From contig NZ_RZTT01000004.1 in assembly GCF_003996995.1 (NCBI RefSeq), positions 1 to 42,722 on the forward strand: a DNA stretch of 42,722 nt. Direction: 5' to 3'. Positions 1-42,722 of this stretch are shown one piece after another. Below the pieces are notes generated by a model. It was not told where the DNA came from. It did not search any database and saw only the letters and a program-made list of their open reading frames with translations. The position numbers were made by a program, and so were the translations under genes. This stretch comes from Mesorhizobium sp. M7A.T.Ca.US.000.02.2.1. Its GTDB lineage: Bacteria > Pseudomonadota > Alphaproteobacteria > Rhizobiales > Rhizobiaceae. The stretch's first letter is position 1, and each line of letters starts with the position of its first letter.

Positions 1-75
1 GAAGAAATGCAGAGATGACATTGCGAAGGTTGTGTTCTGCGGCAGTCATCTCAGCAAGCATCCCCGCCAACTTTG
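1..75. other. Window edge upstream of recR stop
   Basis: These 75 bases lie beyond the 3' end of recR. No gene, hairpin or RNA is recognisable in them. Confidence 0.4.
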
Positions 76-681
76 TCAAAACGCCGTCCGCGAGCGCAGC
101 GCCGCGGCCAGCGTGCCCTCGTCGAGATAGTCGAGTTCGCCGCCGACCGGCACGCCATGCGCGAGCCGTGTCACCTTGATGTCGAAGCCGGAGAGCTGAT
201 CGGTGAGGTAATGCGCGGTCGTCTGGCCCTCCACCGTCGCATTGACGGCGAGGATGATCTCCTTGACCTCGCCACCGGCGACGCGGTCGACCAGCGACCG
301 CATGTTGAGCTGGTCGGGGCCGATGCCGTCGAGCGGCGACAGCGTGCCGCCGAGCACGTGGTAGCGCACATTCATCGCCGCCGCGCGCTCCAGCGCCCAC
401 AGGTCGGAGACGTCCTCTACGACGATGATGGTGCCGGCGTCACGGCGCGGGTCGGTGCAGATGATGCAAGGGTCCGATGTGTCGACATTGCCGCAGGTCG
501 AGCAGATGCGCACCTTGTCGGCCGCTTCGGCCATGGCGGCGGCCAGCGGCGACAAAAGCTGCTCCTTCTTCTTGATCAGATGAAGGGCCGCACGCCTGGC
601 CGACCGGGGACCCAGCCCCGGCACCTTGGCCAGGAGCTGGATCAGACGTTCGATCTCGGGACCGGCGATTCGCTTCGACAT
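76..681 (-). CDS. recR: Recombination mediator protein RecR
   Basis: RecR acts with RecO and RecF to load RecA on single-stranded gaps during recombinational repair in the cytoplasm. The 201-residue product has the usual family length. It shows an N-terminal helix-hairpin-helix region (about residues 8-35, with [10 protein letters not shown]), a four-cysteine zinc finger (C60, C63, C72, C75) and a Toprim domain (about 83-175) containing the acidic VVED stretch. The ATG at 681 is the natural start. In many rhizobia recR follows dnaX-ybaB directly; here two other genes lie between. The assignment is secure from the complete domain set. Confidence 0.97.
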
Positions 682-793
682 CGCTCTGATCTAGGATTTT
701 TCAGAGCGCTTTGGAACATCCGCATACGCATGACCGCATATTGGCCTTGGCGGACCAAAATGGGCGGGGCCTATGGGGACCATGGAGAGCAGA

Positions 794-1726
794 TCAGTTG
801 GTTTCGAGCGGCCGGCCCTGGCTGACGATCATCGCGCCGACAGCGTCGGTGTTCTCAGGCGTCGACTGGAATCCCATAGACGCCTCTTGCGGCGCTTCCT
901 CGACCGAGGAGATGACCCTTGTCCTTGTGTTCAAGGTTCCGCCAAAACGGGCGGCATCCGGTTCCTCCATCGGCTCCTGCATCGCCACCACCGTCGGCTC
1001 CGCCGAGACACGCGCGGATTTCGCGGTCGGCGCGGCGGCCGCGGTCATATAGGTCTGCTGGGCAGGGACGGACCGGACGGTCGCCGGCTTGGCCGGACGC
1101 ACCGGCTCGGCGGACGCGACCATCGTCACCGGCTCCGCTGGCTTCTGCGGCGCCGCCGAGGCAATGGCGACCTGCGGCTCGTCCGGCAGCGGCTGCCAGT
1201 TGCGGCCGCGCTTCTCGTAGAAGGCATTGCCGCCGGCAACCATGGTGTAGTGCATGTTCTTGTAGGGGAAGCGTAAGCCGGCGGTGTGGAAGAACATGGT
1301 GTTCTTGAGCTTGGCCTTGCGCTCACCCTTGAGCACCGCCTCGGCAGCCTCTTCGACATCGGGCATTGCGCGTGAATTCATCGGCCTTGTCATGACGCCG
1401 GGGGCGAACTGCCCGCGCTCGCCCACCACCTGGCAGATGGTGCTGCCGTGCTTGCCGGAGCGCAGCCGGTTCATCACCACAGTGCCGACCGCGATCATGC
1501 CATCGCGGCTCGAGCGGTTGGATTCAAAGAACATCGCCCGTTCCAGGCATTCCTTGTCCTTCGGCGTGTGGCTGTAGGCCCGTGAGCTGAGGAAACCCGG
1601 CGTGATGGCGTCGGTCAGGCTGGCGACGGACATGCCGTGTGACGTGGTCTGGCTGCAGGCAGCCAAAAACAGGGGTGAAATGACGGCGCAGAGCAACAGC
1701 GGCGTCTTCCATCGCGTGGCAATCAA
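794..1726 (-). CDS. Cell wall hydrolase, SleB-like lipoprotein
   Basis: Probable peptidoglycan hydrolase (Hydrolase_2/SleB family) anchored as a lipoprotein. The 310-residue product starts with a hydrophobic signal ending in the lipobox LAAC (C24), so lipidation and periplasmic location are likely. Residues about 57-175 carry the family pattern: CLERAMFFESN with the expected catalytic glutamate at E69, followed by AVGTVVMNRLRSG and a QFAPGV region. The remaining C-terminal half is an Ala/Pro/Val-rich low-complexity tail with no recognised domain, perhaps a wall-spanning linker. SleB homologues outside spore formers act in wall remodelling; the exact substrate bond cannot be read from sequence. 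It sits between recR and the unknown gene at 1861-2277 on the same strand. Confidence 0.85.
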   Translation of the reverse strand: MIATRWKTPLLLCAVISPLFLAACSQTTSHGMSVASLTDAITPGFLSSRAYSHTPKDKECLERAMFFESNRSSRDGMIAVGTVVMNRLRSGKHGSTICQVVGERGQFAPGVMTRPMNSRAMPDVEEAAEAVLKGERKAKLKNTMFFHTAGLRFPYKNMHYTMVAGGNAFYEKRGRNWQPLPDEPQVAIASAAPQKPAEPVTMVASAEPVRPAKPATVRSVPAQQTYMTAAAAPTAKSARVSAEPTVVAMQEPMEEPDAARFGGTLNTRTRVISSVEEAPQEASMGFQSTPENTDAVGAMIVSQGRPLETN

Positions 1727-1860
1727 CAGGTAACCCTCTCACTTCATGCCCGCCCCCAGGCTGCGGCAAGAATGAGACACTTTCGGGCAAAATGATGGCC
1801 AAAACGTTATTGATGAGTCTCTGTTACCAAATTGGTACAGTTGCATGGCCTAAAAGTGAA

Positions 1861-2277
1861 TTAGTGCCCCACTGTGATGGCCGCCGGCTGGCCGGGCTCA
1901 AGCTCCTCGACCTTCTCCGAAAACAGGCCGCGCCGGAGGAACAGCGTCCGCGCCTCCCTGGCCGTCGGCGCTATCTTTCCCGGCCAGTCGCTGTCAATGA
2001 AGTCAGCCTTGGTGAAGTCCGGATTTGTCTCGCTTGCCGCCTCCAGAAATTCGGCGATCTCCAGCACGATCGCGCGCTCGTCCTTTGAAAGCGCCGATGT
2101 GCCGGCTTCGATCGACGGGCGATGGACGAAATCCTCGAACAGGTAGAAATAACCCTTGATGCCGACGAGATCGACGCCGTCGTCACAATCGGCCAGGATT
2201 TCCAGGATCTCGTAGATCCTGTTGCGGATACGCTGCTCGATCAGTCTTTCGGAGGGCTCTTCGGTCATGGCGATCAT
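1861..2277 (-). CDS. Unknown acidic 138-aa cytoplasmic protein
   Basis: I do not recognise a named family. The product is 138 residues, rich in Asp/Glu, without signal peptide or membrane helix, and predicted mostly helical. The N-terminal part (about 10-60) contains RIRNRIYEILEILADCD followed by an aromatic GYFYLFEDF stretch. The gene lies 18 bases downstream of ybaB on the same strand, so co-transcription with dnaX-ybaB is likely. Two in-frame ATGs (2277 and 2268) are possible starts and neither has a clear Shine-Dalgarno. Coding is supported by GC-rich codon use like the neighbours and by the fit between flanking genes. Confidence 0.7.
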   Translation of the reverse strand: MIAMTEEPSERLIEQRIRNRIYEILEILADCDDGVDLVGIKGYFYLFEDFVHRPSIEAGTSALSKDERAIVLEIAEFLEAASETNPDFTKADFIDSDWPGKIAPTAREARTLFLRRGLFSEKVEELEPGQPAAITVGH

Positions 2278-2295
2278 GGGCGCGCGCGCCGAATG

Positions 2296-2619
2296 CTAGA
2301 AGGGCAGTTTCATTCCCGGCGGGATCGGCAGACCTGCGGTCAGCGCCTTGGTCTTTTCCTGCATGATCTGCTCGACCTTGGTTTTGGCGTCGTTGTGGGC
2401 GGCCAGCACCAGGTCTTCCAGGATCTCGACATCGTCTTCCTTGAACAGAGACGGATCGATCTTCAGCGACTTCATCTCGAATTTTCCGGTCAGCGTCACA
2501 TTGACCAGGCCGCCGCCGGCCTGGCCGGACGCTTCCAGCGTGGCGATCTCGTCCTGCATGGCCTGGAACTTGGCCTGCATTTCCTTCGCCTTGCCCATCA
2601 GGCCGAGAAGATCTTTCAT
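2296..2619 (-). CDS. ybaB: YbaB/EbfC nucleoid-associated protein
   Basis: Small DNA-binding protein of the YbaB/EbfC family, which binds DNA as a dimer and influences nucleoid structure and expression. The 107-residue product begins with the typical amphipathic helix ([19 protein letters not shown]), then [24 protein letters not shown], and ends in the conserved [10 protein letters not shown] tail. It follows dnaX by 30 bases on the same strand, the classic dnaX-ybaB arrangement. Assignment is by sequence motif and synteny. Confidence 0.96.
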
Positions 2620-2649
2620 GGTCGGGTCCTTTGCGGATTCGTGGCTGGA

Positions 2650-4461
2650 TCAGGTTTCATCGTCGTCAGCCGGTGGCTCTGCCGGCACTTCAGCCTCTGT
2701 CGTTTCGGCTTCCGGCGCGTCTGGAATGCGCACGTCGATGATCTTGGCACCGGGAAAGCGCGCCAGGATGGCGGCAACGGTGGGATCGCTCTTGGCATCG
2801 AGAAATGCCGTCTCGCGCTTGGCCGATTCCATTTCGGCGAGCGTCTGGCCGCCCTCTTCCTTCGACAGCGAGACCAGCCAGCTGCGGCCGGTCCAGGCGC
2901 GAAGCTTCGTCGTCAGGTCGTTGAGCAGCATCTTGGGCGCATCGCTGGTCAGGCCGACGTCGATGCGGCCGGGCTCGATGCGCACAAACCGGATGCAGCT
3001 CTTGACCAGCACCTTGAAGGCGATGTCGCGCTGCGCGTCGGCCAGGGCAATGATGTCGGCCAGCGATTTCAGCAGCGCCGATTCCATGGCAGGCTCCGGC
3101 GGAGCGACGTAGGCAACGGCAGCAGGCGAGGCTTCGACCAGCCGCATGCTCTGTGCCCCGCCCGATCCGGATGGCATGCGCGTCTGCGCCACCGCGCTGG
3201 CACCACCGCCATTGCCGGAACTTGCAGGCGTCCCATTCGGGCGCGGCGCGCCATTCTGCATGGGGGCGGCGCCCTCGAGCGATCTCAGCGCCTCGTCCAG
3301 CGTCGGCAGGTCGGCGGCATGCGCCAGCCGGATCAGCACCATTTCGGCGGCACTCACCGGCCGGTTGGAGGACTGCACTTCGGGAATGCCCTTGAGCAGC
3401 ATCTGCCATGTCCGCGACAGCACCCTGACCGACAGCGTCCTGGCGAAATCGGCGCCGCGCTGCCGCTCGTCCTCGGATAGCGAGGCATCCTCGATGGCCG
3501 TCGGCACGAAACGCAGCCGGGTGACGAGATGGTTGAATTCGGCAAGATCGGTCAGCACGGCTGCCGGATCGGCGCCGGTATCGTATTGCGCGCGGAATTC
3601 GCCAAGGGCTGCCGCCACATCGCCCTTCATCACATGTTCGAACAGGTCGACGATGCGGGCGCGGTCGGCAAGTCCCAGCATCGCCCGCACAGCCGCGGCA
3701 CCGACAGTGCCGGCGCCATGGGCAATCGCCTGGTCGAGGATGGAGAGCGAATCACGGGCCGAGCCTTCGGCGGCGCGCGCGATCATCGCCAGCGCGTCGT
3801 CGTCGACAGAAATGCCTTCCTGGGCCGAGATCGAGGACAGATGCGCGACCAGAGCGCCGGCGTCGATGCGCCTCAGGTCGAAGCGCTGGCAGCGCGACAG
3901 GACGGTGATCGGGACCTTGCGGATTTCGGTGGTGGCGAAGATGAATTTGACGTGCGGCGGCGGCTCTTCCAGCGTCTTCAGCAGGCCGTTGAAGGCCTGC
4001 GTCGACAGCATGTGCACTTCGTCGATGATGTAGACCTTGTAGCGGGCCGAGACCGGCGCATAGCGCACGCGCTCGATGATATCCCTGATGTCGTCGATGC
4101 CGGTATGCGAGGCGGCGTCCATCTCGATGACGTCGACATGGCGGCCCTCCATGATCGCCTGGCAATGCTCGCCGAGCACCGCGAGGTCGACCGAAGGCTG
4201 GTCGATATCAGCGGTTTTATAATTCAGAGCCCGCGCGAGGATGCGCGCCGTCGTGGTCTTGCCGACGCCGCGCACGCCGGTCAGCATCCAGGCCTGGGCG
4301 ATGCGGCCGGTGGCAAAGGCGTTGGTGAGGGTGCGCACCATCGGCTCCTGGCCGACCAACTCGGAAAAATTCGAAGGACGGTACTTGCGCGCCAGCACGC
4401 GATAGGCGGCGGCCTTGCCTATCTCCAGGCTTTTTGGTCCCGAATTTCCGGCTTCGCTCAT
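2650..4461 (-). CDS. dnaX: DNA polymerase III subunits gamma/tau
   Basis: Clamp-loader ATPase of the replicative polymerase. The 603-residue product shows Walker A GVRGVGKTT (62-70), Walker B DEVH (147-150), a sensor-1 type stretch with SRCQRFDLRR, and a long C-terminal tau-like region with a Pro/Gly/Asn-rich linker (about 385-440). The zinc-module cysteines of the E. coli protein are largely absent: between ALNY and MEGRH only one cysteine (C100) remains, as I recall for other alphaproteobacterial DnaX. No slippery heptamer for programmed frameshifting was recognised. The gene begins about 100 bases downstream of the SRP RNA gene on the same strand. Confidence 0.97.
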   Translation of the reverse strand: MSEAGNSGPKSLEIGKAAAYRVLARKYRPSNFSELVGQEPMVRTLTNAFATGRIAQAWMLTGVRGVGKTTTARILARALNYKTADIDQPSVDLAVLGEHCQAIMEGRHVDVIEMDAASHTGIDDIRDIIERVRYAPVSARYKVYIIDEVHMLSTQAFNGLLKTLEEPPPHVKFIFATTEIRKVPITVLSRCQRFDLRRIDAGALVAHLSSISAQEGISVDDDALAMIARAAEGSARDSLSILDQAIAHGAGTVGAAAVRAMLGLADRARIVDLFEHVMKGDVAAALGEFRAQYDTGADPAAVLTDLAEFNHLVTRLRFVPTAIEDASLSEDERQRGADFARTLSVRVLSRTWQMLLKGIPEVQSSNRPVSAAEMVLIRLAHAADLPTLDEALRSLEGAAPMQNGAPRPNGTPASSGNGGGASAVAQTRMPSGSGGAQSMRLVEASPAAVAYVAPPEPAMESALLKSLADIIALADAQRDIAFKVLVKSCIRFVRIEPGRIDVGLTSDAPKMLLNDLTTKLRAWTGRSWLVSLSKEEGGQTLAEMESAKRETAFLDAKSDPTVAAILARFPGAKIIDVRIPDAPEAETTEAEVPAEPPADDDET

Positions 4462-4567
4462 ACGCCCGTAAGCTCCAAATGGCCGCGCCCGAAGGCGGCC
4501 GATTCCTGCGCATAGTCTCGCCCGCGCTGCAATGCGTCGTCAATGTCGCGAGAGGGGCCGATGAGGT

Positions 4568-4663
4568 GGGAGGCTGGAACAATGACCCGTTCCGGGCTCG
4601 TTAGGGCTGCTTCCTTCCGGACCTGACCCGGTTGGCGAGTGGATCGTCCACCACCAACCTCCC
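4568..4663 (-). ncRNA. ffs: Signal recognition particle RNA (4.5S, small type)
   Basis: Read on the minus strand, the 96-nt segment contains the conserved SRP domain IV sequence GGTCAGGTCCGGAAGGAAGC, including the GGAA tetraloop and asymmetric loop that bind Ffh. The ends GGGAGGTTGG and the terminal CCTCCC pair to close the hairpin. The length fits the short SRP RNA of Gram-negative bacteria. It lies directly upstream of dnaX on the same strand, an arrangement seen in alphaproteobacteria. Ends are set from the terminal pairing and may be off by a few bases. Confidence 0.93.
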
Positions 4664-4669
4664 GCTTTC

Positions 4670-4699
4670 CATATCGGCAATTGCGCGACGAAATGCAAG
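4670..4699 (-). promoter_or_regulatory. Candidate sigma-70 promoter of ffs
   Basis: On the minus strand CTTGCA (4694-4699) is separated by 18 bases from GATATG (4670-4675), whose last base is 6 bases from the predicted SRP RNA 5' end. The -35 resembles the rhizobial CTTGAC consensus. Position relative to a defined RNA start is the main support. Confidence 0.55.
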
Positions 4700-4831
4700 T
4701 CCGCCGAAGAAATCGTTAAATGTCGAATCGGCGCACCAAACCGTGAGGGCGCAATGATTCACTTGCAGCCCCCTTGCCGCCGCTCTAGCCTTCATGTGTT
4801 GAGCAAACCAAGAAAAGCAAGGGAAACGCCG

Positions 4832-5251
4832 ATGCTGCCGGGCCTGGAGGCCGGATTTACGCTGGACGCACGGCTGGAGGCGGACAGCGAACAGTTGATG
4901 TGGCTTGGGCTGTGCGAATTGCGGGTGATGAACGACCGCCGCTGGCCATGGCTGCTGCTGGTGCCGCAGCGGCCCGGCGCGGAGGAAATCCATGACATGA
5001 CGCCACTCGACCAGGCGATGCTGACCTTCGAGACCAATATGGTGGCGCAGGCGCTGAAGAAGGCGACCGGCTGCACCAAGATCAACACCGGCGCGCTCGG
5101 CAACATCGTGCGCCAGCTGCACATCCATGTCATCGCGCGTTCGGAAGGTGATCCCGGCTGGCCAGGCCCTGTGTGGGGACATGGCCTGCGAGAGCCCTAT
5201 CAACGTTCCGACTTGCGACGGTTTGCCGAAACGATCAAGGCGGCGCTATAA
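4832..5251 (+). CDS. HIT domain nucleotide hydrolase/transferase
   Basis: Histidine-triad superfamily protein of 139 residues, likely acting on nucleotide phosphoesters in the cytoplasm. The core NTGALGNIVRQLHIHVIAR carries H97 and H99 of the triad, but the first triad position is glutamine instead of histidine; the central nucleophile position (H99) is kept. The tail WPGPVWG is characteristic of an alphaproteobacterial HIT subgroup as I recall it. The ATG at 4832 is preferred because AAGCAAGGG lies just upstream; the frame stays open to a start at 4754, but that extension is basic and unlike the family. Specific substrate unknown. Confidence 0.86.
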   Translation: MLPGLEAGFTLDARLEADSEQLMWLGLCELRVMNDRRWPWLLLVPQRPGAEEIHDMTPLDQAMLTFETNMVAQALKKATGCTKINTGALGNIVRQLHIHVIARSEGDPGWPGPVWGHGLREPYQRSDLRRFAETIKAAL

Positions 5252-5292
5252 GCGTTCCCAGTGTCCATCCCTCAACATAGCCCAGAGTCCCC

Positions 5293-6237
5293 ATGAGCTT
5301 CCGCCTGTTTGACGCGCCTTTGCGCGAGCCGAGCCAGTTCGTCGGCTTCGCCGGCAACACGATCGACCGGCAGTCCGAGAACCGGGCCGACGATTCGGTC
5401 GGCAAGGCGCTGGCCGATCCGGCGACGCGGCTGCTTCTGATGCATGGCGGCCGGCTCTATCTGAAGCTCGGCGATAGCGGCGCTCTCGATCCCTGGTTCG
5501 GCGCCACCGAGAGCGAGCCCTTCAAGGTTTCCCTGGCGCAAGGCATCTTGCTCGGCTTTTCCGAACGAGGACCGGTGCTGGCCGTGCCCGCCGGCGTCGA
5601 ACCCGAACAGCTTCCCGAAACAGTCAAGGCCATCGACTACCGCTCGGTCTACATGCAAGGGCTGATCGACGAGGCGGCGGCTGGCGCGATGGCCCAAGGG
5701 GCGGCCCTGCTCGCCTGGCATGCCAGCCATCGCTTCTGCAGCAAATGTGGTACAGAATCGCAGATGCGAGCCGGCGGCTACAAGCGGCATTGCCCGAATT
5801 GCGGCACCGAGCATTTTCCGCGCACCGACCCGGTGGCGATCATGCTGACGGCAACGCGGGAGAAGTGCCTGCTCGGGCGCGGCCGGCATTTCGCGCCGGG
5901 CATGTACTCGGCCCTTGCCGGCTTCATCGAGCCGGGCGAGACGATCGAGGCGGCGGTGCGCCGCGAGACGCTGGAAGAGGCCGGCATCAGGCTTGGCCGC
6001 GTCGTCTACCACGCCAGCCAGCCCTGGCCGTTTCCCTATTCGCTGATGATCGGCTGCTTCGGCGAGCCGCTCAACGACGACATCCAGGCCGACCTCAACG
6101 AGCTTGAGGACTGCCGCTGGTTTTTTCGCGACGAGGTGCGCCTGATGCTGGAAAGGACGCACAAGGACAATCTGGTCACGCCGCCGAAAGGCGCCATCGC
6201 GCATCACCTTATCCGCGCCTGGGTCGATTCAGAATGA
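5293..6237 (+). CDS. nudC: NAD(+)/NADH diphosphatase NudC
   Basis: Hydrolyses NAD(H) to NMN(H) and AMP, and in characterised homologues removes NAD caps from RNA. The 314-residue product has a four-cysteine zinc ribbon (C149, C152, C167, C170) and a complete Nudix box from G210 through GFIEPGETIEA and RRETLEEAGI (to about 232). It is followed by the NudC-specific SQPWPFPYSLM signature (about 242-252), which separates NudC from other Nudix enzymes. The N-terminal about 140 residues form the poorly conserved NudC N domain. It follows the HIT gene by 41 bases on the same strand; both encode nucleotide-phosphate hydrolases. Confidence 0.95.
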   Translation: MSFRLFDAPLREPSQFVGFAGNTIDRQSENRADDSVGKALADPATRLLLMHGGRLYLKLGDSGALDPWFGATESEPFKVSLAQGILLGFSERGPVLAVPAGVEPEQLPETVKAIDYRSVYMQGLIDEAAAGAMAQGAALLAWHASHRFCSKCGTESQMRAGGYKRHCPNCGTEHFPRTDPVAIMLTATREKCLLGRGRHFAPGMYSALAGFIEPGETIEAAVRRETLEEAGIRLGRVVYHASQPWPFPYSLMIGCFGEPLNDDIQADLNELEDCRWFFRDEVRLMLERTHKDNLVTPPKGAIAHHLIRAWVDSE

Positions 6238-6274
6238 TGGCAGCGAACACCGAAAGACATTGCAGGAGCAGGAC

Positions 6275-6580
6275 ATGATCCGTCACACCGTCGTTTTCAC
6301 GCTGAAGCATCCGCCGCATTCGCTGGAGGAAAAGCGGTTCCTGGTCGACGCCAAGAAAATCCTCACCGCGATCAGAGGCGTCACGCATTTCGAGCAATTG
6401 CGGCAGATCAGCCCCAAGAACGACTATCGTTTCGGCTTCTCGATGGAGTTCGCCGACCAGGCCGCCTACAACAGGTACAGCGACCATCCAGACCACGTCG
6501 CCTTCGTGCGCGACCGCTGGGTGCCGGAGGTCGAGACCTTCATGGAGATCGACTATGTGCCGCTGGGCGCGGTGATTTAG
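6275..6580 (+). CDS. Dabb-family (stress-responsive A/B barrel) protein
   Basis: A 101-residue protein with the Dabb dimeric alpha/beta barrel pattern: MIRHTVVFTLK at the start, a central FEQLRQIS segment, then FGFSMEFADQAAYNRYSDHPDHVAFV and a C-terminal ETFMEIDYV strand. Dabb proteins are small cytoplasmic dimers of varied or unknown activity. ATG 6275 is chosen because GGAG (6265-6268) sits 6 bases upstream; a TTG at 6260 is in frame but lacks such a site. The gene follows nudC by 37 bases, probably in the same transcript. A repeated palindrome starts right at its stop codon. Confidence 0.85.
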   Translation: MIRHTVVFTLKHPPHSLEEKRFLVDAKKILTAIRGVTHFEQLRQISPKNDYRFGFSMEFADQAAYNRYSDHPDHVAFVRDRWVPEVETFMEIDYVPLGAVI

Positions 6581-6649
6581 GGCATGGTCCCGAAAAGTGG
6601 AAACCGGTTTTCTAGGACAAACGGTTTCGTTTGTCCGGAGATCATGCCC
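6580..6649. repeat. Rhizobial-type intergenic palindromic element, copy 1
   Basis: GGGCATG at 6580-6586 pairs with CATGCCC at 6643-6649. Inside lie CCCGAAAAGTGGAAACCGG and a perfect 8-bp hairpin GGACAAAC (6615-6622)/GTTTGTCC (6629-6636). The core CCGAAAAGTGG...CCGGTTTTC recurs at 40644-40677 on the other strand. Similar elements are, to my knowledge, abundant between rhizobial genes. It begins at the last base of the Dabb stop codon. Confidence 0.75.
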
Positions 6650-6657
6650 AGTAGCGA

Positions 6658-7521
6658 TCAGTCCGCAACCTTCCACTGCTCACGCGACTCACTGGCCGGA
6701 TAGACGCCCAGAATCCGCACTTCGCGCGAGAAGAAACGAAGCTCGTCCAGCGCCAGCTTGACCAGCGGGTCGTCGGGATGGCCCTCGATGTCGGCGTAGA
6801 ACAGCGTCGCCGTGAAAGCGCCCAGCTGGTAGCTCTCCAGCTTGGTCATGTTGATGCCGTTGGTGGCGAAGCCGCCCATCGCCTTGTAGAGTGCCGCCGG
6901 CACGTTGCGGACGCGGAAGATGAAGGTCGTCATCATCTTGACGTCAGGCGACGGGCGCTCGGCCCACTGCTTGTTCTTGGTCAGGACGACAAAGCGGGTG
7001 ACGTTTGAGTCGGTGTCCTCGACGTTTTGCTCGATGATATCGAGCCCGTAGAGGGTCGCTGCCAGCGCCGGCGACAGCGCCGCCATGGTGCGGTCCTGGA
7101 CCTCGGAGACCATCTTGGCGGCGCCGGCCGTGTCGCCGGCGACGATCGCCTTCCAGCCGTTCTTGCGAATGTATTTGCGGCACTGGCCAAGCGCGTGGAT
7201 ATGGCTGTGCACCGTCTTGATCTCGTCGCGCTTGACGCCCGGCAACACCATCAGCTGGAAATGGATCGGCAGGAAATATTCGCCGATGATGTGCAGCTTC
7301 GATTCCGGCAAGAGATGATGGATATCGGCGACGCGCCCGGCAATGGTGTTCTCGATCGGGATCATGGCGAGGTCGGCCTTGTTGGTCTCGACCGCGTTGA
7401 AGGCATCCTCGAAGGTCGGGCAGGGCAACGGGTCCATCGAAGGGAACATGTTGCGGCTGGCGGTGTCGGAATTGGCGCCCGGCTCGCCCTGGAAGGATAT
7501 TCTGTTGGTCTTTTCAGGCAT
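6658..7521 (-). CDS. pheA: Prephenate dehydratase
   Basis: Converts prephenate to phenylpyruvate in phenylalanine biosynthesis. The 287-residue monofunctional enzyme (no fused chorismate mutase) starts with ISFQGEPGANSDTA, contains the ENTIAGRV region and the catalytic-site TRF in SNVTRFVVL, and then a C-terminal ACT domain (about 195-280) with VPAALYKAMGGFATNGINMTKLES, the phenylalanine-sensing module. Feedback inhibition by phenylalanine is therefore likely. The ATG at 7521 lies 9 bases downstream of the kdsB stop, so the two genes probably share a transcript. Confidence 0.96.
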   Translation of the reverse strand: MPEKTNRISFQGEPGANSDTASRNMFPSMDPLPCPTFEDAFNAVETNKADLAMIPIENTIAGRVADIHHLLPESKLHIIGEYFLPIHFQLMVLPGVKRDEIKTVHSHIHALGQCRKYIRKNGWKAIVAGDTAGAAKMVSEVQDRTMAALSPALAATLYGLDIIEQNVEDTDSNVTRFVVLTKNKQWAERPSPDVKMMTTFIFRVRNVPAALYKAMGGFATNGINMTKLESYQLGAFTATLFYADIEGHPDDPLVKLALDELRFFSREVRILGVYPASESREQWKVAD

Positions 7522-7530
7522 GCCGATATC

Positions 7531-8259
7531 TCAGGTTGAAAGGATCTGTCTGGCGCGTTCGAGGTCTTCGGGCGTGTCGACGCCGAGCGGCAGCGACTGG
7601 ACGATCTCGGCGTCGATGCGCATGCCGGCTTCCAGCGCCCGCAACTGCTCCAGCCGCTCGCGCCGTTCGAGCGGCGACGGCTTCAGCGCGACGAAACGCT
7701 CGAGTGCGTCGCGGCGATAGGCGTAGAGGCCGACATGATGGTAGAGCGGCCCCTCGCCCCAAGGCGCCGTGGCACGGGTGAAATAGAGCGCCCTCAGCCT
7801 GCTGCCCGAGAGCGGCGAGCCGACGATCTTGACGACATTGGGGTTGGTCTTTTCCTCGTCGCGGACGATCTCGACGCCGAGCGTGGCGATGTCCACCGCA
7901 CTGTCCTCGAAAGGCCTGAGCGACGCGGCGATGATCTGGGGATCGATCGTCGGCAGGTCGCCCTGCACATTGACGATGGTTTCGACCTTGCGCCCGGGGT
8001 CGAGCGCGATCAGCGCCTCGTGGATGCGGTCGGAGCCGGATTCGTGATCCGTGCGCGTCATCACGGCCTCGAAACCGCGCGCGCGCACCGCCTGCGCCAC
8101 GCTTTGCGTGTCGGTCGCCACCACCACCCGGCCAAGGCCGGCTTCGGCGGCACGGCGGGCGACATGGACGATCATCGGCGCGCCTGCGATGTCGGCCAGC
8201 GGCTTGCCCGGCAGGCGGGTCGAAGCCATGCGGGCCGGGATCAGGATCAGCGTGGACAT
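7531..8259 (-). CDS. kdsB: 3-deoxy-manno-octulosonate cytidylyltransferase
   Basis: Activates KDO with CTP to CMP-KDO for lipopolysaccharide inner-core synthesis. The 242-residue product opens with the nucleotide-binding [18 protein letters not shown] and carries QGDLPTIDP and the conserved [13 protein letters not shown] near the C-terminus. The frame is open upstream to 8763, but that extension is low-complexity and overlaps the divergent cytochrome gene; ATG 8259 gives the normal KdsB N-terminus. Upstream of pheA on the same strand. Confidence 0.96.
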
Positions 8260-8452
8260 TTCGGGTGCAAGGCGTCTCGAAAGAGGACAGGGAAAGTGGC
8301 AAAAGGTCTCACTGGAAGCGCCCTTATAGGTGTTGCAACGCCGCAGCAAAAGACCTAGTTTCCGCCCGATTTGACCGCCCTGGCAGGACGGGTCACGATA
8401 CCGACGGACGGAGTGGACGGTTCTGTCCGCCGGAAAAGGGAGCAAGGGGCGT

Positions 8453-9127
8453 ATGGATTCCAACGAAATCAACAAACTGCTCGCCGGATTGCTCGGAACC
8501 GTTTTCGTCGTCTTCTCAGTCGGCATCGTGTCCGATGCGCTGTTTGCCTCGCCGGCGCCCGAAAAACCCGGTTTCGCCATCGAGGCCGCCGAGCCCGCCG
8601 AAGGCGGTCCGGCCGCGCCTGCCGCCGCAGCCAAGCCGATCGCCGAACTGCTGGCGACCGCCAATGTCGAGCAAGGTGCTGCCGTCTTCAAGAAGTGCCA
8701 AGCCTGCCATTCCGGCGAAAAGGGCGGCCCCAACAAGGTCGGCCCGGACCTGTGGGACCTCATCGACCGCCCCGTTGCCGAGCATGAAGGCTTTGCCTAT
8801 TCGGCCGGCATGAAGGAATTCTCCAAGGGCGGCGCCGAGAAGTGGACGTACGACAACCTCAACCACTTCATCACCTCGCCGAAGAAACTCGTGAAGGGCA
8901 CCGCGATGGGCTTCGCCGGCCTGCCCAAGGACGAGGATCGCGCCAACGTCATCGCCTATCTGCGCACGCTGTCCGACAATCCCAAGCCGCTGCCGGCGCC
9001 GGGTGCCGCCGCCGATGCAGGCGCGCCCGCCGATGCAGCCGCTCCGGCAAAGCCGGCTGAGGGTGCCGCGCCGGCCGCACCTGCCGCCCCGGCTCCGGCC
9101 GCACCGGCACCGGCGCCTGCCCAATAG
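8453..9127 (+). CDS. cycM: Membrane-anchored cytochrome c (CycM type)
   Basis: Class I cytochrome c, probably carrying electrons from the bc1 complex to a terminal oxidase while tethered to the inner membrane. The 224-residue product has an uncleaved N-terminal helix (about 8-28), an Ala/Pro/Glu linker, the haem-attachment motif CQACH (82-86), GPDLW, and an axial Met in GTAMGFAGL (M152). After the domain comes an unusual Ala/Pro-rich tail (about 178-224). The organisation matches CycM/c552 proteins of rhizobia and Paracoccus apart from this tail. ATG 8453 follows GGAGCAAGGGG. It diverges from kdsB and is followed by a strong terminator. Confidence 0.9.
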
Positions 9128-9151
9128 CCAGATATCATCTCGACGACCTTG

Positions 9152-9181
9152 AAAAAGCCGGGTTCAGCCCGGCTTTTTTGT
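9152..9181 (+). terminator. Rho-independent terminator of the cytochrome c gene
   Basis: AAAAAGCCGGG-TTCAG-CCCGGCTTTTTT forms a perfect stem with a short loop and ends in a T-run, 24 bases after the stop codon at 9127. Confidence 0.92.
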
Positions 9182-9184
9182 TAG

Positions 9185-9227
9185 GAAAACCGCATAGGCG
9201 GCGACAAAGCCGCGCATGGCGGTTTTC
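9185..9227. other. Imperfect hairpin upstream of yejA1
   Basis: GAAAACCGC (9185-9193) is repeated inverted as GCGGTTTTC (about 9219-9227), with further partial pairing GCGGC/GCCGC inside. It lies between the cytochrome terminator and yejA1. It could be a second terminator stem or a leader structure; there is no T-run. Confidence 0.4.
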
Positions 9228-9282
9228 ACGAGCGCCAAATCATCTAGATTGCCATGAACGGGCATTGCGAAGAGGATAGTGC

Positions 9283-11160
9283 ATGACGGTTGGCCGAACG
9301 CTTCTCAAGTCGTTGCTGGCGGCAGCCCTTCTGGCGGCGGGCTTGCAGGGTGCCCGCGCCGACGAATGGCGCACCACCTCATCGCTGATCGGCGAATCCA
9401 AATACGGCGCCAATTTCCAGCACTACGACTACGTCAATCCGAACGCGCCCAAGGGCGGCACGCTGAATTCGGTGGTGCCAGGCACATTCGACAGCTTCAA
9501 TCCCTACGTCGTCCAGGGATCACCGGCCGCGGGCCTGGTCGGGTTCGGCGGCGGCCTGCTCTACGACACGCTGATGGAGCAAGCGACCGACGAAGGCAGC
9601 ACCAGCCATCCGCTGATCGCCGATGCCTACAAATATCCTGATGATTATTCCTCTGCGACCTACCGGCTCGATCCGCGCGCCAAATGGCATGACGGCCAGC
9701 CGATCACCGTCGATGACGTGATCTGGTCATTTCATGTGCTCAAGGCCAACAGCCCGCAATACAGCCGCTATTTTGAAAATGTCACCGATGCGGTGGCGAT
9801 TTCGGATCGCGAGGTGGAGTTCCATTTCAACCAGAAGGGCAATCGCGAACTGCCCAAGATCATCGGCGACCTTGCCGTGCTGCCGAAACATTGGTGGGAA
9901 GGCACCGATGCCAACGGCAAGAAGCGAGACGTAACCAAGCCGACGCTGGAAATTCCGCTCGGTTCAGCCGCCTACAAGATCGCCAGCTTCAAGCCGGGCT
10001 CGGAAATCATCTGGCAGCGTGTGCCGGACTATTGGGCGGCCAAGCTGCCGGTGAAGATCGGCCGTGAGAACTTCGACACCCGACGCTACACCTATATCCT
10101 GGACGACAACGCTGCCTGGCTCGCCTTCACCAAGGGTGGGCTGGAAGACATCAACCGCGAATACAGTTCGCGCAAATGGGCGACGGCTTACAATTTCCCG
10201 GCATTCCAAGCCGGCGATGTCATCAAGAAGGATTTCCAGACCCAGGCGCCGGAACCGATGCAGGGCTTCGTCCTCAACCAGCGGCGGCCGCTGTTCCAGG
10301 ACCGGCTGGTGCGTGAAGCGCTGACCATTCCGTTCGATTTCGAGAGCATGAACCGCACACTGTTCTTCGGCTTCAACACCCGCACGTCGAGCTATTTCCA
10401 AGGAACCGAACTGGCCTCGAACGGGTTGCCGCAGGGCAAGGAACTGGAAATCCTGGAAAAATACCGAGACAAGCTGCCGCCCGAACTTTTCACCCAGGAA
10501 TTCAAGCTGCCGGTTTATGATTCACCGCAGGCGGAACGGAAGTACCTGAAACAGGCGGTCGATCTCTTCGCCAAGGCGGGCTGGGTGATCAAGGGCGGCA
10601 AGATGGTCAATGCCAAGACCGGCGCGCCGTTCAAGTTCGAAATTCTCGGCTGGAACGACACCGACCAGGTGATCGCTAGCCCCTACATCGCCAATCTGCG
10701 CAAGATCGGCGTCGACGCCACTTTGCGCATCATCGACCAGACGCAGTACATCAACCGCGTCAACAATTTCGATTTCGATGTCGTCACCGGGATGCTGCAG
10801 CAGTCGGATTCGCCGGGCAACGAGCAGCGCGACTTCTGGAGCTCTAAAGCCGCCGGCTCGCCCGGCTCGCGCAATCTGATGGGCATCAAGGACCCGACAG
10901 TCGACGCGCTGGTCGATCGCATTATCTTCGCGACCGATCGCGACGATCTCGTCGCCGCCACCCATGCGCTCGATCGCATCCTGTTGTGGAACTTCTACGT
11001 CGTTCCGCAATATTACCGGTCGGCCGTGTGGCTGGCCTATTGGGACAAGTTCAAATTCCCCGACAAGCAGCCTGCCTATGTCGGAGCCGACATCGATTCC
11101 TGGTGGATCGATCCGGACAAGGAGAAGGCCTTGGCAGCCAAATACAAGGGCGGCAATTGA
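9283..11160 (+). CDS. yejA1: Peptide ABC transporter substrate-binding protein, Sec-exported
   Basis: Periplasmic solute-binding protein (SBP_bac_5 family) delivering oligopeptides to YejBEF. The 625-residue product has a Sec signal peptide ending near ARA-DEW (about residue 26), then the YejA-type HYDYVNPNAPKGGTLN and the family core YRLDPRAKWHDGQPITVDDVIWSF. Synteny with S. meliloti yejA1A2BEF supports the name; there the transporter takes up antimicrobial peptides including plant NCR peptides. GAGG lies just before ATG 9283. Its stop shares one base with the start of yejA2, so translation is probably coupled. Confidence 0.92.
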   Translation: MTVGRTLLKSLLAAALLAAGLQGARADEWRTTSSLIGESKYGANFQHYDYVNPNAPKGGTLNSVVPGTFDSFNPYVVQGSPAAGLVGFGGGLLYDTLMEQATDEGSTSHPLIADAYKYPDDYSSATYRLDPRAKWHDGQPITVDDVIWSFHVLKANSPQYSRYFENVTDAVAISDREVEFHFNQKGNRELPKIIGDLAVLPKHWWEGTDANGKKRDVTKPTLEIPLGSAAYKIASFKPGSEIIWQRVPDYWAAKLPVKIGRENFDTRRYTYILDDNAAWLAFTKGGLEDINREYSSRKWATAYNFPAFQAGDVIKKDFQTQAPEPMQGFVLNQRRPLFQDRLVREALTIPFDFESMNRTLFFGFNTRTSSYFQGTELASNGLPQGKELEILEKYRDKLPPELFTQEFKLPVYDSPQAERKYLKQAVDLFAKAGWVIKGGKMVNAKTGAPFKFEILGWNDTDQVIASPYIANLRKIGVDATLRIIDQTQYINRVNNFDFDVVTGMLQQSDSPGNEQRDFWSSKAAGSPGSRNLMGIKDPTVDALVDRIIFATDRDDLVAATHALDRILLWNFYVVPQYYRSAVWLAYWDKFKFPDKQPAYVGADIDSWWIDPDKEKALAAKYKGGN

Positions 11161-13028
11161 TGGCGGCCCTTGCCCGTCGCGACTTTCTCGCCCTGGGCAG
11201 TGCCGCGGCGGCCGCCGCCCTGCTGCCAGGCCGGGCCTTCGGCGACACTGCGACCGGCACCAGGCTGCACGGCCTGTCGGCCTTCGGCGACCTCAAATAC
11301 AAACCCGATTTCGCGCATTTCGACTACGTCAATCCTGACGCCCCAAAGGGCGGCCAGATGAATTTCGCGCCGCCGAACTCGACCCTCAATCAGAGCTTCC
11401 TGACCTTCAACACCCTGAATTTCCTGGTGTTGAAGGGAGAGGCTCCGCCGCGCGCCGAACTCTGTTTCGATTCCCTGATGACAAGCGCGCTCGATGAGCC
11501 GGATGCGGCCTACGGCCTGCTCGCCGAAACCGTTACCCTGTCGCCAGACCGCAACGGTTTCCGCTTCGCCCTGCGACCGCAAGCGCGTTTCCATGACGGC
11601 TCGCCGCTGACCGCGGACGACGTTGTCTTCGCGCTGAAGCTTTATAAGGACAAGGGCCATCCGAACCTTTCCCAAGCGTTGCGGTACATGACCGACGCGG
11701 TTGCGGTCGATCCCGCCACCGTCAACCTCACTTTCAACGGCGAACAGTCAGCGCAAAACATCCTGGCGATCGTGGGGATGCCGATCGTCTCCAAGGCCTT
11801 TTATGCGGCCAATGATTTCGATGCCTCGACCATGACACCGCCGCTTGGCTCGGGTCCCTACAAGATTGGACGCGTGGCGGCCGGACAGACTGTCGAATAT
11901 GACCGCGTGGCCGACTATTGGGGCCGCGATCTGCCAGTGAACCGCGGCCTCTACAATTTCGACCGCATCCGCATCGACTTCTATCTTGACCGGCAGGCGG
12001 CGTTCGAAGCCTTCAAGAAAGGCGACACGCATTTTCGCGAGGAATTCACCTCGCGGGTATGGGCGACCGGATATGACTTTCCGGCGCTGAAGGACGGCAA
12101 GGTCGTCAAACGGGAATTTCCCGGCGAGAAGACGCCGGATATGCAGAGCGTCGCACTGAACCAGCGTCGTCCGCAATTCCGCGATGAGCGGGTGCGGCGG
12201 GCGATCGCCAGGTGCTTCGATTTCGAATGGATGAAGCGGGCGCTGTTTTACGGCTCCTACGAGCGTTCTCAATCGAACTTCGAACGGTCGGATTACAAGG
12301 CCGAAGGCCTGCCCTCGCCTGAAGAATTGACCCTGCTGGAGCCGTTCCGGGCCGAATTGCCGCCAGAGGTTTTCGGTGAAGCGGTGACGCAGCCCCTTTC
12401 CGACGGTTCGGGCCATGACCGCAAGCTGCTGGGCGAGGCTTCGAGATTGCTTGCGCAGGCCGGCTGGAAGCGCGATGGCAGTTTCGTCGTCAACGACAAG
12501 GGTGAGCGGCTGCGGGTCGAAATGCTGGCGGAGGACGACGGCATCGTTCGCATCTACACCCCTTGGTCCGAGAATATGAAGGCGATCGGGATCGACGCAT
12601 CGATCCGGCAAATCGATTCGGCGCAGTATGAGCAGCGGCACAGCAATTACGACTTCGATCTTGCCTTGCTGCATTGGTCGATCGGGGCGACGCCGACCGA
12701 CGACAGCCTGCAGATGCTCTATGATTCCCGAATGGCGAAAATCCCGGGGCAGCGCAACTATCCGGGCACGGAAAGCAAGGCCATCGACGCCCTGATCGCG
12801 GCAGCCGGCAAGGCGAAAGACCGTGTAGAACTCGTCACGGCGCTCAGAGCGCTCGACCGGGTCTTGCGCGCGCGCCTCGACTGGATTCCAACATACTATC
12901 TGGCGAATCACCGCGTCGCCTATTGGGACATGTTCGGCTTTGTCGAACAGAAGCCCGATTTCGGCTTTCCGGTCGAGACGCTGTGGTGGTTCGATAAGGG
13001 CAAGGCGGCAAAAATTGGCAAAGGCTGA
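11160..13028 (+). CDS. yejA2: Peptide ABC transporter substrate-binding protein, Tat-type signal
   Basis: Second SBP_bac_5 protein of the yej operon, 622 residues, homologous along its length to YejA1 (FDYVNPDAPKGGQMNFAPP; LRPQARFHDGSPLTADDVVFALKLY). The N-terminus ARRDFLALGS followed by an Ala-rich stretch and PGRAFG is a twin-arginine signal, so this copy may be exported folded, unlike its Sec-type neighbour. The ATG overlaps the yejA1 stop by one base. The frame is open upstream into yejA1, but that would lose the signal peptide. Two binding proteins on one permease suggest split ligand ranges. Confidence 0.92.
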   Translation: MAALARRDFLALGSAAAAAALLPGRAFGDTATGTRLHGLSAFGDLKYKPDFAHFDYVNPDAPKGGQMNFAPPNSTLNQSFLTFNTLNFLVLKGEAPPRAELCFDSLMTSALDEPDAAYGLLAETVTLSPDRNGFRFALRPQARFHDGSPLTADDVVFALKLYKDKGHPNLSQALRYMTDAVAVDPATVNLTFNGEQSAQNILAIVGMPIVSKAFYAANDFDASTMTPPLGSGPYKIGRVAAGQTVEYDRVADYWGRDLPVNRGLYNFDRIRIDFYLDRQAAFEAFKKGDTHFREEFTSRVWATGYDFPALKDGKVVKREFPGEKTPDMQSVALNQRRPQFRDERVRRAIARCFDFEWMKRALFYGSYERSQSNFERSDYKAEGLPSPEELTLLEPFRAELPPEVFGEAVTQPLSDGSGHDRKLLGEASRLLAQAGWKRDGSFVVNDKGERLRVEMLAEDDGIVRIYTPWSENMKAIGIDASIRQIDSAQYEQRHSNYDFDLALLHWSIGATPTDDSLQMLYDSRMAKIPGQRNYPGTESKAIDALIAAAGKAKDRVELVTALRALDRVLRARLDWIPTYYLANHRVAYWDMFGFVEQKPDFGFPVETLWWFDKGKAAKIGKG

Positions 13029-13058
13029 GATGTTCGCTCAAGCGGGGCAGAAGGCCTG

Positions 13059-14156
13059 ATGGGCGCCTATATCCTGCGCCGCATCCTGTTGATGATCCCG
13101 ACCCTGTTCGGCATCATGGCGATATCCTTCGCCGTCATCCAGTTCGCCCCCGGCGGTCCGGTCGAACAGGTCATCGCCCGGCTGACCAATCAGGGCGGCA
13201 GCGACCGCCTCGGCGGCGGTGGCGGCGACGCGGGTGCTGGGGGCAACCTGGATGTCGCCGGTGACGTCAGTTCGAAATATCGCGGGGCGCAGGGGCTCGA
13301 TCCGGAATTCATCAAGAAGCTGGAAAAGCAGTTCGGCTTCGACAAGCCGCCGCTCGAGCGCTTCGGCATGATGCTGTGGAACTATGCCCGCTTCGATTTC
13401 GGCGACAGCTATTTCCGCGACATTTCGGTGCTCGACCTGATCCTGGAAAAAATGCCGGTGTCGATCTCGATCGGACTGTGGATCACGCTTTTGTCCTACC
13501 TGATCTCGATCCCGCTCGGCATCCGCAAGGCGGTCAAGGACGGCACTCCCTTCGACGTCTGGACCAGCGGCGTCGTCATTGTCGGCTATGCCATTCCGGG
13601 CTTCCTGTTCGGCATCATGCTGATGGTGCTGTTTGCCGGCGGGTCTTTCTGGGACTGGTTTCCGCTGCGCGGCCTCACCTCGGACAATTGGGATCAATTG
13701 TCCTGGTGGGGAAAGATCGTCGACTATTTCTGGCACATGACCTTGCCGCTGACCGCGCTGGTGCTGTCGGCCTTCGCCACCACGACGCTGCTGACCAAGA
13801 ACTCGTTCCTCGAAGAAATCCGCAAACAGTATGTGGTGACGGCGCGGGCCAAGGGTCTGTCGGAACGGCAGGTGCTCTACGGCCACGTCTTCCGAAACGC
13901 CATGCTGATCGTCATCGCCGGCTTTCCCGGCGCCTTCATCTCGGCCTTCTTCACCGGCTCGCTGCTGATCGAGAACATCTTCTCCCTCGATGGCCTCGGC
14001 CTGCTCGGCTTCCGGTCGGTGGTCGAGCGCGACTATCCGGTGGTGTTCGCCAATCTCTATATCTTCTCGCTGCTGGGGCTGTTCGTCGGTCTGTTGTCCG
14101 ACCTGCTCTACACCTGGGTCGATCCGCGCATCGATTTCGAGCGGAGAGACGTCTGA
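13059..14156 (+). CDS. yejB: Peptide ABC transporter permease YejB
   Basis: Inner-membrane permease of the Yej peptide importer. The 365-residue product has an N-terminal helix ([25 protein letters not shown]) and a Gly/Asp-rich loop after AGDAG (about 45-75), followed by several membrane helices. The EAA-loop region [26 protein letters not shown], cited here only in part, contacts the ATPase. Length matches YejB of enterobacteria (about 364). It follows yejA2 by 30 bases and overlaps yejE by one base (TGATG). Confidence 0.95.
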
Positions 14157-15301
14157 TGTCGGAGGCTACAGTCCCCGTGGACGCGGCACCCGCGCGGATA
14201 AAGCGGCCGTTTCTGTCGCCGCTCAACAAGCGGCGCCTGCAGAACTTCAGAGCCAACCGGCGCGGCTACTGGTCGCTGTGGATCTTCCTCGTCCTGTTCG
14301 TGCTGTCGCTGTTTTCCGAGTTCATCGCCAACGACAAGCCGATCATCGCCTCCTACAAGGGCGAGATCCTGTTTCCGGTGCTGGTCGCCTACCCCGAGGA
14401 AAAATTCGGCGGTTTCTATGCCGTCACCGATTATCGCGACCCGGTCATCCAGGACGAGATCAACGCCAATGGCTGGATGATCTGGCCACCGGTGCGCTAC
14501 TCCTATCAGACCGTCAACAACGCCATTCCGGAAGCAGCGCCGGCCAGGCCGTCGTGGCAGTATGACGCCACGAAGCGCTGCAACCAGTATCCGCAGGGTG
14601 CCGCCGACCCGGCCTGCATGGTAGGCAACTGGAATTGGCTCGGCACCGACGACCAGGCGCGCGACGTGCTGGCACGTGTCATCTACGGCTTCCGCATTTC
14701 GGTGCTGTTCGGCCTGATCCTGACCGCCGGCTCGGCCTTGATCGGCGTCGCAGCCGGCGCCGTGCAAGGCTATTTCGGCGGCTGGACGGATCTCTTGTTC
14801 CAGCGTTTCATCGAGATCTGGTCTGCCATCCCGGTGCTCTATCTCCTGCTCATCGTCGCCGCCATCCTGCCGCCGGGCTTCTTCATCCTGCTCGGCCTGA
14901 TGCTGCTGTTCTCCTGGGTGGCGCTGGTCGGCGTGGTGCGGGCCGAGTTCCTGCGCGCCCGCAATTTCGAATATGTCAACGCGGCCCGGGCGCTCGGCGT
15001 GCCCAACCGCACCATCATGTTCCGGCACCTGCTGCCCAACGCCATGGTGGCGACATTGACCTTCATGCCCTTCCTGCTCTCAGGCTCGATCTCGACGCTG
15101 ACCTCGCTCGACTACCTCGGCTTTGGCCTGCCGCCCGGCTCCGCCTCGCTCGGCGAACTGCTCAAGCAGGCGCAGCGGAACCTCAATGCGCCGTGGCTCG
15201 GCATCTCCGGCTTCGTCGTCATCTCGCTAATGCTGTCGCTGCTGGTCTTCGTCGGCGAGGCGACGCGCGACGCCTTCGATCCGCGCAAGACGTTCAGATG
15301 A
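14156..15301 (+). CDS. yejE: Peptide ABC transporter permease YejE
   Basis: Second permease subunit, 381 residues. It starts with a polar cytoplasmic segment ending in NKRRLQNFRANRRGYWSL, typical of DppC/YejE N-termini, then a helix (WIFLVLFVLSLFSEFIA). A large periplasmic insert follows (about 60-165, with GTDDQARDVLARV at its end), then the membrane core with an EAA loop around NAARALGVPNRTIMFRHLLPN. Start ATG 14156 shares a base with the yejB stop. Stop and yejF start overlap as ATGA. Confidence 0.95.
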   Translation: MSEATVPVDAAPARIKRPFLSPLNKRRLQNFRANRRGYWSLWIFLVLFVLSLFSEFIANDKPIIASYKGEILFPVLVAYPEEKFGGFYAVTDYRDPVIQDEINANGWMIWPPVRYSYQTVNNAIPEAAPARPSWQYDATKRCNQYPQGAADPACMVGNWNWLGTDDQARDVLARVIYGFRISVLFGLILTAGSALIGVAAGAVQGYFGGWTDLLFQRFIEIWSAIPVLYLLLIVAAILPPGFFILLGLMLLFSWVALVGVVRAEFLRARNFEYVNAARALGVPNRTIMFRHLLPNAMVATLTFMPFLLSGSISTLTSLDYLGFGLPPGSASLGELLKQAQRNLNAPWLGISGFVVISLMLSLLVFVGEATRDAFDPRKTFR

Positions 15302-16929
15302 GCGAAGCCCCCTTGCTCAGCGTACAGGACCTCAGCGTCGCCTTCAGCCAGGGCGGCGGCCAGTCGACGGCGGTCGACCACATCTCGTTCGACATCGCCA
15401 AGGGCGAGACGGTGGCGCTGGTCGGCGAATCCGGTTCCGGCAAATCGGTCTCGGCGCTTTCGGTGCTGAAGCTGTTGCCTTATCCAAGCGCCAGCCATCC
15501 CTCGGGAAAGATCCTGTTCCAGGGCAACGACCTGCTGGCGATGAGCGAGAAGCAGTTGCGGCAGGTGCGCGGCAACAAGATCACCATGATCTTCCAGGAG
15601 CCGATGACTTCGCTCAATCCGCTGCACACGATCGAGCAGCAGATCGTCGAGATCCTGAAGCTGCATCAGGGCATGGCCGACCGCCCGGCCAAGGAACGCA
15701 CACTGGCCTTGCTCAACGAGGTCGGCATCCGCGATCCGCACAAGCGCCTCGATGCCTATCCACACCAGTTGTCCGGCGGCCAGCGTCAGCGCGTGATGAT
15801 CGCCATGGCGCTGGCCAATGAGCCCGAACTTCTGATCGCCGACGAGCCGACGACGGCGCTCGACGTCACCGTACAGGCGCAGATCCTCGAATTGCTGGCC
15901 GGCTTGAAGAGCCGCAAGGGCATGTCGATGCTGTTCATCACCCATGATCTCGGCATCGTGCGCAAGATCGCCGACCGTGTCTGCGCGATGACCAAGGGCA
16001 AGATCGTCGAGACAGGCCCGACCAAGGAGATCTTCGCCAATCCGCAGCATGCCTATACGCGGCATCTGCTGGCGGCCGAGCCAAAAGGCAAGCCGCCGGC
16101 CGCCAATGCCGATGCCAAGCCTGTCATGACCGGCAAGGACATAAAGGTCTGGTTTCCGATCAAGCAGGGCTTCTTCCGCCGCACCGTCGACAATGTGAAG
16201 GCGGTCGACGGCATCGATGTCACCGTGCGCGCCGGCCAGACGCTCGGCGTGGTCGGCGAATCCGGCTCCGGCAAGACGACGCTCGGCCTGGCGCTGGCGA
16301 GAATGATCTCGTCGACCGGAACGATCCAGTTCAACGGTCGCGACATCAACCAGCTGACTTTCAACGCCATGCGGCCGCTCAGGCGCGAATTGCAGATCGT
16401 CTTCCAGGATCCGTTCGGCTCGCTCAGCCCGCGCATGTCGATCGCAGAGATCATCGAAGAAGGCCTCAAGATCCACGAGCCGAAGCTGTCGCCCGACGAG
16501 CGCGACGACAAGGTGGCCGCCGTGCTGAAGGAGGTCGGGCTCGATCCGGCGACACGCAACCGCTATCCGCACGAGTTTTCCGGCGGCCAGCGCCAGCGCG
16601 TTGCCATCGCACGCGCCATGGTGCTCAACCCGCGCTTCGTCATGCTGGACGAGCCGACATCGGCACTCGACATGAGCGTGCAGGCGCAGGTCGTCGATCT
16701 GCTGCGCAGCCTGCAGGCCAAGCACGACCTCGCCTATCTCTTCATCAGCCATGATTTGAAAGTCATCCGGGCGCTCGCCAACGACGTCATCGTCATGCGC
16801 AATGGCCGGATCGTCGAAGCCGGTCCTTCCCAGCAGATTTTTGAAAATCCGCAAACCGACTATACTCGGGCGCTGATCTCGGCCGCCTTCAAGATCGAGA
16901 CGGCACCGGTCGGCATCGTCAGCGAGTGA
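15298..16929 (+). CDS. yejF: Peptide ABC transporter ATP-binding protein YejF
   Basis: Double-domain ATPase powering the importer, 543 residues. Domain 1 has Walker A GESGSGKS (43-50) and signature LSGGQRQR (about 157); domain 2 has Walker A GESGSGKTT (about 320) and FSGGQRQR (about 426). Walker B motifs LLIADEPTTALD and FVMLDEPTSALD are both intact, as are the switch histidines in ITHDL and ISHDL. Each half ends with the oligopeptide-type C-terminal extension (FANPQHAYTRHLL; FENPQTDYTRALI). The start overlaps yejE by four bases. Confidence 0.96.
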   Translation: MSEAPLLSVQDLSVAFSQGGGQSTAVDHISFDIAKGETVALVGESGSGKSVSALSVLKLLPYPSASHPSGKILFQGNDLLAMSEKQLRQVRGNKITMIFQEPMTSLNPLHTIEQQIVEILKLHQGMADRPAKERTLALLNEVGIRDPHKRLDAYPHQLSGGQRQRVMIAMALANEPELLIADEPTTALDVTVQAQILELLAGLKSRKGMSMLFITHDLGIVRKIADRVCAMTKGKIVETGPTKEIFANPQHAYTRHLLAAEPKGKPPAANADAKPVMTGKDIKVWFPIKQGFFRRTVDNVKAVDGIDVTVRAGQTLGVVGESGSGKTTLGLALARMISSTGTIQFNGRDINQLTFNAMRPLRRELQIVFQDPFGSLSPRMSIAEIIEEGLKIHEPKLSPDERDDKVAAVLKEVGLDPATRNRYPHEFSGGQRQRVAIARAMVLNPRFVMLDEPTSALDMSVQAQVVDLLRSLQAKHDLAYLFISHDLKVIRALANDVIVMRNGRIVEAGPSQQIFENPQTDYTRALISAAFKIETAPVGIVSE

Positions 16930-16958
16930 TTTGCGTAGAGAGGGACTAAAAGACCGCA

Positions 16959-17900
16959 ATGGAAAAAGGCCGTATCCTGCTTGCCGTCACCGGCTTTCAT
17001 CCGCAGCGCTGGCGCGAGCTCCTGTCGGCCGAGCGCGAGGTGGTGCTGGAGCCCGACGGCGCCAGCGACCCGTCGATCACCTATGCCGTGGTGTGGAAGC
17101 AGAAGCCGAACCTGTTGTCGTCGCTGCCCAATCTGCGCGCCATCTTTTCGATCGGCGCCGGCGTCGATCATATCTTCGCCGATCCCGGCCTGCCCGATGT
17201 GCCGATCGTCAAGGTCGTCGCCGACAACCTCACCCAGTACATGACCGAATATGTCGTCTGGCGGGTTCTCGATCATCACCGCCAGGGCCTGCTCTACCGG
17301 TCGCAGCAGCCGAAGAAGATCTGGCACGAGCCGCAGCAGAGGCCTGCCGGTGACATTTCGGTCGGCATCATGGGCCTCGGCAGTCTCGGCCGGGCCGCGG
17401 CATCGGTGCTTTTGTCGCTTGGCTTTGCCGTCAATGGCTGGTCGCGCACCGACAAGGCCATGGAAGGCGTCGCGACCTATTCCGGCGAGGCTGGACTGAT
17501 CCCCTTCCTCAAGGCGACCGACATCCTGGTGGTGCTTTTGCCGCTGACGCCGGAGACCAAGGGCATTATCAACTACGGCGTGCTGAAGGAACTGCGGAAA
17601 CGCAACGGTCTCGGCGGCTCGGTGCTGATCAATGCCGGGCGCGGCCGCCTGCAGAAGGATGCCGACATTTTGCGGGCACTGGATGACGGCACGCTGAAGG
17701 AGGCAAGCCTCGACGTGTTCGAGGTCGAACCGCTGCCGAAGACCAGTCCGCTGTGGGGGCATCCAAAAGTGTTCGTGACGCCGCACGCGGCAGCGACCTC
17801 CGACCCGGTGCATCTGGCGCCGATCATGCTGCGCCAGATGGACGCCTTCGAACGCGGTGAAAAGCTGGACAATCTGGTGGACCGCAAGGCGGGGTATTAG
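16959..17900 (+). CDS. ghrA: Glyoxylate/hydroxypyruvate reductase A (D-2-hydroxyacid dehydrogenase)
   Basis: NAD(P)H-dependent reductase of the D-isomer 2-hydroxyacid dehydrogenase family, 313 residues. Visible motifs are the Rossmann fingerprint GIMGLGSLGRAAAS (about 131-144), substrate-binding NAGRGR with the expected Arg, the acidic VFEVEPLP, and the catalytic His in VTPHAAATSD. The short catalytic domain and TEYVVWRVLDHHR resemble GhrA rather than SerA or LdhA. It follows yejF by 29 bases, so may be a passenger of the same transcript. The stop overlaps the convergent lipoprotein stop. Substrate preference is inferred from family only. Confidence 0.88.
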   Translation: MEKGRILLAVTGFHPQRWRELLSAEREVVLEPDGASDPSITYAVVWKQKPNLLSSLPNLRAIFSIGAGVDHIFADPGLPDVPIVKVVADNLTQYMTEYVVWRVLDHHRQGLLYRSQQPKKIWHEPQQRPAGDISVGIMGLGSLGRAAASVLLSLGFAVNGWSRTDKAMEGVATYSGEAGLIPFLKATDILVVLLPLTPETKGIINYGVLKELRKRNGLGGSVLINAGRGRLQKDADILRALDDGTLKEASLDVFEVEPLPKTSPLWGHPKVFVTPHAAATSDPVHLAPIMLRQMDAFERGEKLDNLVDRKAGY

Positions 17901-18259
17901 CCAGGCAGAGCGAGCTTCTTCTGCTTGTCTGGCTGGCCGCAGTCGCGTCGATCGATCGACCGGTTCATGGCATCGATCTCACCGCTCGCCTTGTCGGTAT
18001 CGCGCTTGGCTTTGGAGCGCATGTCAGGCGTGAACGGGCCGAAGCCCATCGCCGGGTTGGAGAATGTCGGCTTGGCCTTCGCCGGAAGGTTGTATTGCTG
18101 CGCCAAGCCGTTGCGCTGCGCCAGCAACTGATCGCACGGCACGGTGTCGTATTGCAGGGAGGACTGGACGTTCGCATCCTGCTGTTCCGACATCGAGGTG
18201 CCGCCGACACAGCCGGCGGTCAGCAGGCAAGAGGCCAAGATCATCATGTTCCAGCGCAT
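17897..18259 (-). CDS. Small hypothetical lipoprotein
   Basis: A 120-residue secreted protein of unknown function. The signal MRWNMMILASCLLTAGC ends in a lipobox with C17, indicating a lipoprotein. The mature part has a cysteine pair candidate (YDTVPCDQLLAQRN and RRDCGQPDK), a segment with NPAMGFGPFTPDMRSKAKRDTDKA, and a lysine-rich end. GGAGGAG lies 9 bases before the ATG at 18259. Its stop TAA overlaps the TAG of ghrA on the opposite strand, so the two genes converge with no spacer. Similar small lipoproteins occur in rhizobia as far as I recall, without assigned role. Confidence 0.75.
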   Translation of the reverse strand: MRWNMMILASCLLTAGCVGGTSMSEQQDANVQSSLQYDTVPCDQLLAQRNGLAQQYNLPAKAKPTFSNPAMGFGPFTPDMRSKAKRDTDKASGEIDAMNRSIDRRDCGQPDKQKKLALPG

Positions 18260-18401
18260 CGGCTATGCTCCTCCTGATATCCCGCCCTGATGCGAGCAGA
18301 TCGCAAATATCAGTCGCGCATGCAAATCGGACTTTTTCACAGCAAGATTGTTTGCGATGCGGCGAGGCCGCCCCTCCGCCGGCGCGTGGCTGACGGAGCA
18401 T

Positions 18402-18430
18402 CAAACGAAAAACCCGCCTGCGCGGCGGGT
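18402..18430 (-). terminator. Rho-independent terminator of the methyltransferase gene
   Basis: On the minus strand ACCCGCC-GCGCA-GGCGGGT is followed by TTTTTCG-TTT. It lies about 115 bases beyond the stop of the gene at 18546-19475. Confidence 0.8.
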
Positions 18431-18545
18431 CACTGGCGGAAATCAGCACCATGAGCGAAAATGTACCATAGCTGAGGGCAGGGTGTCAAGAAAAAATTCC
18501 TATCTCTGCCGGCAAAAGCTGCGGACATCACGGAACCGGCTGTCG

Positions 18546-19475
18546 TCAGGTCCTTTGTCGGGCTGAGTTCGGAGCCTTGGCCACAACGACCAACCCGTTG
18601 ACCTGTTCCCCACGATCCTGCCGGATGACGGTTGGCTCCAGTGACAGGACCGAAAGCCCGTTGGCGGCCAGGACGTCGCGCACATAGTGTTGCGCATGCG
18701 CGTAGCGGCGCGACGGCAGCAGCACGAAATCGCCATCGCCAGCCAGCGTCTCGACGGAAAACGCGAACAGGCCGTCCGTCGCCAGCAAGCGGGCAATCGT
18801 CTTCACCACGCCGTCCAGCGCGCCGACATAGATGAAAACATCGGCCACCGTCACCAGATCGGCTTTCGGACCGGCATAGGGAAAATCCCGCAGATCGGCC
18901 TTGTCGAGGAAATCGTAGACGCCCTTGGCCCGAGCCTTTCTCAGCATCCTTGTCGAAATGTCGTAACCCTCCAGCCGGTCGGCGATCGGCCGCAGCCTCT
19001 GCCCCATCAGGCCGGTGCCGCAGCCGAGATCCAGAGCGAGCGGGAAGCGTCCCGGCCTTGCCGCTCGAATGGCCTGGTCGAGCATCCCAGGCAGCCGGTA
19101 CCCCAGCCTGCCGACCAGGGACTCGTCGAAGCTCTCTGCATAATGGTCGAACAGTGTCTCGACGAAGGCGCTGGGGAGCGCATCGAGCGCCGGCGCCTTG
19201 CCGATCAATTGCAGGTTCAGTGCAGCGCCCTGACGATCCGATGGATCGATTTGCAGCGCCATCGTCCAGGCCTGTGCAGCCAGATCCGCCGCGCCCGCCG
19301 CCTGCTGCATCTCGCCGAGGCGAAACCAGCCCATCGCCCATTGCGGTGTCATTTCCAGGGCGCCGAGCAGCAATTCCGCCGCCGCCGCATGATCGCCATC
19401 CGCGTGCAGCATCTCGGCATAATCGGCACGGCGATCGGCGTTCAAGTCGCCGGACGAGGCCTGAAGCGGTTTCAT
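18546..19475 (-). CDS. TPR-containing SAM-dependent methyltransferase
   Basis: A 309-residue protein joining an N-terminal helical repeat region (about 15-90, TPR-like pairs such as DGDHAAAAELLLGALEMTP and AADLAAQAWTMALQIDPSD) to a class I methyltransferase fold. Motif I is LDLGCGTGLMG (148-158), followed by GYDISTRMLRKA (SAM ribose-binding acidic residue) and VADVFIYVGAL. Such predicted TPR-methyltransferases are common in alphaproteobacteria; the methyl acceptor is unknown. ATG 19475 has AGGA about 9 bases upstream. It diverges from the DNA exonuclease gene. Confidence 0.85.
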   Translation of the reverse strand: MKPLQASSGDLNADRRADYAEMLHADGDHAAAAELLLGALEMTPQWAMGWFRLGEMQQAAGAADLAAQAWTMALQIDPSDRQGAALNLQLIGKAPALDALPSAFVETLFDHYAESFDESLVGRLGYRLPGMLDQAIRAARPGRFPLALDLGCGTGLMGQRLRPIADRLEGYDISTRMLRKARAKGVYDFLDKADLRDFPYAGPKADLVTVADVFIYVGALDGVVKTIARLLATDGLFAFSVETLAGDGDFVLLPSRRYAHAQHYVRDVLAANGLSVLSLEPTVIRQDRGEQVNGLVVVAKAPNSARQRT

Positions 19476-19581
19476 GGCGATGGGTCCTGCCGGCGGATCG
19501 AGCCGGCGGTGCTCTATGCGGGAGTCAGCAATGACTTACAACAGGCTTCCCGCCGCGGAATTATATCCTATCTTGGGGATC

Positions 19582-20592
19582 ATGCGCGCCAGCGACCTGC
19601 TTCATCCCCGGCCCGAGGGCCTCTATTGCCCGCCGGGCGATTTCTTCATCGACCCGGTCCGGCCGGTCGACCGGGCATTGATCACGCATGGCCATTCCGA
19701 CCATGCGCGTTCCGGCCACCGCTCGGTGCTGGCGACGCGGCAAACGCTCGACATTATGGGCCTGCGCTACGGTGAGAATTTCGCTGGCACGACGCAAGCG
19801 GCACAACTCGGCGAGACGATTGCACTCAATGGCATCAGCGTCAGCTTCCATCCAGCCGGCCATGTGCTGGGCTCGGCGCAGATATCCGTCGAGCATCAGG
19901 GCGCGCGCATCGTCGCTTCCGGCGACTACAAGCGGCAGAGGGACGCAACCTGCGCGCCATTCGAGCCGATCCCGTGCGATGTGTTCATCACCGAAGCGAC
20001 CTTCGGCCTGCCGGTGTTTCGCCATCCGCCCGACACAGAAGAAATCGCCCGCCTGCTGAAATCGGCAGCGCAGTTCCCCGAGCGCTCGCATCTGGTCGGC
20101 GCCTATGCGCTGGGCAAGGCGCAAAGGGTGATGCGGCTGTTGCGCGACGCCGGCTACGACAGGCCGCTCTACATCCATGGCGCGCTGGCCAAACTCAGTG
20201 AGTACTACCAGAGCCAAGGCATCGATCTCGGCACCCTCGAACCGGCGACCGTCGAAAGCGGCGGCAAGGATGATTTTACCGGCGCCATCGTCGTCGGCCC
20301 GCCATCGGCCTTCGCCGACCGCTGGGCGCGGCGTTTTCCCGATCCGATCTCGTGCTTCGCGTCGGGCTGGATGCGCATTCGCCAGCGCGCCAAGCAAGGC
20401 GGCGTCGAGCTGCCGCTGATCATCTCCGATCATGCCGACTGGGATGAGTTGACCGCCACCATCAAGGAGACCGGAGCCGAGGAGATCTGGGTGACGCATG
20501 GCCGCGAGGAAGCGCTGGTGCGCTGGTGCGAGCTCGAAGGCATCGCCGCCCGGCCGCTGCATCTGGTCGGCTACGAAGACGAGGGCGATTGA
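19582..20592 (+). CDS. Ligase-associated DNA exonuclease (metallo-beta-lactamase fold)
   Basis: Predicted exonuclease of the metallo-beta-lactamase/beta-CASP group found beside a dedicated ATP-dependent ligase. The protein (336 residues from ATG 19582) shows the metal motif HGHSDH (36-41), FHPAGHVLGSAQ, the VASGDYKRQ acidic segment and a late ISDHADWDELTA motif. This set fits the bacterial Exo of the Lhr-ligase-Exo-phosphoesterase repair module. An upstream ATG at 19531 has a better-spaced GGAG, so a 353-residue form is possible; family N-termini favour 19582. The ligase starts 4 bases after its stop. Confidence 0.9.
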   Translation: MRASDLLHPRPEGLYCPPGDFFIDPVRPVDRALITHGHSDHARSGHRSVLATRQTLDIMGLRYGENFAGTTQAAQLGETIALNGISVSFHPAGHVLGSAQISVEHQGARIVASGDYKRQRDATCAPFEPIPCDVFITEATFGLPVFRHPPDTEEIARLLKSAAQFPERSHLVGAYALGKAQRVMRLLRDAGYDRPLYIHGALAKLSEYYQSQGIDLGTLEPATVESGGKDDFTGAIVVGPPSAFADRWARRFPDPISCFASGWMRIRQRAKQGGVELPLIISDHADWDELTATIKETGAEEIWVTHGREEALVRWCELEGIAARPLHLVGYEDEGD

Positions 20593-20596
20593 AGCC

Positions 20597-22198
20597 ATGA
20601 ACCGCTTCGCCGAGCTTCTCGACCGCCTGGTGCTGACGCCGTCGCGCAACGGCAAGCTGACCTTGCTGACCGACTATTTCCGAGCCGTGGAGGATCCCGA
20701 TCGCGGGCTGGCGCTGGCTGCCATCACCGGCGATCTCCACATCGCCGCGGTCAAGCCGGCGATGCTGCGCATGCTGGCCACCGAACGCATGGATCCGGTG
20801 CTGTTCGGCTATTCCTACGATTATGTCGGCGATCTCGCCGAAACGGTGTCGCTGGTCTGGCCGCAAACGCCTGGGAACATCGCGAACCGCGAGCCGACGC
20901 TTGGCGAGGTCGTCGCCAAACTGCAGGCGGCAAGCCGCTCCGACGGACCGAAGGTGCTGGCCGGGCTGCTCGACAGCGCGGGCATCTCGGCGCGCTTCGC
21001 CATCATCAAGCTGGTCACCGGCGGCTTGCGCATCGGCATGTCGGCGCGGCTGGCCAAACAGGCGCTGGCCGATTTCGGCAAGGTCGACGTGGCCGAGATC
21101 GAGGAACTCTGGCACGGGTTGACGCCGCCTTACACAGCGCTGTTCGCGTGGCTGGAAGGCAAGGCCGAAAAGCCCAGGAACACGGCGTTGGCATTGTTTC
21201 GCCCGGTGATGCTGTCGAACCCGGTCGGTGACGGCGATCTCGAAAAGCTCGATCCGGCGGATTATGCCGCCGAATGGAAATGGGACGGCATCCGTGTCCA
21301 GGCGGTGGCCGAGGGCGGCATCCGCCGGCTCTATTCGCGCACCGGTGACGATGTTTCCGGCGCCTTTCCGGACCTCGCCGATGCCATGCATTTTTCCGCA
21401 ACGCTGGACGGCGAACTGCTTGTCGGCGATCCCCGAGAGGCGACGGGAACCTTCTCGGATCTGCAGCAACGGCTGAACCGCAAGACGGTGACACTGAAGA
21501 TGCAGCAGCAATACCCGGCCTTCATGCGCTGCTACGATCTGCTCCAGGTCGGCGGCGAGGATCTGCGCGCGCTGCCGTTTCGCGAGCGGCGCGGCCGGCT
21601 GGAAGCGTTTGTCGGAACGCTCGACCCGAGCCGTTTCGATCTTTCGCCATTCGTCGACTTCACGGATTGGCAAACGCTTGAGGAACTGCGCCGGGTGCCG
21701 CCGCATCCGATCATCGAAGGCGTCATGCTGAAGCGCTGGGACTCAGCCTATGTCGCCGGCCGGCCGAAAGGTCCATGGTTCAAATGGAAACGCGATCCGC
21801 ACACGGTGGACGCGGTGCTGATGTATGCCCAGCGCGGCCACGGCAAACGCTCGAGCTTCTATTCCGACTATACGTTCGGCGTCTGGACAGGTGCCGAAGG
21901 CGAAGAGGAACTGGTGCCGGTCGGCAAGGCCTATTTCGGCTTCACCGACGAGGAGTTGAAGCAGATCGACAAATATGTCCGCGACAACACGATCGAGCGT
22001 TTCGGGCCGGTGCGCTCGGTGCGGGCTGACCGCGACAACGGCCTGGTGCTGGAAGTCGCCTTCGAAGGGCTGAACCGCTCGACCCGGCACAAATCCGGCG
22101 TTGCCATGCGCTTTCCCCGCATTTCGCGGCTGCGCTGGGACAAGCCGGCCAACGAGGCCGACCGCATCGAGACGCTGCAGGCGCTGCTCGACCGCTAG
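20597..22198 (+). CDS. ATP-dependent DNA ligase (cisplatin damage response type)
   Basis: Seals DNA nicks using ATP; this family is linked to cross-link and cisplatin damage tolerance. The 533-residue product has an N-terminal DNA-binding domain (1-200, including LVTGGLRIGMSARLAKQAL), and the adenylation motif EWKWDGIRVQ with the nucleophilic lysine near residue 228. Further motifs are YSRTGDDVSGAFPDL, a DGELLVGD motif and IEGVMLKRWDSAY. The C-terminal OB part contains WFKWKRDPHTVDAVLMYA. ATG 20597 is 4 bases after the exonuclease stop, so the two are co-expressed. No Lhr helicase or phosphoesterase partner is in the window. Confidence 0.93.
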   Translation: MNRFAELLDRLVLTPSRNGKLTLLTDYFRAVEDPDRGLALAAITGDLHIAAVKPAMLRMLATERMDPVLFGYSYDYVGDLAETVSLVWPQTPGNIANREPTLGEVVAKLQAASRSDGPKVLAGLLDSAGISARFAIIKLVTGGLRIGMSARLAKQALADFGKVDVAEIEELWHGLTPPYTALFAWLEGKAEKPRNTALALFRPVMLSNPVGDGDLEKLDPADYAAEWKWDGIRVQAVAEGGIRRLYSRTGDDVSGAFPDLADAMHFSATLDGELLVGDPREATGTFSDLQQRLNRKTVTLKMQQQYPAFMRCYDLLQVGGEDLRALPFRERRGRLEAFVGTLDPSRFDLSPFVDFTDWQTLEELRRVPPHPIIEGVMLKRWDSAYVAGRPKGPWFKWKRDPHTVDAVLMYAQRGHGKRSSFYSDYTFGVWTGAEGEEELVPVGKAYFGFTDEELKQIDKYVRDNTIERFGPVRSVRADRDNGLVLEVAFEGLNRSTRHKSGVAMRFPRISRLRWDKPANEADRIETLQALLDR

Positions 22199-22212
22199 AC
22201 CGTTCAGCGCTC

Positions 22213-23346
22213 TTACGGCTCGATCGAAACGCGGATTTCGTAGATGTCCGCGGCCTTGCCCTGCTTGTCGAAGTCGGAATTGATGGCAATGGTGCCGGCC
22301 GAGCCCGGACGCTTGTCGGGAAACTGCACATCGAACAGATATTCGTTCTGCTGCTGGCCGACCGCATAGCGCTTGCGGCCGCAGTCGCCGAGTTCGCCGA
22401 AATTGCAGTCGACCGAAATCTGCGTCTCCTTGCCTTCTTCGGAGCGGGCAATGATGTCGAACACGGCATGTTTGCCGGCCAGCTTCTCCAGCACGCCTTG
22501 TCCGACGTCGAAACTGATCGCCGAACCGGACGCGCCGGAACGGATGCGCAGGAACGAACCGGTATCGTCCTTCATCACCTCGGCCCTGGCGTCAGACGGC
22601 GCGCTGACATGGGATGCATCGGCCGGCGAAAACACATTGATCCAGTCGCGCGCCTGGTCCGCGGCGCCGGGTTTTTCCGGACCGCCGTCGGCCGGTGTGA
22701 AATCGTCGTCCTCGACGGTCGGCGGCGCTTGCGGCGGGGCGGTGTCGAGTTGCGCGGATGTCTTGAACACGCCGGTCTGCACGGCGAAGAACAGGCCGAT
22801 GCCAACCGCGGCGAGCAGTGTCACGGTCAGGAAGATGGCGGTCAGCGGCAGGCGACGCCCCCTTATGCGCCGTTCATCGCGGTCGGGCGCCACTTCCGTC
22901 GTCGCGCCGGCCGAGGCCGGAACCGACATGTCGATGGCCGGAGCATCGGGAAGCGTGGCGTCCGGCATGATATCGGGAACGACGGGCAGAACGCGGGAGC
23001 GCGGCGCATCGGCAGCGGATTGCACGGGTCCGTCGACGACGACATCGGGGGACGATGCCTGTCGGCCGGTTTCGACCGCGGGCGCCGGGTCCGCTCCGAG
23101 TTCGACCGCCGGTGCATCGCCCTGCGGACCGACATCCGGCACCGCCGGCAGGAACTCGGATTCGATTTCGGTGATTTTCGCCTGGATTGCCTTGCGGCGC
23201 TTGATGGCGACCTCAACGGTCACACCGGGATTGGCCTGGAGCGCGCGATCGAGCGCGGCAAAAGCCGAGCGATAGACCCGTTCGCGGAACGCGCGGTCCT
23301 CGGCATTGCCTTTCTCCAAGGCGTTCCGGATCGCTTTTTCGATCAC
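22213..23346 (-). CDS. Unknown single-pass membrane protein with C-terminal sandwich-like domain
   Basis: I do not recognise a named family. From a GTG at 23346 the product is 377 residues: a helical N-terminal part (IEKAIRNALEKGNAEDRAFRE... with a coiled-coil look), a long Pro/Ala/Asp-rich stretch, and one membrane helix at about 165-187 (AIFLTVTLLAAVGIGLFFAV). After a linker comes a C-terminal domain containing NVFSPADA, FLRIRSGASGSAISFDVGQG and ISVDCNFGELGDCGRKRY, with an evident beta pattern and two cysteines. The frame is open to 23460, but the extra part looks non-coding; a TTG at 23352 is also possible. Probably an inner-membrane protein with an extracytoplasmic beta domain. Convergent with the ligase. 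Confidence 0.75.
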   Translation of the reverse strand: MIEKAIRNALEKGNAEDRAFRERVYRSAFAALDRALQANPGVTVEVAIKRRKAIQAKITEIESEFLPAVPDVGPQGDAPAVELGADPAPAVETGRQASSPDVVVDGPVQSAADAPRSRVLPVVPDIMPDATLPDAPAIDMSVPASAGATTEVAPDRDERRIRGRRLPLTAIFLTVTLLAAVGIGLFFAVQTGVFKTSAQLDTAPPQAPPTVEDDDFTPADGGPEKPGAADQARDWINVFSPADASHVSAPSDARAEVMKDDTGSFLRIRSGASGSAISFDVGQGVLEKLAGKHAVFDIIARSEEGKETQISVDCNFGELGDCGRKRYAVGQQQNEYLFDVQFPDKRPGSAGTIAINSDFDKQGKAADIYEIRVSIEP

Positions 23347-23681
23347 GTCCAAGCGGGTCCCTCTGTCTTTGCCAACCTTGCCGTGATCGTTAGCCGCAGG
23401 CGACCAATCAATCAACGGGCGAGCGGCGCATTCTGCCTCGCAGAGGTGTGCAAAGTCCATTCCGGCGCTGTTCCGGCAACAAAATCAGCATGTTTCGCCG
23501 ATTTCCAGGCGCAGGGAGCGCACGCACCGTGCGCCGCATCCCTTGGCGATTGATTGGCGGACAAGGCGGCGGCCGGCTTCGAGGGTGCCATGGTGCCGCC
23601 GCAGGAATTGCCAAGTCGCATCTTGAATTCGCGCCCGGTTGCGTCTATCACCGCCGCATCTTGGAGGCTTAGGCTTCCCGG
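23347..23681. other. Intergenic region before tRNA-Thr
   Basis: The frame of the downstream minus-strand gene stays open to 23460 here. Otherwise no gene is recognised. The tRNA promoter candidate lies at its right end. Confidence 0.4.
23623..23651 (+). promoter_or_regulatory. Candidate promoter of tRNA-Thr
   Basis: TTGAAT (23623-23628), 17-base spacer, TATCAC (23646-23651), about 30 bases before the mature tRNA end. The spacing is right; the hexamers are partial matches. Confidence 0.4.
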
Positions 23682-23757
23682 GCCGCTTTAGCTCAGTTGG
23701 TAGAGCACCGCATTCGTAATGCGGGGGTCGCGTGTTCGAGTCACGCAAGCGGCACCA
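23682..23757 (+). tRNA. tRNA-Thr (anticodon CGT)
   Basis: A 76-nt cloverleaf with encoded CCA. The acceptor GCCGCTT pairs with AAGCGGC; the D arm holds GCTCAGTTGGTAGAGC; the anticodon stem CCGCA/TGCGG holds CGT at 23715-23717; the T arm is GCGTG-TTCGAGT-CACGC. CGT reads ACG threonine codons. The gene is the integration target of the downstream element: its last 48 bases are duplicated at 33792-33839, so the present 3' half was supplied or restored by the element. Confidence 0.97.
23710..23757 (+). repeat. attL, left 48-bp direct repeat
   Basis: Runs from the anticodon stem (GCATTCGTAATGC) to the CCA end of tRNA-Thr. It is identical over 48 bases to 33792-33839; the bases just outside differ at both sides, so 48 bp is the exact repeat length. 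Anticodon-loop crossover is typical for tyrosine integrases that use tRNA genes. Confidence 0.95.
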
Positions 23758-24007
23758 AAAACTCCCAATAATTAGAATCGCTTGCGCCGGGTTTCAGCCG
23801 GGCGGACTTATTTGGGTCTAGGCCCAAATAACAGAAAGTGCCCAGCGCTTGACCTCCGGAGGGTTTCGATGTCAGATGATGTCAGTTCTCCAGCCACCTA
23901 AAGCTGGCGCACCCCGTGCACGGGTGCACTCCTCGACTACAGCGCGGACCTGCATGCGGTCCGTCGCGGAAGCGCCCTCGTTCTAAGAGCGCGCATGGAG
24001 AACGATC
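23758..24007. other. Left-end non-coding region rich in inverted repeats
   Basis: No gene is evident in these 250 bases. They hold TTATTTGGG-TCTAGG-CCCAAATAA (23808-23831), a tandem GATGTCAG pair near 23870, a near-perfect palindrome around GTGCAC (23909-23927), and CGGACC-N7-GGTCCG (23945-23963). Possible roles are integrase or Xis arm sites next to attL, an operator, or a structured leader of the 24008 gene. Confidence 0.5.
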
Positions 24008-24412
24008 ATGACGTTGGATTTGCAAAAAAAGGAATTCCATAAAGCTTTGGTCAAAGCTGATAGGGAAGCACGCGACTTGCCTGGCTACACCGGTCATGTG
24101 TTTCGCAAGATGATAGCAGGCCACGGCGGCTGGAAAGCCGCCAAGCTTATGCTTCAGCCTATGTCCAGGGGCAAAGTGCAAGATGGCTTTGTCGAACTAT
24201 GGATGTGCGGTGGGATTGAACTCACCGTGGAATCCATCATCCTCGAACCTAAGTGGTATGAACTGTTCACCCGGGATGATCGAAGAGAGGCGTACCGTAG
24301 GCTCTCATCGGTCGGATGTGAGATAGAGCGCGAGCTGACCCCACACAAAGTGCGGTACATCGTGCTGCAATATAGCCGCCCGCTTCGGCCGCTACCCTCG
24401 CCTATAGCGTGA
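24008..24412 (+). CDS. Unknown 134-aa protein, lone plus-strand gene of the element
   Basis: A soluble, basic 134-residue protein with no signal peptide or membrane helix. Recognisable segments are HVFRKMIAGHGGWKAAKLML, then GFVELWMCGGIELTVESIIL, and LFTRDDRREAYRRLSSVGCE. This looks like a compact helical domain I associate with scattered stand-alone proteins in bacterial genomes and mobile elements, but I cannot name a function. GGAG (23997-24000) lies 7 bases before ATG 24008. It is the only element gene on the plus strand and converges on the membrane gene at 24480, which suggests an independently regulated cargo gene. Confidence 0.75.
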   Translation: MTLDLQKKEFHKALVKADREARDLPGYTGHVFRKMIAGHGGWKAAKLMLQPMSRGKVQDGFVELWMCGGIELTVESIILEPKWYELFTRDDRREAYRRLSSVGCEIERELTPHKVRYIVLQYSRPLRPLPSPIA

Positions 24413-24461
24413 GCGCCATAGCGCGTCGCCACAAGTGTGCGGGCGGCGCGGATAACGCTTG

Positions 24462-24501
24462 GAGGGGCGGCGGTGGGAGTTACCTGCCGCCCGCGCCCCT
24501 C
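24462..24501. terminator. GC-rich hairpin between convergent genes
   Basis: GAGGGGC (24462-24468)/GCCCCTC (24495-24501) and inner GGCGG (24469-24473)/CCGCC (24487-24491), with a 3-base bulge. It spans the stop codon of the minus-strand membrane gene. There is no T-run, so termination is a guess from position. Confidence 0.4.
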
Positions 24502-25094
24502 TTCGGAAGTATTTTTGGGTCTTTATAATACAATCTATCTATTAGGTAGTACAGCCCATGGAAGCTTGAGATAATCATATGAGATATGATTAGCGATACA
24601 GATATCTTAATCAGCGACGACGAGATGGTCGAGCACCAATACGGGTCTACCTGATGTTCCTGCATTTTTTTAATGAAGTAAGATGCTATGGAACTGTACA
24701 CCGCAACCATCAAAATCGATAAAACAGAAATAAATAGCGAAGAAAATGCTAAGTATCCAAACATAGCGCAGACATACTCGCGACGGCTAAGGCTAGTCCC
24801 CCCTGCCGTCAATGACACCTTTCCTACAGTGATCTTCTTGTCTACATCGTCAGATGAGAATGTCGCCACGGTCACAAGGGCCGCTACATAGAAACCTGTT
24901 AGGATCGACGAAAAGCTTCCAACTCGATCTAGAAATCCCTTCTCGCCGAAATAATTAGTGCCGTCAAATACCACAAATGGCGCCGTAATTATCAAAGCAA
25001 TTATCACAACTGTCCAAGCGTCCCGCCTGACAAGCCTGCGGCCCTTTTCATCTACTAGGATCAGGTATCTTAGTGGACTAAGGATTGGGTTCAT
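24480..25094 (-). CDS. Four-helix membrane protein, candidate effector of a RexB/KwaA-like pair
   Basis: A 204-residue inner-membrane protein with four predicted helices at about 26-45 (AWTVVIIALIITAPFVVFDG), 58-80, 106-139 and 157-185, and short polar loops. No enzymatic motif is seen. The ATG at 25094 is one base from the stop of the 345-aa gene upstream, so translation is coupled. Size, helix count and position after a soluble partner resemble lambda RexB (four helices) and also KwaA of Kiwa, but I see no decisive sequence identity to either. Composition is AT-rich against neighbours (24541-24600: 22 of 60 G+C), a sign of recent acquisition. Confidence 0.8.
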   Translation of the reverse strand: MNPILSPLRYLILVDEKGRRLVRRDAWTVVIIALIITAPFVVFDGTNYFGEKGFLDRVGSFSSILTGFYVAALVTVATFSSDDVDKKITVGKVSLTAGGTSLSRREYVCAMFGYLAFSSLFISVLSILMVAVYSSIASYFIKKMQEHQVDPYWCSTISSSLIKISVSLIISHMIISSFHGLYYLIDRLYYKDPKILPKRGAGGR

Positions 25095-25095
25095 C

Positions 25096-26133
25096 TCAAA
25101 CAGCCATCAAGGCGAGCGCTTTTTCGGCGATTTCGTTCACGATTTGATCTGAACAGACGCGCACGGCTTTTTTAAGATGCACCTGCTCGGAGCGGACGAA
25201 GAGTATCTCCTTCGCCTCATGTTCGCGATCCAGCGTCACCGTTCGCTTCCGCTTGTCGCCCAAATCAATCTCGATGTTGAAGTCCTGCCACCCTTCCTTC
25301 TTGCCCCACTCAACCAGATTTTTGAACGTGGCCGCCCAGTTCTTCTTATCGATTTCGCCCTTAATCCGGATTTTCATGACCTCGTTGATCGGCTCGAAAA
25401 TTCCTGCACCGTCAACAAAGTCAACCTCTGCAGGACGCACCAAGGTGATGAAGTTCATATGGCCTTCCTCAAGCGCGCCCGCAATCGTTTCCGATTTAAC
25501 ACCCTCTGCTTTGAAAACGCAGTAGGTCTCCTCTACCTCGCCGTTTTTTGTCTCGAAGTCGTATTTGTACTCAAACAGTGCCGCTGCGATCACCAATCGG
25601 AGAATTCCCATGCTCATGCCTGGAATTTCCTCGAGCACAGCCCTATACCGCCCTTCGGCGACGGGCACTGTGTTTATCACAAGGTGGGCCGAAACAGACT
25701 GTTCCTCGCCTTCCTCCTTTACCGAATCGCGGATCGTCACCTTCGCCCGTGCTTTCTTACGATATGCGGGGTCGGCAGCGTCAGGGCTGGCTTTGTGAAA
25801 CAACATTACGATCGCGTTTTGCTTAGGCCAATGTTCGATAGTCATCAACTCGATGATGTCGTGGTTCGGCTGGACTTCGAGGGCAGCTTGCTCCTGGATC
25901 CTTGTTTCCAGTGCGTCGAATAGACTGACTTCATTCTCGTCTGCAATCAGCGGAAGGCGAATAGCTGCCTTGTGTCGGGGATTCAGGGTGAATTCGTATT
26001 GACGGAAGAACCGCGAGTGCTTTTCAAGAAACAAATTTCCCTCCCCATTGTCCAGCGATACAGGGCCGCCAGGACACTTTAGGGAGTAGATGGTCAAATG
26101 TTCCCGCTTTTGTCTACTGGTAAGACCTCGCAC
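25096..26133 (-). CDS. Soluble 345-aa protein, RexA-like candidate sensor
   Basis: No named domain is certain. The 345-residue product begins LTIYSLKCPGGPVSLD, then FRQYEFTLNPRHKAAIRLPL and SLFDALETRIQEQAALE. The middle contains EGRYRAVLEEIPGMSMGIL and FITLVRPAEVDFVDGAGIFE, and it ends with MKIRIKGEIDKKNW and a helical QIVNEIAEKALALM. The layout (N-terminal barrel-like part, acidic middle, closing basic-strand and helix region) recalls lambda RexA, a DNA-binding exclusion protein. This is a pattern-level resemblance only; a DUF4868/KwaB-type protein is an alternative. The start is a GTG at 26133 without a strong Shine-Dalgarno, 22 bases after the upstream stop. One base separates it from the membrane gene. 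Confidence 0.8.
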   Translation of the reverse strand: MRGLTSRQKREHLTIYSLKCPGGPVSLDNGEGNLFLEKHSRFFRQYEFTLNPRHKAAIRLPLIADENEVSLFDALETRIQEQAALEVQPNHDIIELMTIEHWPKQNAIVMLFHKASPDAADPAYRKKARAKVTIRDSVKEEGEEQSVSAHLVINTVPVAEGRYRAVLEEIPGMSMGILRLVIAAALFEYKYDFETKNGEVEETYCVFKAEGVKSETIAGALEEGHMNFITLVRPAEVDFVDGAGIFEPINEVMKIRIKGEIDKKNWAATFKNLVEWGKKEGWQDFNIEIDLGDKRKRTVTLDREHEAKEILFVRSEQVHLKKAVRVCSDQIVNEIAEKALALMAV

Positions 26134-26155
26134 GGGATGGTTATGAGCTTTGTTT

Positions 26156-26731
26156 TTACCGCCGCGCCTTCAGCCCCGACTGCAATTGGCTGAAATGGCC
26201 GCCGGTGGGGGCAGCGCGCCTTTCCAGATAGGCTGCCCCTTCGGCCTGCACGAACTCTTGGACCAGTGCGTCGACCGTTAACAACCCGCGCTCAGTCCTG
26301 GCATGGACGACTCGCTCTTTCTTTCGGCCATCGGTCTCGCCGACCTCGAAATCATTTCGGTCCTGCAACAGGTCCATGGCGCCCTCGATCAGCCCCTGTT
26401 TCACGCCAGCTTTTGCGAGCGAATGATAGAGCGTCATATGGACGGCGTGGTCGCGTGACGCCTGCTTTTCAGCCGCCACCATCTTAGGCCCGTCAACCTT
26501 CAGCCTTTCCAGCTGCGCGTTGAGCGCCGCAAGTTCTGCAAGTGCTTCGGTGCAGTAGTTGGCGGCAGCGACACACAGGATGAAGTCATAGCCCTTGCAA
26601 TCGTCGTCGTCCTCGTCAACCGCTCGGTAGGCGATGCGATACTCCTCCGGGACCGACGCAATGTCGGTTTTGGTGAGCTTCATGCGTAGGCGAAGGCCTT
26701 CCTTGATGTAGATGCTGATTGGACTAGCCAT
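26156..26731 (-). CDS. Unknown 191-aa element protein
   Basis: Not recognised. The 191-residue protein is soluble and acidic in its first half (AVDEDDDDCKGYDF), with a long helical central segment (about 50-110: ALAELAALNAQLERLKVDG, possible coiled coil) and a basic C-terminal tail ending in LKARR. Helical content and position beside another helical protein suggest a complex with the 247-aa product upstream. ATG 26731 lies 3 bases from the upstream stop, with AGGAGG 8 bases before it, so strong coupled translation is expected. Part of the element operon running from 28850 to 24480. Confidence 0.72.
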   Translation of the reverse strand: MASPISIYIKEGLRLRMKLTKTDIASVPEEYRIAYRAVDEDDDDCKGYDFILCVAAANYCTEALAELAALNAQLERLKVDGPKMVAAEKQASRDHAVHMTLYHSLAKAGVKQGLIEGAMDLLQDRNDFEVGETDGRKKERVVHARTERGLLTVDALVQEFVQAEGAAYLERRAAPTGGHFSQLQSGLKARR

Positions 26732-26734
26732 GGC

Positions 26735-27478
26735 TCATGCCTCCTGTTGCTGATGGGCCGACAACACCGCTTCGCGCTTCGAACGGGCAGCGATTGCGGC
26801 ATTGGCGAAGGTGGTGTCGCCCGCCTGCTGCACGAGTTTGATGAATGCTCCACCGCCCACATCAGACGCGGCGCGCATTTTCTTCAAGCGCTCCAGACGG
26901 CGCATCTCGCCCGGAAAGTGCTGGGTGCGGAACCTGTGGCGAAGGGATTCCAATTCCGCCGCCTTCATGCCCGTGGTGACTCGTGGCGCGCGCAGCACCG
27001 CACCGATGAGCGCCATATCGTTGCTAACAAGAGCGTCATTGATCTCCTTGGCGAGTTCATCGGGAGTCAGTGCCTTCAGCGACGCCCGAATCTCTTGATC
27101 GTATCGCTCCCCAATCGTGGCGTCCGGTGGAGGCGCAAACGTCACCTTCTCAAGCGACGCTATCGTCGTATCAACCTTCTCCTGAGCGGCGAGCAAGCGG
27201 GCCGCGACACGCTCGCCACTTTTGCGCGCCGCACTAGCCACTTGGATCGCGGCGGCAGCGGGCGTCTGCGACCCGTCCCCGTACACAGTCTCAGCAAGAG
27301 CGACCAGAGCGTGGGCCTCCTCGCGAGCTACCTTCATCGCTCCCGATAGGGCGACATGCTCCAGGTCGGGTTCAGGCTTGTCGTTGCCGCGCTGCTTCTC
27401 GGCAAAATGGTCAATCGCCAGCTCATTGATTGATGGGCTGACGTGCAGTTTCAGTTCTTGTTCGGCAACGGTTGCCAT
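26735..27478 (-). CDS. Unknown 247-aa helical element protein
   Basis: Not recognised. From ATG 27478 the product is 247 residues, highly helical, Ala/Glu/Lys-rich, without membrane helices. It includes VASAARKSGERVAARLLAAQ, LKALTPDELAKEINDAL and a basic RHRFRTQHFPGEMRRLERLKKM segment near the C-terminus that could bind nucleic acid or a partner. AAGGAG lies about 7 bases before the chosen ATG; the frame is open to 27496, but that extension lies upstream of the ribosome site. It sits 14 bases after the 122-aa gene and 3 bases before the next gene. Confidence 0.72.
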   Translation of the reverse strand: MATVAEQELKLHVSPSINELAIDHFAEKQRGNDKPEPDLEHVALSGAMKVAREEAHALVALAETVYGDGSQTPAAAAIQVASAARKSGERVAARLLAAQEKVDTTIASLEKVTFAPPPDATIGERYDQEIRASLKALTPDELAKEINDALVSNDMALIGAVLRAPRVTTGMKAAELESLRHRFRTQHFPGEMRRLERLKKMRAASDVGGGAFIKLVQQAGDTTFANAAIAARSKREAVLSAHQQQEA

Positions 27479-27492
27479 GTGATTTCTCCTTC

Positions 27493-27861
27493 TCAAAAAC
27501 GTCTATTTTCAAGCACCAAAAGGCCGATCGGCACCCGTGCTACAGAGGCATCGATGGTGATGTAGTCGCCGGCCTTGGTCTGCTTGCGGCGCTCAGCGAG
27601 CAGCACGCGGGCCACGCCATTTTCAGTTCCCAGATAGCCGCCTTTCAGCCCGTCTACCGAGACTCGCTCGCCCGTCTCAAAAGACGGGCTTTGGACGACG
27701 ATCAACCCGCTCGCGTCCTTGGTGAATCCAGTGAAGCGTCCATTGCCATCAGGACGAATTAGGCGGGCGTCTGTGCCGCCGATGGGGTTGCCTGAAAAAC
27801 CCAGAACGACGTATTTGACGCCGGTGGTGATGGCTACGATATCGCCAATCGCTGCGGTCAT
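27493..27861 (-). CDS. Unknown 122-aa beta-rich element protein
   Basis: Not recognised by name. The 122 residues alternate short hydrophobic strands: IGDIVAITTGVKYVVLGF, then FETGERVSVDGLKGGYLG and GVARVLLAERRK. This is an SH3-like or small beta-barrel pattern. It shares GD-V...VV...F.G.R..V.G with the preceding 135-aa product, so the two look like distant paralogues in tandem. Its ATG overlaps the upstream stop by one base (TGATG). Soluble, no signal peptide. A structural or nucleic-acid-binding role is conceivable but unproven. Confidence 0.7.
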   Translation of the reverse strand: MTAAIGDIVAITTGVKYVVLGFSGNPIGGTDARLIRPDGNGRFTGFTKDASGLIVVQSPSFETGERVSVDGLKGGYLGTENGVARVLLAERRKQTKAGDYITIDASVARVPIGLLVLENRRF

Positions 27862-28268
27862 CAGATTGCCCCCTCTGTGAGCGTCGTCATCTCTGCCATC
27901 TCAAAGGACATCGGCTTCCTGCGGTGCACGAGCAGGGACGCTTGCCACCGCCACAGGGCGGTGAACGACTGGTCCTGCATACGGAGGAACACGAAGAGCG
28001 GCGTAGCGCTGTGCACCTCAACCCGCTCGCCCTCGACTATGAACCGTTGGCCCTTCTCGAAAGCGGGGCCGGTGCGCCAGCCCATGTAAACGTCATCCTC
28101 GGATTGCATCGTGGCGACGAGATCAATGTCCCCGTCCGCGTTCGTTTCATCACGGATCATGAACACGTGTCTGCCGTCGCCGAGACAGGGGAACATGCCA
28201 TCGGGGACGACATTGGCGACGACCCACGTCTTGCCGGAATTGCCTTTGACGTAATCACCAATGCGCAT
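27861..28268 (-). CDS. Unknown 135-aa beta-rich element protein
   Basis: Not recognised by name. The 135-residue product starts MRIGDYVKGNSGKTWVVANV and contains FEKGQRFIVEGERVEVHSA, then LFVFLRMQDQSFTALWRW, with mostly beta character. Spacing of GD-V, VV and F-KGQRF-V-G matches the adjacent 122-aa protein. It starts 3 bases after the 192-aa gene stop, and its own stop overlaps the next start, so it belongs to the same transcript. No catalytic residues stand out. Confidence 0.7.
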   Translation of the reverse strand: MRIGDYVKGNSGKTWVVANVVPDGMFPCLGDGRHVFMIRDETNADGDIDLVATMQSEDDVYMGWRTGPAFEKGQRFIVEGERVEVHSATPLFVFLRMQDQSFTALWRWQASLLVHRRKPMSFEMAEMTTLTEGAI

Positions 28269-28271
28269 TGT

Positions 28272-28850
28272 TCATCGCCTCGAATAATCGATCTCGTGGA
28301 ATGGGCGATCACGAGGACTGGGATCTGTGGCCGATGGCCCGTAACCCCTGCCCAGGCACTTCTCCATGAGCATCTTCATCTCTCTCGCATCGGTCTCCGA
28401 CAGGCCCCCCACTCCGACCTCGCCCACCTTGTGGTTCAGGAGCTTGAGGCGCTGCTGTTCGTCGTGGGTGAGCTTACTGATGTCGTACGTCTGCATGCCA
28501 TTGCTCGGCGCTTCGACGCGATCCAGCCCAAGTGTCTCGTAGGTGCGCCGGAGGCTGTTCATGACACTCAGGTACGCGAGCAGTTCCGGCAGGCTGGCTG
28601 TGCTTGCCTTCGCAAATTCAAGCTCCCATTGCTCAAGGACGATGGTCGCGTTGGCGGCGCTCTTGATCAGAATGAACTGGCTTTGCGTGACGTTGCTGGG
28701 TCCGCCTAGGTCAGCAACATGATTGGCAACTAGGTCATGCAGCCGCTTGGCCCACTTGGTGCGCCCGTCCATGCCTGCAAGCAGTGTCTTGCCGTTGGTG
28801 ACCCTGCTTCTGCCTTTGCGCTTGCGGGGGACCGGATAATAGGCGTCCAT
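28272..28850 (-). CDS. Unknown 192-aa protein heading the element operon
   Basis: First gene of the long minus-strand operon. The 192-residue soluble protein has a basic N-terminus (VPRKRKGRSRVTNGKTLLAG) and helices including WAKRLHDLVANHVADLGG and LPELLAYLSVMNSLRRTYETLGL, then a flexible C-terminus. I recall similar proteins, with an RSRVTNG...DGR...DLGG pattern, in rhizobial prophages and islands, but no function is assigned; a small-terminase-like role is possible but unsupported. ATG 28850 has a weak Shine-Dalgarno. The promoter-operator region at 28899-28939 lies just upstream. Confidence 0.72.
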   Translation of the reverse strand: MDAYYPVPRKRKGRSRVTNGKTLLAGMDGRTKWAKRLHDLVANHVADLGGPSNVTQSQFILIKSAANATIVLEQWELEFAKASTASLPELLAYLSVMNSLRRTYETLGLDRVEAPSNGMQTYDISKLTHDEQQRLKLLNHKVGEVGVGGLSETDAREMKMLMEKCLGRGYGPSATDPSPRDRPFHEIDYSRR

Positions 28851-28898
28851 TGGGCGTCCAATATGTATCTGCTATGTGCTTTTGCTTCAAATCAACTG

Positions 28899-28939
28899 GT
28901 AAAGCTAACAGTATATTAGCTGCTTTGATGCGTAAAGCT
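28899..28939 (-). promoter_or_regulatory. Candidate promoter with paired operator repeats for the element operon
   Basis: On the minus strand CTTTAC (28932-28937) and TATACT (28910-28915) are 16 bases apart and resemble sigma-70 hexamers. GTAAAGCT occurs on the plus strand at 28899-28906 and 28932-28939, 33 bases apart, about three helical turns. The second copy covers the -35. The IR AGCTAA/TTAGCT (28903-28908, 28916-28921) surrounds the -10. This is a layout expected for repressor control. Confidence 0.5.
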
Positions 28940-29142
28940 GAACGTTTACAGCGCGTTATGATGGCTTTTGTTTTAGCAATAAGGAAAATCGACTAGAAGA
29001 GCGGCCTTTGGGGACTGGCGTCGAAGGACGCTGGCGCTACGCATGCGGTGCGAAGCTGGGGCGCAAATAAATACGGCCCTCGCTCGGAATTCGTGATCTC
29101 CCGGCTTTTCAGCCGGATTAGCAGGGTTGACGCGCACTTGCT

Positions 29143-29259
29143 GTGCCGGGGGTGCCGGGGACTTTCCGATCAATAACACGTAAGGGGAAGTTTTTTTGCA
29201 GCGCGCAGCGCAACGCTAGTAGGGGAAGCTTTTGGGCAATTCCCCGGCACCCCCGGCAC
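29143..29259. repeat. Perfect 19-bp inverted repeats downstream of the primase
   Basis: GTGCCGGGGGTGCCGGGGA at 29143-29161 is exactly reverse-complemented at 29241-29259, 79 bases apart. Between them GGGGAAG occurs at 29184-29190 and 29222-29228. GGGGACTTT-NN-GATC occurs at 29157-29171 and 29268-29282. Could be a replication origin, a replication-control site or a long stem at the end of the primase transcript. Confidence 0.6.
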
Positions 29260-29261
29260 CC

Positions 29262-31538
29262 CTAGAAGGGGACTTTGGGATCGATCATCTCGTCCGGAGG
29301 CATCTCACCTGAGTCCCGGAACACCATCGCCGCTTGATTTGGCGTCAGCTTGCCGCCAGTCGGAACCATCTCCGTTAGCGTGATCCCGGCATAGTGGGGA
29401 GTGTGCTGACCGCCCACGCGCGGTTTGCTGGCCTTGATGCCCAATTGCAGCGCGTACAAGTCAGCTCCGATGGTCTCATCTGCCATGACATGGTGGTTTC
29501 GATCTCTCAGCCACTCATTCAACTCCATGTTGAACAGCTTCTTGCTGACTGCATAGCTGGACCCGACGGTGCACATTTCCTCGACAAACCGTTTCACCGG
29601 GCCGGTGTTCTCATCCATCAAGTCGAGCAGTTCTTGGCCTGAATCAGGCTGCTCAAAACGTCCTCGCGCTCGCAGCCGCTTCAGTCCTTCGATCCAGACG
29701 TTGATGATGCCCGGTAGTTCGGCCAGCAGCTCGGATGTGAGATTTGGGTTCTCGCGCCCATAAAACGACTCCCGGAACTCGATCACAATGAACCGCGTCA
29801 CGATGACACCGGATGCGTCTTTCAGCTTCGGGACTGTGTTCGCCATAAGGATGATGCGCGTGCTCAGCACACCGTTCCACCGCGACTTGTACTTGCGGCT
29901 GATTGAAACCGGGTCCTCACCTGTGATGGTCAGGATGTTCTCAACAGCCGCATGAGGGTTTGATCGCCCCTGTCCACGTGCGTCGGATATGACGGCCAGC
30001 GACTTGCCGACCAAGTTTTCCATACCAAAAGATTCGCTGAAGTCCGACAGCTTGGGATTGGCATATCTGCCCGCGCCTACCGCCGCCCGCGACACGCGCC
30101 CAATGGTGCCTTTACCTGAGCGCTTCTCGCCGATGAAGGCGAAGGCCTTCTGCTGCGACGTGTCGCCGGTCAGGCAGTACCCCATGATCTCCTCGATGCA
30201 CTCGATGGACTTGGGGTCATCAGGAAATGCGTTGTGCATGAAGCTTGCCCATACAGGCGCTGCCGCTGCGACGTCATAGTTGCAGTCAACCCCATGTAGA
30301 GCGAAGAAGCGCTGCTGTGGCGGATGCAGCGTGTATGTCCGCAAGTCGAGAGTGCCGTTCTTGAAGGGCAGCATGTCAGCGGGCGAGGGGTCGCCAGCCT
30401 TGGCGTCGATCCAGAATGGCGCTTCATCGATATTGGGCAGCTGTCGGATGCCCGCAAGCGCGGCGAGGATGTCGCCAACTGCATTGCGCGTTGACTTGAA
30501 TGGAACAGGCTTACCTTTATCCAGTACCCTGATCGTCTCAAGCCACGGATAGAGCCGCCCCCGAAGCTCCTCGTCATCCATCTGGACCCACCAGCTTCCA
30601 GCCCAGCGGTAAAAGTCACCCCGCCAATGCCAGACATCATCCAGCGTTTTTGCGAATTGGCGCGCGATGAAGATAGGCTCGGAACTTGGGAAGATGCCAC
30701 GTTCATCCTCGGGGCGCATATCGACCCATGAGCGCAGCGTGTCAGGGTTGATGTTGAGCGACTCAGCAAGCTTCGGGATGCCGGTGCACGCCCTTCCACC
30801 GCCAAGTCGTTTCACCGTAGCTTCGACACGCCTCATGGACTTGTCTATCGCGCGCTGGTCGTCACCGCACTTGGTTGCCACTTTGTGGATCAGCTTTTTG
30901 ACTTCCGCCTCCGTCCAACCGTGCGTTAGCAGAGCGCCAGGCACGCGAAGGCCCAGGACATTGCGCAAGCCCTCCTGCCAGTGCCGCATTATCAGGGAGG
31001 CGAGGGCGAGACACCGCACGCACTGAAGGAGGAACTCACCTTCTATCTCAAAAGGCTGGCCCTCCTCGGACCAACTGAGCCGTTCGCCGCAGGGATGGAC
31101 GGACGGCGGAAACATTGTCTGCCCACCAGTTGAGCGGAGCTCGACCAGCATCCCGTCCTTCTTGCCATTGTAGGTGAAGGGCACAGTGGCGGGGACAACC
31201 GCCCTGTAGAGCCGGTGCGCCTCCGGCGTAGCGGGACGGCCAAACCGTGCCGGAGTTGGCGGCAGAAACTCTTCGGCGAGCGCTATTGCCTCAGCGCTGT
31301 CGAGATCAATGTCTACGAGATTGCCTGATGGCGCCCCAAGCAGCACGCCAACGTTTGAACTGTTGCCGGTGAAGGCTCTATCGACATCGACCTTGTCGAG
31401 CGTCTTCTTCTGCCAGTTCTTTTCGAGCGGCGCCTTAGTCTGATGCTGGTAGGCGATCGGCACCCATCCGACACCCATGTACCTGCGTGCCAATGATCGG
31501 GTGCCATCAATATCGATTGTATCTGGTCGTGGTGCCAT
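29262..31538 (-). CDS. PrimPol-D5 primase-helicase (phage/plasmid replication protein)
   Basis: Likely replication initiator of the element, combining primer synthesis and helicase activity. From ATG 31538 it has 758 residues. The N-terminal primase-polymerase domain (about 15-190) shows the acidic motif NLVDIDLDS and the later PPSVHP histidine motif. A helical linker follows (WTEAEVKKLIHKVATKCGDD), then a D5-type N domain with VWHWRGDFYRWAG. The SF3/AAA+ helicase has Walker A GEKRSGKGT (about 470-478). A TTG at 31547 is an alternative start. It follows the 84-aa gene by about 120 bases. Such proteins drive P4-like satellites and some plasmids. Confidence 0.9.
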   Translation of the reverse strand: MAPRPDTIDIDGTRSLARRYMGVGWVPIAYQHQTKAPLEKNWQKKTLDKVDVDRAFTGNSSNVGVLLGAPSGNLVDIDLDSAEAIALAEEFLPPTPARFGRPATPEAHRLYRAVVPATVPFTYNGKKDGMLVELRSTGGQTMFPPSVHPCGERLSWSEEGQPFEIEGEFLLQCVRCLALASLIMRHWQEGLRNVLGLRVPGALLTHGWTEAEVKKLIHKVATKCGDDQRAIDKSMRRVEATVKRLGGGRACTGIPKLAESLNINPDTLRSWVDMRPEDERGIFPSSEPIFIARQFAKTLDDVWHWRGDFYRWAGSWWVQMDDEELRGRLYPWLETIRVLDKGKPVPFKSTRNAVGDILAALAGIRQLPNIDEAPFWIDAKAGDPSPADMLPFKNGTLDLRTYTLHPPQQRFFALHGVDCNYDVAAAAPVWASFMHNAFPDDPKSIECIEEIMGYCLTGDTSQQKAFAFIGEKRSGKGTIGRVSRAAVGAGRYANPKLSDFSESFGMENLVGKSLAVISDARGQGRSNPHAAVENILTITGEDPVSISRKYKSRWNGVLSTRIILMANTVPKLKDASGVIVTRFIVIEFRESFYGRENPNLTSELLAELPGIINVWIEGLKRLRARGRFEQPDSGQELLDLMDENTGPVKRFVEEMCTVGSSYAVSKKLFNMELNEWLRDRNHHVMADETIGADLYALQLGIKASKPRVGGQHTPHYAGITLTEMVPTGGKLTPNQAAMVFRDSGEMPPDEMIDPKVPF

Positions 31539-31661
31539 AGCCGCCAAGCCCTTGTTTTATCAGGATTTTGCGGGTATATTGGGAGTTGATCCCAGGGTCG
31601 ATTTCCGCACGACACCCTTGGTTCTCTTTCAATGCCAGTTCCATCTTGGCGCCGGTCCTGC

Positions 31662-31916
31662 TCACACAGGGCCGGCGTCTTCTTGTTCAACGCAATTGCG
31701 CATCAGGTTGCCGATATAGCTCTCAAAGTTGACCGGCGCTCGTCTTGGCGGGAAACGGTGGACCTTCTCGAGCACCGTTTTCCTGAATTCGCTCTGAGTC
31801 ATCAGTTGATGGGTGGTCAGCACACAGTGCCTGCCGTTGAACACAAACGACCACATCACCTTCTTGCCGCCTGTGTGCTTGACCAGTTGCGGGATGAAGA
31901 ACTCGTCTTCGTCCAT
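31662..31916 (-). CDS. Unknown 84-aa protein between AlpA and primase
   Basis: A small 84-residue soluble protein with MDEDEFFIPQLVKHTGGKK, a WSFVFNGRHCVLTTHQLM beta-helix segment and SEFRKTVLEKVHRFPPRRAP near the end. No family is recognised. The ATG at 31916 shares one base with the stop of the AlpA-like gene (TAATG), which argues for translation from here. A longer frame to 32066 would overlap the AlpA gene and lacks a good start. Position suggests a helper for replication or regulation. Confidence 0.65.
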   Translation of the reverse strand: MDEDEFFIPQLVKHTGGKKVMWSFVFNGRHCVLTTHQLMTQSEFRKTVLEKVHRFPPRRAPVNFESYIGNLMRNCVEQEDAGPV

Positions 31917-32182
31917 TACGCCACCGCGCCATATTCGCGGGTCGAACGGTACTCGGCTCTCTCCTTGAGCCAAACGCGAAGCGCATCGCGTCGATAACGG
32001 ATGTTGCGGGGACCTATCCGAATGAAAGGAGGGCCGTAGCCTTTCGAACGGCTGATCTCGACCCATTGGACACTGACGCCCAGAAGTTTCGCAGTCTGTG
32101 CCGTATTCAGGAGATCATCGCCGTCGCTGATTGTTTCAGCTATGGCGTCAGCGCGCCTATCGAGATGCCGGTTTACGTCCAT
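31916..32182 (-). CDS. AlpA/excisionase-like helix-turn-helix protein
   Basis: An 88-residue DNA-binding protein with a MerR/AlpA-type winged helix: LLNTAQTAKLLGVSVQWVEI, then GPPFIRIGPRNIRYRRDALRVW. In P4-like elements and PICIs, AlpA-type proteins activate or aid excision and regulate the int and replication genes. GGAG lies about 9 bases before ATG 32182. It heads the three-gene set AlpA-84aa-primase and is separated from the integrase by a terminator and a candidate promoter. Whether it acts as Xis, activator or both cannot be decided here. Confidence 0.85.
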   Translation of the reverse strand: MDVNRHLDRRADAIAETISDGDDLLNTAQTAKLLGVSVQWVEISRSKGYGPPFIRIGPRNIRYRRDALRVWLKERAEYRSTREYGAVA

Positions 32183-32216
32183 GTTCGGTTTCTCCGAAAT
32201 GGCACGCGGGGCTTAG

Positions 32217-32262
32217 CAAAAAAAAGCCCTCGCGCGCATGTTGCACACGAGGGGGCTTTCGT
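32217..32262 (-). terminator. Rho-independent terminator of the integrase gene
   Basis: On the minus strand the stem formed by AAGCCCCCTCG and CGAGGGCTT, with a loop of about 18 bases, is followed by TTTTTTTT. It lies between the integrase stop (32387) and the AlpA start (32182), insulating the two units. Confidence 0.85.
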
Positions 32263-32340
32263 TTGGTTTGGACCGTATGTACGGGCACGGTCCCGAAATG
32301 CTCCCGTGCCGCCCCAGCGGGCGGCCTACGGACTTACAAC
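32263..32340. other. GC-rich hairpin pair between integrase and AlpA
   Basis: GGGCACGG/CCGTGCC around 32283-32312 and GCCGCC/GGCGGC around 32310-32328 can form two adjacent stems. They lie in the expected 5' leader of the AlpA-primase transcript. Function unknown: leader structure or small RNA. Confidence 0.4.
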
Positions 32341-32344
32341 CGTA

Positions 32345-32373
32345 TAATTAGCACGCCCAATAAAACCCACAAG
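32345..32373 (-). promoter_or_regulatory. Candidate promoter of the AlpA-primase operon
   Basis: Minus-strand CTTGTG (32368-32373), 17-base spacer, TAATTA (32345-32350). Its transcript would cross the integrase terminator stem, so transcription of alpA from here would need antitermination or readthrough; a closer promoter may exist. Confidence 0.35.
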
Positions 32374-32386
32374 CGGAACGTTTGCG

Positions 32387-33607
32387 TCAGCCTATCGCGA
32401 CGACGTTCGCGTCCTCAATCGGAACGATTCCGCATAGCGTTTTTAGCCGATCAGCGACCTTCTGCGCCGGGCTACGAAGACGCTCTACCCTCATCTGCAC
32501 ATAACCCTCTGTGACGTCATTTCCCAGCGAGTGGTTGACCAGTGCCTTGAGCGCCATGGGGCTGATTTCCGTTTCCTCAGCTACGGTGATGAAGGTGCGC
32601 CGCAAGTCGTGCACCGACACTTGGACGCCACAGGCCTTGGCGACGGCATCGAGAGGAAATTTCGGCTCTGCGATATAGCCTGTCTTCTTTCCGTGCGAGG
32701 GGAACACGTAGTCGTTGGGATCTTTTCCAACCGCGCGCCGCGCCACTAGCAGATCCCGAACGAAGTCCGACATCGGCAGATCAAGCTTCCGCTTTGCCTT
32801 GGTGTTGATGGCTGGGATGTGAAGCAGCTTTTTGTCGAAATCGACATACGCCCATTTCAACATTGCGGCTTCGCGTCGGCGCAACCCTGTGAAGAGAATG
32901 AAGCGTAGGTAGTCGGCTGCAACCGGGTTGGGCAAAGCGCAGACGGCCTTGTAGAAGACAGGCATGTCGTCGGCCTCAACCATTCGTTCGCGCCGCTCTT
33001 CAGCAAACCACTGCTTCCGTAAGCGGACAGGATTTTGCGGAAGTGTCGGATCTTGGTCCGCTGCGAAATTCCAGAGAAGACGAAGAATGGCCATCGTCGT
33101 GTTAGCAGTCACCTCGCCCTTCCAGCGATTTGACAGCGCGATCTTCTGGGCAATCTCGCCGTGGCGCTTTTCCACGGCATCGCGGGTGATGAAGTTGAGT
33201 GGCTTGTCCAGCCAGGATGTCAGATGGTTCTCCACCTTGTCCTTATAGTTCGAGACAGTGTTGGCGCTCAGTTTCGCGTCATACTTTTTCAAGTACGCAT
33301 CCAGCGCTCCTTGCAGCGTCATTGACCGCGCCTTGGGATCCTTTCCCTTGCGAAGGTCAACTAGCATGTCGGCAGCTTCCTCGCGTGCCTTAGACAGGGC
33401 CATTTCGTTGACAGCCGCCACCGTAACGCGACGTGTCTTTCCGTCGGGAAGTGTGCGCTGTGCGATAAACGTTTTGGTGCTGGTCACGCCCGAGCAGAGG
33501 ACGCCAAAACCTTTCAGATCTGCATCCCAGTGAAGCACCTGCTTCCCCGATGGATCGGGGGCAAGTAGCTTCTCGATGGTACGTTCCGTGAGCTTGATAC
33601 GCGGCAA
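32387..33607 (-). CDS. int: Tyrosine-type site-specific integrase
   Basis: Phage-type integrase catalysing recombination at tRNA-Thr. From a TTG start at 33607 it has 406 residues: an N-terminal DUF4102-like arm-binding domain (about 1-95, LPRIKLTERTIEKLLAPD and GFGVLCSGVTSTKTF), a core-binding SAM-like domain (about 100-185), and a catalytic domain with Arg in FTGLRRREAAML (about 242), HDLRR (about 335) and nucleophile Tyr in VTEGYVQM (about 370). AGGAG is 6-7 bases before the TTG; the open frame to 33646 lacks such a site. It reads inward from attR and ends before its own terminator. Confidence 0.95.
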   Translation of the reverse strand: MPRIKLTERTIEKLLAPDPSGKQVLHWDADLKGFGVLCSGVTSTKTFIAQRTLPDGKTRRVTVAAVNEMALSKAREEAADMLVDLRKGKDPKARSMTLQGALDAYLKKYDAKLSANTVSNYKDKVENHLTSWLDKPLNFITRDAVEKRHGEIAQKIALSNRWKGEVTANTTMAILRLLWNFAADQDPTLPQNPVRLRKQWFAEERRERMVEADDMPVFYKAVCALPNPVAADYLRFILFTGLRRREAAMLKWAYVDFDKKLLHIPAINTKAKRKLDLPMSDFVRDLLVARRAVGKDPNDYVFPSHGKKTGYIAEPKFPLDAVAKACGVQVSVHDLRRTFITVAEETEISPMALKALVNHSLGNDVTEGYVQMRVERLRSPAQKVADRLKTLCGIVPIEDANVVAIG

Positions 33608-33971
33608 GATACTCTCCTGACTGGTTGGGCCTAGAGCGGGAAGCAAATAAGGAAAACCACCTTAGTTGCACCACCCTAGGTTGTTTTACAATCAGGGGAC
33701 GTTATAACGCTTTCGCCATAAAATATAGCGAAATCAATAGATTGACCCGTTGCGCGCCTTATTTTTAAAGCACGCTATTCGTGTATGGACAGCATTCGTA
33801 ATGCGGGGGTCGCGTGTTCGAGTCACGCAAGCGGCACCATTTCTCCCTTCGTTTCGTCGTCTACCCCTTCTCATCTGGCGCAAAGGATTGCGGCGCCGGC
33901 TTGGCAGATCTGCCATTGTCGAGACCCCGGTTTGGTGTGAAACTCATGGCCTCAGCACGGGAGGTCAAAAA
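33608..33971. other. Integrase upstream region, attR and chromosomal junction
   Basis: No gene is seen in these 364 bases. On the element side there is an AT-rich stretch with TTTCGC (33711-33716) and its inverted copy GCGAAA (33728-33733), a plausible integrase promoter/operator or arm site. attR is at 33792-33839. Chromosomal DNA follows, leading to GGGAGG before the next gene. Confidence 0.5.
33792..33839 (+). repeat. attR, right 48-bp direct repeat (tRNA-Thr 3' fragment)
   Basis: Exact copy of 23710-23757, without the 5' part of the tRNA, so it is not a functional tRNA gene. It marks the right boundary of the element; the sequence beyond returns to chromosomal composition. Confidence 0.95.
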
Positions 33972-34160
33972 ATGCCCAACAATTTCAAGACCGGAGACGT
34001 CGTCAAGCTGAAATCCGGAGGCCCCAGGATGACGATCAGCGATGGCGCAGCCTCGGGCATGTATCTGTGCCATTGGTTCAATCGCGAGGGCGAGGTGTGG
34101 ACCCCGCAACATGCCGGGTTCAAGCCGGAACAACTGATTGCGGCGGACCAATCGGACTAG
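33972..34160 (+). CDS. YodC-family (DUF2158) small protein
   Basis: A 62-residue protein matching the YodC/DUF2158 pattern: FKTGDVVKLKSGGPRMTI, then GMYLCHWFNREGEV and FKPEQL at the end. Members are small beta proteins of unknown function. ATG 33972 follows GGGAGG by about 7 bases. The frame is open upstream to 33750, but that would read through the attR tRNA fragment. It is the first chromosomal gene right of the element. Confidence 0.88.
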   Translation: MPNNFKTGDVVKLKSGGPRMTISDGAASGMYLCHWFNREGEVWTPQHAGFKPEQLIAADQSD

Positions 34161-34323
34161 AGTTCCTTCCATCCCGATCGAGCCGGGATGGGCACCCTCT
34201 TTTGTCCGGGCGTGAACGGATCAGCAGGCGCGACCGACGGATTTTCCGGGTCGCGGCGTTTAACGGTTGAAGCGCGATGGCGGCACAAGCCGTCTGCGTC
34301 GCGCCAACCTGGAGACGCACAAC

Positions 34324-34755
34324 ATGATCAGTCGTTCGATATCAGTCGTTGCCTTGAGTTTGCAGACCGTTGCGGCTTTCGCCCAGGTAACGACGCCGCC
34401 TGCACCGCCGACCGCCGCGCCACTTGCCGCGCCAGGCGCTTCGGGGACCAGGTCCGACATCACGCTGGCCAAATTCCAGAAGCGGCGCGAAAAGGCGATC
34501 ATGGCGGCCGACACGGATGGCGACGGCAAGATCAGCCTGCTGGAATGGGAGGCCTTTCAGACGAAGCGCAACGTCAAGGGCGACGCCGCCAAATCTTTCG
34601 CGCGGATCGATTCCAACCATGACGGCTTCATCGATCACGCCGAACTCGATGCATTCTTCGCCAGGCGCTTCGCCCGGCTGGATAAGAATGCCGACGGCAT
34701 TTTGACGGCCGACGAACTGCCGGGCCACAAAACCGCTCCCAAGCAAGAGCAATGA
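34324..34755 (+). CDS. Secreted EF-hand calcium-binding protein
   Basis: A 143-residue exported protein with a signal peptide (MISRSISVVALSLQTVAAFA, cut near AFA-QV) and three EF-hand loops with good ligand spacing: DTDGDGKISLLE (63-74), DSNHDGFIDHAE (96-107) and DKNADGILTADE (120-131). It probably binds Ca2+ in the periplasm. GGAG lies about 9 bases before ATG 34324; the frame is open to 34267 without a signal. The sigma-factor gene follows 45 bases downstream, so the EF-hand protein may be a regulated output or a sensor partner. Confidence 0.9.
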   Translation: MISRSISVVALSLQTVAAFAQVTTPPAPPTAAPLAAPGASGTRSDITLAKFQKRREKAIMAADTDGDGKISLLEWEAFQTKRNVKGDAAKSFARIDSNHDGFIDHAELDAFFARRFARLDKNADGILTADELPGHKTAPKQEQ

Positions 34756-34800
34756 CCAAGAGGCAATGACGCGCGATGAACATCGGGAGTGCGCCGACTG

Positions 34801-35343
34801 ATGGCTGCGGATCCGGACGAGGAGCTGGTTCGCCGTGTTGGCGCCGGCGAGCCCGCAGCCGTGCAAACGCTCGTCGCGCGCAAGCTGCCGCGTATCCTGG
34901 CGCTTGCCGTGCGCATGCTCGGCGATGCGGCGGAGGCCGAGGATGTCGCCCAGGAAACCTTCGTGCGGATCTGGCGCCATGCCGCGAGCTGGCGGCGCGG
35001 CAATGCGCGCTTCGACAGCTGGATCCACCGAGTGACGCTCAACCTTTGCTACGACCGGCTGCGTCGCAGACGCGAGTGGGTGAGCGGCGACCTGCCGGAA
35101 ATGGTCGACCCTGCGGCACTTCCCGACGCCCCTCGCCAGGAGGACGCGGTTCAGGTCGAACGGGCGCTGCAAGCCATAGCGCCGCGCCAGCGCGAAGCGA
35201 TCGTTCTGGTCTACTATCAGGAGATGTCCAATATCGAGGCGGCAGCGACCTTGCAGATCAGCGTCGATGCCCTGGAGAGCCTGCTTGCGCGCGGCCGGCG
35301 GTCGCTGCAGGCGATCCTGGCGGGGGATGGCGCCGATGAGTAA
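34801..35343 (+). CDS. ECF-type RNA polymerase sigma factor
   Basis: Sigma-70 family factor of extracytoplasmic-function type, 180 residues from ATG 34801. Region 2 is seen in RILALAVRMLGDAAEAEDVA and ETFVRIWRHA, and region 4 in APRQREAIVLVYYQEMSN with IEAAATLQISVDALESLL as the -35-binding helix-turn-helix. No C-terminal extension. GGGAG lies 11 bases upstream; a GTG at 34789 is an alternative start. The following genes encode a one-helix membrane protein and a Spy-like periplasmic protein, a CnrYXH-like arrangement of sigma factor, membrane regulator and sensor. Confidence 0.92.
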   Translation: MAADPDEELVRRVGAGEPAAVQTLVARKLPRILALAVRMLGDAAEAEDVAQETFVRIWRHAASWRRGNARFDSWIHRVTLNLCYDRLRRRREWVSGDLPEMVDPAALPDAPRQEDAVQVERALQAIAPRQREAIVLVYYQEMSNIEAAATLQISVDALESLLARGRRSLQAILAGDGADE

Positions 35344-35429
35344 GCACCGGGCAAGCACCAACGCACCACGGCCATTGCGCCTTGCTGGTGCCGCCTGGCG
35401 CTCGGCGCCGACGGGCAAGGGGGCGACAC

Positions 35430-35882
35430 ATGGCTGAAGGATCCAGGAACGAACCCGCAATGGATGCCAGGCGCTTTGCCGTCTTGGCCCAGGCCTATGG
35501 CGGCGACTTGCGGCGATGGCCCGCGGCTGAGCGAATGGCCGGCACGGTCTTTGCCGCGAGCGGCGCGGGCAAGGCCATCTTGAGGCAGGCCGGAACACTT
35601 GACGCGCTGCTCGACAGCTACCGCGTCGACGCCCCGGACAAGGCACTGCACGGCAGCATTCTGCAGGCTGCCGGCCGGCACCTCGTCCAGCGCCGGCGCC
35701 AGTGGTTCTGGTGGCTGGGACTTGGACTTGCCGGCATTGGTCTGGCCGGTGCCGTGGCAGGGCTGGCCCTGGTGACCATCGTCACGCCGGAGGTCCAGCC
35801 GGACCATTATGTGCTGGATGCCAATGCGACGGCGTTTGGCGATGCCGGCCCCGCTGCCGAGAACGGTGAGGAAAGCCTATGA
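35430..35882 (+). CDS. Single-pass membrane protein, candidate anti-sigma factor
   Basis: A 150-residue protein with a cytoplasmic N-terminal part (about 1-88, with DARRFAVLAQAYGGDLRRWP), one membrane helix at about 93-117 (WLGLGLAGIGLAGAVAGLALVTIV) and a short outer tail. I do not recognise a named anti-sigma domain. Position after an ECF sigma gene and the topology make it a candidate anti-sigma factor, by inference only. AAGGGGG precedes ATG 35430. Its stop overlaps the next start by four bases (ATGA). Confidence 0.75.
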   Translation: MAEGSRNEPAMDARRFAVLAQAYGGDLRRWPAAERMAGTVFAASGAGKAILRQAGTLDALLDSYRVDAPDKALHGSILQAAGRHLVQRRRQWFWWLGLGLAGIGLAGAVAGLALVTIVTPEVQPDHYVLDANATAFGDAGPAAENGEESL

Positions 35883-36334
35883 GCACGCGCTGGGTCCGTG
35901 GTCTGGTTATTGCTTCCGTGGTGCTGAACGTCTTTCTTGCCGGCGCATTCGTCGGCGGTGCGGTCTGGCTGAGAAATGCCAAAACAGGTGTCTCGCTGGA
36001 ATCGGCCGGCCGACAACTTCCCGACCAGGATCGCAAGGCGTTCCGCGAGGCGCTGCGCCAGGTTCGCGTGCAGTCCCGTCAGATCATTCTGGATGGCCAG
36101 CAGGCGAGGCAGGAGGCAGCAGACCTGTTGCAACAGCCTGTCATGGACGAGGCCGCCGTGTCGGCTGCCCTGGAGCGGGCACGCAACGCCGACGCGACGG
36201 TTCGCACCCGGCTCGAGCAGGCCATTGTCGACTTCGCGGCGAACACATCACTCGAAAACCGGAGCGTGCTGGCACAGGCATTGCTGCGCCATATGGAACG
36301 CCGCGCTGCCGTTGCGCCGAAAAAATCGCCATGA
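35879..36334 (+). CDS. Spy/CnrX-like periplasmic heavy-metal sensor family protein
   Basis: A 151-residue protein with an N-terminal anchor helix (LVIASVVLNVFLAGAFVGGAVW) and an all-helical periplasmic part: DRKAFREALRQVRVQSRQ, a middle helix, then LEQAIVDFAAN and ENRSVLAQALLRHMER. This is the Spy/CpxP/CnrX (heavy-metal resistance, PF13801-like) pattern. CnrX needs several histidines and a methionine for metal; here only one histidine, near the C-terminus, is present, so metal sensing is doubtful. Translation is coupled to the candidate anti-sigma gene. Confidence 0.85.
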   Translation: MSTRWVRGLVIASVVLNVFLAGAFVGGAVWLRNAKTGVSLESAGRQLPDQDRKAFREALRQVRVQSRQIILDGQQARQEAADLLQQPVMDEAAVSAALERARNADATVRTRLEQAIVDFAANTSLENRSVLAQALLRHMERRAAVAPKKSP

Positions 36335-36446
36335 CGACCGACGGAAAAGGCGGGAGACGCCGTTTAACGAAGAGAAGGGACAAGCCTGCCCGATCGCACC
36401 GTGCCGGGCGGCCATCTTCAAACTCGAATGCACTCGGAGTCCAATT

Positions 36447-36734
36447 ATGAGTCGCCTGAAAAACTATGCAGCAACCGCTATCCTGGCCATCGGTGGAACT
36501 GTCGTGACAGCCTCCGCGTCCAGCGCGATGCCCTTCATGTCTGTAACCCATCCGGCCGCCCCGGCATTGGTCGAGCATGTCCGCTGGGGGTGCGGCATCG
36601 GCTGGCACCCGAACCGATGGGGCCGTTGCGTGCCGAACGGCGTCGTCGTCGTGCGCCCGCACTACCATTACTGGCACGCTCCGGTCTATGGCTGGCACCC
36701 GCACCATCACTGGCGCCGCTGGCACCATAACTGA
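36447..36734 (+). CDS. Small secreted GCG_CRPN-like His/Trp-rich protein
   Basis: A 95-residue exported protein: signal peptide to about residue 27 (ILAIGGTVVTASASSA), then the GCG_CRPN-type motif GCGIGWHPNRWGRCVPN (49-65, cysteines C49 and C61). The tail is rich in His, Trp and Tyr (PHYHYWHAPV, GWHPHHHWRRWHHN). Such His clusters could bind metal ions; the function is unknown. GGAG lies about 9 bases before ATG 36447. It may be the last gene of the sigma-factor cluster and is followed by a strong hairpin. Confidence 0.82.
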   Translation: MSRLKNYAATAILAIGGTVVTASASSAMPFMSVTHPAAPALVEHVRWGCGIGWHPNRWGRCVPNGVVVVRPHYHYWHAPVYGWHPHHHWRRWHHN

Positions 36735-36744
36735 TCGAAGCACC

Positions 36745-36768
36745 GCGGGGCCAGGCACCTGGCCCCGC
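36745..36768. terminator. GC-rich hairpin between convergent genes
   Basis: GCGGGGCCAGG-CA-CCTGGCCCCGC is a perfect 11-bp inverted repeat 10 bases after the stop at 36734. No T-run follows; it may still end transcription from either side, since iorB approaches from the right. Confidence 0.6.
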
Positions 36769-36854
36769 GTCAGCGCCGGCGCACGGGCAATCCTGTCAGC
36801 CAGCCCGGAGTTAAGGTTAGCGCCGCTCCAATCCGTGGACGCCCGCTAGATATC

Positions 36855-38435
36855 TCAGCCGATTGGGTCCGGCCCCAGCGTCGCCACCGTCTTCAGCGCG
36901 CCGTCGAGCATGTCGCCCTTCTCGTCCTTCAGCGCCATCTCGCGCAGGCGGCGGATCCAGTCGGCGGCGTCGGCTCGGCCCTTGACCAGGTCGAGCGCCG
37001 ACAGCACGCGGTCGAATTTCGACTGTGCCCGGACATGGGTGTCGCTGTAGCCCTTGATCAGCCGGCGGCAATTGAGGATCTCGACGGCCAGTGCGTAGTC
37101 CTGGGGCACATGGTCGAGAGCCAGCGCGTACCAGCGATCGAGATGCGCGACCTCGACCTTGTGGCGCAGCAGACTGCGGCGCCAGCGGCGCAGGCCGCCG
37201 ATGAACCACAAAGCGGCAAAGCCGGCAAAACTGTCGGTGCGGATGCGGCGACCATGATTGATGCGACGATCGAGAAAGGCGGCGAGCTTCGGGCGGCTTT
37301 CGATATAGCTTCCCAGCCCCGCCGGCAGCGTGCCGCAGAACTCCTCGATGCGCGGGTGGAAATATTCGGTCACCTGCAGGATCGAGCCGTCCTTGACGCC
37401 GACCTCGCGGCGCACGCGTTTGCCGCGCGTCGAACGTGTCTTGAGATCGGCGACACGGATCATGTCGTCGTAGCATAGCGCGTTGGCCAGATGCTTGGCA
37501 GCAGCGATCGACAGGCCATAGCCCTGAAGCGGCCCGTCCAGCGCGACGGCCTTGTCCAACCGGTCGAGATACTCGCGCCCATAGGCGATGTCCTGATAGT
37601 CGACGACCTTTCTCAAGCCCCGAAGTGCCATGTCGCGTACGGCTACCGGCAACAGGTCGATGCGGGCAGCCAAGGCCTGCCAGCCCTGCAGCAGGTTTTG
37701 CGGGCCACTCACCTGTCCTGTGCCCAGGGCAGATTCGACAATCGCGGGCTCAGCCGGCTTCTGCGCCGGTGCTGCCGTGCCGCGCGCGCGGTCAAACGCA
37801 GCGCCGAAGGCAGCAAGGCTGGCTTTGACGCCCCGGCCGCCGGCACCGATCGCCTGTTCGTAGCTCTCGCGGGTGAAGGGCAGCGCATCGGACCCCGCTA
37901 GCGCGCCAAGCAGGCTGGCCGAGATCATCGAGCCATTGTCGGCTGCGATCTTTTCCATGTCGAAAGCGATGAAGCGCTTCGATGCGGCTTCCGCCGTCGC
38001 ATGCACCTTGGAGGACGAAGCCCGGCCATCGCCCGGTTCGATCTTTTCCGACACGGCGGCGATGCGGTGCGACGAGGCAATCAGCGTGGTGCGGTCGGGC
38101 GTGACGAAGCCGCGAATGATGGCACGGCCGGCTTCCATCAATTCGGCGGCGATCAGGATGTCGACGTCGCCCTGCGACGGCGACAGCGCAAAGACCGGCA
38201 GCCGGCCGGTGTCGCGGGCCATCTCGACATAATAGATGGTGGCGCCGGTACGCTGGGCGACGCCGGCGACCGAGGTCGATTGCGCGACATAGCCGTTGCG
38301 CTCGGCGACATCGGTGATCCAGTCGGCGAGCACGCCACCGCCCTGGCCGCCGACCGCCAGCACGGCGAGCTTGATGACACGCTCGCTATCCTGAGCGCCG
38401 GCGCGGGCGCGAAGTGGGGGGACAGCGTCAAGCAT
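36855..38435 (-). CDS. iorB: Indolepyruvate ferredoxin oxidoreductase, beta subunit family
   Basis: Partner of IorA in oxidative decarboxylation of indolepyruvate or other aryl-pyruvates to the acyl-CoA. The 526-residue product has the gamma-type 2-oxoacid oxidoreductase domain (about 20-215: AVLAVGGQGGGVLADWITD and VAQRTGATIYYVE). It then has a long C-terminal helical region (about 245-520), beyond the roughly 200 residues of archaeal IorB; extended forms occur in proteobacteria (a DUF6537-like tail). The start overlaps the iorA stop by 8 bases. Confidence 0.88.
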   Translation of the reverse strand: MLDAVPPLRARAGAQDSERVIKLAVLAVGGQGGGVLADWITDVAERNGYVAQSTSVAGVAQRTGATIYYVEMARDTGRLPVFALSPSQGDVDILIAAELMEAGRAIIRGFVTPDRTTLIASSHRIAAVSEKIEPGDGRASSSKVHATAEAASKRFIAFDMEKIAADNGSMISASLLGALAGSDALPFTRESYEQAIGAGGRGVKASLAAFGAAFDRARGTAAPAQKPAEPAIVESALGTGQVSGPQNLLQGWQALAARIDLLPVAVRDMALRGLRKVVDYQDIAYGREYLDRLDKAVALDGPLQGYGLSIAAAKHLANALCYDDMIRVADLKTRSTRGKRVRREVGVKDGSILQVTEYFHPRIEEFCGTLPAGLGSYIESRPKLAAFLDRRINHGRRIRTDSFAGFAALWFIGGLRRWRRSLLRHKVEVAHLDRWYALALDHVPQDYALAVEILNCRRLIKGYSDTHVRAQSKFDRVLSALDLVKGRADAADWIRRLREMALKDEKGDMLDGALKTVATLGPDPIG

Positions 38436-40581
38436 CGGCGAAGGTCAGCCGCCGGCTTTCGCGGCGTCGCTGCAACAGGCTGATGGTGGCGCGGCGCGCG
38501 GCTTCCAGGAAACGGTCCCAGCGGCTCGGATTGTGGACGACGTCGGCGCGGTAGAAGGATGGGCAGAGCACTGCCGCATCGGCGACCTCGCCACAATTGC
38601 CGCAGCCGACGCAGCTCTGGTCGATATGAGCGACCGGATCGTCGCGCAGCGGATCGTCTGTTGACTTGACCGACAGCGAGGGACAGCCGGACAGCCGCAT
38701 GCAGGCATGGTCGCCCGTGCAGATATCCTCATCGACACCGAATTTCGGTTTCACCACACGGGTCCCGCCCTTGATCGCCTTGTCGACCAGCGGCTTTTCG
38801 CGGCGCTGCCGGTTGAGCATGCATTCGGACGAGGCGACGATGACCTTCGGCCCTTTCTCGTCCGTCGTCAGCGCCTCACGCAGCGTGTCCTGCATCTTGG
38901 TCACGTCATAGGTGCGGTCGACATGGCGCAGCCATTTGACGCCCATGCCTTTGACCGCCTCGGTGATCGGATGCTTCGTCGACTTGGTCTTGTTGCCGGC
39001 GCGCGATGACAGGATGTCCTGCCCACCCGTGGCTGCCGAGTAAAAATTGTCGACGATGACGATGACGCCGTCGTTCTTGTTGAACACCGCATTGCCGATC
39101 GAGGAGGTCAGGCCATTGTGCCAGAAGCCGCCATCGCCGACGAAGGAGATCGAACGGCGCTTGGCATCGGGCGAATTGAAGGCTGAGGCAGAGGCCGGAC
39201 CCAGGCCATAGCCCATGGTGGTGGCACCGAGCTCGAAGGGCGGCATGATCGAGAACAGATGGCAGCCTATGTCGGAGGCTATGTGGTGCTTGCCGAGCTC
39301 CTGCTCGACCAGCTTGGTCGCGGCAAAGATCGGCCGTTCCGGGCAGCCGATGCAGAAGCCCGGCGGACGGCCCGGCACGACGTTGATCAGGTCGGCTGCG
39401 TCGACGCCATCGCCGACCTTGTTGGGCGCTCGCACTTCGCCGGGCAAAAGATGCGGCGCCTCGGCGCGCAGGAAGGCGCCGATGCCGTCAAGCATGACCT
39501 GGCCGGTGTATTCGCCGGCCATCGGCAGATGCTCCTTGCCGACCAGCCTGGTGCCGCGGCCCGCCTTGTGCAGCATCGAGGCAAAGGCCTGTTCGATGTA
39601 GTTGGGCTGGCCTTCCTCGACGACCAGCACCGACTGCTTGCCCTCGCAGAACGACAGGAACTCGTCATCGATCAAGGGATAAACGGCATTGAGCACATAG
39701 AGCGGCACATCGGTGTCGCCATAAATGTCGGCAAGGCCGAGCCGCTGCAACGCGCGGATGACCGAATTGTACATGCCACCCTGCATGACGATGCCGACCG
39801 AGCCGTGGTCCGAGCCGAAGAACTCGTTGATCTTGTTCTTGGTGATGAAGTCCACCGCCGCCGGCCAGCGCTTCTGCACCTTCTCCTTCTCATGCAGGAA
39901 GGAGGCGGGCGGCAGCACGATGCGGCCGGTGTCGCGGCGCGGCGCGTCGAGCGCATCGGCGACCGTCATGTCAGGCCGCTTGTTGTCCTTGGCGATGAAA
40001 TGGCCATGCACGTGGCAGCAGCGGATGCGCACCTGCAGCATGACCGGCGTGTTGGAAATCTCCGACAGTTCGAAACCGTCCTCCACCGCCTTGACGATCG
40101 ATGGCAGATTGGGGCGCGGGTCGAGCAGCCAGACCTGGCTTTTCATGGCGAAGGCATGGCTGCGCTCCTGCATGATCGAGGAGCCTTCGCCATAGTCCTC
40201 GCCGACAATGATCAACGCGCCGCCGGTGACGCCGCCGGAGGCGAGATTGGCCAGCGCATCGGAGGCGACATTGGTGCCGACCGTCGACTTGAAGGTCGCC
40301 GCACCGCGGATCGGATAATGCACCGAGGCGGCCAGCATGGCGGTGGCGGTGGCTTCCGAGGCGCTGGCCTCGAAGTGCACGCCGAGTTCGCCCAGAATGT
40401 CCTGCGCGTCGGCCAGCACGTCCATCAGATGACTGATCGGCGCGCCCTGATAGCCGCCGACATAGCCGACGCCGCATTGCAGCAGCGCCTTGGTGATGGC
40501 GAGAATGCCTTCGCCTGCAAATTCCTCGCCGGCGCCGAGCCGGAGCTTCTCGACTTCCCTGGCAAAAGACCGTTCGGCCAT
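38428..40581 (-). CDS. iorA: Indolepyruvate ferredoxin oxidoreductase, alpha subunit
   Basis: Thiamine-diphosphate and Fe-S enzyme subunit, 717 residues. The N-terminal pyrimidine-binding domain contains YVGGYQGAPISHLMD. The ThDP motif is seen in FVGDGGFWHNG followed by NDGVIVIVDN, and CIGCPERP precedes it. The C-terminal ferredoxin-like part holds CTGDHACMRLSGCP and CVGCGNCGEVADAAVLC (about 620-690). An aerobic Gram-negative host suggests a role in aromatic amino acid or phenylacetate-type degradation. Downstream iorB overlaps it; marR lies upstream on the same strand. Confidence 0.92.
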   Translation of the reverse strand: MAERSFAREVEKLRLGAGEEFAGEGILAITKALLQCGVGYVGGYQGAPISHLMDVLADAQDILGELGVHFEASASEATATAMLAASVHYPIRGAATFKSTVGTNVASDALANLASGGVTGGALIIVGEDYGEGSSIMQERSHAFAMKSQVWLLDPRPNLPSIVKAVEDGFELSEISNTPVMLQVRIRCCHVHGHFIAKDNKRPDMTVADALDAPRRDTGRIVLPPASFLHEKEKVQKRWPAAVDFITKNKINEFFGSDHGSVGIVMQGGMYNSVIRALQRLGLADIYGDTDVPLYVLNAVYPLIDDEFLSFCEGKQSVLVVEEGQPNYIEQAFASMLHKAGRGTRLVGKEHLPMAGEYTGQVMLDGIGAFLRAEAPHLLPGEVRAPNKVGDGVDAADLINVVPGRPPGFCIGCPERPIFAATKLVEQELGKHHIASDIGCHLFSIMPPFELGATTMGYGLGPASASAFNSPDAKRRSISFVGDGGFWHNGLTSSIGNAVFNKNDGVIVIVDNFYSAATGGQDILSSRAGNKTKSTKHPITEAVKGMGVKWLRHVDRTYDVTKMQDTLREALTTDEKGPKVIVASSECMLNRQRREKPLVDKAIKGGTRVVKPKFGVDEDICTGDHACMRLSGCPSLSVKSTDDPLRDDPVAHIDQSCVGCGNCGEVADAAVLCPSFYRADVVHNPSRWDRFLEAARRATISLLQRRRESRRLTFADA

Positions 40582-40643
40582 TTTTCAATCCTTCCGTTGC
40601 CGCCCTGCGCTGGCGGCGCGTAGGTCTATCTGCTTGACCTCTT

Positions 40644-40677
40644 CCGAAAACCGGGATCCACTTTTCGGGGTCATGCT
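40644..40677. repeat. Rhizobial-type intergenic palindromic element, copy 2
   Basis: On the minus strand GCATGACCCCGAAAAGTGGA is followed by TCCCGGTTTTCGG. It matches copy 1 at 6581-6613 except at a few positions. It starts at the last bases of the marR stop codon, as copy 1 does at the Dabb stop. Confidence 0.75.
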
Positions 40678-41158
40678 AGATGTCGTGCTTGCGAATGTTC
40701 TTCAGCATCTTCAAAAGCGTGGCGATGAGTGCGGAATATTCAGCGTCGTCGATATCGTCGAACATCGCCTCGAACGCGTCATGCATGGCCGGCCAGGCGC
40801 GCGCGAACTCGGCGCGGCCCTCGTCGGTCAGGAACACATGGCGGATGCGGCTGTCGGTGACACCCTGTTCGCGCCGTACGAGGCCCTGGCCCTCCAGTGA
40901 GTCGAGCGTCCGGCTCAAGGTCGATTGCTCGATGACCGTATAGACCGAGAGGTCGTTGACGGTGATGCCGTCGGTGACCGACAGCACGGCCAGCGTGCGG
41001 ACCTGCGGAATGGTCAGGCCTTGCTTGCGAAAATCGTCGCGCAGGGTGGCGTTGTAGCGGCCCATGATGCGGTTCATCAGATAGGGCGCGAATTGCTGCA
41101 GGCCGATCTGCCCCAGGGTCGAAATGCGCTGGCGCTTCTCAGTGACCTTCTCTTCCAT
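40676..41158 (-). CDS. MarR-family transcriptional regulator
   Basis: A 160-residue winged-helix regulator. The DNA-binding part is TVNDLSVYTVIEQSTLSRTL, followed by the wing QGLVRREQGVTDSRIRHVFLTDEGR, cited in part. ATG 41158 shares a base with the stop of the upstream oxidoreductase gene (TAATG), so it is translated with it. MarR proteins usually respond to aromatic ligands. Its place between an FAD oxidoreductase and iorAB suggests control of this aromatic-pyruvate locus, by inference. The open frame to 41287 overlaps the oxidoreductase and is not used. Confidence 0.9.
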   Translation of the reverse strand: MEEKVTEKRQRISTLGQIGLQQFAPYLMNRIMGRYNATLRDDFRKQGLTIPQVRTLAVLSVTDGITVNDLSVYTVIEQSTLSRTLDSLEGQGLVRREQGVTDSRIRHVFLTDEGRAEFARAWPAMHDAFEAMFDDIDDAEYSALIATLLKMLKNIRKHDI

Positions 41159-42722
41159 TACAGCCTCCCCGCCAGGAGAAAGCCGGAACCGCCGCCAAGG
41201 CCCGCGCCCGGGTGGGTCGAGGCGCCTATGTGGTAGAGGTTCTTGATGCCGGTCTGATGGTTGCGGCTGCTCTTGAACGGCCGCCACAGGAAGGACTGGT
41301 CGATGGTCGAGGAACCGCCATAGGGATCACCACCCACCAGATTGATGTTCATCGCCTCGAGATCGGCCGGCGAATAGGCGCGGCGCGCGATGGCGCTGTC
41401 CTTGAAGCCCTCGATATGGCTGGCAAGGATCGTTTCTGCGCGGTCGGCATAGGCTTCCCGCAAAGCGTCGGTCCATTGCCCGTCAGCCGGCGCCTGCAGC
41501 ATGCCGGCGGCATCGCCCTTGATGTGGCGGGGAGCTTCGGGCAGTTGCAGCCACAGGATGGCCTTGCCCTCCGGACAGCGCGACGGATCCAGCGCATGCG
41601 GCTGGCCGACACAGATGCTCGGCACCTCCGGCAGCATGCCGCGCGCCGCTTCGTTGCAGGCTTTCGAGACGCCATCCAGCCCAGGCGTCAAATGCAGCAG
41701 CGCGACCTTGTCCAGGCCTTCGCCGCGCCATGCGGGCGGTTTGTCCAAGGCGTAGTGGATCTGGAAATTGCCTTTGCCGTAGCGATATTTCTGCGTCGCC
41801 TCGACATCGGCTTTGGGAGCCTCGCTGCCGAGCAACCGACCATAGAGTTGGGTCGGTGTGACCGAGCAGATGACGCTCTTGTTGGCCGTGATCGTTTCGC
41901 CCGATGCCAGTCGCACGCCGGTTGCGCGACCACCACTCTGGACAATCGAAGCGACATCGGCGTCGGTACGGATGTCGCCGCCGCGTTCCCGGATCAGGGC
42001 CTCGAAGGCCGCCAGCAGGTTTTTTGCCCCGCCCTTGACGATCGGCGCGCCCGCCGCCTCAAGCGCGAAGGCGATAACCCTGGCGATCTGGCCGGAAAAG
42101 GCGTCTTCGGGGCCGAGCCCGGCATGCAGCACCCAGGGCGCCCACAGCGCACGAATGGTTTCGGACTGGTAGGTGCTTTCCAGCCAGCCGCGCGCCGGCA
42201 CGAGTGCCTCGCCGAGAAAGGCGGCAAGGCCACGCGGGCCACGCCGCCAGCCATCACCGGCCAGCAGCTTCGCTGTCGGATAGGACCACAGGCTGCCGCC
42301 GAGCAGGCCGAACAGCAGGCCGGCATTGCGCTCGATGCCGCCGACATCATCCGCGTGCCGGTCACCGTCGCCTGCCGCGATCGCATTAAGGGCGACGACG
42401 TTGGCGGCACGGTCGGTGCTGAGCACGGCATGGCTGCCGTCCGGCCGCAGCACGCCGGTCGGCGTGCCGGTGTGGCAGAACTCCAGCCCGTGGCGCGCGA
42501 GGTCGGCGCCCAGTGCCGCAAAGGCCGGCGAGGTGATGAACAGCACGAAGGTCGTCGCCATCACATCATGGATGAAGCCGGGCGCGGTGATCTCCTCGGT
42601 GCGCAGGCAGCCGCCAATGCGGTCGTTGCGCTCCAGGACGAGCACACGCGCCCCTTTGCCCCCGAGCATCGCCGCGCAGACCAGCGCGTTGATGCCGCTG
42701 CCGACGATGATGTGATCCGGCT
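41158..42722 (-). CDS. FAD-dependent oxidoreductase (phytoene desaturase/amine oxidase-like), 5' end outside window
   Basis: Flavoprotein of the NAD(P)/FAD oxidoreductase superfamily, incomplete at its N-terminus. The frame continues to the window edge and encodes the dinucleotide-binding GSGINALVCAAMLGGKGARV followed by VLERNDRIGGCLRTEE. An internal ATG at 42669 is therefore not the real start. The C-terminus has IGASTHPGAGLGGGSGF, a typical closing FAD motif of phytoene-dehydrogenase-like proteins. The substrate is unknown; an aromatic amine or amino acid would fit the following marR-iorAB genes. Overlaps marR by one base. Confidence 0.88.
   Translation of the reverse strand, partial: PDHIIVGSGINALVCAAMLGGKGARVLVLERNDRIGGCLRTEEITAPGFIHDVMATTFVLFITSPAFAALGADLARHGLEFCHTGTPTGVLRPDGSHAVLSTDRAANVVALNAIAAGDGDRHADDVGGIERNAGLLFGLLGGSLWSYPTAKLLAGDGWRRGPRGLAAFLGEALVPARGWLESTYQSETIRALWAPWVLHAGLGPEDAFSGQIARVIAFALEAAGAPIVKGGAKNLLAAFEALIRERGGDIRTDADVASIVQSGGRATGVRLASGETITANKSVICSVTPTQLYGRLLGSEAPKADVEATQKYRYGKGNFQIHYALDKPPAWRGEGLDKVALLHLTPGLDGVSKACNEAARGMLPEVPSICVGQPHALDPSRCPEGKAILWLQLPEAPRHIKGDAAGMLQAPADGQWTDALREAYADRAETILASHIEGFKDSAIARRAYSPADLEAMNINLVGGDPYGGSSTIDQSFLWRPFKSSRNHQTGIKNLYHIGASTHPGAGLGGGSGFLLAGRL

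Follow-up and report, generated by a model that had tools for sequence, protein, structure and literature searches.

A probable PICI-like phage satellite at a tRNA-Thr gene of Mesorhizobium, with a small-terminase homologue and a probable head-scaffold homologue

Several kinds of integrated satellite exploit helper phages, and they differ in the packaging genes they carry. PICIs may carry terS and genes for capsid size; in the accessible part of PMC6092414, some are described as carrying a small terminase. In SaPI1, according to the parts available of PMC6092414 and PMC5644958, the small scaffold CpmB acts against the scaffold of the helper. PICMIs are described as being without capsid-remodelling genes (PMC10803314, available sections), and cfPICIs are defined by their own major capsid, protease, portal and connectors (PMC10690885, available sections). 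A search for satellites or PICIs in Mesorhizobium, Rhizobium, Rhizobiaceae or Rhizobiales, in which subscription journals and bioRxiv were largely uncovered, gave no title on a rhizobial satellite.

The window, that is, the whole 42,722-nt stretch of Mesorhizobium DNA analysed here, contains an island of 10,082 bp (23758-33839) bounded by 51-bp direct repeats of the end of a tRNA-Thr(CGT) gene. We consider it likely that the island is a tRNA-integrated phage satellite in which g4 would select the DNA and g8 would redirect shell size. Its ends are marked by the following features:

23682..23757, forward strand: intact tRNA-Thr(CGT) gene, the integration target (ARAGORN)
23707-23757, forward strand: attL core, within the intact tRNA-Thr(CGT) gene (51-bp direct repeat, 98% identical to 33789-33839)
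33789..33839, forward strand: attR, a partial copy of the tRNA-Thr gene end (51-bp direct repeat, 98%)

When the two flanks of the island are joined, they align to an empty site in a related genome, G591:C1:740819-741315, with 97% identity across the junction. The repeats set limits wider than the 26156-33607 proposed in the sequence-only reading. The GC content of the island is 56.4%, against 63.7% in the remaining window. All of its 12 proteins were run through Pfam, and 10 of the 12 through PHROGs and likewise through NCBIfam. No capsid, portal, tail, large-terminase or lysis family was recognised in these scans (Pfam 12/12 proteins, PHROGs 10/12, NCBIfam 10/12), nor any relaxase, coupling, secretion or conjugation family in Pfam and NCBIfam; the absences noted from the letters (capsid, portal, tail, large terminase, relaxase, secretion) thus hold.

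The order integrase, AlpA-type protein, small protein and PrimPol-D5 primase, with a five-gene operon at 26156-28850, had also been read from the letters and is borne out by Pfam and NCBIfam. The integration and replication module comprises:

32387..33607, reverse strand: tyrosine integrase with a TTG start (Pfam Phage_integrase PF00589, 1.2e-14; Arm-DNA-bind_3 PF13356, 3.9e-10)
31916..32182, reverse strand: AlpA/excisionase-like HTH protein (HTH_17, 1.8e-7)
31662..31916, reverse strand: 84-aa protein, its start overlapping the HTH gene stop (no Pfam family)
29262..31547, reverse strand: PrimPol-D5 replication protein (Prim-Pol 8.1e-14, DUF5906 2.5e-12, D5_N 1e-4; TIGR01613, 168 bits)
29143..29259, no strand assigned: inverted repeat adjoining the primase stop codon (25-nt arms, 92% complementary)
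29058..29103, reverse strand: noncoding block upstream of g4

The HTH protein would serve as a regulator or excision factor; it is not matched by the AlpA Pfam model (PF05930). Its relatives in the related loci L043 and L049 are 73% and 47% identical, and the L043 integrase is 75% identical to that of the window. A stretch similar to the 84-aa protein lies within the replication region of L032 (tblastn, 45% and 32%), and homologues of the PrimPol-D5 protein occur in L047 (88.5%) and L044 (67%). The score of the inverted repeat exceeds that of all 30 shuffles in six of eight islands, and its sequence tracks the type of replication gene; position and co-variation suggest that the repeat is origin-like. 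The noncoding block is common to islands with differing replication genes. Its first 34 bases find 24-26 matches in four of the five other TerL-less Mesorhizobium islands, and the best alignments in L046 and 11 other loci reach only 19-21; the block might be a packaging or control site.

The operon downstream consists of five genes:

28272..28850, reverse strand: g4, small-terminase (TerS) homologue with a C-terminal extension (synteny with the large terminase, TerL)
27861..28268, reverse strand: g5, conserved operon protein (tblastn, 6 of 8 other Mesorhizobium islands; dN/dS 0.14)
27493..27861, reverse strand: g6, conserved operon protein (7 of 8 other islands; dN/dS 0.23)
26735..27478, reverse strand: g7, conserved helical protein (8 of 8 other islands)
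26156..26731, reverse strand: g8, probable shortened homologue of phage head-scaffolding proteins (profile comparisons)

Judged by gene order, g4 is a small-terminase homologue. A TerL gene lies directly downstream of g4 relatives in eight of 12 loci and in 14 of 34 viral contigs (these having been retrieved by TerL alone), and in two Mesorhizobium islands, L047 and L049, a TerL identified by PHROGs sits inside the operon. Family profiles are uninformative for g4, as none of 17 family members matches a TerS PHROG, and its weak structural model (pLDDT 61) gave no fold match. The island-type TerL finds 10 matches among 50,697 phage records, all under 30% identity, and none in the window's own genome (a search made without a positive control). 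IMG/VR yielded no relatives of g4, g7 or g8. Terminase homology in the unknown genes had been named at the outset as an observation that would speak against a satellite; g4 literally provides it, yet it favours a satellite, since some PICIs carry a small terminase of their own (PMC6092414, accessible part).

The case for g8 is made by profile comparisons. When 477 island ORFs were ranked with a phage-scaffold profile, ranks 1-8 all went to homologues of g8; in the other direction, the g8 profile led to a prophage gene located between the portal and major head genes, which itself matches phrog_206, head scaffolding, at 5.3e-23. Of the phage scaffolds, g8 retains the coil as well as the C-terminal domain, with part of the length gone (177-194 aa vs 234-284 aa). 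Other comparisons were weak or negative. The window g8 matches PHROG at an E of 0.0034, and the matches of its family include a pilot protein (phrog_8693, 0.0092) and two function-less families. Comparison with scaffolds by hhalign gave a probability under 10%; the A10 profile fell short of significance (best 0.019, with g8 at ranks 1-3 and other proteins at ranks 4 and 7), as did the coil-free A9 C-terminal profile (best 0.34). In tblastn against phages, the window g8 found no match; L047 g8 drew three records, the top one a scaffold gene with an E of 0.3, which is not significant. Matches to phrog_206 occur in 50 of 144 genomes of the genus, reaching 1e-19 or better in only three (G705, G604, G594); the remainder, at 1.6e-5 to 1e-3, fall nearly all in the coil region of ORFs of about 457-468 aa. 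Because phrog_206 can match through the coil alone, the scaffold claim was retested without it. With the prophage scaffold as query, g8 homologues occupied ranks 1-7 of the 477 ORFs; with the g8 C-terminal profile, the prophage scaffold came first (6e-5) and an L100 ORF dropped by the gene caller second (1.9e-4). Altogether, g8 is best read as a probable, shortened homologue of the head-scaffolding proteins of phages, with coat-protein binding and shell-size setting as predicted roles. The description of the element as lacking packaging genes was therefore wrong, with a TerS homologue in g4 and probably a head-scaffold homologue in g8.

For g5-g7, as for the TerS type, the libraries used contained nothing known that matched. 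The gene for g6 is present twice in L046, and g7 follows TerL in L021 and L087. An AlphaFold model of g7 (pLDDT 80) found no structure at 0.001 (best E 0.41 in BFVD, 0.16 in PDB), and g7 has no match in phages.

Relatives of the island were found in eight other Mesorhizobium genomes and in three further genera of the same family. The tRNA genes they occupy are of six kinds, in line with the suggestion that the same gene block be sought at other tRNA sites; in strain WSM4306 (L043/L053), the operon sits at the kind of tRNA gene used in the window. The g4-g8 order is kept in the eight other Mesorhizobium islands, apart from single-gene gaps, with integrase and replication genes being swapped. 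The 11 islands in which att repeats and a clear g7 are both present measure 9,692-10,338 bp (mean 10,032, SD 222), a uniformity that a limit imposed by a capsid would produce. Excluded from this count were L023 (16,826 bp), owing to the weakness of its g7-like match (2e-4), and L048, for which no att repeat, integrase or g4 was found; L050 was dropped (weak g7 match, E 1.9e-7, 24%; other block genes absent). No att repeat was obtained for L020 and L026, and one of just 15 bp for L029. Ten of the 15 matches of the g7-profile search were weak (9.6e-5 or worse), G193 (L023) being the only one of these examined. In L022 (13,257 bp) and L025 (15,843 bp), the stretch contains no g7 gene.

Two members of the uniform set, L021 (9,854 bp) and L087 (10,012 bp), have g7 and TerL and no recognised g8, so that size may not depend on g8. 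These islands, and the shortness of g8, would fit a satellite in which g8 blocks the helper scaffold or has some other role, the 10 kb coming from unit-length packaging or from a shell set by g7 or the helper; we regard this as rather unlikely, the retention in g8 of both phage-scaffold domains standing against it. A defective prophage, decaying after loss of its structural genes, could account for the phage origin of the terminase- and scaffold-type genes and for the presence of some structural genes in islands of the wider family. It is nevertheless very improbable: all island genes are open, dN/dS is 0.11-0.26 across the genes tested, the identical reduced gene set and 10-kb size recur across several genera and tRNA sites, and the replication module is the element's own, with swap partners. 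The satellite reading, in turn, is well supported by the tRNA att sites, the module of integrase, HTH protein and primase, the empty site, the constant size of relatives and the absence of recognised capsid, portal, tail and conjugation genes.

Three more genes, outside the five-gene operon, lie inside the island at 24008-26133:

25096..26133, reverse strand: g9, candidate anti-phage protein PDC-M53A (PADLOC 8.8e-13; phrog_16499 9.5e-9)
24480..25094, reverse strand: g10, candidate anti-phage membrane protein PDC-M53B (PADLOC 1.4e-27; phrog_8257 8.6e-21)
24008..24412, forward strand: g11, beside attL (the L043 island has a 75% identical protein at its corresponding end)

No family was found for g11 (Pfam, PHROGs, PADLOC, NCBIfam). 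Hijacking or immunity functions had been envisaged for the operon genes: hijacking seems apt for g4 and g8, and the immunity candidates are g9 and g10, outside the block. Candidate or known defence genes occur in three islands: PDC-M53 in the window, AbiTii in L044 and PDC-S31 in L046 (two L047 proteins run through PADLOC lie outside that island and were excluded from its cargo). Such cargo could suggest an integrative element that moves by conjugation with functions supplied in trans, its terminase- and scaffold-like proteins acting as decoys against phages. We find this extremely unlikely, as no relaxase, coupling or other mobilisation gene was recognised by Pfam or NCBIfam, TerS and TerL are encoded together in two Mesorhizobium islands, island size is constant and no DNA similar to the island was present in 72,556 plasmid records.

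With its own TerS and scaffold relative and no recognised shell protein, the presumed satellite likely borrows the shell of a helper phage. During helper activity, excision of the island would, judging by the protein families, fall to the integrase and the AlpA-like protein, and PrimPol-D5 would replicate the island from the adjoining inverted repeat, as position and co-variation suggest. The g4-g8 operon would then redirect the helper. The TerS homologue with its extra C-terminal part may pick satellite DNA and pass it, by a presumed docking, to the helper TerL, in place of which the two sister islands would use their own large terminase. The probable scaffold homologue g8 would compete with the helper scaffold for helper coat protein, giving a shell that may hold about 10 kb, the constant genome size, and g5, g6 and g7 could contribute to the takeover. 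The candidate pair g9-g10 might guard the host against other phages. Tentatively, and at somewhat less than even confidence, we propose an undescribed Rhizobiaceae satellite family whose defining feature is a hijacking operon that can be transferred, TerS-(TerL)-g5-g6-g7-scaffold, and not the integrase or primase. Its members would bring their own DNA-choice and shell-size proteins and take coat, portal and tail from the helper, the small shell limiting them to 10.0 kb; loss of TerL would have gone with a TerS C-terminal extension that docks a foreign TerL. If this holds, satellites that have a hijacking operon of their own and carry anti-phage genes are widespread in Rhizobiaceae. Short TerS with TerL and extended TerS without it would form a natural series for studying how a satellite gives up its own motor for packaging and uses that of another; with a scaffold homologue present and island size constant, deletion of a single gene would put the control of genome length to the test.

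Among the described systems, cfPICIs share with the island the character of an integrative element carrying packaging genes; none of the major capsid, protease, portal or connectors by which the available sections of their description define them was recognised here (Pfam, PHROGs, NCBIfam). PICMIs share the integrase, the HTH_17 protein and the DUF5906 primase; the island, however, is sited at tRNA-Thr and not beside fis, has no DUF3987 match (Pfam) and differs in having TerS and scaffold homologues. An integrase, an AlpA-like protein, the P4-family primase C-terminal domain (TIGR01613) and a length of about 10 kb are shared with P4-like satellites. Their markers Psu (PF07455), Delta (PF04606), Epsilon (PF10554), Alpha (PF03288) and AlpA (PF05930) are absent (Pfam, 12 proteins), and the island has TerS and an internal-scaffold type gene instead; of the match to P4-like satellites and PICIs originally proposed, the first part does not stand by these markers, and the second stands for gene organisation and not for size. 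PICIs and SaPIs share the integrase, HTH regulator and primase module in a conserved organisation (order int-HTH-primase), the origin-like repeat beside the primase, an own TerS and end cargo, all without capsid, portal or tail. They differ in size (12-15 kb, against 10,082 bp here and 9.69-10.34 kb in relatives) and in that some sister islands carry TerL, and may differ in g8, which resembles phrog_206-type phage scaffolds. The island is probably a PICI-like satellite of an apparently undescribed family.

A 51-bp direct repeat (98% identical) connects the end of the intact tRNA-Thr(CGT) gene (23682-23757) with positions 33789-33839. The element so delimited, 23758-33839 (10,082 bp), has a GC content of 56.4%, versus 63.7% elsewhere in the window. 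Its empty site is seen in genome G591, where the joined flanks (positions 2-500) align to contig C1:740819-741315 with 484 of 500 positions identical; the junction is also spanned in G662 (84%) and G622 (82%). At the same site in G402 (C33:256901-259458) the flanks lie about 2.1 kb apart, owing to another, shorter insertion or a divergent stretch. The satellite-like core placed at 26156-33607 by the sequence-only reading falls inside the element but covers only about three quarters of it.

The five-gene operon g4-g8 (26156-28850, reverse strand), a block that reading had called unknown, proved to be the conserved unit of a family of islands, with a small-terminase (TerS) homologue in g4 and a probable scaffold homologue in g8. 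Beyond the window's own genome, searches matched g7 in 9 of 145 Mesorhizobium genomes, g4 in 10 of 198 from a family sample and g8 in 1 of 396 from an order sample. When the 20-kb regions around the nine g7 matches were read, the block was present in eight and absent from the ninth (L050). As judged by tblastn or blastp, g7 occurs in all eight islands, g4 in seven (not L048), g6 in seven (not L044; split over two frames in L048), g5 in six (not L032 or L048) and g8 in seven, with that of L049 added by position. Gene order is constant wherever the genes are present, and the islands occupy tRNA-Thr(CGT), Arg(CCT), Gln(CTG) and Lys(CTT) sites. Four islands from genomes of this genus recur, their block genes identical, in the named records Mesorhizobium sp. 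N.Ca.IN.012.02.1, M7A.F.Ca.US.008.03.1.1, WSM4306 and M2E.F.Ca.ET.219.01.1.1, which identifies the genus as Mesorhizobium. The window integrase shows high identity only with that of L043 (75%; 32% with L049), and the primase only with those of L047 (88.5%) and L044 (67%). Since these two genes are common to few islands while g4-g8 are kept, the operon is the stable part of the family and the integration and replication genes are exchanged. Their evolutionary rates are typical of genes under selection: dN/dS is 0.14-0.26 across g4-g8, 0.12 in the primase and 0.11 in the integrase.

The islands are also constant in size. Att repeats were found in eight of the nine Mesorhizobium islands, window included, and in three islands from other genera that also have g7, L021 (tRNA-Glu), L086 (tRNA-Arg) and L087 (tRNA-Gly); the 11 lengths range from 9,692 to 10,338 bp (mean 10,032, SD 222). 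Blast-aligned DNA between pairs amounts to 0 to 5.3 kb, so recent copying alone does not account for the constancy. Four of the 11 (L021, L047, L049, L087) carry a large terminase gene (TerL) and still fall within the range. L021 and L087 combine g7 with a terminase pair, the L087 TerS being of another family (phrog_309), and no g8 was recognised in either. A contrary case is L023, with a weak g7-like gene and 16,826 bp. The simplest explanation for the constant size would be a limit set by the capsid.

The protein g4 itself matched no TerS family, and its structure model was too weak for fold comparison; its gene neighbourhood is nevertheless that of a small terminase. TerL lies between g4 and g5 in L047 (phrog_2, 1.1e-22) and L049 (phrog_2, 2.1e-19). 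Apart from the TerL-less Mesorhizobium islands, g4 relatives were available at 12 loci: L020-L029, L047 and L049. TerL is directly downstream in eight of these, one gene further on in L025 and 6 kb on in L024; none was found in 20 kb of L022 or in the 3.5 kb up to the contig end of L028. In a reverse test on 34 viral contigs selected solely for their TerL, 16 proved to hold a gene matched by the g4 profile at E 0.01 or better, which in 14 of them overlaps TerL or stops at most 130 bp before it, while the g5, g7 and g8 profiles gave no match in the same contigs at E 0.01. We conclude that g4 is a small-terminase homologue. In Mesorhizobium it measures 184-197 aa in the six islands without TerL and 128-137 aa in the two with it; the longer C-terminus accompanies the absence of TerL. 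The island TerS could dock to a foreign TerL.

The same TerS-TerL pair occurs in a wider set of integrative elements (L023, L026, L027, L110, L128, and L020), which PHROGs showed to contain a tail tape-measure gene. In their gene lists, of which part was scanned, no portal was recognised, and inspection by eye revealed no capsid gene in the first five; L020 additionally has head protease and major head genes. Possibly, these elements are satellites bringing tail parts, not head parts. Among the islands of the g4-g8 family, L046 is the only one where a major tail protein gene was seen (11708-12181, between primase and g4; phrog_158, 2.7e-17). About 3 kb outside L047, on the attR side, lies a major head protein gene (2854-3936; phrog_10, 4.6e-71), perhaps part of an adjacent phage or satellite that shares this site; a weak DzbB match (0.0072) at 5045-5599 is also outside this island.

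For g8, five of nine members matched phrog_206 (best 0.0034), two phrog_2303 (0.0018) and one phrog_172 (0.0079); all three are head-scaffolding families, and all matches were weak. Seven phage proteins (three Pelagibacter scaffolds, PaMx28 annotated scaffolding and three homologues annotated structural or hypothetical) were combined into a profile, which was run over the 477 ORFs of at least 60 aa of nine islands. Ranks 1-8 were g8 homologues (best 1.7e-4), the window g8 being eighth (E 2); the L043 g8 was not among the matches listed, and a second profile, of four sequences, was not significant over the same ORFs. Conversely, a g8 profile matched six of 297 family genomes, namely its own, G402 and the following:

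G734 (L086): full block
G783 (L088): short frame beside tRNA-Lys; no other block gene called
G159 (L100): ORF dropped by the gene caller
G179: gene between portal and major head genes, itself phrog_206 (5.3e-23)

Against 1005 ORFs of phage-type loci, this profile gave its best match to the G179 gene (3.8e-6), followed by the PaMx28 scaffold (2e-4), the L100 ORF (3.2e-4) and, in fourth place, a Pelagibacter scaffold (0.0096). Because phrog_206 also matches by coil alone, the comparison was repeated without the coil. Used as a query, the last 100 aa encoded by the G179 gene placed g8 homologues at ranks 1-7 of the 477 ORFs (best 1.4e-5; window g8 3.0e-4), and a g8 C-terminal profile still ranked the G179 gene first (6e-5) and the L100 ORF second; the C-terminal version of phage-scaffold profile A9 was not significant. 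Hhalign was weak (P 0.0033 and 0.0053, probability <10%), and g8 is 177-194 aa long versus 234-284 aa for phage scaffolds. Taken together, these sequence comparisons make it likely that g8 is homologous to phage head scaffolds. It might act as a size-setting scaffold, changing capsid size.

The integrase, HTH_17 protein (AlpA/excisionase kind), 84-aa protein and PrimPol-D5 protein of the earlier reading were all confirmed. The 84-aa gene overlaps the HTH_17 gene at its start, and its product may be a replication accessory domain. Similar sequences occur twice near the L032 replication gene (6867-7052 and 8170-8370), one within the replication ORF. An inverted repeat (29143-29259) adjoins the primase stop codon. 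In six of eight islands tested, a repeat in the 280-315 bases that follow the replication gene scored above all 30 single-base shuffles; L032 and L049 had none by this test. Its sequence tracks replication gene type (PrimPol in the window, L044 and L047; other kinds in L043, L045 and L046), the pattern expected of an origin, which this repeat could be. The HTH protein and integrase would mediate excision. The region directly upstream of g4 (28851-29057) is alike in the window and L043, which share integrase and HTH gene, whereas L032, L044, L045 and L047 have a different type. The control region of the operon thus seems, from sequence, to track the regulator.

The end genes g9 and g10 match the candidate defence system PDC-M53 (8.8e-13 and 1.4e-27). 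Ten proteins in or near other islands were scanned; with two of L047 lying outside the island, eight were left, which included AbiTii in L044 (1.5e-39) and PDC-S31 in L046 (3.7e-9), and six had no defence match. The cargo may serve in defence. No helper phage was found by own-genome TerL and phrog_206 searches or by IMG/VR scans: the genome gave two TerL-type matches on short contigs (one gene of about 600 aa) and no phrog_206 match, and g4, g7 and g8 found no relative in IMG/VR. Short own-genome contigs with terminase-type genes (L057 on C85, L058 on C37), one also with an integrase, are possible prophages and helper candidates.

Known satellite families were compared through the portions consulted of their published descriptions (PMC6092414, PMC8628076, PMC10803314, PMC5644958, PMC11389934, PMC10690885). 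By these accounts, the island lacks features tested as markers of P4, PICMI and cfPICI. It resembles a PICI with both TerS and a capsid-size gene but lies outside the PICI size range; we therefore name it PICI-like, not PICI. Within the same sources, it apparently represents an undescribed family.
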